Source: Artemia franciscana
Taxonomy: Eukaryota; Arthropoda; Branchiopoda; Anostraca; Artemiidae
Length of the DNA: 64,000 nt
Direction: 5' to 3'
Assembly (NCBI RefSeq): GCF_032884065.1
Contig: NC_088865.1
Span: 46,588,185 to 46,652,184 of the forward strand
In this document: positions 1 to 64,000 of the stretch, in pieces
Numbering within the stretch: position 1 is the first letter of the stretch
How the letters are laid out: every line of letters starts with the position of its first letter
Program-made: the position numbers and the translations under genes
The notes under the pieces: model-generated
Database searches by the model: none
What the model was told of the DNA's origin: nothing
What the model saw: only the letters and a program-made list of their open reading frames with translations

Positions 1-330
1 ATCTCCCCGTTTTATGTTAATCGATTTTTTTATATCATTTTATTTCTCAATTTCGTAATCACCAGATAGGAATACCCCAGAAAATATCTTACAAACCGCT
101 TTCTACCCCTACCCTGTATTCTTCTCTTTTCTCCCCTCTTTCCCCTGTTTCCCCGTTTTCCGTAGTACTCTTTTTCTATACTGAATTTTAGATGTCAATT
201 TCGTAATCAGCGTATGTGAAAACCCCAGAAAACTCACTTTAAACTATTTTCTGGGCATGTTCGGCATTTTTCCCATTTTCCCCCGCATTTCCCCCTTTTC
301 CCCTGTTTTTCGGGTACTCGCCCCGCTCGG
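1..330. repeat. Pyrimidine-rich direct duplication, about 148 bp
   Basis: The motif TTTCGTAATCA at 51 recurs at 199, each time followed by a CCCCAGAAAA motif and a C/T-rich tail containing CCCCTGTTT. This makes two diverged tandem copies. No coding potential is visible. Confidence 0.5.
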
Positions 331-882
331 ATTTATGGGGACTTTTAGTATGTTGTACAGAATTTTTTTCTGATCATATTGGTATCATTTTCGTTTATAT
401 TGCAATTTTGTCCGGGTCAAACCCTAAAAGTCCTGGACTATTTTCCACATCCACTTCAAGTGGAAGCAGCTATTTTAGGAACATAGAAGGAATATCATTC
501 GATAGAAAATTGGAGAATTTTGTGTCCTTTTCAAAGGGCAAAAGCTTCTAGAGGGAAATCAGCCTTCCTCTTGGTTTCTTTACTGCTATTCGGCGGGGCC
601 AGATTTAAAGCTTTGACACTCCTAGGCTTAATTGTTTTTGCCGCTCCGTTTTCGCAAGATTTTGGGGAAGTCCACGAAAATACGGAGATATTGGAATTAC
701 TAAGCAGAACGCAACTGATGAGCCAAAAGTAATGAAAGAGAGAGTACATTTCGAACTTTGAGCTGCCATTCTTGGGGAAAATCTGACGGTTTATAAATGA
801 CTGCGGAATTACACCTTTGTTTAGACAATAAATGTCATTGATCCAGTTATTGTTAAAAAATTAAATCAGAAACACATTTCCT
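331..882. other. No gene recognised
   Basis: The stretch is AT-rich. Short open frames of about 70 codons overlap on both strands at 520-749 and resemble nothing I recognise. I see no splice or promoter signal that would argue for a gene. Confidence 0.4.
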
Positions 883-1119
883 CAACTGAAAGTAAGGAGC
901 GACATTAAAACTTAAAACGAAAAGAAATAATTCTATGTATGAAAGGGGCTGTCCCCTCTTCAACGCTTTGCTCTTTACGCTAAAGTTTGACTCTTTGTCA
1001 CAACTCTACTTTAAAAAAATAAACTTTAGCGTAAAGAGCAAGGCGTTGAGAAGGGGACAGCGTCTCTCATATACGGAATAATTTCTATTCGTTTTAATGT
1101 CGCTCCTTACTTTCAGTTG
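883..1119. repeat. Palindromic hairpin repeat (hairpin B family)
   Basis: The left arm starts CAACTGAAAGTAAGGAGCGAC and the right arm ends with its reverse complement at 1119. Both arms contain the core CTTTACGCTAAAGTTT, and the loop lies near 1005-1025. The arms differ at several places, so this is an old copy. The same hairpin forms the distal end of the 1.7-kb composite repeat elsewhere in the window. Confidence 0.8.
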
Positions 1120-1225
1120 GAGAATCTTGTTTTTTGGTTAATTTCTGAACGTTTTTCAATTAATGCAGGTTCGAATTTGGCTCATCGTAAAATTAAAACA
1201 AAATTTGCATATTGATTTTGGCAGA

Positions 1226-1425
1226 TCTGTTCCGATACGAAGGGTTGTCCCCTCCTCAATACCTTACTATTTACGCTAAAGCTGTTAGCACCTTCTTATT
1301 CTAATAACGGTCCCCGTGTTTCAGTAGACGCCTTTAAAAATAGGGACAAACAGTCTAACTTTAGCACAAAGAGCAAGATATTGAGGAGGTGGCAACCCTT
1401 CATATATGGAATAATTTTTGTTCGT
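1226..1425. repeat. Decayed inverted repeat related to hairpin A
   Basis: CTCCTCAATACC and TTTACGCTAAAG on the left face AACTTTAGCACAAAGAGC and ATATTGAGGAGG on the right. The spacer has the GGTCCCCGTGTTTCAG type sequence seen in other copies, for example 13.3-13.5 kb and 37.4-37.6 kb. Confidence 0.6.
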
Positions 1426-1761
1426 ATTTCAAATAATGCCGGCAAACTTTAGATATGTATGGCTTTATATTGCCCTATGATGATGATGATTTTATTAAGT
1501 GATTAAACCTTTACAAGTATTTCACTGCTAAATGTCTACAAGCTAACACTACAAAGGAAGAAAAAAAAACAAAAAACAATAGGATAAATGAAACTAATAA
1601 ATGCTACAATCAAAGACAACAATCAGGTATAAATATCAAATATTAACATCAAACCAGTTTTCTTGTCGAATACAAAAATCTGTTTAAGCATTTCCTTAAT
1701 ACTTTATCAGAAATTACTGAGCCAGGACAAAATGGGAAACTAATTCCTAAAGAATGGAGTT

Positions 1762-3850
1762 CTAGTTCATACCAAAACGTTGTAAGAAATAAACAGGACA
1801 AGTAAACATGAAGTGGCTACAAGTTTCACTTTCACCACAAATGCACTCTCCGCTTCTAGCTTTTCCAATTTTACTTAAGAAATAATTTAACCGACAAAGT
1901 CCTGTTATAATTTGTGTTAGCTGGTGTGGAATATTTATTTTAGAAGCAGCTATTAAATGGTCTTTTGATGGAAAGAATTGTATTGGCCATGAACTCACTC
2001 TATTAGTGAAACCTTGATACCAATTTTCATAAAGAGCAATTTTCAGTTTACGTCTATCTAAGGGAAAGGGAGGTGAGCTATCATCGGATTGAACATCCAA
2101 AATTTTTTTTTATAATCTCATCTGTGCAAACACTGTGTGATTTTGTTCTGCTGGATATTGGGATACCCGGTGTAGAAAAATCTGGCCAGTATTCTGGTCT
2201 ACCCTTTTTTGCATAGCGCATAATTGTTAATTCTTTAGCTCTCAAATCTATTGGTAAAACTCCTGCTGACGCTGTAAGTACGTCAGTTTGAGCGGTGCGA
2301 AAAGATTTTGTGATCAAAATTAGAGAAAGCCTTTGAACTGAGCTTAGCATTCGGACAATATATTTTTTATTTAAAGCTGCAGTCCATACCGGGACTGCAT
2401 ATAGAATAGTGCTTTCTATAACCGACAGGTACATATTCTTAAGAGCACGAGGTTTTAGCCCCCAAGTACATTTAGCTGCACACATCAATTTTGTTGAATA
2501 TTGTTTTGCAGAATTTATCCGGTTTCTAATATGTTCTGTCCATAATAACTTCCTGTCTAAGGTAACTCCCAAATATTTAGCTTTTTCTTTTATTTCAATT
2601 ACATTACCATTAAAAACAAGGGCAGGCTTAGGAAAAATTCGTTTACTAGTGAAAATAGCAGCTTCTGTTTTCTTTGAATCAAAAACTAATTTATTATTAC
2701 TTGCCCAACGATCAAAGATTCGAAAAACCTCAGAGGTTGTAAACTCTAAATCACTTTTAGTCTTGCCCGCAATGATAACACATACATCATCAGCATAAGC
2801 TTGTATGTGAGAATTATTGGGCAAATTTAAATCTAATAAATCATTAATATTAATATTCCATAAAAATGGTGATAATATTCCACCTTGTGGACAGGATTTC
2901 TCAATATTTAAAGAAAACTCATTATTATATGATACAATTCTGTCTGATAGATAGCTATGCAACAACTTAACCATCCAAATTGGACGTCTGGAATATTTTA
3001 ATTTATTCACAATGCCAGGGTGCCAAGAGTTGTCAAATGCACCTCGTATATCAAAAAACAGGCACAGCGTGAGAAGTTTATGTTGCTTGTTTTTTTTCAA
3101 TATTTGTAACAAGGTTATCTATAGCATCTAAAGTACTACGGCCTTTCATGAACCCAAACTGGTTTCTCGAGATCCAATTCTTGAAGCCCAAGTCATCAAG
3201 TTTATACATGATAAAACGCTCAAAGACTTTCCCTACATTTGATAACAAACTAATTGGGCGGTAAGACTGGGGATTACCATCATTATTTGTTTTTTACCGC
3301 TCTTTAGAATTAATATGACATTCGCCCTTTTCCAGGCTGATGGGAAATACCGAAGTGTTATACATGCGTTTAAAATTTTTAATAGTGATGGTGTTATAAC
3401 ATTTATATTCTTTTTTAAAATTAGGCTTACAATACAATCTGGACCGGGGGCTTTTAACGGGCGCATGCTATTAATCGCTTCGCTTAATTCTTCTTCCGTG
3501 ATGGTGATTTCATCATTGTCCTCTATTGTCAAGATTTCTGTAACTACGCTTCTTAATTTTGTGTGATATTGGGTATCACTGCTTACATCATCTTTTCCAA
3601 ACCATTTCTGGAAAAGTAGTTTGCCTGCCTCTTTAGTTGACGTTGTTATTGAGCCATCATCTTTAGTCACATGTATAGGCCTAATCGGAGGTTTATTTGA
3701 TTTTATTATTTTATGGATAGTATTCCAAGGGTCCAATGTTCCTCTATTCTCACAAAATTTCCTCCAGTCATCCTGTTTTGCTTTTAAAATTGATTTTTTA
3801 TAACTATTCCTTAAATACTTCATGTTTTGGTCACTTTCCCATGTTCTCAA
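1762..3850 (-). pseudogene. LINE reverse transcriptase and C-terminal Cys/His motif, frameshifted
   Basis: The thumb-proximal and palm motifs are readable: PLKAPGPD near 3460, FFDIRGAFDNSWH near 3050, CPQGGILSPFLW near 2900, and an intact catalytic AYADDVCVI near 2790. The C-terminal part has CICG..ETCSHFMFTCP at about 1790-1845, the knuckle usual after R1/I reverse transcriptases. No RNase H domain is visible. The frame shifts at a T run near 3290, returns at a T run near 3090-3110, and shifts again at the T run near 2102. All three are simple slippage sites, so the decay may be recent or partly sequencing error. Confidence 0.85.
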
Positions 3851-3918
3851 TATTTTATGAATTCGTAAGGCATGTCTATAGGCTTTCCTTTTTGCAGATA
3901 AATCTGGATTCCACCATC

Positions 3919-4827
3919 TTACATATTTTTGGAATTAGGACCATGTTTTTGTGTTGGTATTGATTCTAGCATTGCTTGTGTTATTAAATCCACAAAATTA
4001 TCTAAAGCTAAATCAATTTCATTTTTAGTAAAAAGCGGCATAGTATATACACTATCTATTCTATTCAAGAGAACTGAACTAAATTTATCCCAATTTGCCT
4101 TCCTGAAGTCAAATTTACAATCATTGTGGTTATAACAAGTTTCACAACCTATTTCAAACTTTAGTTTAAACAAAATATATAAGTGATCAGACATTGATAG
4201 ATGATCAGAAAGGACGTCCCAATCTTCAACGAATGATAATAAAGAAGCACTGACTGCGGTAACGTCGGGGCTAGTGTTGCCACTTATGCCGTATGTACCT
4301 TTATTGGGGTCATTTAACACTACTAGGTTTTTACTAGCTAAAAAATCCTCTAATTCTTTACCACGCATGTCTGTAACTGTTCTTTGGGACCATAGTGGGC
4401 TTTTAGCATTAAAATCACCACCTATGACTAAGCGAGGTATATTTTTCACATTGTCTATGATATTCAACTGGTAAGCTAAGGAACTCACTGATGGAGGGCA
4501 ATATAAAGAGGACACTGTAATTGTTCTTCTCTTGAGGTACAGAGACACAATAACCAACTCATTTCTAGAATCTTCATGATGAATATCGGCTTTAATTCCA
4601 CTTTTAACTAATATTGCTGCACTATAAAACCTCTTATCAGGATCAAATTTAGAAAAGTTATTGTAATTTGATGGTATGCACGAAATATTTCCGGATTTAT
4701 TCACATAGGGTTCTTGTAGCAGTACTACATCAGGTTTATAATCATCTAGGGTCTTTTCTAATGTTACCATTGCACTATAAGAATGTTGCAAGTTGACTTG
4801 AAGGAACTTTGAATCGAAATTATTCAT
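3919..4827 (-). pseudogene. LINE endonuclease domain (EEP family)
   Basis: This open frame of about 300 codons begins with ATG at 4827. It shows the endonuclease/exonuclease/phosphatase signature in order: QVNLQHS near the N-terminus, LLQEPYV with the catalytic Glu near residue 40, GGDFNAKSPLWS near residue 137, and SDHLSMSDHL near residue 210. The family nicks target DNA to prime reverse transcription. The QVNLQ and LLQEPY forms are typical of the R1/I superfamily. The frame is lost at about 3919, just before the linker to the reverse transcriptase, so no full ORF2 protein can be made. Confidence 0.85.
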
Positions 4828-4860
4828 AAGAATATTTTTTCCAAAAAAAAATATGGATTA

Positions 4861-5187
4861 TTTGATGCTAATATGGTTTGTATAAAAATAATCCTGTATA
4901 AACAAGGGTAAATTTGCAGTACATGATGTAAATCAGATAGAAAAACAAGGACTATTCAATTGCCCATTAAGGTCTATTTTCAAATATAATAATCGTCCTT
5001 TTTCCTATAATAGGGTTAGATAAAGTATAAAAGCTATGACCTTAACAAAGAATGTCAATTAAGCACAGCTTTCTGCTTTCTTCCTTTATTTTGTTTCTTA
5101 AATGGGAACGACGTTGCACTGTTGCCTTGATTTGAAAGATTTTTCACGGATGAAAAACTAAAGCAAATTCAAATTTCTCCCAAAGCA
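4861..5187. other. No gene recognised
   Basis: AT-rich sequence upstream (in minus-strand sense) of the LINE endonuclease. It could include the LINE 5' untranslated region, but I see no ORF1 and no boundary. Confidence 0.3.
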
Positions 5188-5757
5188 TTGGCAGTGCTGG
5201 TTAGTAATAGGAGTAGTAAGGCCACTAAACTGAGTCTACTGCTCTTTAGGGGCCTCCCCCAGACCCTTTCAGGGTACCTGCAAGACTGGGGACCCTGTGG
5301 TCAACTCTATCCCCACTTGAGGAGTGGCGCCCTTCGAGGAAATTATAGCCTAGTAAACGACACAGCATTCGCAAGGGATTCTGATTAACGGATAATTCTT
5401 CTGGGCTTGGTTTGTTTTGGCTGGTGTTTTCGGGCTGAAAAACGTCTTCTTAGCTAATTTATCAACTATGGACTTCCTCCCCGTAGTAGTATAATAATTG
5501 TAGGCATAGATATATACTAAGTCGGGGTAATAGGCTTTGGACTGTCTGTGCAGGATTTCGACTCTTGTTGATAGAATAGCATCACCAAGTATTGAAAACC
5601 TTGTTGTACCCAGGATTGCACAAAGCCTCCATTCATACTGGAGGTCCCAGGGACCTCTTGCTGTCCGGTTCTAAGTCGACTTAAGCACTTCGGTGTAGAC
5701 TTGAGAAGATATGTTGATTCCCGTCCTGCACTGGTATCCGGGATCATTGCTTTTCCT
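5188..5757. other. GC-richer block, possible 5' region of a - strand LINE
   Basis: This island is clearly richer in G and C than its surroundings. On the minus strand it has a 76-codon frame at 5517-5747 followed by GGGTCCCCAGTCTTGCAGG and CTGGGGGAGGCCCC. The style resembles the 5' leader of the RTE element near 54.7-54.85 kb. I cannot identify a protein family. It may be the remains of a LINE leader or ORF1. Confidence 0.25.
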
Positions 5758-6299
5758 GAGGCAAAAATAATTTCAATGATTTAAAGAATGTGAAAATTGG
5801 AACTTGAAATGTTGGAACGTTAATTTTTGTTGGAAAACATGGTTCTAAGGAATGGTATTATTTACCAATTACCATCCCAGATAAAGCAAATTTGATAATT
5901 TTGGGAAGTTTAAAAAAATATTTGAAAATGGTAGTTTATTTTCAATTTCTAGGGTAAACTGCAAGTTTCTACATAAGTATTAATATTATCTGGCATTTGG
6001 GTACGTAGAGATGACAAAATTAGCGCTGGTCTGCAACTGCTGGAGTAATTTGCGTTTTGCATCAATATTTTGGTTTGGTGAGTAATAGAATAAAGCTATT
6101 GCAATGATATTATAGGGATGGGGAAGTATTTTAAGTCTGATACTTAGCCAAAGGATTTCATCGCACTCAGACAAAGTAAGACCAGGAATAGTTTTACGGA
6201 AAAGGTTGCATTTAGTAAAAAAACATGACATGTTCCTTACGTAAAAAACATAATGACATGACACATGACACAAATTATGACATAAACACAAGACATGAC
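5758..6299. other. No gene; short ATGACA repeats
   Basis: AT-rich sequence. Between about 6225 and 6315 the words ACATGACA, TATGACATAAACAC and ACATGAGATG recur as a degenerate short tandem. Nothing coding is visible. Confidence 0.4.
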
Positions 6300-7029
6300 A
6301 TTAGTAAAAAACATGAGATGAAAAGTTCTAGTTTCTTTTTAAGAGTAGAAAGTGATGGAGGGCAACTCGTCCCTCCCGTCCTCTCTGACACCCTCTTTTC
6401 CCAAACGCATCTGATCTAAATTTTGAGATAGCCATTTTGTTCAAAATAGTCCAAAGAGCATATAACAATGCCTTCAGGGTGGATATAACCCTCCAGAGCC
6501 CAGGGGCATGGGTTGTAAGTGATGCCTCGGTTATTTAAGGTTTTGATAAACAGATGGTCGATTAAACTTCGGGTCGAATGGGGCTCATGCGATTAGAAGT
6601 CGGAAGATCTAGCGCCCTTTTTAAAAGTAAAAAGTGAATGAAAGCCAGCCAGCTCCTCCTCCACAAGTCTATCATTCCCCAAAACACATCCAATGTAAAT
6701 TTTAAGAAAATTATTTTATTCAGCACTATTGATAGATCCAGTATTTATTTATTTGGGGATGCCAACCTACCCACAGTCCTCAGGTTAAGGGCTGTAAGGA
6801 AAAAATTCCTTCATTGATTACAAATAGTATATGTTATTGAGAAATATATGTATGTTTGTACTTTATTTTCCAAAAATACGAAGATAAGCCTTTCAGAGAA
6901 TGTTGAGTGGAGTAATGAACTAAATCAAAACAAATTTTGTGTACACGGATTGTCAAAAAGGCGTAACTCATGAATGACTTGGAACTTTCAGGAAATGATA
7001 AGGAAGATGATCAAAAAGGAAATATTTGT

Positions 7030-7345
7030 ATATTACCACTACTACTGCTGCTACCACTACCACAATACTCCATTTACAAAATTGAAGGAAAATTTGAACT
7101 AAATCAAAAGACGCTATGTGTATACACATTGTCAAAAGAACGTATTTCGGTTATTAAGTTTGAACTTTCAGAGAATGCTAAAAGGGGATAACTGCAACAT
7201 TTATTACTACTACTGCTTCAACTTCTACTTCTATTGCAACTGCTTGTAAAGGCAATACGTTAATACTGCTGCTGCTACTAGTACTACCGCTATTACTATT
7301 AACACACCTACTAGTAACAGAAATACTACTACTGTCACTACTATT
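7030..7345 (+). repeat. Interrupted CTA/CTG trinucleotide microsatellites
   Basis: Three runs of CTA, CTG and CTT triplets occur at about 7035-7065, 7200-7240 and 7263-7310, separated by module sequence. The long Leu, Val or Thr runs seen on translation are a by-product of the triplets. Confidence 0.75.
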
Positions 7346-7516
7346 ACAACTATACCTAAGGTAATGAAGGTAAAATTTTCAAGAATTTTTTTCTGGAGGG
7401 GGGGAGTAGAGGTGAACTTAATCACAGTATTCTGTCTGTAATCAGGTTGTCAAAAGGGCATAACAGCAACATCTTAGAAACTGTTTGGTGGGTGAAGTTG
7501 AAACTAATAGGACTTT

Positions 7517-7677
7517 AAATAAAAGTTCCAATACGGACAAATCCTTTTATTAGACAGTGACGATTCACAAAAAATACTGAATATTTGAATCACATGTGCT
7601 GTGACCGAAATATCCAGTATTTATGTGAATGATCATTGTCTAATAAACGGATTTATCGCTATTTCAACTTTTATTTG
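7517..7677. repeat. Near-complete palindrome, about 160 bp (MITE-like)
   Basis: AAATAAAAGTT at 7517 pairs with AACTTTTATTT ending at 7677. Inside, TTTTATTAGACAGTGA and ATTCACA..AATACTG..ATATTT pair with their reverse complements on the right. The loop is near 7590-7605. No protein is encoded. Confidence 0.65.
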
Positions 7678-7769
7678 TCGTCATGGAAAGACAGTATGGT
7701 TTTCGAAATTAGCTAACAGGGCTTGTTGGGGGGGATGTTGAACTAACCAAAACAAAACTTTTGCATCCT

Positions 7770-7912
7770 ATTAGCCTACTACTGCTTCTACTCATGCTAC
7801 TACTACTGCTACTATTATTACTACTTCTACTGCTGCTACTGCCGCTAATACTAAGGCTACTACTATTAATTCTACTGCTACTGCTACTATTTCTGCTACT
7901 AAAACTAATGGT
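7770..7912 (+). repeat. CTA/CTG/ATT trinucleotide microsatellite
   Basis: This is a dense run of CTACTACTGCT-type triplets. Read as protein it gives a poly-Leu ORF at 7761-8000, which I do not accept as a gene. Confidence 0.8.
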
Positions 7913-9009
7913 ATTAACAGGGGCGTCATTGGGGGGGGGGAGGGTGGCAGTTGCCCCTCAAATAATTTGGAGGAAATTTTATAAAACCCATGCCCCTTGA
8001 ATATACTCGCTCCCCCCCCCCCCCCAATGAAAATGCTGGAGATTCGCCCCATGGGTATTAAGGCAAAAAATTAGGGAAATGCTGAACTTAATTGAAACAC
8101 ACTATGCCCACATTCGTTGTTAAGAGGACACATCAGAAATGCTTGAGGAACAGTTCATGTTATTAAGTTCAAACATTCAGCGTGTGTTGAAGGGGATGCT
8201 GAAGAAACCAAACGTGCTATGCGCCTACTGCTACTACTGGCACTACAGCTATTGCTACCACGCCAGCTAAGAGTATTAAGGTGAAGCTTTCAAGGAATAT
8301 TTAAGTGGATGGTGAAATAAACAAGAAAATTCTAATGCCATTCTTAAGAGTCAATACAGATTGAAGGGCAAGCAGCCCTCCTCCCAAGCCCACTCATTTT
8401 CCAAACACATCCAGTCAAAATTTTTAGACAGTCATTTTGTATAGGATAGTAAAACGGTCCAGTAACTATGTCTCTAGGGATATTGGGTATGTAAAACCCC
8501 CACTATTATGTAACTGGCCCATTATGCTTTAGAGATAAATGTGGCTTTAAAAGCAAATCCAAAGGCACTGTGTGAATGGTTGACAATTAACCACCTCAAC
8601 AATATATCGAGAACGACTGAGGCTATTAAATTGAAACTTTTGGGGCTACTACCATTACTACTTCTGCTTTTACCATTTAAAAAAATCATAAGAGTGTAAG
8701 TGTATCCAAGTTAACAAAGAACACAGAAAGAATTTTTTGGGGATGATACCATGTTTTATTTGTCAGGTTAACCTGAGGAGGTAAAAAATTGAATTAAACA
8801 ATACTATGTGCGTCAGGATAAAATATTGGTGAAAAAGTTTTTCCAACACACAAATAACAAGTCAAACTATGTATTCTTAAAAAAAAATTACAGATATAAA
8901 GTATTTTTCCATAAAATAGACTATGTCAATAAAGTACGAACAGAAATTAATAAAAAAAAACTTTTTCCATAAAACAAGTTTTGAAAAAAAGTATAAGAGC
9001 ATAAAGTCA

Positions 9010-9480
9010 AATAACCGCCTAAGCGTAAAACTACCACAAATCACCATCAATAAATAAATGAAACTCAAACCAAACAGAAATTACTATAAATAAGCGATTC
9101 AAACTCAAAACCAGCAAATATTAATGTGAGTAGTGCTGACAACCACCATAACTTCTAAAAAGCAGAACATATTTTGCCCTTTACTGAAAAAAAAAACAAA
9201 TAACCGTGGATTGTCAGTTTAATGTAGATATACTGATAATGATTCCTTAAAGTTTCAAGAATGTTGTATTTACAAAAGTCAAAAAAGTGAAAACATTTAA
9301 AATATATTTTGTTTTTAGCAAAGTGCAATTTATGTTCTAGTCATGATAAGGCATGCGGGCTGTCAGTACTACTCATGGTAATTTTCGCTCATTTTGTGTT
9401 TTACGCGGTTATCTATTTTAGTTTCTGTTCGTTTTGACCTTCATTTATTTACTGATGGCGATTTGTGGTAGTTTTACGCT
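9010..9480. repeat. Inverted repeat, arms of roughly 150-200 bp
   Basis: GCGTAAAACTACCACAAATC near 9023 is answered by GATTTGTGGTAGTTTTACGC near 9459-9478. The flanking words AATAAATAAATGAA and AACAGAAA also pair. Arms are diverged around a spacer of about 200 bp. Related sequence is at 33.64-34.04 kb. Confidence 0.6.
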
Positions 9481-11150
9481 TGGAAGAATCTGCTCATATT
9501 TTTTTAAATGGAGCTCTTGGCTCCATTCTTTGAAAAACTTGTTTTGTGGAAATTTTTTAAAGACTAATCTGAAGAATGACTGAGGGTGTTAAGTTGGAAA
9601 TTTTAAGGAAATTTGAGGATTTGTTGAAGATAGATTGTAGGTAAACCATAGATTTTAGGGAAACCTTTTAGGTTCTCCCTCTTCTCAGCACTGACAGAAA
9701 TTTAGGAATTGTCATTTTTTAAACTACTGAAAAATTGTAATAGCTATGCTTCCAGTATATCTGTGCCCCCATAGCCCCGGGGCAAGGATAGTAAATCTTC
9801 CAAATTGGTCCATTGTTTACATGCAAGATTTCTTTGAAAAAGGGGAAATATTCGATACTGGGTATATCCGAAAAGGCTAAGGGCATTCAGTAAGAGTTTT
9901 GACAATGATGAGGGGTATGTTATACAAAATCATAAGGCACTATGCTTATCCAGCTTACTAAGAAGGACGACCTGCAATATTTTAAGAACAGCTGAGGGTA
10001 TTGAGTTGAAACTTTCAGGACGTGATGAAGAGGATGTTCAAGAGCTATCAGATGTTAATCAGCCGCCCCCCCTTCCCTTGCTCTTTTTAGATGCTCCCTT
10101 CCTTATCACAGATCAAACCTTATTTAAAACAGTACAAAGGTCTAGTAAGTGTGTCTCCGGTGATGCAATCCCCCCTCCGATTCCCTGGGGGAAGGATAGT
10201 AACATATGCAATTTGCCCATTTTTACATGCAGGATATATTGCTAGGAAAAAGGAGGAATTTTGGATTCTAGGTGTATTCAAAAAGGCTAAGGGTATTAAG
10301 GTTCAACATTGGGAAATCTTGAGGGTATGTTAAACTAAACCCAATAAATCCATGTTCATCTTGTTCGTCAAAACGGCAAATCTGCAATACCACAGGAACA
10401 GCTGAGGGTATCATGTTTAAATTTCTGGGGCGTTTTGAGGAAGATCTTTAAAAGTTGTTGGGAGGGTAGCCTTCCCCCATTCTCTTTTTAGCTTCCCTCG
10501 CTCTAAAGATATCTGATCAAACTCTTGGCATAGCCATATTTTTCAAATTAGTCGATAAAGTCAAATAACTACACCTCTGGCGATGACTAAGCCCCGACAG
10601 CCCCTGGCGCAAGTGCTGAAAAGGACTGAAATATTGAGGTAAAACTTTAAGAAAATTTTAGGGGTATCTCAAGCAAAATCAAAGCACTCCATGTGCAGGA
10701 GAGCTTTCAAAAAGAAAAAACAGAAATGCCTAATGAATGGCTAAGGGTGTTAATTTGAAACTTTAAAGGGATGTTGAGAGGTATGTTGAAAAAGGAACGA
10801 AGGATAGCACTCCCTCACCCCTCTTATCGTTTTAAATTCACTTCTAAGCACTGATAGAGATCTTAAAACGCCATTTTACTGGAATTAGCCACAACTACTA
10901 ATAGCTTAGCCTTTTGGAATGCTATATCCCCTCGGACCGTGGGGCAAGGAATGTGAATTGTTCCATTTGTCCATTTTTTACATTTAGGATTTATTATTTG
11001 GAAAGGGGGAATTTTGACCTGATGTATCCAAGTTATCTAAAGGGCCTACCTGCAATATCGAAGGACAAGGTAAGGGTATTAACCAGTATAACATATATTG
11101 ATAAAACCAGTGCAAATAAACCAGCTGGTGATATTTGCCTTTGTTTTTAG

Positions 11151-11770
11151 GAGTATAAAAATTAGTGGCTTACTGAAAACGCAAGATAATATTGGGGTTT
11201 TTGTAGAGCCAACCAACCTTAGCCAAGTAAACCATTTAAGGACACTTTTAACAGTATAAAAATAAAATATTTTAGCATTGATGCTTTATTCTGTTTTTTA
11301 ATTTGGGATATTTGGGATATTTTGTTTATAGTTTGGGGATGCACATAATGAGCTATGTGCATTGATTGTCTGCTATTTTGGATCTGAAAAAGAGATTTCA
11401 TTATTATTTTGTAGACATGCTTTCAGTGAAGCGATTTTGATAGTATTATGACTACAGACAGAAAAATAACGAGATTTCCGGAGCTCACATAATGGTTAAT
11501 ACTACATTCCGATAATACTCACATTTCGAGTAATACTAGGTGAGACCAAGATGTTACCCAATAAATCAGTCCATTTTTGTGTATGCTGTGTAATGACTTT
11601 ACACTATTGAAATAATGCTTATTTTTATGCCTAACTTTATAAGATAGTTTAATTGTGTACTGAAAGTTACTGATATCACAGCTCGTTTAAGACTATGAAA
11701 AGTGTTATATAGATGAGTTTGTTGTTGTGAGGCTACGTACTCACTTTTGACTATTGCTACTAGTAGTACT
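11151..11770. other. No gene recognised
   Basis: AT-rich sequence without recognisable repeats. At 11755-11775 the run TTGCTACTAGTAGTACTACT directly abuts the stop codon of the LINE fragment and may be its triplet tail. Confidence 0.35.
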
Positions 11771-12495
11771 ACTAACGACTCACAGCAGCACCAAGCCACC
11801 TGAGGCCAGCAAAGCTGCACACACTCCTGCTCCATTCAATCTATTCAAAGCTTCCCTTTTTACACCCTCCCAGGAAGTTCCAGTTTTCTTTAAAGCTTTC
11901 TTGATGACGTCCTCCCACTCAAAACGAGGACGTCCTGCTTTCCGTTTAGCCCTAGATGGTTGGCAAAAAAACAATCTTTGGCAATCTGTCATCCTTTATC
12001 CGCGCCACGTGCCCTAGCCATCCCAACCTTTCTTTCATTATAGCCCTAGAAAGAAGGATTGAACTCTATTTTTCGTACCGCCTACTGTTTAATATATGGT
12101 CAGTCAGCCAAGTACTCATAAAAATCCGTAGACAATTTCTCTGGAAAACATTTAGCAAATTTTCATACGCTTTTCGGAGTGACCATACTTCTCAGCAATA
12201 TTTGACCACTGTCATCACTGTAGCTTCTTATATTCTAATCTTGGTTTGCAGACTGATCTTCTTATTCTTCCAAACTTTTTTTAAGCTGCGAAAAAACACC
12301 CTGAGCTTTCGCTATTGTAATTTTAACATCTTCACTGCTCCCACCGTCTTTACTAGTAATACTAACAAGGTAAGTAAGCTGCCCACCGGATCAATCTTTT
12401 CGTTACCCAGCGTCACCTTTTCACCTTCACTTATTCCTAGCCTTAGTGACTTAGTCTTCTTAACATTAATTTTCAAACCTATAACAGAGTCTTGA
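11771..12495 (-). pseudogene. Non-LTR retrotransposon RT C-terminal region, 5'-truncated and decayed
   Basis: Read on the minus strand across several frames, it gives GLKINVKKTKSLRLGIS, a VGS..TL segment, VFFRSLKKVWKNKKISLQTK, AIMKERLGWLGHVARIKDDRLPK and RKAGRPRFEWEDVIKKALK, ending near LRWLGAAVSR. This order (post-palm thumb, then the GWLGH and GRPR blocks) is the C-terminal part of RTE/CR1-like LINE reverse transcriptases. Several stops and frameshifts are present, so it is a dead fragment. Pieces of what appears to be the same family occur at 31.26 kb (+) and 57.2-57.6 kb (-). Confidence 0.75.
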
Positions 12496-13565
12496 TAACA
12501 ATATATGCATCAAAAGAATGGAATTGTGATATTTATTCAAAATATGTAAATTCATGGAAGTTAATGTTACCCATCGAAAGTTACGAGCCTGAGAATATTT
12601 GCCAAAAATGAAAAAGGAGGAAATACCCCTAAAACATCAAGTGATCTTAATAAAAGTCATGTCATCAAATTAGACATGCCAGAGAACTATATTGTAGAGG
12701 TTTCAATTCTCTATCTACAAAATGCCGAATTTTGCATTTTTTTTGCCAGAAGAAAACTCACAGATGCGTGTTCATTTGCTGTTTTTTTCCCCACAGGTGA
12801 TCATACAGAAACATTGATCGTTCAACATCGGGGGAGGGCTCATTTGATAGGAATTAAAAAGCTCTAGTGCTTGTTTTTAAATGACTTAAAATTTCGGAGG
12901 GCAGTTAGCCCCCCTCTCAAGCTTATTTTTTATCCTAAGTTGCCTGATAAAAATTTTGAGATAGCCATTGTTGTCGTAATAGTCGAAAAATCTAATAACT
13001 ATGTCTTTAAGGGCGACTTGCCTGTCCACACTCCTAGAGGGAAGGGCTGCAAGCAATGAACTTTGCCCATTGCTTACGTATAATATTGTTTATTGAGAAG
13101 TTAACCAACGTTTCTCACAGGGGATTTATGTGGTGGAAGGGTTACGTGGGAGTATCTCTCTGTAGAGGAATATTTCGCAGGAGAAAGAAATTTTCCATCG
13201 AGGGGCGTGGATTTCCCAGCATTATTTAAAAATAACGATGAGAATTTAAGTTAAAAACAATTTTTTTTTTCAATTGAAAGTAAGGAGCAACATTAAACTT
13301 AAAACAAACAGAAATTATTACGTATATCCCCTCCTCAATACGTCACTCTTTATGCTAAAAATTTTTTAGAACTTGTATAAGAACTTATTATTCTAATTAA
13401 ACGGCCTTTGTGATTCAGGAGTCATTCTTAAATAATTAGAACAAAAAGTCCACCTTTAGCGTAAAGAGTGATGGATTGAGGAGGGGATGACCATCATTAT
13501 TTAAGTAATAATTTATGTTTGTTTTATTTCTTAGGCATACTGTTGCTCCTAACTGTCAGTTGGGA
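12495..13565 (+). repeat. Partial copy of the 1.7-kb composite repeat
   Basis: The order of landmarks matches other copies: 'catcaaaagaatgga', 'ttacgagcctgag', 'gatgcgtgttcatttg', 'ttgagatagccatt', 'agcattatttaaaaa' and then hairpin A (13.27-13.57 kb). The 20-bp start hairpin is missing. Confidence 0.75.
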
Positions 13566-15266
13566 AAACTTGTGTTTTTCTTCATTTCTTCAATGCTAAA
13601 ACAGCCCTCTTCTAGAATTTGGCAAAAAAGGAAAAAAGGAGAAAAGTAATTCATAAAGGAAAAAGGAATGGGTTCATGCTTTCTAATTAAGTCACCAAAA
13701 GCAGCTCTTTCATTGGCGCTACCACCTTCTAGTCCCTTGTTAATTCGACGAAAATTAAACTGAAATTATTTCCCCCTTCTATAGGGCATAATTGTTGTTC
13801 TCATTTTGAATTCCAATGAGAAACATCAGTGGTGGTTTTCTTCAGTTTATTCTCCTTTGAGCAGGAACGCATCCAAGGGAGGTACCCAGTTTAACTCCCC
13901 CCCCCCAAAAAAAGTTTGAATTGTAAAAGGTAAAAAAACATTTGTTGCGTTTTGTAGATGTTTTTTGGGACCCCTCCTTCCCCTCCCATCCAAACAAAAA
14001 TTTTGGATACGGCCAAGCCTTTGAGGTATCCTTTTTGTATCCCAATGTTTTCATACTTTCATCCATCTGAGAAACTGCGGTTATTATGTTTCAAAGTAAG
14101 ATGATAATTCTTCTATTATTTGATAGCTGATATTCAGATTTATCAATCTTCCAAATTATATTTTTCAAATTCGGTTTGACCTCTTTTTTAGATTTAAATT
14201 TTGTTGAAATTACGTCAGAAACATGTGTAAATAGGATTTGCTTCCGTAGGCTTGTCGCAAAATTACATGTTTCACAAAGATAAGTTTGGCCTGTTAATTG
14301 TAGTTAAATATGTTATTTTGATATATATCATAAACAACGTTTAATTTTGCAGTCCCAGAGGATCTTAAAAAAGAACAAGAAGGGAAACAGACCCAAGGGA
14401 GAATCACCCTGTTGGAAGTCCCTTAGGTTTTTAGAGTACATCCAATCAAAATCGAATACAATCTGGACCTAGTTCAAGTCGCTAAGCGTCTCTAATACAG
14501 CCTGCTGGACCCTTCCTGTACCTCCCATGTTAAGCATTTGGAGTTTGCCTGACGTTCCTGAACTAGTGATTTCGGCGGTTTTGTTTTAACAGATAGAAAA
14601 AAAAATCGGGTGAATATTTTGATCTAATCAAATCTTAAGCAGAAAATTATTTTTTTATAATTCCAAAATAATTATAAAACCTGTTTCGGGTTTACATTCT
14701 AGATTGCTACACTTGACACTGATGTTGCGGGATATCAAAAATAGAGCAGAAAATAGTCTATTCAACAATCAGAAACTTATTTCTTAAATATATACTTGTT
14801 GGTTGCAATCCCTTCAAATACATTAAATATTTGTGTTTCAAAGTCAAAAATTCCCATGAAAAGAACAGATGCAGCTGTAATCCTAGCGCTTGAGAATGCA
14901 TAAATTAGACTAAGGGACTAACCATTCGGATTGTTCAGGAGTGTAAGAGTTGAACCCACCTCCCCCTGGAAAAATTTCTCCTCGAATAAAAATTTCTCTA
15001 ATTTTCTCCTCGAACAATAGTTCTTTTGCAAATAAATCTTCCTATTTACTTGCCAAATTACGAAGAATAATAATGCAATAATCGTGTTTTTGAGTTAGAA
15101 ACCCCTTAATTTCAACCTTCTCATGTTTGTTTAGTTTAAGTGACGAAGAACACCTTTGTCTTTGACCAAGTTGCTGCCCCAGAAAAAGAATTGACCAGAG
15201 AGTAAAATGCTTGGACATCGGCTAGGCCTTAATATAATAATATAGTAAAATAATATATAATAATAT

Positions 15267-15336
<70 letters not shown>

Positions 15337-15361
15337 TATAAATAATAATATAATAACATAT
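13566..15361. other. No gene recognised; AT-rich with TA microsatellite
   Basis: No supported coding region is visible. Only short chance ORFs occur, for example at 13842-14066 over a poly-C/poly-A stretch. A (TA)n tract lies at the right end. Confidence 0.4.
15270..15331. repeat. (TA)n microsatellite
   Basis: About 30 uninterrupted TA dinucleotides flanked by AATAATATA-type sequence. Confidence 0.95.
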
Positions 15362-17035
15362 CAATTAGTTCGTGGTAACGAACTGTAGTAAGGAGCGACC
15401 AAGCTCAATAGTAACCGAAACCCTAAAAAGATGGAATTTTGATACCAATAGTTTCATCAAAAGAATGGCATTTTAATGCTGATTTTAAATATGTAAGTTT
15501 CATCAAGATTAGTCTTACCCATCAAAAGTTACGAACCTGAGAAAATTTGCCTCGTTTTAGAAAATAGGGGGAAACACCCCCTAAAAGTCATATTATCTTA
15601 ACGAAAATCACACCGTCAGACTCAGCGTATCAGAGAACCTTATTGTAGAAGTTTCAAGCCCCTATCTAAAAAATGTGGAATTAAGCATTTTTTGCCAGAA
15701 GACAAATCACAGATGCGTGTTTATTTGTTTGTTTGTTTTTTTCCCAGGGGTGATCGTATCGACTCAGTGGTCCTAGAATGTCGCAAAAGGACTCATTCTA
15801 ACGGAAATTAAAAGTTCTAGTGCCCTTTTTAAGTTATCAAAAAAATTGAAGGGCACCTAGGCCCCCTCCCACGCTCATTTTTTCCCCAGAGTCAACGGAT
15901 CAAAATTCTGAGATAGCCATTTTATTCACCATAGTTGAAAAACCCAGTAACTATATCTTTGGCTACGACTTACTCCCCCACAGTCCCTGTGGGAGGGGCT
16001 GCAAGTTACAAACTTTGACCAAACTATGTTTGCATATAGTAATGGTTACTGGGAAGTGTACAGATGTTTTTAGGGGATTTTTTTTTGTTTGGGGGATATT
16101 TGAGGGGGGAGGGTTACCGGGGAGGATCATTCCATGGAGGAACTTCTCATCAGGGAAGAGGCTCTCAATGGAGGGGGCGCAGGATTTTCTAGCATTATTT
16201 AAAAAAAACAATGAAAAAATAAATATGAAAAGTTTTTTCGACTGAAAGTGAGAAGCATTAAAACTTAAAACGAACAGAAATTATTACGCATATGAGGGGT
16301 TTACCTCCTCGTAATACCTCGCTCTTTACGTTAAAGTATTTTTAGTAATTTCAACTATTTATTCTACGGCCTTTGTGATTCAGGGGTCATTCTTAAGGAA
16401 TTGGGACAAAATTTAAGCTTTAATTTAAAGAGCGAGGTATCGACGAGGGGTGAGCCCCTCATATACGCAATAAAAACATACGAGTATAGAAGTTTGCTAC
16501 GTAATTTGATTCGTAAGTTACGTATATTTTTTAATTATGAAAATGTTCGTAAAAAATTATAAGTTATAGTTTCCTTTTTAATTAATCAAAAATTGGAGGG
16601 TAGCTCGGCCTCCTCCCTCCTCAAAATCTTCCGATTAAAACTATGAGAAAGCCATTTAGCCCCAAAAAATTAATATGCAAATTTTGTTTTAATTATTTAT
16701 GTGCGGAGAGCCAAGATCAAACCGTGCATTAATTCAAAACGTCCAGGAATTAAACAAAAAAAAAACAAATTTTTTTAAATGAAAGAATGGAGCGTCATTA
16801 AAACTTAAAACGAACAGAAATTACTTCGTATTTGAAAGGGGCTTTTCCTCCTCAACGCCCCGCTCTTTACGCTAAAGTTTTTTACTGTTTCAAAATGTAG
16901 AGTTAAGAAAAAGAGTCAAACTTTAGCGTAAAGAGCGGGGCGTTGAGGAGGAAAAGCCCCTTTCAAATACGGAGTAATTTCTGTTCGTTTTAAGTTTTAA
17001 TGTCGCTTCTAACTTTCATTTTAAAAAAAACTTTT
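15362..17035 (+). repeat. Composite non-coding repeat, near-complete copy A
   Basis: It opens with the hairpin TAGTTCGTGGTAACGAACTG and GTAGTAAGGAGCGAC, runs through the 'ggaattttgataccaatag', 'gatgcgtgtttattt' and 'gagatagccattttatt' blocks, then hairpin A (about 16.24-16.47 kb), a 'gtgcggagagcca' block and hairpin B (about 16.78-17.02 kb). No ORF longer than about 80 codons exists. The two internal hairpins and the lack of protein suggest a non-autonomous element mobilised by something else. Confidence 0.8.
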
Positions 17036-18314
17036 TCTTTGTTTAATAGAAAATATAATCAATATATAATAATATAATAATATAGGTCTGCTTTTCCTTT
17101 TTTGGCTATAGCAGTCCGCTCCCTTAATTGACCTATTTCAACTAAGCCGGCTGCAGTAGCTTAAAAAGTGTTATGTCATAAGAAGGGTTGTCACCCTTAG
17201 CACGAAAGAGCTATTGCTTGCTTTTCAGGTACGCTCTTTTGCAAAGTAATTTGAAGAGAAGAATCTAAAAAACTAGTATTGCCACCCAGGAGAATTTATT
17301 ATTATTATAATTTGAGCCCCCCTAGTTATATTTTATCACTAGGAAGCTGGTTACATCACTGCCTAGTGAATGACCAATTACTTTTAACAGTTTTGCTAAT
17401 GATTTACCTTAGAAACAAAATTTCAGAAAATATAAGGGGGGAAATTGTATTTATAGATAGCATCTCATATCTGCATACAAAAAGCATACAAGGTTGGATT
17501 TTAAATTGGGTAATACCACTTTTCAGGTATACTCCTGTGCGGATAAATTTTCTTGAAGAATTGAAAACAAAACTACCCCGGGGATTTACTACTACTTTTA
17601 TTAACTATAGCTCTGCCTAGTGATTTAGTGATTTTATTGTATTTTACAAGTTTTAGTATTCCTTTTCTTTTTGCTAGTGATTTATTCTAGAATCATGAGT
17701 TGCATGAAATTTTTAAGTAAATATGATGTTTATAGACATCATCTCCTATCTCCTTTGGAAAAAATGTAAAGCTAGCTCTAAGGTAGCTAAAAAATATCCT
17801 CTTTCTGCTGTATTCAAGACGAAAGCAGTTAATTTACAGTTTTTGACTCGTTTATTAGTTGATCTGAAAACGTATATGAATCAATCATTAAATTGATAGC
17901 AATACCAAGAAAAGCGTTAAGCCACCCCCACCCATCTGGAGCTTGTGATTCAATTAGTCAATTGTAAGTTTCAGGTCCAATTCAGGTCCAAAAAAACGTG
18001 TGCAATTTCGTGCATCCCAACTTTGCCACTTAAACTTCTACGGTTCTTTTTGATTTTGAGATACGAACCAGTGTGGAGCCCTTTGGTTTAATAATATATT
18101 TAACCTTTAACCAGGAGTGAATCTTCAGCATTTTCATTGGGAGGGGAGGGAAGAGTTTCCCCTCTTGCACCCCGCTCAATCGACCCCCCTACCTTTAACC
18201 CAAGGAAATGAAAAACATACATGTCAAAATTATGACAATTTGTATATTCTGTTTGAAATAGTCTATTAATTGAAAAACTGCATGATTTACTAACATGAGT
18301 ATGCTTATTGAAGT
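17036..18314. other. No gene recognised
   Basis: AT-rich. A 113-codon frame at 17279-17620 shows no recognisable domain, no signal peptide I trust and no splice context. I treat it as chance. Confidence 0.35.
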
Positions 18315-18578
18315 GTTGAGGCAGTGAACCATAAAAAATGACACTTCTAGCTTAATGTCTATGCAAATGTTCTACGCTTGTGCAATAGTTTCACCAAGTT
18401 GTAAATTAAGTATGAAGCAACTTTTTACAGAATGCTGTGACTTAAAGTTATATTTAACCGGTTATAGTTAATTAGTCTACTGCTATATAATTGTGGAAGC
18501 AACATTCCTTTGAAATATAGCCAATTGGTGATATACATTAAGCTAAGAGTGTCATTTTTTATGGCTCACTGCCTCAAC
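18315..18578. mobile_element. MITE, 264 bp with terminal inverted repeats
   Basis: The left end GTTGAGGCAGTGAACCATAA continues AAAATGACACTTCTAGCTTAATGT, and the right end is the reverse complement with a few substitutions, so TIRs are about 40 bp. The interior is AT-rich and non-coding. The CAGTG near the tip recalls hAT or Tc1 termini, but the inverted match extends outside it, so the superfamily is open. Confidence 0.7.
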
Positions 18579-18599
18579 AAACTCAACATTGTGGACGTA

Positions 18600-20220
18600 T
18601 AGAAGAGGGGGTGAACCCCTTATATGCGTAAAAACTTTTGTTTGTTTTAAGTTTAATGTTGCTCCTTACTTTCAATTGAAAAAATAATGTTTTTTAGTTT
18701 AAGTTCTCATCATTATTTTTAAATAGTGCTAGGAAATCCGTGCCCCTCCATGCAAAATTCCTTTCCCCAGTGAAATATTCCTCTACAGAGAGATGCTCCC
18801 GCGTAACTCCTCCACCAGATAAATCCCCCCTGGGAGCGTTGGTTAGCTTCTCACTAACCAATATTATACATAAACAAAGGGCGAAGTTCATTTCTTGCAG
18901 CCCTTCCCCGGTGAGTGTGGACAGGCAAATCATCCTCAAAGACATGGTTATTAGTTTTTTTTACTATTCTGAAAACAATGACTATCTCAAAATTTTTATC
19001 AGGCGACTTAGGATAAAAATAAGCTTGGGAGGGGGGCTAGCTGCCCTCCCAAATTTTAGGTCACTCAAAAAAGAGCACTACAGCTTTTTGTCTTTTCAAA
19101 TGATCCCTCTCCCGATCTTGAACGATCACTAGCTCAATACGATCACCACTGGAAAAAAAACAGCAAATGAACACGCATCTGTGATCTTTCTTCTGGCAAA
19201 AAAAAATGCAAAAGTCTGCATTTTATAGATAGAAGATCGAAACCTCTGCAGTAGGGTTTTCTGGCATGTCTAATCTGACGATGAGATCTCATTAAGATCA
19301 TTTGATGTTTGGGGGGTGTTTTCCTCCTTTTTTCAAATTTGAAAAATATGTTCAGACTCGTACCTTTAGATCTAAATTTATAAGATCTAAAAAGCTTTAA
19401 TCTAAAGAGTGCGGTGCTAAGGGGGGAGTCCCCCATGTACGTAATGATTTCTGTTCGTTTTAAGTTTTAATATTGCTCCTTACTTTCAGTTGAAAAAACT
19501 TATTTTTTATTTAATTCCTGATTGTGTTTTGAATAATGCTGGGAAATCCACCTCCCTCTGAATTGAAAATTCTACCCATGAAAAATTCCTCCATGTAAAG
19601 ATACTAACCCCTCTCCCGTCAGAAAAACCCCCTCCTGAAAAATGCCTGTATGCTTCTCAATAACCAATACTACATGTGAAAAATTGGCAAAGTTCATATC
19701 TTAAAGCCCTTCCCCCCGTGACTGTGGAGGGTCAAGTCATCCTTGGTGGAATAGTTATTATACATCTCGACTATTTTGAACAAAATGTCCATCTCAAAAT
19801 CTTAATCAGACAACTTTAGGGGAAAAAGGGGCGTGGAACGGGGGCTAGCTCCACTCCAATATTTTGGTCTCTTTAAAAGGGCGTTAAAACTTGTGATTTT
19901 CGATCAAATGACCCCTCTTCCAGTCTTCTAGGATCACATGTTCGATAATACCCCCCACCCCCGGGAAAAAACCTGAAGTTTACGCTGCAGGTAGTTTTAA
20001 GTTTGTGTTAAAGTTCTCTTTTATAACTTTCAAAAAATATTATTATTCTAATTGAATGGCCGTTGTGTTTCAGGAGATGTTCTTAAAGAATCGGGACAAA
20101 AAGACAAACTTTAGCGTAAAGAGCGAGATATATAATATTTGTTGTCCTTAAATTTTGACTTTGCCTCTTACTTTCAGTAGAAAAAGAGTTTGTAACTTGA
20201 AAAAAAAACTGTTTGTAAGA
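18600..20220 (-). repeat. Two partial minus-strand copies of the composite repeat
   Basis: The first (18.60-19.35 kb) and second (about 19.38-20.2 kb) each start with the reversed hairpin arm 'gttttaatgt/tgctccttactttca' and then run backwards through the 'agcattattt', 'gagatagccat' and 'gatcttt..ctggcaaaaa' blocks. Both are truncated. No coding sequence is visible. Confidence 0.7.
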
Positions 20221-20311
20221 ACTGTAAATAAGTAGGGACCTGGCTTAATAGTAACCGAAGCTCTGAAAAATGGAACATTTGTATCAAAATGATCATTTGT
20301 ATCAAAACGAT

Positions 20312-21925
20312 CAGTCAGTTCCTGGTAACGAACTGTAGTAAGGAGCGACCCGGCTCAATAGGAACCGAAACCCTAAAAAATCGAATTTTGATACCAATAG
20401 CTACATGAAAAGAATTGTATTTTAATGCTGATTTTAAATATATAAGTTTCATCAATTTTAGTCTTACCCATCAAAAGTTACGAGCCTGAGAAAATTTGCC
20501 TTATTTATAAAAATAGGGGGGAAATGCCCCTAAAAGTCATAGAATCTTAACAAAGTCGCACCATCAGATTCAGCGTATCAGAGAGCCCCACTGTAGTAGT
20601 TTCAAGCTCCTATCTACAAAAATCTGGGATTTTGTACTTTTTCCCAGAAGACAGATCAAGGATGCGTGTTTATTTGTTTATTGGTGATTATTGGATGATC
20701 GTATCGACGCAGTGAACCTGGAATGTCACAAGAGGGCTCATTCTAAAGGAAGTTAAAATTTCTAGCGACCTTTTTAAGTGACCAAAAAAATGGAGGGTAC
20801 CTAGGCCCCCTCCTACGCACATTTTCTCCCAAGGTCACTGGATCAAAACTTCGAGATAGCCATTCTGTCCACCTTAGTCAAAAACCTAATACCTATGTCT
20901 TTGGGGATGAATCAATACCCCACAGTCCCAAGGAAAGGGGCTGCAAGTTACAAAAATTGACCGTTGTTTACATATAGTAATTGTTATTATGAAGTGTACA
21001 GACGTTTTCAGGGGGACTTTTTCACGTTCGGGTGGGGGTTGGTTGGGGGAGGGGGTTACGTGGTAGGATCTCTCCATGGAGGAATTTTTCATTAGAGAAG
21101 AGAATATCCATGAAGGGGGCGCTGGGTTTTCTAGCATTATTTTAAAAAAAAATGAGAAAATATATAAATAAAATTTTCAATTGGAGGTAATGAGCAGCAT
21201 TAAAACTTAAAACAAACATAAGATATTACGTATTTAAGGGGCTTCGTCTTCTCCACTGTAACTTGCTCTTTACGCTAAAATATTTTTAGTAATTTCAACT
21301 ATTTATTCTACGGCCTTTGTGACTAAGGGGTCATTCTTAAACATTTGGGACAAAATTCAAGCTTTAGTAGAAAGTGACGAGGGGGCGAACCCCCTCATAT
21401 ATGTAGTAAAAACACACAAATATAGAAGTTCGTTACATAAATTAATTCGTAAGGTACGCATGTTTATTACTAACAAAAACATTCTTAAAAAAGATAAGCA
21501 AATCTAGTTGCACTTTTAAGTCACCAAAATTGGAGGGCAACTAGGCCTCCTCCTCCACCTCTTTTTTTTATCAAAATCGTCCAATAAAAACTATGAGCAA
21601 GCCATTCAGCAAAAAAAAAAATTAATCTGAAAAATTTCGTTTTATTTATTCATGTGCGATGAGCCAAAATCAAAACATGCATTACTTCAAAAATGTTCAG
21701 AAATTAAATAAAAAAACAAGTTTTTTTTAACTGCAAGCAAGGAGCAACATCAAAACTTAAAGCAAACATAATTTTTTAATTTTTTTTTAAGTAGAGTTGT
21801 GACTTAAGAGTCTAACTTTAGTGTAAAGAGCGGGCCTTAAGGAGGGGACAACCCCTTTCATATATAGGATAATTTCTGTTCGTCTTAAGTTTCAATGTCG
21901 CTCCTTGCTTGCAGTTAAAGAAGAA
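20312..21925 (+). repeat. Composite non-coding repeat, copy B
   Basis: Starts CAGTTCCTGGTAACGAACTG (one change from the usual tip) and keeps the same order of blocks as copy A. Hairpin A is at about 21.17-21.42 kb and a decayed hairpin B at about 21.72-21.92 kb. Non-coding. Confidence 0.8.
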
Positions 21926-21959
21926 CTTGTTTTTTTCTCTAATATTTCAAAAATATTGG

Positions 21960-23095
21960 CTCGTGTTGCTTATTTCAAATAAATAAGTCTTATTAGGTTT
22001 TGTTTTACTCATCAAAGGCTAAGAGCCTGAGAAAATTTCCCTGATTTTTTGAAAAAAAGGGCAACACCCTCTAAAAGTCATAGAATCTTAATAGAAATGA
22101 CACCATCAAATCCAGCATATCTAAGAACCGTGTTGTAGAGGTTGCAAGCTCCTACCGGGAAAAAACTTGGAGTTTTACAGAAAGATCACGGATGCGTGCA
22201 TATTTGTTGCTTTTTTCCAAGAGGTGATCGTGTTGACCCAATGGTCCTAGAATATCAGAAAAGGGCTCATTTGAATGAAAATTAAAAGTTTTACTATCCT
22301 TTTTAAGTGACCAAAAAGGTGGAGGGCAACTTAGCCCCCCCCCCAGACCACACCCCTTTTTTCTAAAAAATGTACAATCAAAATTTTGAGATTTCCGTTT
22401 TCCACAGTATAGTTGAAAGGCCGAGTAACTATGCCTTTGGAGATATCATGGCCCCCTAGCCCCTGGGGAAACGCCTTTAAATTATGAAAGTTGTCTATTG
22501 ATTACGTATATCATTTGTTATTGGGAAGCCTACATACATTTTTTGGGGGGGGGGAGGACAAATATTCTGCTGAGTAGATTTTCAGAGGGAGAATTTTACA
22601 TGGGGAGAGAAGTTTCAAAAGGGTGAATTTCTCTGGGGAAATTTTACACTTGGGAATTTACCAGAATTCCTATACGAAATTCATCTTATGTCTTGCTTTC
22701 TCATTATCAAATCCATTTTACGCGCGGAGATGTTAAGGACAATTGTCCGGGGCAAGTTTTCACCAGGATTGAACTGTCTAGAGAATACAAACAGAAATTA
22801 AAAGCGAACTTAAAATGAACAGAAATTAACAAGTATATGAGAAGGGTTGCTCTTCCTCAACATCTCGTTCTTTACGTTAAAGTTTTGATTTTGTCCCAAT
22901 TTCTTGTGAACGACTCTTGAAACAACAAGGTTCGTTTAATTAGAACAACAAGAAGTGTTTTTTTTAAGTACTAAATACTTTAGCGTAAGGAGCAAGGTGT
23001 TGAGGAGGAGCAACTCCCCTAATATACGTATTAGTTTTTGTTTGATTTGAGTTTTAATGTAGCTCCTTCCACTAAGTTGAAAGAACATTATTTTT
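21960..23095 (+). repeat. Partial composite repeat, plus strand, diverged
   Basis: Contains 'aagagcctgagaaaatt', 'cggatgcgtgcatatttg', 'gagatttccgtttt' and a terminal hairpin between about 22.80 and 23.09 kb with CTTTACGTTAAAGTTTTGA and TTTAGCGTAAGGAGCAAGG arms. The central part carries a 'ggggaaattttacac' variant also seen at 42.3-42.6 kb. Confidence 0.7.
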
Positions 23096-23904
23096 TTGTT
23101 TAATGATAAGAAAGGAACGATATTGTTTTGGCGGTTATTTTGGACTGAGTGTGACATACATACTATTTTTCACGATTGCTTTTTATAGCAATATATATTT
23201 TTCGTTATAACACTAGATAAGGTATATAGGAATTAGCAACAATCGCTGCGTTAGCATAACTGGAACTTTTTTTGGGGGAAAAAATTCCCTTTTTCTGGGG
23301 AAAAAATTCTAGAAATCCTGTTTTGCAAAAAAACTGTTTAGTGAAGAAAAATCAACATTTAAAGCTGATTCAGGAATAGTAACTGTTATTGCAATTTAGT
23401 TTAACAGTAAAGTTTATCACAAAAACAAATTTATTGGAATTATAAAAAAATAGCCCAAAACTCCACAAAACTGGTGTCGGATGGAAATAAAAACCACACC
23501 ATTGGAATTTTCATAGCCAAAAATCCCCCACGGGGTAATTAAAGATCTGGAGCAAATCTGGAGCAAAAATACAGCATGTTTTTTTCGACAAGTGTAAAAT
23601 AGTTTCATTTGCCTGTGAATTTGAAGATGCCTATTATTGATTGGTGGTAATCAAAATAATATATTCAAACATTTATTATTTCAATCCTGCTAAATATTGC
23701 CCAACACTACCCACCTTGACATTTTCAACTTGAAGTAACAATACGGAAGCACATTGGATAAATAACTTGTTCTGGGGTGCTATAGCGTAGAAACCCTGAT
23801 TTCTTTGATAATAAACGGGATAGTCGTTTTTTTTAATATACTGAGGATAGGGTGATGAACCAACTGTGAAACAATAGATATTTAAAAGGAAACATTTTGG
23901 TTAG
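23096..23904. other. No exon; upstream flank shared with 30.6-30.9 kb
   Basis: The left part is AT-rich with nothing recognisable. From about 23625 the sequence (GATTGGTGGTAATCAAAATA, then ACTTGTTCTGGGGTGCTATA) is nearly the same as 30,627-30,900, so a block holding the promoter and first exon has been duplicated. Confidence 0.6.
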
Positions 23905-23958
23905 TCGTTGTATAAACTTTGAAATACAACGTTCTGTGAATATTTAGAAAACACTACC
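23890..23958 (+). promoter_or_regulatory. TATA-type core promoter of the glycine-rich peptide gene
   Basis: TATAAA at 23911-23916 lies inside the motif TTGGTTAGTCGTTGTATAAA, 48 bp before the ATG. The same motif with small changes precedes the first exons at 30,954, 31,167 and 41,035, at nearly the same distance. Conservation across paralogues is the main support. The transcription start has not been mapped. Confidence 0.5.
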
Positions 23959-23979
23959 ATGATTGGACACATCCTTAAG
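23959..23979 (+). CDS. Glycine-rich secreted peptide 1, exon 1 (signal peptide start)
   Basis: ATG ATT GGA CAC ATC CTT AAG (MIGHILK) is followed at once by the donor GTAAAAAG, phase 0. It would join the exon at 26,407 across an intron of about 2.43 kb. MIGHILK plus AFLFFAVTTVATA makes a normal signal peptide: short polar start with Lys, hydrophobic core, and A-T-A at the cleavage site. An exon this small cannot be proved alone. The case rests on three paralogous copies, each with the same TATA spacing, ATG and AAG| end. Confidence 0.55.
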
Positions 23980-25099
23980 GTAAAAAGAAGAAATTATTAT
24001 ATATAATAAATATCCAATTAATTTAATACTATATAATTTTATGATTTACATTAATTAAGCATATAATTCATAACAACCTTTTAAAGAGGACAATCGTGAA
24101 CTAAGGAATGTAAACAAAATCGAAGGGACAGGGCCGCATCCAGAATTTTTGCGGAGGTGGGGATTGTCCTCTTTTAAATAGGACAATCATAAATCAATGA
24201 ATGCAAATGATATCGATTGACCAGGGACCCCCCAAAACTTCAGTCTGACTCGTAAAAGTGAAACAAAAATTTATATAAGTGGGATTTTGTCTGCGTTTTT
24301 TTTTCGCAAGCTTTTACGTAGCTTTTGTAGAGCACCCCCGATAAAATACAACCCCCACCCCAAATAAAAACTATGGATATGCCCTTAGACACTCACGGGT
24401 ATATCCTGGTTTCGTAACTTTCATATACCGTTTATGAACAATATATTTGTTACGCTTTCAATAAAGTACGCCCTTAGTTCAATTAGGCATTTTGAAGGAT
24501 ACTTCACTCTTTGATGCTCATGAAAAAGATCTATGATATGCTCTAGTAGTCTAGAATCTATTTGATATAGAATGTCGATCAAATCATTGGTGAAATTAGC
24601 TCAATCTTAGCTTGCACAGATTTGACTATGAGAAATATATTCACTCACCAGTGTACCTTTTGCTTGGGCAGATGACCTAGCTCGTATTCCAAAATAGCTT
24701 TTCAGTCACCTATTTTGCTAGAACGTCGTTTTTAAATGATATCAGAGATATTTGTTATTTGAAAAGATTCAGAAATTCTGTTTCCTATCATTTGAATTTC
24801 TCTCTTTCTATAGTTCTTACAGAGATCGAAAATAAAAACTTACTTTCTGTCAAATCGAATGCTCAGTTTTAGGTTGCACAACAAATGTAAGTATTATTCA
24901 GTAGCCAATCAAATAATTAATTAGTTATTTTTAACTTTTTGCATTACCCTTGACGTGAAGTCTTGCAAACCAGTCGGACAAAAGATATCATATCAAAATT
25001 TTGATACTAATCGTTATTCCGAACATCTTCTTCATAATTTTCCCTATTTTCTGTGTTTTTACTGTCTTTATCTGAGCTGTTGGAAACCTGCCATTTTGA

Positions 25100-25610
25100 C
25101 ATCTTGGATGCAGAAATAGTTTTTCCGTTCATTTCAACATACCTCTAAACATTCCTGAAAGTTTTAAGTTGATTCCCTTAGCTGTTCCTGAGATATTACA
25201 GATACACTCTTTTGACAACCTGAATTTATATAGTTTCATTCGGCGTAAAACTACATCCCATCTACTGTCCCTCAAGATTACAGCTGAATTCCGTAAGCTA
25301 TTCCTGACAAATTGTAGTTATACCGTTTTGACAGCCTGAATGCACGGAACATTTTGGAATTTTGCTCAAAAACCCACCTCCCATTCAATTGCCTAAAAAT
25401 TTCAATGTATTACCCTTAACCGTTCATTAAACATTACAAATATACTCTTTTGACAACCTGAAGGTAGGTAGTGTCTTTTGGTTTAGTTCAACACCTCTAT
25501 CAAATGGCTTTACAGTTTCAGTCCTAGCCGTTCCTTAGATTTGCATATACAGGCTTTTGACATTGTTTTGATTTAGTTCAGCTAAGCTTCTACTAGAAGA
25601 CTCTACTATG
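25100..25610 (-). repeat. Four diverged tandem units, about 120 bp each
   Basis: The words 'taagctgttcctgagatattac' and 'actcttttgacaacctgaa' recur near 25.18, 25.30, 25.42 and 25.53 kb. Reversed, they match the 'ggttgtcaaaag' and 'caggaacagct' modules of the 6.3-11.1 kb array. Confidence 0.65.
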
Positions 25611-25759
25611 ACTCTTTAATAAGAAGTGATCCCATGAAAAAATTTTAACAGTATGAAGCCTTATCCTTCTTTACTTAGGAAGCGCTAGTGTACTACCTAA
25701 GACAAAAGAAATTATGCCACAGAAAGATTACAGGCCTAGTGGATGAGTAAAACCTGTAT

Positions 25760-26105
25760 TGATAGTTAGTCTTACTTCTATTTGCATACGCAGAAGTAGA
25801 ATGTACAGAAAGATCACATACCTAGTGGAAAAGCTTGAGGAAGGTTGGAAGTAAAACCTGGATTTAATGTTCTATATTAGGTCAAATAATGAGTCAAATC
25901 AATAAATAAATAATGTTGTATATTAGGTCAGGTCATATTTTACAATATGTATACAAGGTACGTGGAAACTTGTCTAATATTGATAGTTAGCCTTACTTTT
26001 ATCTGCATGTACAGAAGTAGAATGTACAGAAAGATTACATACCTAGTGGAAAAGCTTAAGTGAGGTTGGAAGTAAAATCTGAATTTAATGTTTTATATTT
26101 AGCAA
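25760..26105 (+). repeat. Direct duplication, offset about 218 bp
   Basis: TTGATAGTTAG near 25760 and again near 25978 is followed each time by 'agaagtagaatgtacagaaagat' and 'cctagtggaaaagctt'. The copies are separated by AT-rich sequence. Confidence 0.75.
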
Positions 26106-26406
26106 AAACAATATCGAACAGTTCAGTTTCATTGCATAAATTAAACTAAAATCTTTTTGCTAGTCATACAGTGTATTTTCTGTTAAAATTGTACTTACAA
26201 AATAAACATCGAAGTTGAAACTAAAAACAAACGAAAATTATCGCAGATTGTGCAAAAGGAAATCGTTGGGACTAGTTTAAATAAACCGACCTGTGGTAGT
26301 TTCCTAGAGGTGGGGAATTCTAAAAATAAGCACATTACTGAAAACAATAGTTACAACATCGTTCTTCATTTCCAAACAACTTTTTATTAAGTAATCTGTT
26401 TTACAG

Positions 26407-26850
26407 GCGTTCCTTTTCTTCGCTGTTACAACCGTTGCTACAGCTCAACTAGACCAACCAGAAGCACCACAAGGAGGTACAGCTCAAGTAAGAACCCAAC
26501 AAGATGCTATTAATCAATTGGAATCCCAACAAGGAATTAAAGACCAATTGGATGGCAAACATGGGGCCACATCTCAATTAGAAACCCAACGAGGGGCTAT
26601 AGCTCAAATAGAAGACCAGCAAGATAAAAAAGACAAAGTGGAACCCAAAGATGATGAAGAAGCAAACTCGAGAATACTTGGCTTAGGAGGTCTTCTTGGT
26701 GGCGTGGGAGGAGGTTTACTTGGAGGAGGCTACAGACCAGGATTTGGAGGTGGCTATAGACCTGGGTTTGGAGGTGGCTACAGACCTGGGTTTGGAGGTG
26801 GCTACAGGCCAGGATTTGGAGGAGGATACAGACCTAATTTTGGAAGATGA
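26407..26850 (+). CDS. Glycine-rich secreted peptide 1, exon 2 (most of the protein)
   Basis: The exon follows a TTTTACAG acceptor and reads in phase 0 to TGA at 26848-26850. It encodes 147 residues, so 154 with exon 1. In order: the end of the signal peptide (AFLFFAVTTVATA, cleavage likely before Gln21); a Gln-rich, increasingly acidic region at about 21-96 with loosely repeated QLE/QIE..QQ words and a KDDEE cluster; and a glycine-rich tail at about 97-154 starting ILGLGGLLGG and containing YRPGFGGG four times, then YRPNFGR. The tail is basic and the middle acidic, a layout seen in precursors of glycine-rich antimicrobial peptides and in some cuticle or glue proteins. Which applies cannot be told from sequence. 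The exact repeats imply recent unit expansion. No ATG lies in frame within the exon before the hydrophobic stretch, so an upstream exon is needed. Confidence 0.7.
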   Translation, partial: AFLFFAVTTVATAQLDQPEAPQGGTAQVRTQQDAINQLESQQGIKDQLDGKHGATSQLETQRGAIAQIEDQQDKKDKVEPKDDEEANSRILGLGGLLGGVGGGLLGGGYRPGFGGGYRPGFGGGYRPGFGGGYRPGFGGGYRPNFGR

Positions 26851-26921
26851 TTTAGTGCTGACTTTTAGAAGATATAACTAAACTAAAAATATTTTTTTAT
26901 AACTCAGCTGACTGTTCTTTT

Positions 26922-26927
26922 AATAAA
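26922..26927 (+). terminator. Poly(A) signal AATAAA for glycine-rich peptide 1
   Basis: AATAAA lies 72 bp after the stop codon, with a T-rich and GT-rich stretch (TTTTTGTTGGTTCTTG) about 15 bp beyond. This suits the 3' end of a short mRNA. Confidence 0.6.
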
Positions 26928-27009
26928 CGTTTTATTATACAATTTTTGTTGGTTCTTGTCGGTGTCTCACCTGGATTTAAATTTTAAATATAAGAAACAG
27001 TGCCGCTTA

Positions 27010-27455
27010 AAAAGGTTCTAGTACTTCTGCGTCGGAATAAGCCCTCTCGTAACTTCCTAGGAGTATCTGGGGAAAAAATAACAATCATAATAATAATAAT
27101 AAGAAAATTAATAATAATAAACCGCTCGGAAAAAAGAATTGGATATTCCATATTTTCGTAGACAGGAGCTTGAAATCTCTACAATACGGTTCTCGGATTT
27201 GCTACATTCAAAGGTATGATTTTTAATAAAGATCGCTTACCTTCTTGGGGGTGTCTCTTTCCTCAAATTTGGCAAGTTTTCTCATGCTTATAGCTTTAGA
27301 TGGCTACAATAAAACTTACCAATTTCATACCTTTGGAATCTTCTTAAAAATCCAATTCTTTTCTTTTATTAATTGTTAAAACAATTCTGTTCTTAGATTT
27401 TCGGTTAGAATTGGCTCGAATCACTCCTTACTTAGTTCATTATCATGAACTATTT
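27010..27455 (-). repeat. Decayed 5' half of the composite repeat, reversed
   Basis: Reversed landmarks are present: 'gtagacaggagcttgaaat', 'aagttttctcatgcttatagcttt', 'actccttacttagttcattatcatgaacta' and then TTTGATT. Many substitutions and an (AAT)n run near 27.09 kb indicate age. Confidence 0.65.
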
Positions 27456-27558
27456 GATTGCTATAGGACTTTATTTCAGGGTTTCTTAGGCTTTAATATC
27501 ACTCTTTCCTTTTCTAAGAAGAACTTCTTGTTTTGAAACTTTCTCTCTTTTTTTTTCA

Positions 27559-27771
27559 ATGATGTTAATAATAAGCAATATTGTTCCGAATATCTCTTCA
27601 GCTAGACATGTTGCTTCTTCAAAATCCCCTTCCGACTACTTGGAACCCGCTTCCATCCAATTTCAAAAGAACCCCGAGGAGCTCATAATAAGGGAACCAC
27701 CAAAGAGGGGGTATCTCTACCCCGGGACACAAGAAGACATTAAAGAAATATTTCAAACGAAGAAAAGATAA
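27559..27771 (+). CDS. Possible small gene or terminal exon, 70 codons, unknown
   Basis: Open from two adjacent ATGs after a pyrimidine tract to TAA at 27769-27771. From about 27602, just after CTCTTCAG (a plausible splice acceptor), codon use becomes mixed and richer in G and C than the surroundings: RHVASSKSPSDYLEPASIQF, then EPPKRGYLYPG, ending QTKKR. The segment has no repeat-family match elsewhere in the window and lies 0.7 kb after the glycine-rich peptide gene. No known domain is recognised. It may be a terminal exon, a short secreted peptide with KR sites, or chance. Confidence 0.3.
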   Translation: MMLIISNIVPNISSARHVASSKSPSDYLEPASIQFQKNPEELIIREPPKRGYLYPGTQEDIKEIFQTKKR

Positions 27772-28578
27772 ATGTTTCTGTATAAAGTATTGTAGAAACG
27801 AAGTTTAACTTGCTCCCCCCCCCCTTCCACCACTAAAACCAGAATAGCCTCAGAACTAAAAAATAAAAGTTATAAAACCAACTTCTCTATTGCTGCTTAT
27901 GTTTATGAAAGGAGGTAAATATGCTTCCTTCCTTCAAAATCTGAGACCACGAGTGTCAAAATTTTGTCCTGATTTTTTTTTGGAGGGGGGAATAATACTA
28001 CACTTAAAAAGGGCGTTGTATGAACAGTTTTCCTGGCTGAAGTGATTTTCCTTTGAATGAGATGAAGGGAATACTCTCTAGTCTTGTGTGAAATCTGGTT
28101 TTTGTTTAGTTGGTTGGAATAACTTTAAAACTCCCACTTGTCGCTCATTTTTACTGTATCTTACTTTGGAAAAATTGTCACAAAAAAGTGTCACCAGGGC
28201 TGTTAAAAAAACAGCGGATAAGGTGGAAGAAAACAAAATTCTGTAAAATTTAGCAAATATCACTTTGAAAAAGTGAAAAAAATTGAAGCTTAGATATAAT
28301 TAATGGTATCTATTACAGAATATTTAGTGAAGATATTACTGATAAAAGAGGAGCAGAAAATGATTATTTTCCTTTCTGTTTTTTATTGGGAATTACACAA
28401 CTACGATTATTTGTAATTGCCTTTTATAGCCAGGTATATTGTTATTGCTAAGCTATAATTTAATTCAAATCACAGTCTAGCACTATTACATTGTAATTGG
28501 ACTACAAAGCCAAATAAATAGTGGCACATCTCGAATTTTTCCCTGGAAAGCCAATGCAACATATCTCTTTGTCGTAGT
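27772..28578. other. No gene recognised
   Basis: AT-rich sequence with poly-C and poly-T runs. No reliable coding or repeat signal is visible. Confidence 0.35.
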
Positions 28579-30300
28579 CAAACAGTTCGTGGTAACGAAC
28601 TGTAGTAAGGAGCGACCCGGCTCAATAGTAACCAAAACTCTAAAAAATGGAATTTTGATACCAATAGCTATATCAAAAGAATCGCATTTTAATGCTGGTT
28701 TTAAATATATAAGTTTCATCAAGTTTAGTCTTACCCATCAAAAGTTACGAGCCTGAGAAAATTTGCGTTATTTTAGAAAATAGGGGGAAACACCCCCTAA
28801 AAGTCATAGAATCTTAACCAAAATCACACCATCAGATTCAGCGTATCAGAGAACCCTATTGTAGAAGTTTCGAGCTCCTATCTACAAAAATGTGGAATTT
28901 TGCATTTTTTGCCAGAAGGCAGATCACGGATGCGTGTTTATTTGTTTTTTTGTTTTTTTGTTTGTTTTTTTTTTTTTCCCAGGGGTGATCGTATCGACCC
29001 AGTTGTCCTAGAATGTTGCAAGAGGGCTCATTCTAACGTAAATGAAAAGTTCTAGTGCCCTTTTTAAGCGACCAAAAAAATTGGAGGGCACCTAGGCCCC
29101 CTCCAACGCTAATTATTTTCCCAAAGTCAACGGATCAAAATTCTGAGATAGCCATTTTATTCAGCATAGTCGAAAAACCTTATAACTATGTCTTTGGGGA
29201 CGACTTACTCCCCCACAGTCCCCGTGGGAGGGGCAACAAGTTACAAACTTTGACCTGTGCTTACATATAGTAATGGTTATTGGGAAGTATACAGGCGTTT
29301 TCAGGAGGATTTTTTTGGTTGGGAGGAGGGGTTGAGAAGAGGGGGATATGCTGGGGGAACTTTCCATCGAGAATTTGTCATGGGAAAAGAAAACTTCCAT
29401 GAAGGGAGAGCAGGATTTACTAGCATTATTTAAAAAAAAATAAAAAATAAATGTGAAAAAGCTTTTTCAGCTGGAAGTAAGGAACAGCAATAAAACTTAA
29501 AACAAACAGAAATTATTACCCATATAAGGGGCTCACCTCCTTATGATACCTAGCTCTTTACGCTAAAGTATTTTTAGTAATTTCAACTATTTATTCTACG
29601 GCTTTTGTGATTCAGGGGTCATTCTTAATGAATTGGGATAAAATTTAAGCTTTAGTGTAAAGAGCGAGGTACTGACGATGGGGCGAATCCCCTCATATAT
29701 GTAATAAAAACATGAGAATACAAAAGTTCTTTACGTAAGCTAATTTATAAGCTACGTAAATCTTTTACCAATAAAAAGATTCGTAAAAAATTAAAAGTTC
29801 TAGTTGCCTTTTTAATTAACCAAAAAATCGGAGGGCAACTAGGCTTCGCCCCCGCTCTTTTTTTCTCAAAATCATTCGATCAAAATTATGAGAAAGCCAT
29901 TTAGCCCCCCCCCCCAAAAAAAAAAAATATTCAAATTTCGTTTTGATTATTCCTCTGCGGAGAGCCAAAATCAAAACATGCATTGATTCAAAAACGTTCA
30001 GAAATTAAATACAAAAAAACAAGTTTTTTCAACTGAAAGTAAGGAGTGACATCAAAACTTAAAACGCACAGAAATTACTTCGTATATGAAAGAGGCTGCT
30101 TCCTCATCAACGCCCCGCTCTTTACGCTAAAGTTTGACTCTTTCTCTCAATTCTTCTTTCTAAAACAGTAAAAAACTTTAGCGTAAAGAGCGGGGCGTTG
30201 ATGAGGAAGCAGCCTCTTTCATATACGAAGTAATTTCTGTGCGTTTTAAGTTTTGATGTCACTCCTTACTTTCAGTAGAAAAAACTTGTTTTTTTGTATT
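28579..30300 (+). repeat. Composite non-coding repeat, copy C (best preserved)
   Basis: Begins CAAACAGTTCG with the full 20-bp tip hairpin at 28583-28602, then all internal blocks in order, hairpin A at about 29.46-29.70 kb, the 'ctctgcggagagccaaaatc' block and hairpin B at 30.02-30.29 kb. About 1.72 kb. No protein is encoded. Confidence 0.85.
30018..30290. repeat. Almost perfect hairpin B, 118-bp arms
   Basis: The left arm (30018-30135) and the reverse complement of the right arm (30173-30290) match over 118 bases with one mismatch by my reading. Both arms share changes absent from other copies, such as GAGTGACATC, CGCACAG and GAGGCTGCTTCCTCATC. The loop is 37 bp. Confidence 0.9.
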
Positions 30301-30903
30301 TAATTGCATAAAAGCCTTACATTTGCTTCAAGATATTGATGTTATCAGTTATCAACGGTCAATAATTAAAATATCAAATCCAAATTTCACCATTTATTGT
30401 TGCTCAATATTGCCCAAGACCATTCACCTTGGAGTATCCTACTTAAAATAACAAAACGGAAGCACAACGAACAGACAAATCGCTATGAGGTGCTAAAGTA
30501 AAGGATTGTTGATTAAAATAAAGGATTATTTGAGCCTAAACAAGATAGAAAAAGAATATTTTCAAAGGCATGAAATATTAGGTAATTAAAATAGTTTAAT
30601 TTGCATTTAAAATTGAAGCTGCCTATTATTGATTGGTGGCAATGAGAATAATGTATTAAAAAGTTTACTATTTCAGTCCTGCTAAATATTGCTAACACTA
30701 CCCACCTTGGAATATCCAACTTGGAGCAACAACACGGAACCACAGTGGACAAATAACTTGTTCTGGGGTGCTATATCGTAGAAACCCTGATTTCTTGGAT
30801 AATAAATGGGACAGTTGTTTTGTTTTTAATATACAGAGGATTGGGTAATGAACCAACTTTGAAACAATAGGTATTTAAAAGGAAACATTTTGGTTAGTTG
30901 TTG
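30301..30903. other. No exon; duplicated upstream flank
   Basis: Two diverged copies of a 'ttgctcaatattgcc..cattcaccttgga' block (about 30.40 and 30.69 kb) are present. The second runs into the promoter block and matches 23.62-23.9 kb. Confidence 0.55.
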
Positions 30904-30953
30904 CATAAAGTTTGAAATGCAATGTTCTGTGAATGTCTAAGGAACACTTTAAC
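30890..30953 (+). promoter_or_regulatory. TATA-like promoter of first-exon copy 2
   Basis: CATAAA at 30904 lies in TTGGTTAGTTGTTGCATAAAG, 50 bp before the ATG, and matches the copy at 23.9 kb. Confidence 0.45.
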
Positions 30954-30974
30954 ATGATTGGACACATCCTGAAG
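30954..30974 (+). CDS. Orphan first exon of a glycine-rich peptide paralogue (copy 2)
   Basis: ATG ATT GGA CAC ATC CTG AAG then GTAAAA encodes the same MIGHILK as copy 1, with a silent CTT to CTG change. No second exon follows before the Helitron nest or in the next 10 kb. It may have lost its partner, or may act as an alternative start for the exon at 60,481. Confidence 0.4.
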
Positions 30975-31084
30975 GTAAAAAAAGCCAATTAATTTAATAT
31001 TATTTAATTTTAAGATTTACATTAATGGAAAAGAATATTTCTCAAAGACATGAAATATAGGGTAATGAACCATCTTTGAAACAA

Positions 31085-31187
31085 TGGGTATCTAAAAGCA
31101 CATTGGTTAGTCGTTGTGTAAAGTTTAAATGACAGCGTGGTTTATATTTTTAACGAAAGCTGAATCATGATTGGACATATCATCAAG
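31085..31187 (+). pseudogene. First-exon copy 3 with destroyed splice donor
   Basis: The block ATTGGTTAGTCGTTGTGTAA is followed by ATG ATT GGA CAT ATC ATC AAG at 31167-31187 (MIGHIIK). The next bases are ATGAAA in place of GTAAAA, so the donor GT is lost. It is a tandem duplicate of copy 2, about 213 bp apart. Confidence 0.55.
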
Positions 31188-31260
31188 ATGAAAAAAATAA
31201 AATGTTTCAAGTCATTATAAAACACATTTCATTATTTAATATTTTATTGTTTATTTTTAA

Positions 31261-31354
31261 GGATTATTTTGATTGACTTTGTTCTAAGGAACACGGTAAA
31301 AGCTAAACCTGACCAGGAAATGAAATGGAAAAGCAACACTCTCCTAGCCAAAAA
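31261..31354 (+). pseudogene. LINE reverse transcriptase fragment
   Basis: It reads RIILIDFVLRNTVKAKPD and then EMKWKSNTLLA. This matches the post-motif-B region (IILMDF...MEKN) seen reversed at 57.4-57.5 kb, so it is a short piece of the same LINE family. It breaks off before the catalytic aspartates. Confidence 0.55.
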
Positions 31355-31369
31355 AATCAAAGGCATTCA

Positions 31370-31523
31370 GGTGAAGCTTTCAGAGAATGTCGAAAGGAGT
31401 GATGAACCAAATCAAAAAACGCTATATGCACAAAGGTTGTCAAAAGGGCATAACTAAGGAATGACTGAGAGTATTAAGTTGGATTTTTCTGGGAATAATG
31501 AGGGGGATGATCAATTGACAAAA
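31370..31523 (+). repeat. Decayed 'ggttgtcaaaagggcata' module
   Basis: Contains 'gtgaagctttcagagaatgt', 'aaccaaatcaaaaaacgctatatgca', 'ggttgtcaaaagggcataact' and 'actgagagtattaagttgga', as in the 6.3-11.1 kb array. Confidence 0.65.
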
Positions 31524-31733
31524 AAGGCAAATAAAAATAAGTTGTTTGTCTGTTGACTGACGTCATGTTTGTGTGTCGACTGACGTCATGTTTGTCGACT
31601 GACGTTATTATAAGGATTGAGCTGTATGTCGTCATGAAGTTGTTTGTCGACTGACGTCATGTTTGTCGACTGACAAAATTACAGACCGGGACACCGGGAC
31701 ACAAATGACGACCGGGACACTCAAAGAGAAATT

Positions 31734-32004
31734 ACAGACTGGGACATCGGTACACAAATAACGACCGGGGCAAAGGGAATATAAATGACGACCGGGACAC
31801 AGGGACACAACTACAACGGGGACGCCGGGGGGCACAGGGGGGATGTTGCATATTTGCAAGTTTTACAAACATATATATATATATATATATATATATGTTT
31901 GTAAAACTTGCGAATATGCAACATCCCCCCTGTGCCCCCCGGCGTCCCCGTTGTAGTTGTGTCCCTGTGTCCCGGTCGTCATTTATATTCCCTTTGTCCC
32001 GGTC

Positions 32005-32010
<6 letters not shown>
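31734..32010. repeat. Palindrome centred on a (TA)n tract
   Basis: From the centre at about 31883, 'atgtttgtaaaacttgcgaatatgcaac' and the 'cgtccccgttgtagttg' blocks mirror the left side. The arms are more than 100 bp with few differences. Confidence 0.75.
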
Positions 32011-32078
<68 letters not shown>

Positions 32079-32079
<1 letters not shown>

Positions 32080-32791
32080 TAGCTGTTGGGGTGGCGCTTC
32101 GCGCCACCTCAACACCTAGTTGGTGGGGGCGCTTCGCGCCCCCCCCCCCCGTGCGCGTAAGTTGTTACGTGCCATATTAGTTACGCGCCATTGTAATTGT
32201 GTCCCTGTGTCCCACCTGTGAATATAGATATATATTTGTATGTTTTTAATTACGTAAAACTTGCGAATATACGACATTCTTCGCTGTCCCATTGTCTGTG
32301 CATATAAATAGATTGTCAGGTTTACCGACCCTTGAACATGCAACATATAATTGTCCATGGGAAAAAAATCCGTATTCAGATCTATACCTCATTATTCTAA
32401 TGATTGCCCTTGAACTTTCCCTCTGTCCCGGTCGTCATTTATATATCCCCCCTGTGCCCCCCCCGGTATCCCCGTTTTAGTTTTGTCCTTGTGTCCCGGT
32501 CGTTATTTATATTCCCTGTGTCCCTGTCGTTATTTGTGTCCCGGTGTCCCAGTCTTTAATTTCTCTTTGAGTGTCCCGGTCGTCATTTATATCCCCTGTG
32601 TCCCGGTGTCCCGGTCTTCATTTGTGTCCCGTTGTCCCGATCTGTAATTTCGTCAGTCGACAAACATGACGTCAGTCGACAAACAACTTCATGACGGAAT
32701 AATGCTCAATCCTCATAATGACGTCAGTCGACAAACATGACGTCAGTAGACAGACACACAGACAAACAACTTATTTTTATATATATATAGA
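32079..32791 (-). mobile_element. Short non-autonomous Helitron, both ends visible
   Basis: On the minus strand it starts A|TCTATATATATATAAAAAT at 32791. It continues through AAGTTGTTTGTCTG, the GTCGACTGACGTCA block, the 'gggacac' minisatellite, a helicase C-terminal scrap (32.25-32.43 kb) and two GC-rich hairpins, and ends CAGCTAG at 32079. A 5' TC and 3' hairpin plus CTAG are the Helitron signature. The base after CTAG is A in place of the usual T, a small departure. At 713 bp it is an internal deletion derivative. Confidence 0.65.
32248..32425 (-). pseudogene. Helitron helicase C-terminal fragment, minus strand
   Basis: Read across frames, the minus strand gives GIDLNTD, a QLY..C segment and a GKPDNL-like segment ending near SQVLRN. 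It is the reversed twin of the fragment at 33.07-33.26 kb. It is frame-broken. Confidence 0.5.
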
Positions 32792-33069
32792 TATCTATAT
32801 TCGCAGGTGGGACACAGGGACACAACTACAATGGTGCGCAACTAATATGGCGCGAAAAAAGCTAAAAAAAGGAAAAATCTAAAAAGAAAAAACTTAAAAA
32901 AAAGGAAAAAAATAAAAAAGGTAATTAACTAAAAAGAATAAACACCGGGACAACAAATGACGACCGGGACACAGGGAATATAAATGACGACCAGGACACA
33001 GGGACACAACTACAACGGGGACGCCGGGGGGCACAGGGGGATATATAAATGACGACGGTGACACAGGGA

Positions 33070-33262
33070 CATAGCAATCACCATCAACAAAGCTCAAGGG
33101 AAATCATTAGAATAATGAGGTATAGATCTGAATACGGATTGTTTTTCCCATGAACAATTATATATTGCATGTCCAAGAGTCGGTAAGCCCGACAATCTAT
33201 TTATATGCACAGACAATGGGATAGCGAAGAATGCTGTATATTCGCAAGTTTTACGTAGTTAA
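33070..33262 (+). pseudogene. Helitron PIF1-like helicase, C-terminal fragment
   Basis: It reads IAITINKAQGKSLE, then after a stop GIDLNTDCFSHEQLYIACPR and [20 protein letters not shown], ending near YSQVLRS. TINK.QG.S.., CFSHGQLYVA.SRV and the KN.VY end are the last conserved blocks of Helitron PIF1-like helicases (helicase motifs V and VI region). Stops show it is dead. The rest of the RepHel protein is missing. Confidence 0.75.
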
Positions 33263-33270
33263 AAACATAT

Positions 33271-33439
<169 letters not shown>

Positions 33440-33639
33440 AGGTGGGACACAGGGAAACAACTACAATGGTGCCTAACTAATATGGCGCGTAACGACTTAC
33501 GTGCACGGGTGGGACTTGGGGGGGGGGCGCGAAGCGTCCCTACCAAATAGGTGTTGGGGTGGTGGGAAGCGCCACCCCAACAGCTAGTTATTAATAAGAG
33601 TAGGGATGACACCCTCCATGCCTTCTAAATATCAGGACA

Positions 33640-34045
33640 TAATTTGCACTTTACTGATAACAAAATACATTTTAAATACTTTCTCTTTTTTAACTTTATT
33701 AAATCCAAAATTATTCAAGGTTTTCAGGAATGAATGTCAGCATATATGTATACATATTTTAAACTGTTGATCCACATTGGTTTTTTTTTATTTCAGTAAT
33801 ATTGGTTATGATTGTGTTTTTGTTCTTGATAGTAAGAAAAACAGAAACATTCAGCTCGAAATAAAGATCGTTTCCAGTAAAGTGCAAATTATGTTCTGTA
33901 CTTTAGGAGGCATAGGTGTCAGCCCTACTCATCTTAGTTTCTTTTGTCTTAAGTTTGACTCGATTATTTATTGTAATTTCTGTTCGTTTTGGGTTTCATT
34001 TATTTATTGACGGTGTTTTGTGATAGCTTTACGCCTGGAAAATTA
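33640..34045. repeat. Inverted repeat related to 9.0-9.5 kb
   Basis: 'acataatttgcactttactg' near 33.64 kb faces 'cagtaaagtgcaaattatgt' near 33.88 kb. The right side continues with 'ctgttcgttttgggtttcatttattta' as at 9.4 kb. Confidence 0.6.
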
Positions 34046-35101
34046 TTTCTCCAAAAGTAGGTCCGACAATGGCCAAAAAACTTTTCCGTCGGCTCTATTT
34101 GACGGGCAATATTCTTATTTAAATGTTGAAGGGGGCTTATTCGATTTAAAATTAAAAACTCCACAACCTTCATAAAGCCCAAAATTAATGCGAGGGCAAC
34201 CCACCTGCTTTTTGTGCCCTTTCTGCTCCCTGATCCCTTGCTACTGGATCCAATATTTTGAAGTTATGAGATAACTAAAGATCTAATAAGTATGCCTCTG
34301 GGGTCAACAAAACTCCCCAAAGCCCCAGGGGCAGTATCCCTAAATTATATTAATCAGTTATTTGTGAAAAAGTTTTAGCAGAAAAGCTCTGAGGAAATTT
34401 TCAATACGCCACGATTCCCTGGGTTTTCAAGGAGTGTTCGGAAAAGAACACGCGTAGGCTAACTGAGCAAACCAAAAGACGCTATATGCATCTAAGGTTT
34501 CAAATTATCTGTAATGTCATGGGAGTGGATCACAAAATAGAGTTGAACCTTTCCAATGTTTTTTTTAGGGAGGGTTGAAGTAGATCTCAAAGTTTTATTC
34601 GGAGAGTTGGGGAAGGTAGATAAAAAAGGCTTCCAAGTGATCAAAATAAAACAAGTGCTATATCTTGACAACTCTATGCTGAGAGGAAATGAAAGTGGAT
34701 GAACTACGTTTTCTTGGTCTGGAAAAATATTTTTGATACAAATAATTTTTGTAAAGATTATAATTTTTCGTACAGAATTTTCTACAAAAAGATACATAAA
34801 GGATATTTTGTGCACAGAATTTTTTTTGTAAAGACTTGCATAGTACTTATAATCTATGCACTCTTAACTATCAATAAAAAAAACTCCCTATGTTTTTCTG
34901 GATTATCATAATAACGATCCTGCAATACGTTGAGAACAGCTTGGGGCACTTTAAACTTTAAGAGAATGATAGGGTAGGGACAAGTGGATGGTGAACCAAG
35001 ACTTGGAAGTAATTGCAGAACTCAATTAATAGATGGTATTTTTACACAGGCTTTTCATTTGAAGTTTCAACTATGATCTTTATTTTTTATTATTTTTTTT
35101 A
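34046..35101. repeat. Decayed repeat modules, no gene
   Basis: The 'atgcctctggggtcaac' and 'agccccaggggca' block (34.28-34.33 kb) and 'gctatatgcatctaaggtt' recall the 6.3-11.1 kb modules. The rest is AT-rich with no supported coding region. Confidence 0.45.
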
Positions 35102-35545
35102 AGTGACCAGCTTGAGTTAATACAAAAAAGAGCGGTCAAAGTAATATTGTACGATGTTTTTACTGAATATAAGTTAGCATTATCCAATTTACAAATTCCC
35201 TCCCTTCAAGAGCGTCGTCTAAGTTTGATTCTTGGCCAATATCTTCTCAGAAGTGATAAACACAGATCGATATTACCACCAGTCTTAGTGAAACATCGAA
35301 GTACTAGGTCGAAGAACATTGACAGATTAGCAACACCTCCTTCACGCACAAATTGTTTTTCCAACTCATTCATCCCTTTCTTTGTATCAAAGTATAACAA
35401 TTGTTGATTTAATCCTATTCGTCTTCTGATTTTTTCGTCGTTTGATTTAATTCTTTTTTTGTAAGCACAAGCGTCATTTAGTTTTATGACTACGAGAGAT
35501 TGTGCAAATAAAACCGATTCTATTCTGATTCTATTCTAAGTAAGG
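35102..35545 (+). pseudogene. 5'-truncated CR1/Jockey-like LINE, RT C-terminus and 3' tail
   Basis: Opens in frame as DQLELIQKRAVKVILYDVFT and continues with LSNLQIPSLQERRLSLILGQ, KHRSILPP, PPSRTNCFSNSFIPF and a stop at about 35405. These blocks (QKRA.R.I, the L..L.ERR segment and SFIP at the end) match the C-terminal tails of CR1- and Jockey-type reverse transcriptases. A short 3' UTR follows, then AATAAAACC and the repeated tail GATTCTATTCTGATTCTATT. 5' truncation with a microsatellite-like 3' tail is normal for such elements. Confidence 0.7.
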
Positions 35546-35829
35546 ACCAAAGTTAAAACTCAAAACGAATAGAAGTTGTTCTGTGTGTGAGTGGAGTTAC
35601 CCTTTTTGCAACGCCAAATCTCTACGCTAAAGTTTAACTTTTGGAACCAACTTTATATAGTAGGCCTATACAAAACAAAAGTATTTTAAAAATAAAACAC
35701 TCTAACGTAAAAAGCGTGGGTTTCAGGAGGAAGCAGGCCTTTTCACATATGTTGTAAATAAAGTTTCAACTTTAATGTCTTATCTTACTTTCATTTAATT
35801 GTTTTTAATTTAATATGCGTCAGAAAAGT

Positions 35830-37250
35830 TTACTCTTTATGGAGGCATCAAGTCTAAAATTACCGATTGAAGTTCCAACCCAGAAACAGTCTGAAAACTG
35901 TCTGAAATACGTCTGAAAAACGTCAGAAAATAGTCTGCTTTTCATGGGGGCATCAAGTCTAAAATTACCGATTGAAGTATCAGCCTAGAAAAAGTCTGAA
36001 AACTGTCTGAAATACGTCTGAAAAACGTCAGAAAATAGTCTGATTTTCATGAGGGCATCAAGTCTAAAATTACCGATTGAAGTTTCAGCCCAGAAACAGT
36101 CTGAAAACTGTCTGAAATACGTCTGAAAACGTCAGAAAATAGTCTGCTTTTCATGGAGGCATCAAGTCTAAAATTACCGATTGAAGTTTCAACCCAGAAA
36201 CAGTCTGAAAACTGTCTGAACTACGTCTGAAAAACGTCAGAAAATAGTCTGCTTTTCATGGAGGCATCAAGTCTAAAACTACCGATTGAAGTTTCAGCCC
36301 AGAAACAATCTGACAATTGTCTGAAATACGTCTGAAAAACGTCTGACAACAGTCTGCTTTTCATGAGGGCATCAAGTCTAAAATTACCGATTGAAGTCTC
36401 AGCCCAGAAACAGTCTGAAAATTGTTTGAAATACGTCTGAAAAACGTCTGACAACAGTCGGCTTTTCATGGAGGCATCAAATCTAAAATTACCGATTGAA
36501 GTTTCAGCCCGGAAACAGTCTGAAAACTGTCTGAAATACGTCTGAAAAACGTCAGAAAATAGTCTGCTTTTCATGGGGGCATCAAGTCTAAAATTACTGA
36601 TTGAAGTATCAGCCTAGAAAAAGTCTGAAAACTGTCTGAAATACACCTGAAAAACGTCAGAAAACAGTCTGCTTTTCATGAGGGCATCAAGTCTAAAATT
36701 ACCGATTGAAGTTTCAGCCCAGAAACTGTCTGAAAACTGTCTGAAATACGTCTGAAAATGTCAGAAAATAGTCTGCTTTTCATGGAGGCATCAAGTCTAA
36801 AATTACCGATTGAAGTTTCAACCCAGAAATAGTCTGAAAACAGTCTGAAATACGTCTGAAAAACGTCAGAAAACAGTCTGCTTTTCATGGATGCATCAAG
36901 TCTAAAATTACCGATTGAAGTTTCAGCCCAGAAACAGTCTGAAAATTGTCTGAACTACGTCTGAAAAACGACTGACAACAGTCTGCTTTTCCTGAGGGTA
37001 TCAAGTCTAAAATTACCAATTGAAGTCTCAGCCCAGAAACAGTCTGACAATTGTCTGAAATACGTGTGAAAAACGTCTGACAACAGTCTGCTTTTCATGG
37101 AGGCATCAAGTCTAAAATTACCGATTGAAGTTTCAGCCCAGAAACAGTCTGAAAACTGTCTGAAATACGTCTGAAAAACGTCAGAAAACAGTCCGCTTTT
37201 CATGGAAGCATCATGTCTAAGAGTACCGATTGAAGTTTCATTCCAGAGAA
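35830..37250. repeat. 105-bp satellite with six-unit higher-order repeat
   Basis: GGAGGCATCAAGTCTAAAAT-type starts occur 14 times between 35841 and 37204 at about 105-bp steps. Each unit also contains an inner series of roughly 10-bp steps (GTCTGAAAAC). Units 2-7 match units 8-13 in their private variants. Units of 105 bp are 35 codons, so open frames of up to 117 codons appear on the minus strand, but 104-bp units break the frame. Confidence 0.9.
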
Positions 37251-37329
37251 TATTTTGCCGTAATTTTGCAATAAGAAAAAAACTTGCCCAGAAATAGAAT
37301 TCTTTTTAATGAAAATAAAATAAAAACAC

Positions 37330-38600
37330 AAGTTTCTTCAATTGAAAGTAAGGAGCAATATCAAAGCTAAAAAAAACGAAAATTGTTCTGTATATGAAGG
37401 GGTGGTCCACCTCATCAATTTCTGGCTCTTTACGATAAAGTTTTAAGCACCTATAAAAAAACTTCATAATCTTATTAAACGGCCCTTGTGTTTTAGTAGT
37501 TGTTCTCAAAAGTTGGTACAAACAGTCAAACTTTAGCGTAAACAGCAAGAGATTGAGGAGGGGGCAAAACTTTCATATACAGAAAAATTTCTGTTCGTTA
37601 TAAGTTTTAATGTTGCTCCTTGTTTTCAGTTGAAAACATTTGTTTGTTTTTTTTTTAATTAATATCCAATCGTTTTTTAAATAATGCATTTTAATCCGGT
37701 TAATCCTCCATCAAAATTTTCTCCTCACTCAGGAAACTCCTCCATAGAAAGTTTCTCCGACAGAAAATACAGCCCTCCGTAAAAATCCCTCTAGGTAATT
37801 CCATCATCGCTTAAAATCCCCCCTCCTTCATAAAATTTCTGTCGGGAAATTCAGCCTAAAAATTCTCCTTAGCATACATTCATTTGGAAAAGATTAAGTT
37901 GTAATCTTTTTTCCAAACACTCCGGATATCCCATTTGGGTGAAAATTATTCCCCCCAAATTCCAAACACGCTGAAAATTTCCCCAGACAATTTCCTCGGT
38001 ATATATATCCACATGTGAAATTGAGTTGGCAAAGAAAAAGTAAGACAAATAAAAAGAAATTTGTGTAGGAATTCTGTCAAACCCTCTTAGTGTTAAATTT
38101 CCCATGGAAAGTTCATCTTCTGAAATTTCTCTGCCAACAGAAAATTTTCCACATGGAAACCCACCCCAAGCACAAAATCCACCTTACAAAAATGTCGGTA
38201 TACTTCCTAGAAGTAAATACTATCCGCAAAGAACGGGCAATTTCATAGCTTACAGCCCTTTCCCTACTGGCTGTGGGGGATGTCATGTTACGCCTAAAGG
38301 GATAGATATTTGATCTTTCAACGATGCTGAACAAAATAGCAATCTCAACATTTTTATTAGACGACTTTGGGGAACACGGGGTGTAGGAGGGGGGCTAAGC
38401 GTCCTCCAGTATTTTGGTCACTTAAAAAGGGCAGTAGAACTTTTCATTTCCGTTCAAACGTATCCTCTTTTGATCTTCTAGTACCATTAGTTGATACAGT
38501 CCCCCCTCAGGAAAAAGGAAATAAACAAGCATCCATGATCTTTCCTATGGCAAAAAAAAAATGCAAAACTCCATATTGTTGTTTATTGGATTAAATAAAA
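37330..38600 (-). repeat. Diverged partial composite repeat, minus strand
   Basis: A hairpin of the TTTACGATAAAGTTTTAAGC / CAAACTTTAGCGTAAACAGC type lies at 37.33-37.65 kb. Reversed internal blocks follow ('gatatttgatctttcaacg', 'cagcccttt..ggctgtggggg', 'cacttaaaaagggcagtagaact'). A 'ccctccgtaaaaatccc' block at 37.7-38.1 kb is peculiar to this and the 42.3-kb copy. Confidence 0.7.
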
Positions 38601-38604
38601 ATAA

Positions 38605-40277
38605 AAGTTTTTTTAAATGAAAGTAAGGAGCGACATTAAAACTTAAAACGAACAGAAATTACCCGTATATGAAAGGGGCTTTTCCTCCTCAACGCCTCCC
38701 TCTGTACGCTAAAGTTTGACTCTTTCTCTTAGCTCTACTTTTTAAAAAAGGAAAAAACTTTAGCGTAAAGAGCGGAGCGTTGAGGAAGAAAAACCCCTTT
38801 CATATACGGAGTAATTTCTGTTCGTTTTAAGTTTTAATGTCGCTCCTTACTTTCATTTAAAAAAACTTTTTTTTTTATTTAATTTCTGGACGTTTTTTAA
38901 TTCATGCATGTTTTGATCTTGGCTCTCCGCACATAAATAATTAAAACGAAATTTGCATATTAATTTTCTTTTTGGCTAAATGGCTTTCTCATAGTTTTAA
39001 TCGGAAGATTTTGAGAAAAAAGGAGAGAGGGAGGAAGCCTAGATGCCCTCTAATTTTTTGATTACTTAAAAAGGCAACTAGAACTTTTAATTGTTTTACG
39101 GACATTTTCATTAGTAAAAAAATACGTAATTTACGAATTAACTTACGTAACGAACTTCTATCTTCGTATATTTTTATTGCGTATATGAGGGAGTTCACCC
39201 CTCGTCGATACCTCGCTCTATACACTAAAGTTTAAATTCTGTCCCAATTCCTTAAGAATGACCCTTGAATCACAAAGGCCGTAGAATAAATAGTTGAAAT
39301 TACTAAAAATACTTTCGCGTAAAGAGCGAGGTATCACGAGGAGGTAAACCCCTCATATGCACAATAATTTCTCCTCGTTTTAAGTTTTAATGCTGCTCCT
39401 CACTTTCAGTAGAAAAGACTTCAAATATTTTTTTCCTTGTTTTTTTAAATAATGCAAAAAATCCTGCGCCCCCTTCATTGAAAGTCTCTTCCCCCATGAG
39501 AAGTTTTTCCATGGAAAGATCCTCCCGCGTAACCCCACCTCAACTCTCCCTCCCAAACAAAAAAAAATCCCCCTGAAAACGTCCGTACACTTCCCAGTAA
39601 CCATTACTATAGGTGAACACAGGTCAAAGTTTGTAACTTGCAATCCCTCCCAGGGAGACTGCGGGGTAGTGAGTCGTCCCCGAGGACATAGTTGTTAGGT
39701 TTTTTGACTATGGTGAATAAAATGGCTATCTCAGAATTTTGATCCGGTGACTTTTGGGAAAAAATGAGCGTGGGAGGGGGCCTAGGCGCCCTCCAATTTT
39801 TTTGGTCACTTAAAAAGGGCACTAGAACTTTTGATTTCCGTTAGAATGAGCCCTCCTGAGACATTCTAGGACGACTGGGTCGACACGATCGTTCCTGGGA
39901 AAAAAAAAAAAAAAAAACAAATAAACACGCATCCGTGATTTGTCTTTTGGCAAAAAATGCGAAATTCTACATTTTTGTAGATAGGAGCTTGAAACTTCTG
40001 CAATAAGGTTCTCTGATACGCTGAATGGTGTGATTTTCCTTAAGATTGTATGACTTTTAGGGGGTGTTTTCCCCTATTTTCTAAAATGAGGCAAATTTTC
40101 TCAGGCTCGTAACTTTTGATAGGTCAGACTAATCTTGATAAAAGTTATATATTTGAAATCAGCATTAAAATGCGATTTTTTGATGTAGCTATTGGTATCA
40201 AAATTCCCTTTTTTGGAGTTTTGGTTACTATTGAGCCGGGTCGCTCCTTACTACAGTTCGTTACCATGAACTGTTTG
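38605..40277 (-). repeat. Composite non-coding repeat, copy D, minus strand
   Basis: A full-length reversed copy: hairpin B at 38.61-38.87 kb, the 'ttggctctccgcacataaat' block, hairpin A at about 39.17-39.41 kb, the internal blocks, and the tip hairpin CAGTTCGTTACCATGAACTG at 40254-40273 followed by TTTGATT. Confidence 0.85.
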
Positions 40278-40550
40278 ATTTTGAAACTTCTACAGTAGGA
40301 TTTCCTGATAAGCTGAATCTGATTATGTGAGTTGTATTTATCTTCTCTTTATCAAAAATCAGGCAAGTTTTCTCAGGCTCATAGCTTTTGACAGATGACA
40401 TTAAACCTAATGAATCTTGTATATTTGGAATCAGTATGATAAGCCAATTCTTTCGATGTATCTATTGATATCAAACTTCCGTTTTTTTAGAGTTTCAATT
40501 ACTATTGAGCCGAACCGCCCCCTAGTTCGTTACCACGAACTGTTTGATTA
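40278..40550 (-). repeat. Second tip fragment of the composite repeat
   Basis: A reversed 5'-end fragment ending TAGTTCGTTACCACGAACTG at 40523-40542 and TTTGATT. It is directly adjacent to copy D in the same orientation. Confidence 0.75.
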
Positions 40551-40965
40551 CAGCACCAGATTCAGATAATATGTGGTAGAGCTTTCATATGTGTACCTAA
40601 ACAAATGTGTTATTTTGCATTTTTTTTTTCGAGACGGGTTATCGCTGATGTCTTTATTGATTTGTTATTTGCTTCTTTTTTTGTCTTTTCTCCTATGCTT
40701 CTACAATGTCCAAATAGTATTGCAAAATATGCCTTTTTGGGTGGCGGAAACATGCAAATTGGTATTTTAGAACTGGTGATAACCCAAACACTAGAGTGTT
40801 CACCTTTGAGTTACAACGCAGAGGCGAAACAAACGAACAACTCGTTCTGGGGTATTATAACCAGGAAATTCTAACTGGTTTAATCGTAATGTCACAGAAG
40901 CTAAATTCGTTATAAACCCGCAGAGAAAAGGCTAATGAACCACTTAATTTTTATGTGCTTATAAG
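40551..40965 (+). other. Upstream flank of first-exon copy 4
   Basis: Contains 'gaacaactcgttctggggtattata', matching 'aacttgttctggggtgctata' at 23.78 and 30.75 kb, so the duplicated upstream block extends here. No exon is recognised. Confidence 0.5.
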
Positions 40966-41034
40966 AAAATATTTTAGTTAGTCGCACGATAAAATTTGAA
41001 ATTCAAAGAGCATTTTACATTTAGGAGAAACAAA
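40966..41034 (+). promoter_or_regulatory. TATA-like promoter of first-exon copy 4
   Basis: The TTAGTTAGTCGCACGATAAAA block at 40.97-40.99 kb lies about 47 bp before the ATG and corresponds to the TATAAA position in copy 1. Confidence 0.45.
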
Positions 41035-41058
41035 ATGATCATTGGATATGTGTTTAAG
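41035..41058 (+). CDS. First exon of a glycine-rich peptide gene (copy 4)
   Basis: ATG ATC ATT GGA TAT GTG TTT AAG then GTAAAA gives MIIGYVFK, one codon longer than copies 1 and 2 and more hydrophobic. The nearest compatible second exon on this strand is at 60,481, also phase 0. That would give a signal peptide of MIIGYVFK plus VLLFFTMITVTTA and an intron of about 19.4 kb containing the whole foldback element. The pairing is inferred. Confidence 0.45.
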
Positions 41059-41885
41059 GTAAAATATGAGAAGAAAACTTGCAAATAATTTTAACTCTTT
41101 GTATCGAATTTGCTAGGGTGGTTTATTTCAGGAAACCAGCAAGGACCAGTGAGTTGTAAGTTCTGTTTTGAACTATATCTTATTCTTAAGAGGTATTAAG
41201 AAGCTTGATGACAAATAATATGTAAAACTATGTGCTAAAATGATGCAAAAACAATGCAAGTGCAACTAAATATGTAAACTTTAGGACAGAGCCATGTAGT
41301 ATACATAGGAATTACCGGAAAAGATGCAGTCAAACTGGTTGAAAATGTAAAAATTTTTAAAATAGAAATTTTGTGAAAATGTAGAAGTGAAAATCTTGCT
41401 ATTATAGTGTTTAATTAAGAGCAGGAAATAAGCTCCAATATTATGAAATGCAACAGGGTTGTCGTTACTTGGTGATCTGGTGATCACTCTATTTCTCAAT
41501 CAGCTTTTATTTTCAACCATAATAATCTTTACCAATACAATTACATCCCCTCCCCAGTTTATATAAAGAACTTGCAGTTGTTTTTGATATTAATATTTTT
41601 CGAGTTTTAAGCTTAAAACTCATTTCTTGCAAACACCCTTAACCCAATCGAAAGCATAACTTTGTCACATTTCTTTAGGCTATTTCCGGGCAGTAATGGG
41701 GGGGTGATTGGGACAAAATTGTGACGAGAGTGACTAAGGAGTTCAAATGGGGGAAAGCATAGGATTTTTCTTTTTTTTATTTTTGTAGCTAGTCCTGAAG
41801 GGAAACTCTGCACCAAAGTTGCTCTTTCAGAGGTAACGTCCTAGGGAAGTGTGTAGTAAAGAGAAGCAATCATTCTATATATTAA
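41059..41885. other. No gene recognised
   Basis: AT-rich sequence immediately after a proposed splice donor, so probably intronic. No exon or known repeat is visible. Confidence 0.4.
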
Positions 41886-41889
41886 ATAA

Positions 41890-43250
41890 AAAAAACAGTT
41901 TTTTCAGTTGAAAGTAAGGAACAAGATTAAAACTTAAATCAAACAGAAATTATTACGTATATGAGGGGGGTTGCTCCTCCTCAACGCCTCGCTCCTTATG
42001 GTAAATTTTTTAGTACTAATGAAAAAGATTCTTATTGTACTAATTATACGAACATAGTATTTCAGAAGCCGCTCTTAAGGAATTGGGACAAAATTCAAAC
42101 TTTAGCATAAACAGCGAGGTTCTGAGGAGGAAGAACCCTATCATGCGTAATAATTTTTGTTCCTTTCTTAGTTCTAATGTTGCTCCTTACTTTCAGCTGA
42201 TTTTTTTTTTAAATTTCTGATTGTTTTTTTAGATGATGCCAGGAAATCTGGCTGCACCTACACGAAAAAATATCTTCTCCCCATGGATTTATTCTCTGGT
42301 CAAATCAAACCTGTTGAAAACTTACCCCGGATAATTACCCTTAACATCTCCACATGCAAGAATGAGTCAATAAAGAAAAAGCAAGACAAAACATGAGAAG
42401 AATTTCGTATAGAAATTCTGGCAAAATCCCCCAGTGTAAAATTTTCCCTGAAAAGTCCCACCTCTGGAAGCTTCCTTCTTCATGAAAAGAATCCTTGTGG
42501 AGAATCCTATCAGCAGAAAATTCTCCCCCACCCAAAAATGTATAGGCCTACATACTTCCCAATAACGAATACTGTACGTAAACAATAGGCAAATTTTGTA
42601 ATTTAAAGACCTTTCCCCAATGGCTGTGGGGGTCATGATATTTCCAAAGGCATATATATATTTGGCCTTTCAACTATGTTGAACAAAATGGGTAACTCAA
42701 AGTTTTGATTGGATGATATTGAGAAAACCAGGGGCCTAAGAGGGGGCCTAGTTGCCCTCTAATGTTTTGGTCACTTAAAAAGGGCACTACAACTTATAAT
42801 TTATATTTTAATGGGTCTCATACCGGCACTCTAGCACCACTGGGTCAATACGATCACCCCTGGAAAAAAACCGAAAAAAAAGACAAATGAACACACATCC
42901 GTGATCTTTCTTCTGGCAAAAAATAAAAATTCTACATTTTTGCAGATGGGAGCTTGAAGCATCTACATTGTGGTTCTCTAATACGATAAATCTGATGATG
43001 TAATTTTCATTAAGATTCTATGAATTTTATGGGGTGTTTCCTTCTTTTTTTATCGAAAATCAAGCAAATTTTCTCAGGCTCGTAAATTTTAATGGGTATG
43101 ACTAAACTTAGTCAACTTATATATCTAAAATTAGCATAAAAATTCAATTCCTTTGGTATATGTATTGGCATCAAAGTTCTTTTTTTTTAGAGTTTCGGTT
43201 ACTATTAAGCTGGGTCGCTCCTCACTTACAGTTTGCTACCATGAACTGTT
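41890..43250 (-). repeat. Diverged composite repeat, minus strand
   Basis: A hairpin lies at 41.90-42.21 kb, then the 'aatcttctcc' variant block, 'cctttcaactatgttgaacaaaatgg', 'ggccta..ggcact', 'cacatccgtgatctttcttctgg' and the tip CAGTTTGCTACCATGAACTG at 43228-43247 followed by TTTGATT. Confidence 0.75.
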
Positions 43251-43758
43251 TGATTATTGTTTGTTTGTTTTTCTGTAAGAACTTCTTTTAGAAACTTTAG
43301 AAGAGGCTCATTCGATTCGCTATTGAAATTTCTACTGTCCTCTTCAAAAGTCAAAAGTGACTGGGGTACAACCAGACATCCTCCACTCCCTTGTTCGCTA
43401 CATTTCTGAGGTAACAATCAACGAAACCAAACCAAAATTTTGAAACTTCTATTTTTTTTTTCTTTTAAAGCAGTCGAAAGGACCTTGGGGCTTAAATACG
43501 GCCATAAATATTTTAAGTTTATAATGGTTTGAACATATATTTAATATTGGAAAAGTAAGGCTAGACTTATTTAATGCCTAGTATGTAATAGGCTTTGTAA
43601 TTTCAGGGATCGTTCAATAGGTTATAAGAATACATTTTTTGTTGTTTGAGGGATGGAAGAGGACGGAGGGTACTCTGAAATGGTCAAACAAATTTGCACC
43701 CACATGAACAAACAATTTTTTTCCCAGAAATGGGCAAATAACAATTCTGGGAGCATAG

Positions 43759-43830
<72 letters not shown>

Positions 43831-44669
43831 AAGAAGGGAACGGAAGGGGGAGGACATTTTCCTAATTTATACAAAACTTGTATTCTCAAGCTCTCGAATA
43901 AGGTGTCCTAATGAGGAATGAAAATTGCAAAAAATTTGGCTCTCAACAAAAACCAGCTGTTTGATTTGAAATCATAAGTTCTAGTCCCCTTTTCTAAGGA
44001 CAACAGAGATTTGTGGGCGACCAGTCGTACTCCCAAGTCCTATTCTGGTTCTCATTCCCTACCCCTGTCATCCCCCTCTATATGGTGGCAAACTTTCGAG
44101 ATAGTTACGATCCAGATCGTTGAAAGTGAGCATCTGAAATGTCTTGAGAAATGTTTGGGGTTAGAAGTTAGAACTTGAAGGTACAGACGTGGTAAATGAA
44201 GGAAAATTATGGGGCAAGAACACTTCAAATTTAAATTTGAGGGAATGGCGAAGGGGCTAAAAATTTTTGTCGCTTATCCACCAAAAGATTGTTGCACAAT
44301 AAGCTTCTGTAGGACTTATTATCTCTTAAAATCCAAATAGCGAAGCGCACAGAAAGACAGAATCCTAAGCCTTTCCAGCTTGGAAAATGATTTATCTGCT
44401 ATATATTGTGAACGGTTTGGGTATCGAACTAAAGATTTCAGCGATGGTTTAAAGAGCGGAGAGAGGCAAGTTAATGGTGGGCTGAGTTCTTAGAGAGAGG
44501 GTGCAGTTAAATCAAAAGACACCGTGTGCAAAAGCTATCAAAATATAAGCTGCACAAACGTTAGAATAGCCAAAAGGATTGAGTAGAAACTCTCCAACAC
44601 TTTTCGGTACTGTAGGAATGAAAGGGAAGGGTGACATAAGAAGACAAGGCCGTGTCAAGGGAATTAGAG
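43251..44669. other. Decayed repeat modules, no gene
   Basis: Includes 'tttgaaatcataagttctagtcccctttt' and 'gctatcaaaatataagctgcac', which recall older modules of the composite families. A (CT)n tract lies inside. No coding support. Confidence 0.4.
43773..43828. repeat. (CT)n microsatellite
   Basis: An almost pure CT run. The Arg/Glu open frame across it on the minus strand is an artefact. Confidence 0.9.
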
Positions 44670-44819
44670 TAGTGACAGCATTATGCTTTTAAGGGCAGCC
44701 CTATCTTATCGTGGGCAGCCCTATCTTATCGAATCCCAGTCCCAAAACTTTTTTTTAAACTTTTTCGAGATACAGGAATATGTTATGTAATAGGGTTTTA
44801 CGTAATACGAACGATTGTA

Positions 44820-45530
44820 AATACAGCCGTAGGAAGTTTTTAAAGGCAACCATAGGAAGGTTTTTATAGAAACATTTAGGAAGGTTTTTAAAGAAGCCCA
44901 TAAGAAGCTTTTAAAGGCAGCTATAGGGAGGTTTTTAAAGACATATAGAAAGTTTTTAAAGGCAGCCATAACAAGGCTTTTAAAAATACACATAAGAGGT
45001 TTTTAAAGGCAGCCATAGGAAGGTTTTTAGAGACACACATAGGTAGGTTTTTAAAGACACGCATAGGAAGGTTTTTAAACCACCCTTAGGAAGTTTTTAA
45101 AGGCAGGCATAGAAAGGTTTTAAGGATACACATAGGAAGGTTTTTAGAAAAACACATTGGAAGGTTTTTTAAACCAACCCATAGGAAGTTTCTAAAGGAA
45201 GTCATAGGAAGGTTTTTAAAGACACACGCATATTAAGTTTTTAAAGGCAGCCATAGTAAGGTTTTTACCGACTCACATAGGAAAACTTTTAAAGGCAGCC
45301 ATATGAAGTTTTTAAGGAAAGCCATAGGAAGGTTTTTAACACATACATAGGAAGTTTTTAAAGACAGCCGTATGAAGGTTTTTTAAAGACTTACATAAGA
45401 GGTTTTCAAAGGGAGTCATAGGAAGATTTTTGAAGAGAAAAAAGGAATGCTTTTAAAGGCAGCCATAGGAGGGTTCTTAAGAATAACAAAGGAAGATTTT
45501 TAGACACGCATAGGAAGGCTTTTAAAGACA
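44820..45530. repeat. Foldback arm module 1: 25-30 bp tandem array (left)
   Basis: More than 20 degenerate copies of CATAGGAAGGTTTTTAAAGA with ACACA or GGCAGC linkers. The mirror copy is at 55590-56120. Confidence 0.85.
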
Positions 45531-45889
45531 GGAGGTTGCGTAACTGGACTTGTTAGCATTCAGAGGGGCGGTAGTCAAGAAGCAAACGTAAGCGTTACAG
45601 CATAGGGAGGGTTTTTCTGGAGACATTTTTCAAGACATTTTTCAAGATGTTTCAAAACATTTCAAGAGGTTTTTGATGCTTTTTTCTTCAAGACGTTTCA
45701 AGACATTTAAAGACGTTTATTAAGACATTTTTCTTTAAAATGTCTTTTGAGACGTTTCGACACATTTGAAGATATTCATAAGACATTTTTCTTCAAGTCC
45801 TTTTTTAAGACGTTTCAAGCCATTTCAAGATGTTTTTAAAACATTTTTCTTCAAGCCCTCTTTTTCTTCAAGATTTCTTTGCTTATTAC

Positions 45890-46240
45890 GCAGTAGGAGA
45901 TTGTTTAGCTACTTTAAGGATTATGCAGCCTCGTGTGACATTCTAGACTTCAGGGGACCGTGGGGAGCCCCCGGTTGTAATTGAGGATAGCGCGCACTTG
46001 AGTGTTATGTAGGTACACCTTTATGTTACGTAATGGAAGATTGTTTACCAATGTTAAGGATGATTCCTTCTCACATGACTCGTTAGAGGTCAGGGTTCAC
46101 TGGTTAAGAGGGGAATCCCCGATCGTAACTTGGAGTAGCACACAGGTGGGGTATTACATACGTACACCTGTGTGTTGCGTAATAGGAGATTGTTTACCTA
46201 TTGCCCGTGATAATTCAAATACAGTGAGAAAATCGACTAT
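45890..46240. repeat. Foldback arm module 2: about 140-bp units (left)
   Basis: Units contain TTACGTAATAGGAGATTGTTTACC and a GTACACCT word. About two and a half units are present. The mirror copy is at about 55030-55350, where GGTAAGTAATCTCCTATTACG is readable. Confidence 0.75.
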
Positions 46241-46589
46241 TGGAAAATTGGTTACATTTGACACACACCTGCTTCTAACAATATTTTTGATTTTCTAACG
46301 TGATTTAGACATGTTAAGTTACAAAGGAGATGTTACATAGCATTGGCATTAGATATTTCATTACGTAACTGACTACGCATCCAAGTTTTATCCTGGAGCA
46401 TAAAATCTATAAGATACAAATTTTATCGTACATAAATGTTTATTATTAATAAAAATGAATTTATAAGCACTATTAAAACACAGAAAAAGCAATTAAAACA
46501 CCTCAAACAAAAAAAAACAAAACGTGAAAAACACTTATGAAGGATAAAATATAAGCACAAAAAAACAAGAATAAAAGACACGTGGTAAC

Positions 46590-46862
46590 TCTAGCAAGCA
46601 ATTCCGGCGGGGGCCTTAGCAAGCAAATCCACCGGGCCCTATAGTTCAGTCCCGCCAGGGCCTCTAGCATCCAATTAACCAGGACCCTTCAACTGGGTCC
46701 CTCTAGCAAGCTTCTCCCACGGGGGGGGGGGGGTTAGTGGCTAGTAAGCAATTCCAACAGAGCTTCTAGCAATCAATCCTATCGGGGCCCCCTAGCATCC
46801 AATTTCACCGAAACTCCTAGAAACCAATTCCACCGGGACCCTAGCAAGCATTTCCACTTGGG
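46590..46862. repeat. Foldback arm module 3: about 30-bp GC-richer array (left)
   Basis: Units of the type CTAGCAAGCAATTCCACCGG repeat about nine times. The mirror copy is at 51.21-51.45 kb (GGTGGAATTGCTTGCTAG type). Confidence 0.85.
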
Positions 46863-47486
46863 GATGGCAAATTTCAGCACCACCACATATCTAGAAAAAT
46901 CCAATTCTCTTTTTGAGGCAACTGCAGCGACTTATTGTGCAGCGATAAAACGGACATTTATTTTATCCAGAATTGAATCTACCGACGTCTTAAAAAGTGC
47001 TTGATCACTTTTCAATCAGTCATGACGGCTTAGAGGTGCTGAAGTACCAAGAAATTTACTTTGATGAGCAAAAAATGGCAAGCTGATTGAGCAAGCTATG
47101 GGATGACGATCATAAAATTGATAATTAAACGCAACCTTTGCTGTAGTGGCTAGTGAATCAATTAATAATGCAACATGATCCAAGTTGGAAGTTCGCAAGG
47201 ACTTATAACATGCTTAAAAAACCGTGATTAATCCCAATAGTCAAGAAATCGCTAAATATACGCTTAACCAAGTGTAATACGTGGCGACGCTTTAAAATAT
47301 GGCTACCCTCATCTGAAGACCCACCGAGAATTTAAAACGCACATTTTGACGCTTAAGGCACACTGCTCTACGAACCTTCACAAAGGACCACCAACCCTTC
47401 TCCACAATAGCTGAAACTCTATTATATACAACTGTACACGATTTTTTCAAGCCTCAACTGAATCATATAGTCATATGAAGCGTTAA

Positions 47487-48970
47487 AATAAATGTCTATG
47501 TTAGCCATTTATTTTGTAGGACTTCCTGCACCTTTAGAAACGAATACAAGTAACCGAATGGCATTACTGCCTCTGAAGCTAGACCCGCAATATGTGTATA
47601 CTTTTTCGATAATTCTAAATCAAATAACTATCTCACTGTTTTCACACATTAGCTTTTTTACCTTCTTTTCCCTAGAACTGTTTTTTCTACAACAAAATGG
47701 CTGAAAACACTGCATTACCGTGGGACAGTCTTTATGGCCTGAACAAATGTCTAAGTTAACAGTTTACTTTTCAAGACCACCTGCGTCTTTAGAAATGAAT
47801 GCACCTCTGCACGGCGCTACTGCCTCTGAAACTGGAAGTTCAAACTGTTTATCAACTTTCAATAGTTCTAGATTAATTGACTGTTTCAGAATTCTCACAC
47901 AATAGCTTTTTGGCCTTCTTTTGACTACAATTTTTACTTTGCACAACAAAAAGACTGAAAACACCGCGTTTCTGTGAGGCAGTCTTTTTCGGCAAAATAA
48001 ATATCTCTATTAAACATTTATTTTGAAGGACTACCTACACCTTTAGAAACCAATGCACCGCCGCACACAATTACTGCCTTTGAAAAAGGAGGCTCAATAT
48101 GTGTATTCATTTTTGGCAATGCTAAATCAATTGAATATCGCGAAATATTCACACAATACCTTTTTGGTCTTCTTTTGGGTAGAATTGTTGCTTTGCATCA
48201 CAAAATGGTTGAAAGCAAAAGCGTTGCTGCGAGACAATTTTCTTGGCCAAAATAAATATCTATGTTAGCCGTTATTTTGTAGGACGACCTCCGCCTTTAG
48301 AAACCAATGCGCCACTGTACAGTATTCCTGCCTCTGAAAATGGGGGCTCAATATGCGTGTAGATTTTTCATAATTCTAAATCAATTGGCTATCTCAAAAT
48401 TTTCATAATATAGCTTTTTGGAGTTCTTTTGGATAGAATTGTTGTTATACACCACAAAATGGTTGAAAACTCCACTTTGCTATGAAGAATCTTTTTGGAT
48501 AAAATAAACAACTATATTAACCGTTTATTCTGTGGGACTACCTGCAGCCTTAGAAACGAATGCGCCACCGTACAGCAGTACAGCCTCAGAAACAGGTGGC
48601 TCAACATGCATATAGTTTTTTGCTAATTCTAAATCAATTTACTATCTAAAAATTTCCACACAATACCATTTGGTCTACTTTTGGCTAAAATTATTGCTTT
48701 GCACTAAACAAAATGGTTGAAAATGTCAGTTCGGTGTTGGACAGTCTCTTTGACAAAAATAGATATCTTGGTTAACCGTTTATTTAGTAGGACTACCTGC
48801 ACCTTTAGAAAAGAACGCGCTACCGTACAGTACTACAGTCTCTGAAACTGGAGATTCAATATGTATATTTTTTTCCATCAATTTAATTCAATTGAGTATC
48901 TCAAAATTTTCAGACAATAGCTTTTTGGCCTTCTTTTTGCTAGAATTGTTGTTATGCACCATAGAATCCA
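47487..48970. repeat. Foldback arm module 4: about 254-bp units (left, six units)
   Basis: TAAATATCTATGTTAGCCG-type starts lie at about 47487, 47743, 47996, 48249, 48501 and 48755. Each is followed by GGACTACCTGCACCTTTAGA and a TTTTGGCCTTCTTTT word. The last unit is cut by the spacer. Confidence 0.9.
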
Positions 48971-49689
48971 CTATACTATTTACCATTTACCATTTACACA
49001 GTTTACCTAGACAAGGATACCATCTATCCCTATTTCTACCGAACTGGCCGATAATATACAGCAAGTTTCACGGAGAAAACAAAATCAAGATACAAAAAGT
49101 TTCAGAGTAAAAAAATCAACATGCAACTAGTTTCATGAACAAAATTTAATATACAATAAGTGTCTTGAAGAAAAACTGAAAAATACAACAGGTTTTTCGA
49201 CTAATAAAATTAGTCTACAACAAGTTTCACGAGGAAAAATTAACCTAAACGAAGCTTCACAAAGAAGGAACCATCACATGTTATGTTCACGAACAATAAA
49301 TTAGCATACAATAAGTTCCACGAACGTTAACGAACGTGCAAGATGTTTCATGAAGAAAAATATCAAGATAATCTAAGTTTCACGAAAGAAAATGCAAGAG
49401 GTTTTACGAAGAAATAACCAACATACAACATGTTTAATGAACAAAAAATCAACATGCAACTAGTTTCATGATGAGGAAAAAATCAACTTAGAACAAAAAA
49501 ATCAATATGCAACAAGTTGCATAAAGAAAAAATCAACGTAAATAAACTTTGATGAAGATAAAATAAAAATACAACAAGTTTCATGAAGAAAAATTCACAT
49601 TCAATAAGTTTCAAGAAGAAAATATTTGAATACAATAAGTTTCACGAAGAAGAAAATTGACATACATTGGCATGTTTTGAAATTTTGAA
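48971..49689. repeat. Foldback spacer: about 30-bp AT-rich tandem
   Basis: Repeated 'caacaagtttcacgaagaaaa' and 'atcaacat' words, about 20 degenerate copies. It is direct, not inverted, and forms the loop between the arms. Confidence 0.8.
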
Positions 49690-50585
49690 ATAGTCAATTG
49701 ATTCAAAAAACTATACGTATATTGAGCCTCCTGTTTAAGAGGCACCAATACCGTACGGTGGCGTAATCATTTCTAAAGGAGCAGGTAGTCCTACAAAATA
49801 AACGGTTAACATAGACATTTATTTCAGCCAAAAAGTCTGTCCCATAGCAAAGTGGCGTTTTCAACCATTTTGTGATGCATAACAACATTTCTAGCCAAAA
49901 AAATGGAAAAAAGCTATTGCGTGAAAATTCTGAAATAGTCATTTGATTTAAAATTATCAAAAATCCATACGCATATTGTGTCTCCAATTTCAGAGGCAGT
50001 ACTGCTGTACGGGGGTGCATTCATTTCTAAGGGTACAGGTAGTCCTACAAAATAAAGGATTAACATAGACATTTATTTTCGCAAAAAAGACTGCCCCACA
50101 GTAAAGCGGCATCTTCAGCCGATTTGTGGTGCAAAACAACAATATTAGTCAAAAGAAGGCCAAAAAACTGTTCTATGAAAATTCCGAGATAGTTAATTGA
50201 TATATAATTATCGAAAAACAATGCGCATACTGAGTCTGACTTTCCAAAGGAGTTATGCCTTACGATCGCGTATTTGTTTCTAAAGGTGCAGGTAGTTCTA
50301 AAAAAAACGGTTAACATAGATGTTTATTTAGCAAAAAAATATCTAACGGGAAAACAGCTTTTTCAGCCATTTTGTGGTGCAAAACAACAATTCTAGCCAA
50401 AAGAAGGCCAAAAACTATGGTTTGAAAATTCTTAGATAGTCAATTGATTTAGGATTATCGAAAAGCTATACGCATATTTAGCGTCTAGTTTCAGAGACAA
50501 TAATGCCGTACGGTCGGCGCATTCGGTTCTAAAGGTACAGGTAGTCCTACAAATTAAACGGATAACATAGCCTTTAATTTTAACA
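49690..50585. repeat. Foldback arm module 4 (right, about 3.5 inverted units)
   Basis: TCTAAAGGTGCAGGTAGTCC-type words and ACGGTTAACATAGACATTTA mark starts at about 49802, 50058, 50308 and 50558. There are fewer units than on the left, so the two arms changed copy number independently. Confidence 0.9.
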
Positions 50586-51209
50586 CTTCATATGACTAGA
50601 TGATTCAGTTGAGACTTGAAAAATTGTCTAGAGTTGTATATAATATAGCTTCTGCTATTATGGAGAAGGGTAGGTGGGTCTTTGCATAAGTTCAGGGATG
50701 AGTACACTTTAAGCGTCAAAAAAAGCGTTTCTGATTCTTGCTTGGTCTTCAGATGAACGTAGCCAAAATCTTCAAGAGTTACTACTTACAACACTATGTT
50801 ATGGGTATATTGAGTGATTTCTTGATTGTTCCGATTAAACGCGTAATTTTACGTATTTTATAAGTCCTTGTGAACTTCCAACTTGGATCGTGTTGCAGTA
50901 TCGAGTGGTTTGCAAGCCAATACAGTAAACGTCGTGGTTATCAATTGTCGGATCCTCATCCTATAGCCTGCTCAATCATTTTACCATCTTTTGGCAATCA
51001 AAGCAAATCTCTTGGTCCTTAAGCATCCCTGTACCGTCATGACTGGTCGAAAATCAGCCAAGCGCCTTTTACCGTGTCGATAGATTCAATTCTGGATAAG
51101 AAAAGCGTCCCTTTCTATCACCTTCAGACGTCTCTCCAGTTGCCCCAAAAGAATATAGGATTTTTCTAGATATGTGCTGGTGCTGAAATTTACCATTCCC
51201 CATTGTAAT

Positions 51210-51452
51210 TGGTTGCTAGGGCCTCGGTGGAATTGGGTTTTAAGGGCCTAGTAGAATTGAATGCTAAGGGACCCAGTGAGATGGAGTGCTAGGGGCCTCA
51301 GTGGAATTCCTTGCTAGACACCCCCCTCCCCGGTAGAAAAGGTTGCTAGGAACCCGGTGGAATTGGATAATTGGGAGCCCGGTGGGAGTAAATGCTAAGG
51401 TCCTGGTGGGATTGCTTGATAGGGCCCCCACTGGAATTGCTTGCTAGAGTTT
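51210..51452. repeat. Foldback arm module 3 (right)
   Basis: GGTGGAATTG..TGCTAGGGCC-type units, the mirror of 46.59-46.86 kb. Confidence 0.8.
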
Positions 51453-51658
51453 CTACCATTCCTTAATTGGGGTTCTTTTTGTTTATATTTTATCCTTTAT
51501 AAGCTTTATTTGCGTTTATTTCTGTTTGTTGTGTTTTAATTGCTTTTTCTGTGTCTTAAAAATGCCTAGGAACTTTTTTTTATCAAAAATAAATCGTTTA
51601 TGTGTGATAAAAGTTTGTATCTTTTAGATTTCTTGTTCTAGCATAAAACATCGATACA

Positions 51659-51669
51659 TAATCATTTAC
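51659..51669 (+). repeat. Target-site duplication, left copy (RTE insertion)
   Basis: TAATCATTTAC lies next to the 3' end of the RTE element and recurs at 54857. The uninterrupted left arm of the foldback element has the single-copy counterpart near 46,375-46,390. Confidence 0.8.
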
Positions 51670-51701
51670 CTTACCTTAGGTTCTCCATAGCCAGGGGTGG
51701 C

Positions 51702-53508
51702 TCATAGGGCGTCTACGAAACCTCGCCATACATCTCGGAGCTGAGCTGCCGCAGTGACGTCCTCCCTTTGTGGTTGAAGAGGCATCCCCGAATTGCTCAG
51801 GTCTCGGTCGTACTGTCGTCGTAAGGTGTGTCTTTGTCAACCTCTTTTTCTCCTCCCCTCGGGGTGCCACTCATATACTGTATTAGAGAGTCGATCCTCT
51901 GGCATACGAAGGACGTCGCCAAGGTATTTCCAGCTCCTAATTTTCAGAAGGTCAGTAACTAATGGCTGACAGGTGCGTCGGCAAACTTCTATGTTGGTGA
52001 GCTTTCCCCGCCACGATATGTCCAGGATTCTTCTAAGGCGCATGTTTTCAAAGACTAGGACACGTTTTTCCAGTTGGGTGTTTAGTTTCCAGTATTCACT
52101 AGCATAGAAAAGGATGGACATCACATTGCTTTTCAGGAAGCGGGGATTCAAGCGCATGGAGTATTAACTACTGCGCCAGAATGGTTTCATCTTGCTAAAA
52201 GCCGATGACGCTTGTCCAATTTCCCTCTTGATTTCGTTGGCTATTTCACCATCATATTCAATCCAACTCCCGAGATACTTTAATTCCTTGACCTGCTCAA
52301 TTGTTTTATCTTTGCATTTTAGTATCAACGGTGAGTCAGATGTGGCCTTAATCTTTGTTTTAATAAAATTTGCTGCAAATCCGATTTTCTCGGCTTTTTC
52401 ATCTACGGCGTCGAGTAGCAGCTGCAGTTGGAGTTTCGCTTCTTCAAGAAGAACAACGTCATATGCGAAGTCCAGATCAGAGATCTATCGACTGCTAATC
52501 TTCACTCCAATGCCTGAAGACTCCCGTAGAATATAGTCCATTACAATGACAAACAGAAACGGAGACAGCACACACTTTGTTTGACACCAGACATTATCTT
52601 GAAGAAACGTGTGTCCCCATTTTCAGTGCAAACACAGCATTCACTATCCTCATATAGTGCAATTATCATTCTGACTAGTTTATCACGTACTTCATAATAT
52701 TTCAAAATCTTGCATAAAGTGTCTCGGTTAACAGAATCGAACATCTTCTCAAAATCAATGAAGAGCAGGTATAGCGTTTTGTTCCATTCTCTAGACTCTT
52801 CCACCATCAGTCTAAGAATGAAATTAAGATCAGAGCAAGACCTAACTGGTCGGAACCCGTGTTGCTCTTCCCTGAGGTGTGAGACAAGGGCTGTTCTTAG
52901 GCGTTGTAATATGACTGAGGCTAGTACTGTACTAGGCACAGACGCCAAGTTGATACCCCTCCAATTGTCATAAATTTGTGCATCGCCTTTCTTGAAGAGT
53001 TTGACCAGTGAACCTCTGATCCAATCTTTTGGGACTTTTTTGTTGTTCCAGATAGCCACTAGAAGAGCACTCCATACAAATATGCAAGCTCAAAGGGACG
53101 CTTTCAGCATATCTACCGTAATCCCATCGACTCGAGGTGCATTTCCATTTTTCAGCTTTTTCACACCTGTCGTCACTTCTTCCATGTTTTTTTTTGGGGG
53201 GGGGGGCAGTCAGCACTTACGTCAATTTGTAAAAATGGCGTATCCGGTACTGTTTCTGGATCATCAGGTTTGGGCCTATTTAAGACTCTCTCAAAATGTG
53301 AAGCCCATCTCTCATCAGCTTTCTGCGGATCCGAAATAACGTATCCATTTTCATCTTTTACAAGGGATGTACGATTTGTTTTCTTTCCAACTATCTCGTT
53401 TGTTAATCGATAAACCATTTTCGAGTCTCCTTTCTTTGCAGATTCTTCTACAAACGCTGCTTTTCTCTCGATGGCAATTCTTTTGTCTTTCCTGGCACTT
53501 CTTTTCAC
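51702..53508 (-). pseudogene. RTE reverse transcriptase, frameshifted, catalytic Asp lost
   Basis: Readable blocks: WASHFERVLNRP, VPKDWIRGSLVKLFKKGD, NWRGINLASVPS, EEQHGFRPVRSCSDLNFIL, LLFIDFEKMFDSVNRD (motif A), MSGVKQ (motif B, frame lost next) and DLDFAYDVVLL (motif C, near 52455). Motif C should be FADD, and here the first Asp is Tyr (TAT). The C-terminal part reads RILDISWRGKLTN, WKYLGDVLRMPEDRL and DLSNSGMP..AQLRDVWRGFVDAL, then the stop. Stops also occur near 52494 and 52160. Confidence 0.85.
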
Positions 53509-53652
53509 AGCTTTATCCTCTTCTTTGTAACAGACCTGTAATTGGGCTTTTCACTCAGGGCTCGACGTATTCAGGATAAGCGTTCGGGTCTATTTGCGTT
53601 TAATAATGTATTTTAAGGTGTCATCCGATATCCGTTCTTCTTTCTTTCTTTT

Positions 53653-54649
53653 CTAGTAGCCAAGGTTGGCCTTCGCAAGGCCATGGTACACACTCTTGAA
53701 TGAGGTCCACGTGTTCTCAACATCAAAGTCATCGGCTTCGTCGAGCAGTTTTAACGCTTCAAATCTATTATGTAGCGATATGCAAAGGTTTTTGCAGATG
53801 TCAGGATCTTTCAGCTCCTCGATGTCAAATTGTGTATGTGTTGCGGCGTTAGTTTTCCGGTTCTGAGCTTTCAGTTTGATTCCTACTTTGGCTATCATCA
53901 GGATGTGATCTGAATTAAAATTCGCTTCTCGAAAGCCCCTCACGTCATATAGGCTACTTTTACAACGTCTTGACACGAGGAAATGGTCAATTTGATTCTT
54001 CGTTCGGCCGTCGAGGGACGCCCACGTGTACTTGTGATTCGTCTTACGGTCGAACATACTACCGCCTATTACCAAATCGTTACTTAGTGCATAATCGATT
54101 AGAAGTGTACCGTTCTCATTTATCTCCCCCATGCCATGTGTACCCAGAACTGCACCGACTTTAGGTCTGCACCGACTTTAGCATTTAGATCGCCAACCAC
54201 ACAGAGTATATCATGTCTGATGACGTCTTTGATGGCCGAGTGTAGCATGTTATAGAAAAAATCTTTCTCCTCTTCATCAGCTTCGTTAGTTGGAGCGTAG
54301 CAGGTGATGATGGTCATTTTGTGTGATTTGACACGAAGCGAGCTGTCATTATACGTCCGTTAACTGGGTTCCAGTTTGTCATTGCTTTGTGTGTAAGTGG
54401 CGACATCGGAATTTCTACACCTGCGCGGTGGACAGAAGGGTGACCACTAAATGCCATGGCATATGGATCACTGAACTTCTCTAATCCATTTCCAGTCCAC
54501 CTTATTTCACTGAGAACGAGTATATCAATGAGGTATTGTCTTATCTCTTTAACAACTTGCTCTGTCTTCGATATCTGGTTCATCATTCTCACGTTCCAAA
54601 AGCCCATCTTTAGATTCTGTTTCGCAGTCGAAAATCGGGTCCGGGGCAA
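53653..54649 (-). pseudogene. RTE endonuclease domain, frameshifted
   Basis: Minus-strand motifs in order: KMGFWNVRMMNQ near the start, ILVLSEIRWTGNG with the catalytic Glu, TIITCYAPTNEADEE, CVVGDLNAKVG, KYTWASLDGRTKNQIDHFLV and ANFNSDHILMIAKV. These are the endonuclease/exonuclease/phosphatase blocks in the form usual for RTE elements. The frame changes near 54.31 and 54.13 kb. A short repeated phrase ('gcaccgactttag', 54150-54180) marks the second break and is probably a local duplication. Confidence 0.85.
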
Positions 54650-54856
54650 GCAGGAGTCATTATTTGGGGAGGTAATGTGTCCGAGGCTGTTATATACGTT
54701 TCAGTTGCAGTTGTCTTTCCCCCGAGGGTTGCCCCTCAAGGTCCCGGGTGTGGGTTGTAGGCCCACAGCCCAACCTTCCTCCTTTGTGGACTTGGGACCA
54801 TCATACTCCCCCGACCTGTTTGAGGCAAGGATCCTTACATGGTTGAGTTAAAATCG

Positions 54857-54867
54857 TAATCATTTAC
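54857..54867 (+). repeat. Target-site duplication, right copy (RTE insertion)
   Basis: TAATCATTTAC, identical to 51659-51669. It lies at the 5' end of the RTE. Confidence 0.8.
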
Positions 54868-55029
54868 TTAATGAAATATCTAACGCTAGTTCTGCGTAAC
54901 ATCTGTTATTTAACTTAACCTGTCTAGGTCACGGGAGAAAAATAATAACATTGTAAGAAGCAGGTTTGCGTCAAATGTAACCAAATTTCCAGTTATTGAT
55001 TTTCTTCCTATATGTGTATTATCGCGGGC

Positions 55030-55350
55030 GATAGGTAATCAATTTCCTATTATATAATATGCAGGTGTACGGATGTAGCGCACCATGGGTGTGATACATC
55101 CAGTTACAACCGAAGATTCTCCACTTGACTGGTGGACCCTAACCCTTAACGAATCATTTGAGAATGCGTCATCCTTAAAATTGGTAAGTAATCTCCTATT
55201 ACGTAACGTGAAGGTGTACGTACGTAACACCCACGTGTGCGCTATCTTCAGTTGCAACTGGGGGCTTCCCCATGGGCCCCTGAAGTCTAGCATGTCACGG
55301 GAGATTGTGTCATCCTTAACATAAGTGAACAATCTCGTACTACGTAACAA
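55030..55350. repeat. Foldback arm module 2 (right)
   Basis: Contains AATCTCCTATTACGTAACGTG and GTCATCCTTAAC words, the reverse complement of 45.89-46.24 kb. Confidence 0.75.
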
Positions 55351-55589
55351 GCAAAGAAATCTTGAAGAAAAAATGGCATAAAGAAAAATGTCTTAAAAGA
55401 TATATTTAAATTTCTTGAAACGTCTTGAAAAACATTTTGAAGAAAAATGTCTTACAAAACGTCTTGAAACATCTTGGAAAACGTCTTGAAAAGTGTCTTG
55501 AAGAAAACACACCCCATTAAGTAACACTTGCGTTTGCTTCTTGACTAGCGCGCCCCGGAATTCTAAAAATTCCTTTTACGTGGCATCCT

Positions 55590-56120
55590 GTCTTTAAAGG
55601 CCTTTCTATGCATGTCTTTAAAGGCCTTTCTATGCATGTCTTTAAAAGCCTTCCTATATGTGTCTAAAAACCTTCCTATGACTGCCTTTAAAAGCATTCC
55701 AAGGGTTTCCTTTATAAATTTCCTATGGGTAGGTTTAAAAACCTTCCAATATGTGTCTGTAAAAACCTTCCTATGTGTGTCTAAAAATCTTCCTATGGTT
55801 TCCGTTATAATCTTCCTATGGGTTGGTTTAAACATCTTCTTATGTATGTCTTTAAAAAGCTTCCTATGTCTGTCTTTGAAAATCTTCCTATGGCTGTTGT
55901 GTCTTTAAAAACCTTCCTATGGCTGCCCTTAAAAGCTTCTTATGGGTCTGTTTAAGACCTTCCTATATGGGTCTATAAAAACCTTCCTACGCGTGCCTTT
56001 AAAAACCTTCCTATTGCTGCCTTTAAAAACTTCCTATGGGCTAGTGTAAAAAACTTCTTATGCGTGTCCTTAAAAAAATTCCTATGGCTGCCTTTACAAG
56101 CATTCATATTACGTAGCATC
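55590..56120. repeat. Foldback arm module 1 (right)
   Basis: About 18 copies of TCTTTAAAAACCTTCCTATG with G/TGTGT or GCTGCC linkers, the mirror of 44.82-45.53 kb. Confidence 0.85.
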
Positions 56121-56223
56121 CTATTACATATCATACAGCAGGGTCTTGTAGAAGTTTAAAAAAAGTGTCAGGACTGAGAATCCAAGGAATAGGGCTTCCA
56201 TTAAAAGCATTACGCTGTCACTA

Positions 56224-57189
56224 TTAATTAGGGGTTTGACCCCCCCCCCCCCCCAAAAAAAATGGCCATCCGACTCGTAAAAAACATAACAAAAAGGAAT
56301 ATAAACAAGTTTTTAATAAATTTTATCAGTTTTTTTTTTGCGAACCTACCCCCCCCCCCCCTCGTCCCGAAAAAGTTCTCTTGTAACCAAAAAAAAAACA
56401 ATAAGGCCCTGTAAGGAAAGATCCAATTTTGAGTTTGGGGAGGGGAAAAGGGCTATAATATTAGGTCTCTGATGATTCGAAACTTTTACGCAATGTTTAT
56501 CCAGTTCATGAAATTGCTGCATTTGGTATATTCTAGAAAAGCTTTGGGCTTGGAGTCGAATCTTTCAAGTTGTGTAAGAAAAGGAAAGGGGGAGGAGCAA
56601 GGGGACTTCAAATTTTTAATCGGGAAACCTTACAACTGTGAAACCTCCGATCCACATAAACATTATTGCACAAAATGAGTTCTAATTTAGTCAGGTCTGA
56701 GTATTGAAGTAAAAAGCACTTGAGCAAAAACACTGTACAAATGTTTCTAATATTAGTCAAAACTGAATTTTGTCAATTAAAAAGAAACGAAAGACAAATT
56801 TTCAAAATATTTTTTAAAAAGAATAAGTTTATAAAATAAAAGTAAAAAGCCAAGTCCCACAATAATGGCCTAAAACGAACAGAAGTTTCCATCATGAATA
56901 AATGAAGCCCAACACGACCAAAAATTTAACAAAGAATCACATCCAACATTAAAAGAACTTATGCTGCTATAGATAAATAAATGAATCCTATAATGAACAG
57001 AAACTAAAATGAACAATCCAGTCTAATTTGAAAAGACCTCAAAATATCACGAACAGGATGCCTCCTCCTAGGCATCATAAAAGCCATGGCGCAAGTTCCG
57101 TTTATTTTAGGTTTTAATGTCATTCTTATCTTTGATTTTCTTAAAGCTGTTTTTTTGTATTATTTAGTTGAATTATACCTATGATAGGC
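56224..57189. other. No gene recognised; poly-C runs and decayed repeat
   Basis: Two long C runs (about 56239-56254 and 56350-56360) lie just outside the foldback element. At 56.87-57.14 kb words such as 'aaaacgaacagaa' and 'aataaatgaa' recall the inverted repeats at 9 and 34 kb. No coding region is supported. Confidence 0.4.
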
Positions 57190-57590
57190 AACATATGCTA
57201 CTAACAATACAATGCAGGTAAGTAAAGCTGTCAAATTGATCGATCTTTTGTTACGCAGCATCACCTCTTTCCCTTCCTTTATTCGTACTCTAAGCGATTT
57301 ATCTTCTTAGCCTTCAATTTCAAGCCTATTCTTGCACCCTGAACTAACAAGGCCTCCAAAAATCATTCATTTTGCTAAAATTCTCATCTAAAACACCTAA
57401 TTCGTCAGCATACTCTAAGCATAGGAGAGCTGTTTTTCTCCATTTGATTCGGTGTTCTCCCATAGCCTTGGCCGAAGACAAAGTCCATCAAAATGATCCA
57501 TATAAATGGGGAAAGAATGCTGTCCTTCTTAAGTCCTGATTCAATATGAAATCAGGTACTAGCCACATTTCTTACTGTAATTAAAAAAAC
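57190..57590 (-). pseudogene. LINE reverse transcriptase fragment (palm to thumb)
   Basis: Across frames the minus strand reads DSILSPFIWIILMDFV, QMEKNSSPMLRVC, ADELGVLDENFSKMN and SLRVRIKEGKEVMLRNKRSI. The FIWI..MDF and ADEL..LDE..SKMN blocks bracket motifs B and C of the same LINE family as 11.77-12.5 kb. YADDL has decayed. The fragment is heavily frameshifted. Confidence 0.65.
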
Positions 57591-57740
57591 AAGTTTCTTT
57601 AACTGTAAGTAAAGAGCGATATTAAAACTTAAAACGAACAGAAATTATTCCGTATATGAAAGGGGTTGTCCCTGCATTACCGCCCCACTCTTCGCACTAA
57701 AGTTTGACCCTTTGTCACAATTCTATTTTTTTAAAACAAT
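57591..57740 (+). repeat. Half of hairpin B
   Basis: AACTGTAAGTAAAGAGCGA, 'acttaaaacgaacagaaatta', 'tatgaaaggggttgtccc' and CACTAAAGTTTGACCC are present, but the right arm is missing. Confidence 0.7.
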
Positions 57741-58128
57741 AAAAATAAAACAAGAAAACAATAGTTCCTGGATCTTTCCTTGATTTGCAACTTTAGACGG
57801 TCAAAATCTTTTCAGCATTGCGGCAAAAAACTGTCAATAATATCACGAGTTTTTGTAAATTACATTCACGTCTTATTTTCTTTAAATATCCTTCAGATTT
57901 TTAATATTTGTATATATTTCAAAAAAGATATTTCACAAGTAATTGGATACATTTTCAATCTGAAAAACACCAACAATAACATACTCCATCGACTCTTATC
58001 TAGCAGATTTGGGAGTTGACACTATTAGAGCACACATTTTAACAAACCTAGTTTAGCCACAATCAACTCTTTTTATTCAAAGTAGAACAGAATTAACGCA
58101 CCTTTGCGTTATCAACTCAATAAGTGTT
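57741..58128. other. No gene recognised
   Basis: AT-rich. A 79-codon frame at 57780-58019 shows no domain. Confidence 0.35.
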
Positions 58129-59620
58129 CAAACAGTTCGTGGGAACGAACTGTAGTAAGCAGCGACCCGGCTCAATACAAACCAAAACTCAAAAAAATGC
58201 AATTTTGATACCAAGAGCTACATCAAAAGAATTGCATTTTAATGCTGATTTTAAATATATATATATATAAGTTTCATCAAGTTTAGTCTTACCCATCAAA
58301 AGTTGAGAGCCCGAGAAAATTTGCCTTATTTTAGAAAACAAGGGGAAAAACCCCCTAAAAGTCATATAAGCTTAACGAAAATCACACCATCCGATTCAGC
58401 ATATCAGAGAACCCCATTATAGAAGTTTCAAGCTCCTATCTACAAAAATGTGGAATTTTGTACTTTTTGCCAGAAGGCAGATCACGGATGCGTGTTTATT
58501 TATTTGTTTGTTTTTTTTTGTTTTTGTTTTTCAGGGGTGATCGTATCGACCCAGTGGTCCTAGAATGTTGCGAGAGGGCTCATTCTAACGGAAATGAAAA
58601 GTTCTAGTGCCCTTTTTAAGTGACCCAAAAAATTGGAGGGCACCTACGACCTCTCCCACGCTAATTATTTTCCCAAAGTCCACGGATCAAAATTCTGAGA
58701 TAGCCATTTTATTCAGTATAGTCGAAAAACATATTAACTATGACTTTGGGGACAACTTAATCCCCCACAGTCCCCGTGGGAGGGGCTACAAGTTACAAAC
58801 TTTGACCATTGCTTACATATAGTAATGGTTATTGGGAAGTGTACAGACGTTTTCAGGATTTTTTTGGTTGGGGGATGTGTTGAGAAGAGGGGGATATATT
58901 GGGAAAACTTTCCATCGAGGAATTTGTCATGGGGGAAGAAAATTTCCATGAAGGGAGCTGAGGATTTTCTAGCATTATTTAAAGAGCAATGAAAAATGAA
59001 TATGAAAAAGTTTTTTCAACTGGAAGTAAGGAGTAGCATTAAAATTTAAAACGAACATAAATTATTACGCATATGAGGGGCTCACCTCCTCCTAATACTT
59101 CGCTCTTCACGCTAAAGTATTTTTAGTAATTTCAACTATTTATTCTACGGCTTTTGTGATTCAAGGGTCATTCTTAATGAATTGGGACAAAGTTTAAGCT
59201 TTAGTGTAAAGAGTGAGGTACTGACTAGGGGGTGAACCCCCTCATATATGTAATAAAAACATGAGAATACAAAAGTTTGTTACGTGAGCTAATTTATAAG
59301 TTACGTATATCTTTTACTAAAAAAAACATTCGTAAAAAATTAAAAGTTCCATTTGCCTTTTAAGTAACCGAAAAATCAGAGGGCAACTAGGCTTCTTCTC
59401 CCGCTCTTTTTTTTTCTCAAAATCATTCGATCAAAACTATGAGAATGCCATTTAGCCAAAAAAATAAATATGCATATTTCGTTTTAATTATTCCTCTTCG
59501 GAGAGCCAAAATCAAAACATGCATTAATCCAAAAACGTTCAGAAATTAAATAAAAAAAAAGTTTTTTGAACTGAAAGTAAGGAGAGACATTAAAACTTAA
59601 AACGAACAGAAATTACTTAA
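58129..59620 (+). repeat. Composite non-coding repeat, copy E (3' truncated)
   Basis: Starts CAAACAGTTCGTGGGAACGAACTG, has all internal blocks and hairpin A (about 59.02-59.25 kb), and stops within the left arm of hairpin B (AACAGAAATTACT, 59.61 kb) before intron sequence of the glycine-rich peptide gene. The right arm is absent. Confidence 0.8.
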
Positions 59621-60498
59621 TAGCTGTATGCAAAATATATACAATAGAGATGTAATTTTGATTGCTTTGATAACTGTTGTAAATAAATAATCATAACTAT
59701 ACGAAAATAACTAATAGGTTAATAATCATACCTAAATAGGATTTACTTAATAATTCCCTATTGTAGCACTTCTGAAACAGAGCCCTACAAAGAAGTGCTC
59801 TGCAGGCAAATTGTGACCAGATTAAAAATAATTGCAAAGCTAATTGTAAAGCTAAAAGTAATTTTGTCTATCTTACAGGTTCTGCTTTTCTTCACTATAA
59901 GTTACGTATATCTTTTACTAATAAAAACATTCGTAAAAAATTAAAAGTTCTATTTGCCTTTTAAGTAACCGAAAAATCAGAGGGCAACTAGGCTTCTTCT
60001 CCCGCTCTTTTTTTTCTCAAAATCATTCGATCAAAACTATGAGAATGCCATTTAGCCAAAAAAATAAATATGCATATTTCGTTTTAATTATTCCTCTTCG
60101 GAGAGCCAAAATCAAAACATGCATTAATCCAAAAACGTTCAGAAATTAAATAAAAAAAAAAGTTTTTTTGAACTGAAAGTAAGGAGAGACATTAAAACTT
60201 AAAACGAACAGAAATTACTTAATAGCTGTATGCAAAATATATACAATAGAGATGTAATTTTGATTGCTTTGATAACTGTTGTAAATAAATAATCATAACT
60301 ATACGAAAATAACTAATAGGTTAATAATCATACCTAAATAGGATTTACTTAATAATTCCCTATTGTAGCACTTCTGAAACAGAGCCCTACAAAGAAGTGC
60401 TCTGCAGGCAAATCGTGACCAGATTAAAAATAATTGCAAAGCTAATTGTAAAGCTAAAAGTAATTTTGTCTATCTTACAGGTTCTGCTTTTCTTCACT
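59296..60498 (+). repeat. 602-bp tandem duplication including a splice acceptor
   Basis: Copy 1 (59296 to about 59897) and copy 2 (about 59897-60498) are nearly identical. For example, GCTGTATGCAAAATATATAC begins at 59624 and 60226. Both end with TTACAGGTTCTGCTTTTCTT and CACTAT. The junction has a 3-base overlap (TAT). Few differences indicate a recent event. Confidence 0.9.
59879..59950 (+). pseudogene. Truncated duplicate of glycine-rich peptide 2 exon
   Basis: After a normal acceptor (TCTTACAG, 59871-59878) it codes VLLFFT and then runs into repeat sequence where the real exon continues MITVTTAQ. It meets a stop within about 22 codons. A transcript spliced here would make only a hydrophobic stub. 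Confidence 0.65.
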
Positions 60499-60699
60499 AT
60501 GATAACTGTTACTACCGCCCAATTCGGGCTTGGAAGTCTGCTTGGTGGCCTGGGAGGAGGAGGCTTACTTGGCGGAGGCCTCAGCCAGGGCTTTGGAGGT
60601 GGATTGAGACCTGGTTTGGGAGGTGGCTTCAGGCGTGGATTTGGAGGTGGTTTAAGACGTGGATTTGGAGGTGGTTTCAGACGAGGATTTGGAAGATAA
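60481..60699 (+). CDS. Glycine-rich secreted peptide 2, main exon
   Basis: Follows acceptor TATCTTACAG in phase 0 and runs to TAA, 72 residues. VLLFFTMITVTTA finishes a signal peptide, with cleavage likely before Gln. The mature part is almost all Gly, Leu, Arg and Phe: FGLGSLLGGLGGGGLLGGG, then GFGGGLRPGL and repeats of the form GGGFRRGF / GGGLRRGF, ending GFGR. It matches peptide 1 in exon phase, signal-peptide pattern (LFF..TVxTAQ) and the -FGR end, but lacks the acidic middle part and has Arg-Arg in place of Tyr-Arg-Pro. A cationic glycine-rich antimicrobial peptide is possible, as is a structural role. The open frame extends upstream only to a GTG at 60397, so the start must come from another exon, perhaps 41,035. 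Confidence 0.7.
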   Translation, partial: VLLFFTMITVTTAQFGLGSLLGGLGGGGLLGGGLSQGFGGGLRPGLGGGFRRGFGGGLRRGFGGGFRRGFGR

Positions 60700-61829
60700 T
60701 TTAATACTGAATTTATTCTCCTTTATTAATATTTTTAACAATTTAATTTGCCGAACTTTCGGAATACAAAATTTATTCAATGTTTCTTTGCTATAAACTT
60801 TAGCTAATATCAACAGCTTACTTAGAGATGAATCAAAATTCTAAGCAATATATTGTTCATTTTTACAAATTAACTGCACTCACGGAAGAGTCAGCTCACA
60901 GAAGAGCTGACCCATAGGATCCATGCTCCCGCATTCTACTAAAAATAAAATGAGAAAACACTATTTCCGACGACAATTATTATGAGGTTTTATAAAGTTC
61001 ATGCGTAGACAATCATGAACTAGATATAAGCAATCATATCTATAACATGCAGAAAAATCTATCCTTTTTTGCTAACTATTGGAAGTAAAATAAGAAAATA
61101 TTTAAAAAAAAACAACTTGGACGATGTTTTATAATTCTCTGTTAACAGAATTTTAAGGAAAAATTCTTTCTATTTCAACCCTCAACAAAACAAAAGAAAC
61201 AATAAGTCATCGTATTTCTCTATGATAAAATTTAAAAATAATTCAAAAAAAAGTAAAGAAAAAATAAAAGTTTTTGAAGAAAATTAAACACACACATTAA
61301 AACCTAAGACTAGGAAAAATAAATTCAATCAAGAATTAAGTAACTAAGGAGTTTAAAACATTAAAAAATTTTCCTTCAACAAATAAGTGAAAACCCAAAC
61401 TAAAAATAAATTAAAATGGTAAATCACATTAAATGTACAGATAGCGGGGAAATTTTCACATTAATAAATAATTTCGCATTCTAGAATATCGTTAGGGTGA
61501 CGGGCACCAGCTATTTTTAAACAACAAAATCCTTCCATAAATTACCATTTCTATAAAAAAAACTTTCTTTTAATCATCATTAAAATATTATAAACCAAAA
61601 TGTTTCAAACAATAAAATTAATATTCAAATTGTATGCACATAGAGAAATATATTTACAAAATGTAAACAAAGCGCGTCAATGTGATCTTCGGCAGTGCAT
61701 ATCATTGACTGGTACCTCATAATTAGGTGAGTGTGACGATGCTCGATGATAATTCAAAATCTATACTTAATTTTATTAAATTTATGATTTTTAAAAAATG
61801 ATTTGCATAAATATGTTAATCCAAAAACT
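60700..61829. other. No gene recognised; 3' flank
   Basis: AT-rich. No canonical AATAAA is seen in the first 100 bp after the stop, though TTTATTAATATTTTTAAC is present. No repeat family is recognised. Confidence 0.4.
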
Positions 61830-62500
61830 GACTGAATTTCAGTTTGTTCATCATAATTTTCATTATTATGGTTTAAAAATTTTTATTTCTTCAATCAAAC
61901 TCGCAAATCTTGTAAGAACCTTTGCTTTACTAAGCCAAAGTACTTCATTATGCCGAATAAGGTCATGGTCTTCATCTTCAGTATCTTCTAACAGGACCTT
62001 AAAAAACCGATCATACAAAGGAGCTGCTCAAACAGAATTGATTATTTCGTAGTCATATTCATAACGCGTTCATAGGGTAATATTTTACATCACAGAGCTT
62101 CTTGGTGGATAATACATTGGTAAGACATGAATTTTGAAAGTGATTTATCCTTCTTGCAGAGGCATATAAGTCCTTTGTTTTTACCAACTATTGCTGGTGC
62201 CCCATCGGTGGTTATCGCACACAGTTTGTGCAAAGGCATACTTATTGACTTGGCATGAGTTTTGATTGTATTATAAATATTCTATATTTATATACCCCTT
62301 GTCTGTCCTTTCAATGGTAATATTTCGACATATCCTCTTTTATTGTGAAGTTACTATATATCATCCTCACCATAACTGCTAACTGGGCGGTGTCTGATTT
62401 TTCTGTCGACTCGTCAAAATGTAACAAAAAATGTAACAAGAGTTTGTATGTCTGTTGAAATTGCAGGTATACTTCTTGTGACGCTGTTATTGACAACTAT
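61830..62500 (-). pseudogene. hAT-family transposase fragment (ZBED5/GTF2IRD2-like), minus strand
   Basis: The minus strand, over two or three frames, reads FLLHFDESTEKSDTAQLAVM, VRMIYSNFTIKEDM, then KLCAITTDGAPAIVGKNKGL with CIIHQEAL. Further on comes HNEVLWLSKAKVLTRFASLIEEIKIF across a frameshift. DES.D..D.AQL, TDGAP.M.G...G and CIIHQ/HN..RWLS.GKVL.RF are the DDE-core and insertion-flanking blocks of hAT transposases of the SCAN/ZBED5 type, with the first and second catalytic Asp readable. No termini are identified. Confidence 0.7.
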
Positions 62501-62555
62501 AAGTCTGTATTGCTGAGCTGAGACAACCTCATGTTTGTTAAAAGATCCATCAAAC

Positions 62556-64000
62556 CAGTGTTGGGAAATACTTAAGTAAAAGTACTTGAGTAATTACTTA
62601 AGTTAAAAATATGAGTACTTGTACTCTACTTAAGTAAAAAATTTCTAAAGTACTTAATACTTATACTTAAGAAAAAAAATTGGAGTACTTAAGGGTACTT
62701 AAGTACTCAAGTACTTTCTTCATGGCACAGAATAATTATACCAGCATGACGCAGGGCGATGCGATGAATTGAACTTAATATATATTAGTGGATGAATGGA
62801 TTTTAGTCTTTGAGAATAGCGGCTCGCAGCCCGGCGCGAAATTTCAAAAAAGGACGCTATCATGGCGGAACTACCATATATTTTGAACAGACAGTTTTCT
62901 TGTGATAAATTTGATAAACAGTAAGAACAAAAGGAAATCAAGTAGCAAAGACTCTAGTGAACTTGGAGACTCACTTGTGGGATCTTCTGAAGCTGAAGCT
63001 AATGCTGGCCTTGATTATAGCTCACCTTCTAAAAAAGTTAAGGGAGATTTCTTTGCTGCGAGACCGTAGAAACTGACACAGTTAAATGTGAATTCTTTCG
63101 CACTGGACTACATTGTGGACGAGATACGACCCCCGTACACTGTTGAGAAGCCGTCTTTCAAAATCTGATAACGGGTCTTGCACCTTATGCAAAGGTTCCA
63201 CGAAGAAAAGCTTTAGCTGTGCAAATTGAAGCTAAGTTTTTGAGGTACATAAAAGATATGGTTCGTGATTTTGAACTCACCGACTACATGTTGCTGACAA
63301 CACACGTTTGGTCTGCCAACAACAAAAGCTACTTCGGAATGACTGCACACTTGCTCAATGAAGATTTAAAATGGAAGTTTTATGTCCTCGCTTGTTGCCG
63401 GTTCAAGGGCTCACACACTTATGACAGAATTGCTGAATAACTGAATGACATATTTGCCAGGTACAAAATTGCAGTTGATAAAAAGGAACGAGGGATTTTG
63501 ACCGATAACGCCTCTAACTTTAGTAAGGCATTCAGAGAATATCCGATGGTCTCCGATGAAGATATTCAAGACAGTAATAAAGAAAATGAAGATGAAGCAG
63601 GCCAGAATGGATCATTCTCTTTTACAAAAGCTGGAGAGATACTCGATTTTCATGACGACCCCGAGTATTTCCAACTTCCTCCACACTTCAGTTGTGTCAG
63701 CCACACACTTAACCTGCTTGGATCCACCGATGTTGATAAAGCCCTCTGTGATATTGCAGTGATATTTCTCTGTGATATAAGAGGCAGTACCACGCCGCTT
63801 TTTTGAAGTGTATTGCTCTCTGGGATGCCGTGAATAAGAGTTCAAAAGCAGCTGATGCTGTGAAAGGGGTATATGACAAACAGCTTATAAGACCTGTGGT
63901 AACCAGGTGGCACTCAAAGTATGAAACTGTCAAACGTTTGATGGATTGTCACAAAATTGGAAAGCTTGCTAACGTATGTGATGCCTTGCAAAAACCAAGG
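62556..64000 (+). mobile_element. hAT transposon, 5' end in window, continues past it
   Basis: CAGTGTTGGG at 62556 is followed by a run of AAGTACTT / ACTTAAGTA words to about 62715. This is the usual hAT terminal inverted repeat and subterminal repeat layout. A transposase remnant follows in the same direction and is cut by the window edge. The 8 bases before the tip (62548-62555) are CATCAAAC and can be tested as the target duplication once the right end is known. Confidence 0.75.
62915..64000 (+). pseudogene. hAT transposase (ZBED-type), broken and truncated by window
   Basis: The N-terminal part is decayed: YSSPSKKVKGDFFAARP, a stop, then FALDYIVDEIRPPYTVEKPS. From 63219 the core reads DFELTDYMLLTTHVWSANNK, SYFGMTAHLLNEDLKWKFYV and CCRFKGSHTYDRIAE, where a TAA interrupts. 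It continues DIFARYKIAVDKKERGILTD, NASNFSKAFREYP, an acidic stretch and PPHFSCVSHTLNLLGSTDVD. After a frameshift near 63.78 kb it continues FLKCIALWDAVNKSSKAADA and RPVVTRWHSKYETVKRLM. In ZBED-type hAT transposases LTTD.W supplies the first catalytic Asp (here His) and TDN.SNF the second. No BED zinc finger can be read upstream. Confidence 0.8.

Follow-up and report, generated by a model that had tools for sequence, protein, structure and literature searches.

Foldback, Galileo (of the P superfamily), Tetris and Mutator/Foldback Tm1 are described as elements with long inverted arms built from tandem repeats and with little or no coding capacity. Target-site duplications (TSDs) in Foldback/Galileo, MULE and hAT families are 7–9 bp. 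MITEs and internally deleted DNA transposons are gene-less and share their ends with an autonomous partner. Replication of Polintons, or Mavericks, is believed to proceed by protein priming on linear DNA as in adenovirus, a view mostly inferred from their genes and end motifs. In adenovirus and other protein-primed linear replicons, symmetric defective genomes occur in which one end is duplicated in inverted orientation around a loop. Vertebrate Mavericks are described as having an end motif of (AGT)2 or (AG)3, with (AGT)2//(ACT)2 the commonest in intact copies, TSDs of 6 bp, and terminal inverted repeats (TIRs) of 46–1447 bp (PMC8097293). The literature that we searched describes no Polinton family as non-autonomous or palindromic, and the word “maverick” is absent from the main text of PMC11492255, the source for the Artemia franciscana assembly. 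Here, we describe a gene-less palindromic element of this species, which had been proposed to be new and for which we likewise found no published description.

The element lies in a window of 64,000 nucleotides, the whole stretch of DNA that was analysed. It occupies positions 44668–56225, with both ends 2 bp outside the originally predicted 44670–56223, and is flanked by an exact 6-bp TSD, AATTAG, which shows that it was inserted as one unit. Self-comparison yields, besides shorter ungapped pieces, two pairs of collinear mirror blocks, 45015–46377 / 56109–54855 (71%) and 46365–48402 / 51669–49680 (75%), the terminal repeats lying outside both pairs, and the same chain test on one base-shuffled version gives 0 bp mirrored. 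The original prediction of an 11.55-kb imperfect palindrome is therefore borne out, as are its internal proportions: a left arm of 4.3 kb (44668–48967) and a right arm of 3.3 kb (49681–56225, minus an insertion) around a 0.7-kb spacer of 31-bp direct repeats. Tandem Repeats Finder (TRF) finds the same four arrays in both arms (~24 bp, 10–12/58 bp, 25 bp and 254 bp), in the mirror order that had been predicted, and the unit counts of the 254-bp array (Table 1) agree with the expected six and ~3.5. The later insertion, which had been called an RTE element, contains a reverse-transcriptase domain (PF00078, E 1.8e-12) and an 11-bp TSD (TAATCATTTAC, 51659–51669 / 54857–54867); “RTE” itself is the label of the original prediction.

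Table 1. Features of the palindromic element and its flanks (positions in the window)
Feature	Position	Strand	Basis or remark
Left TSD AATTAG	44662..44667	.	exact match to 56226-56231
Left terminal repeat, begins AGTAGTGACAGC, family core inside (window version GAATCCCAGTCCCAAAACTTTTT)	44668..44822	+	(AGT)2 start
Left ~24-bp array, CATAGGAAGGTTTTTAAAGACA-like	44823..45535	+	TRF 44824-45530
Left 10-12/58-bp array, TTCAAGACATTT-like	45621..45870	+	TRF 45621-45864
Left unique block D + A-rich block E	45871..46590	+	present in other gene-less copies
Left ~25-bp array, CCTAGCAACCAATTCCACCGG-like	46591..46870	+	TRF 46790-46857
Left unique block G, dispersed genomic repeat	46871..47480	+	genome matches
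Left 254-bp array, 5.8 units	47485..48959	+	TRF
Central spacer J31, 31-bp direct repeats	48968..49680	.	TRF 49056-49161, 49496-49666
Right 254-bp array, 3.5 units	49703..50582	-	TRF
Right block G	50586..51195	-	76% to left G
Right 25-bp array + block E	51196..51658	-	self-comparison; TRF 51241-51308
Later non-LTR (RTE-like) insertion incl. 11-bp TSD, foreign to element	51659..54867	-	PF00078, TSD
Right block D	54868..55360	-	78% complementary
Right 10-12/59-bp array	55361..55535	-	TRF 55381-55507
Right ~24-bp array	55586..56105	-	TRF 55589-56086
Right terminal repeat, ends ...GCTGTCACTATT	56106..56225	-	terminal model match
Right TSD AATTAG	56226..56231	.	exact match to left

The element had been predicted to have no coding capacity. 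Outside the insertion, its seven ORFs of at least 90 aa (stop to stop) gave 0 Pfam matches at E<=0.1. Tblastn with the ORFs of C14, a gene-bearing Polinton described below, found nothing in the element, and matches to the ORFs of eight loci that share its terminal repeat were confined to the RTE-like insertion and to TIR frames. By Pfam and tblastn, then, the element has no PolB, integrase, ATPase, protease or capsid gene of its own.

The ends of the element resemble those of Mavericks. The left end is an exact AGTAGT, and the right end, read inward, is AATAGT, with one mismatch to (AGT)2. A consensus, AGTAGTGA, was derived from 26 aligned end sequences; the terminal model matches the right end at 56132–56224 (E 2.8e-21), this end being among its 26 training ends. 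When 12 element pairs, including that of the window, were aligned by end motif, 57 of 72 TSD positions were identical at a length of 6 bp, compared to 15–28 of 72 at 14 other offsets and a mean of 22 (maximum 38) in 2000 permutations. Identity was 79% at 6 bp, 27% at 5 bp and 35% at 7 bp (0.29–0.35 over 7–9 bp). Three pairs matched at 6/6 positions, four at 5/6, four at 4/6 (L012, L019, C1 and C5) and one at 3/6 (L013); of a further five TIR pairs, C8 and C9 were left out because one end was not recognisable. The TSDs (79% over the 12 pairs) and the inverted arms (73–81% in nine elements) show a similar degree of decay, which fits the proposal that the arms evolve separately.

A second full copy of the giant palindrome, L050 (8.19 kb), lies elsewhere; it shares the ends and the order of the modules (TIR-A24-D-E-F25-G-H254-J31-H254-G-F-E-D-A24) and has an exact 6-bp TSD of its own, TACTAC, beyond the 12 pairs. 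A search for a copy with the same termini had been proposed, and this copy, together with the exact TSD in the window, identifies the palindrome as a transposable unit. We fetched 20 loci with the terminal repeat, of which 18 are independent, since two pairs share flanks. D/E/F modules are shared by 11 of the 20 (L028 has only F). Decayed but collinear Polinton coding sequence is present in six, namely L025 and five loci in which the matches to the inner ORFs of L025 keep their order (L011, L014, L015, L022 and L024), and absent from the other 14. Long-ORF lengths were listed for all 20 loci and ORF letters for 14; pieces from four were scanned with Pfam.

The identity of these coding sequences was established by comparison with C14, whose open PolB frame matches PF03175 at E 2.2e-27. 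Six gene pieces of L022, L024 and L025 have only sub-threshold Pfam matches, and one L025 ORF falls short of the curated cut-off against PF03175 (E 2.8e-4); it was tblastn with the C14 frames that demonstrated kinship. The match of L025 (14.05 kb, TIRs 75.7% identical) to the PolB frame extends over 675 aa with 25% identity (E 4e-31), and that to the ATPase frame has E 7e-39, the ATPase label itself being weak (PF04665, E 0.0012, below cut-off); L015 matches the PolB frame at E 7e-31. A protein search with C14 PolB returned 38 proteins, 23–31% identical, some marked PF03175 and none named Polinton, and PDB sequences gave 0 matches at E<=1. L024 (4.03 kb) retains coding remnants homologous to L025, one of them presumably capsid-like, and represents a simple deletion form, comparable to internally deleted DNA transposons. 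The gene-bearing copies fetched share the TIR alone with the window element, the arm modules being absent, and none of the TIR loci fetched is an intact gene-bearing copy of this lineage.

Because six of the 20 TIR loci hold Polinton coding sequence, the ends of the window element are Polinton ends. We put the probability at roughly 0.85 that the element is a non-autonomous Polinton/Maverick derivative, i.e., a satellite that gene-bearing Polintons sharing its ends would move in trans. Mobilisation in trans is suggested by the shared ends and TSD. With no Polinton genes of its own, the element is classed as a gene-less derivative rather than a Polinton proper. Like Polintons, it has a TIR family in common with PolB- and ATPase-bearing copies in the same genome, as well as the 6-bp TSD and, with one mismatch, the (AGT)2 motif; unlike them, it is gene-less and has internal tandem arrays, and its arms of 3.3–4.3 kb exceed the TIR lengths given for vertebrate Mavericks (PMC8097293). 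It resembles MITEs and internally deleted DNA transposons in being gene-less and sharing its ends with a gene-bearing partner, but differs in its size, its palindromic arms and the Polinton nature of the partner.

How the palindrome was formed is a separate question. Of 203 candidate genome matches to block G, 40 were scored, including the two in the window; the other 38 are 74–80% identical. The left and right G blocks of the window resemble these loci as closely as they resemble each other, and the window's copy of the palindrome is too diverged for its own turn to show. C14 is younger. This gene-bearing Polinton belongs to another lineage than the window's, spans 14,286 bp, at 18488410–18502695 of its contig, and has AGTAGT at both ends; because it lies within (TA)n, the TATATA duplication around it carries no information. 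C14 is itself a palindrome, with arms 97.3% identical (193 mismatches in 7202 ungapped columns); these figures come from other comparisons than the chain test, which excludes blocks crossing the centre and scores C14 at only 29%. The sequence tracks six relatives until ...CTATAGCACTCT, beyond which it continues as the complement of the upstream strand. The turn joins two sites, AGAGTCCTATACTTT and AAAACTATAGCACTCT, which in the six non-turning relatives lie some 35 bases apart, with 13 of their 15 positions complementary (CACTAT in one relative). The turn itself is one of 37 pattern matches. The two sites form the minimum-energy stem in two of the six relatives with RNA parameters and in none with DNA parameters, under which the folds of the relatives are not clearly more stable than those of shuffled sequences (z −0.2 to −1.25). 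The sites thus do not form a stable hairpin, so that the evidence is the join itself, and folding of a strand is not distinguished from switching between strands.

The C14 join is what fold-back during copying would leave, and it suggests how mirror-image copies form. By analogy, the older window palindrome may have arisen by a similar turn. The element, in linear form, would have been replicated from its (AGT)2 ends by the protein-primed DNA polymerase of a Polinton. Copying would have turned back where short complementary sites let the strand end snap back or synthesis switch to the other strand, so that one end came to be present twice, on either side of a loop, here the 31-bp-repeat spacer. 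Polinton integrase would have inserted the copy, and the tandem arrays would then have grown and shrunk independently in each arm. More broadly, we tentatively suggest, at somewhat less than even odds, that Polintons in this genome yield symmetric genomes of a defective-interfering kind, which retain two good ends but not their genes, depend on copying and integration in trans, and found gene-less palindrome families dispersed across the genome, comparable to the defective and satellite genomes of adenovirus-like viruses. C14 resembles the adenovirus forms in the inverted end duplication around a short loop and in the loss of sequence past the turn; the differences are that the copies here are integrated in an animal genome and that the window family is gene-less and old.

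A Polinton satellite could also have become palindromic by stepwise inward extension of its TIRs, through recombination or gene conversion between the ends, or by recombination between two copies. We regard this as doubtful, though a serious competitor. Graded mirror lengths are expected from it, and the mirrored fraction of gene-less and gene-poor copies runs from 13–14% (L028, L024) through 26% (L012) and 34% (L009) to 44–58% (L019, L013, L027 and the window). A second converging PolB pair, C3, is also a palindrome (96.9%), and its turn contains filler and looks multi-step. The C14 turn is present only once, so we rejected a shared turn and treat C3 as a separate event. Both converging PolB pairs within 10 kb, C14 and C3, are palindromic (44 matches, by eye; 91 of 154 PolB candidates scored). 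The lack of a stable hairpin in C14 lowers the odds of the defective-interfering reading and slightly raises those of stepwise extension. Against the latter, the single C14 turn at 13/15-complementary sites provides a direct precedent within this genome, albeit from another lineage.

The remaining explanations are far less probable. The window element has the long inverted arms of tandem repeats by which Foldback and Galileo are recognised, and a true Foldback/Galileo, MULE or hAT-type element would share this overall shape. The original prediction accordingly looked to 7–9 bp duplications and a P-, hAT- or MULE-type transposase. This found no support: the TSD is 6 bp, the ends are (AGT)2, and same-ended copies carry PolB and ATPase homology. 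In the 13 pieces from four TIR loci that were scanned, Pfam found no P/THAP, hAT or MULE transposase domain. The TSD length and the gene-bearing relatives lead us to set such kinship aside as very unlikely; Foldback, Galileo, Tetris and Mutator/Foldback Tm1, as described, differ from the element in the length of their TSDs, in their terminal sequences and in where the mobilising enzyme comes from. Two opposite insertions of a smaller element, fused by deletion, are equally improbable: among the 40 scored G matches (of 203 candidates), only the window's two form a close mirrored pair, but L050 has this order too, with an exact TSD of its own, and is missing as a mirrored pair because most of its right G has been lost (70 bp found), and the identical outer 6-mers have a chance probability of 1/4096 at equal base use. 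Least probable is a local inverted duplication or an assembly artefact, since, while missed adapters in PacBio reads can make palindromes, the arms differ by ~25%, the TSD is exact and a second copy elsewhere has the same order and its own TSD; the assembly is from PacBio Sequel long reads (PMC11492255).

Preferring the reading of the element as a gene-less Polinton satellite, we see several implications. The young C14 palindrome, which turns at sites that are complementary in its relatives, would preserve in its sequence the trace of copying that had folded or switched back. As the gene-less family in the window indicates, mirror-image elements bearing Polinton ends can turn into dispersed repeats. 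A foldback shape is thus not diagnostic of any one transposon superfamily, and other unexplained foldback elements are worth checking for 6-bp TSDs and AGT-AGT ends.

The palindrome in the window is a member of a dispersed family rather than a one-off structure. It is imperfect, with a total length of 11,558 bp between its assigned ends (table), and 58% of it lies in a collinear chain of mirror blocks with 73% identity; one base-shuffled version, put through the same chain test, gave zero mirror blocks. The modules of both arms follow one order from the outside inward: the terminal repeat (TIR), arrays of ~24-bp and of 10–12-bp units, unique block D plus its A-rich stretch, an array of 25-bp units, unique block G and an array of 254-bp units (5.8 in the left arm, 3.5 in the right). 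The center is a 0.7-kb spacer made of 31-bp direct repeats. The right arm is broken by a 3.2-kb insertion that has a reverse-transcriptase domain (PF00078, E 1.8e-12) and is flanked by its own 11-bp duplication. Outside this insertion, none of the seven ORFs of ≥90 aa matched a Pfam family at E ≤ 0.1. The original prediction of mirrored repeat modules around a direct-repeat spacer, with no coding capacity, a later insertion in the right arm and unequal numbers of 254-bp units between the arms, is borne out.

The window also contains many copies of a 1.0–1.7-kb repeat (68–89% identity), several of which end in a ~300-bp self-inverted stretch. Nested palindromes, accompanied by 19- and 27-bp arrays and a long (TA)n tract, form another foldback-like structure. 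A tandem array has 13.7 units of 105 bp, which contain sub-repeats of 11 and 22 bp. Two open frames rich in glycine, bearing GGGYRPGF/GGGFRRGF repeats, possibly encode secreted host proteins.

Coordinates of features in the window, at other loci (L0xx) and on other contigs of the genome (G000)
Feature	Location	Remark
Window palindrome	window 44668-56225	
31-bp spacer, window	window 48968-49680	
31-bp spacer, L050	L050 5434-6742	
Repeat of 1.0–1.7 kb	window 12492-13486, 15360-17065, 20310-21944, 28578-30312, 38573-40279, 58128-59618, others	
Self-inverted stretch (example)	window 16749-17047	
Nested palindromes	window 31531-33587	
Nested palindrome arms	window 31531-31844 / 32780-32445	79%
105-bp tandem array	window 35818-37247	
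Glycine-rich open frames	window 26395-26850 and 60328-60699	
31-bp repeat field	L021 4815-9901	both orientations
Dihydrofolate reductase frame	L016 4893-5525; L017 3061 onward	open throughout
C14 element (L030+L031)	G000:C14:18488410-18502695	young gene-bearing palindromic Polinton; PolB-ATPase part twice
C3 element (L032+L033)	G000:C3:51992299-52002766	second palindromic gene-bearing Polinton

A genome search with block G gave at least 40 matches among 203 candidates: the two blocks of the window itself plus 38 further ones with 74–80% identity. From these 38, L050 and L051 were taken for closer comparison. A second copy with the same termini, which the original prediction had called for, is present at L050: it is complete (8,188 bp), has the mirror order of the window, shares its ends (the first 31 bp are 97% identical) and is flanked by an exact 6-bp target duplication, TACTAC, with 70 bp found of its right block G. 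With the longer 254-bp array as reference, the 31-bp spacer of L050 is oriented oppositely to that of the window, as if the loop between the arms had been flipped. Parts of the same module order are seen at L051, where the left end is weak (E 4.7e-4). The mirror fraction, computed over nine elements, is 5% for the gene-bearing L025, 13–14% for L028 and L024, 26–34% for L012 and L009, and 44–58% for L019, L013, L027 and the window.

The first 151 bp of the window element occur at 30 places in the same genome, the window itself included. Of the 29 others, 20 were taken with flanks; two pairs have common flanks, leaving 18 independent insertions. Modules D, E and 25-bp are common to 11 of these 20 loci, with L028 having the 25-bp module only. 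A 23-bp TIR core, at ≤2 mismatches, has 170 occurrences in the genome, and its reversed control has none. At L016 and L017, a dihydrofolate reductase frame lies downstream of two TIRs whose common flanks are a duplicated segment; across 200 aa, the reductase near L016 is identical to a protein of Artemia franciscana. At L021, a very long field of 31-bp repeats adjoins a terminal repeat; it is possibly an amplified spacer turning into satellite DNA.

Twenty-six end sequences can be aligned on AGTAGTGA, followed by ~25 variable bp and then a conserved core. With element boundaries defined by this end motif, the flanking 6-mers of the 12 elements with both ends known, window included, agree at 57 positions out of 72, as against 15–28 for 14 alternative offsets and a maximum of 38 in 2000 shuffled pairings. 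Two more candidate pairs were excluded, having one unrecognizable end. Length 6 alone works (79% identity, versus 27% at 5 bp and 35% at 7 bp). Three pairs score 6/6, including the window's identical AATTAG copies, four score 5/6, four score 4/6 (L012, L019, C1 and C5) and one scores 3/6 (L013). The paired inverted ends expected from a terminal-repeat search were found, but the duplication is 6 bp rather than the 7–9 bp proposed.

Six of the 20 TIR loci (L025, L011, L014, L015, L022 and L024) have coding homology in a common order; the other 14 have no match to any of the 108 inner ORFs of L025 at E ≤ 1e-5. L025 is 14.05 kb long, with both ends present and a duplication matching at 5/6. Its homology extends to another Polinton in the same genome: L025 matches the open PolB frame of that element (675 aa, 25% identity, E 4e-31; that frame matches PF03175 at E 2.2e-27) and its ATPase-like frame (E 7e-39), labeled as such from the motif GPSMSGKS and from a match to Pox_A32 below threshold (E 0.0012). 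L015 and L022 also match that Polinton's frames. Intact vertebrate Mavericks have a doubled AGT as their most frequent end motif and 6-bp duplications too, like the window family (PMC8097293). Because loci with the same ends hold PolB- and ATPase-like coding homology, and the AGT motif and duplication length are as in Mavericks, the terminal repeats of the family are Polinton ends. The window element has these ends but no Polinton genes were found in it, and we therefore class it as a derivative without genes rather than as a true Polinton. A plain internal deletion form is seen in L024 (4.03 kb), which retains coding remnants. A literature search found no non-autonomous or palindromic Polinton family described, which is weak evidence of absence, with most subscription papers and Repbase outside its scope; the word Maverick is absent from the main text of the female A. 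franciscana assembly paper (PMC11492255).

Palindromes also occur among gene-bearing Polintons. At least 44 PolB matches were found when 91 candidates out of 154 were scored. Among them are two converging pairs whose members lie no more than 10 kb apart, and each pair is a palindromic Polinton. One of the two, the C14 element, is of a different lineage from the window element; it is 14,286 bp long, has AGTAGT at both ends and sits in a (TA)n tract. Across 7202 ungapped columns its arms show 193 mismatches (97.3% identity), besides seven indel runs, and PolB is open in both arms (787 and 865 aa). Some flanking sequence is repeated on both sides in direct orientation. A folded-read artifact is unlikely, because the flanks beyond (TA)n differ in layout and the arm differences are mostly substitutions. 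Six relatives, compared over 2.2–2.4 kb around the turn site, run along one of the arms as far as ...CTATAGCACTCT, beyond which they continue into other sequence; from the same point C14 doubles back, at GCAAGAGT, into the complement of the immediately upstream strand. These relatives have the two sites ~35 bases apart, with 13 of 15 positions complementary and a changed base in one of the six. The 30-bp junction pattern, at ≤3 mismatches, occurs at 37 places: once as the turn and 36 times as the ordinary upstream arm. The turn-site stem is the minimum-energy fold in two of six relatives with RNA parameters and in none with DNA parameters; the sites thus form no stable hairpin, which speaks against the simplest version of a turn during copying, and self-folding of the strand is indistinguishable from a strand switch by the copying process. 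The C3 element reverses close to this position too, but joins, via short filler, to a site at a distance of 3.8 kb; on the right it is interrupted by another insertion, which looks like a non-LTR element.

The inverted arms of the nine elements (73–81%) and the flanking 6-mers (79%) have decayed to a similar extent, so that at the time of its insertion each copy probably had arms resembling each other. The left block G of the window is no closer to its own mirror copy (76%) than to other loci (74–80%), which points to a palindrome about as old as the spread of the family, or older. Its birth cannot be read from the window copy itself. The C14 join is the trace expected if copying reverses direction at short complementary sites; by analogy with C14, albeit of another lineage, we infer that the window palindrome arose from such a reversal of copying. 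Judging from the ends and duplication length that they have in common, the window element would have been moved by Polinton enzymes.
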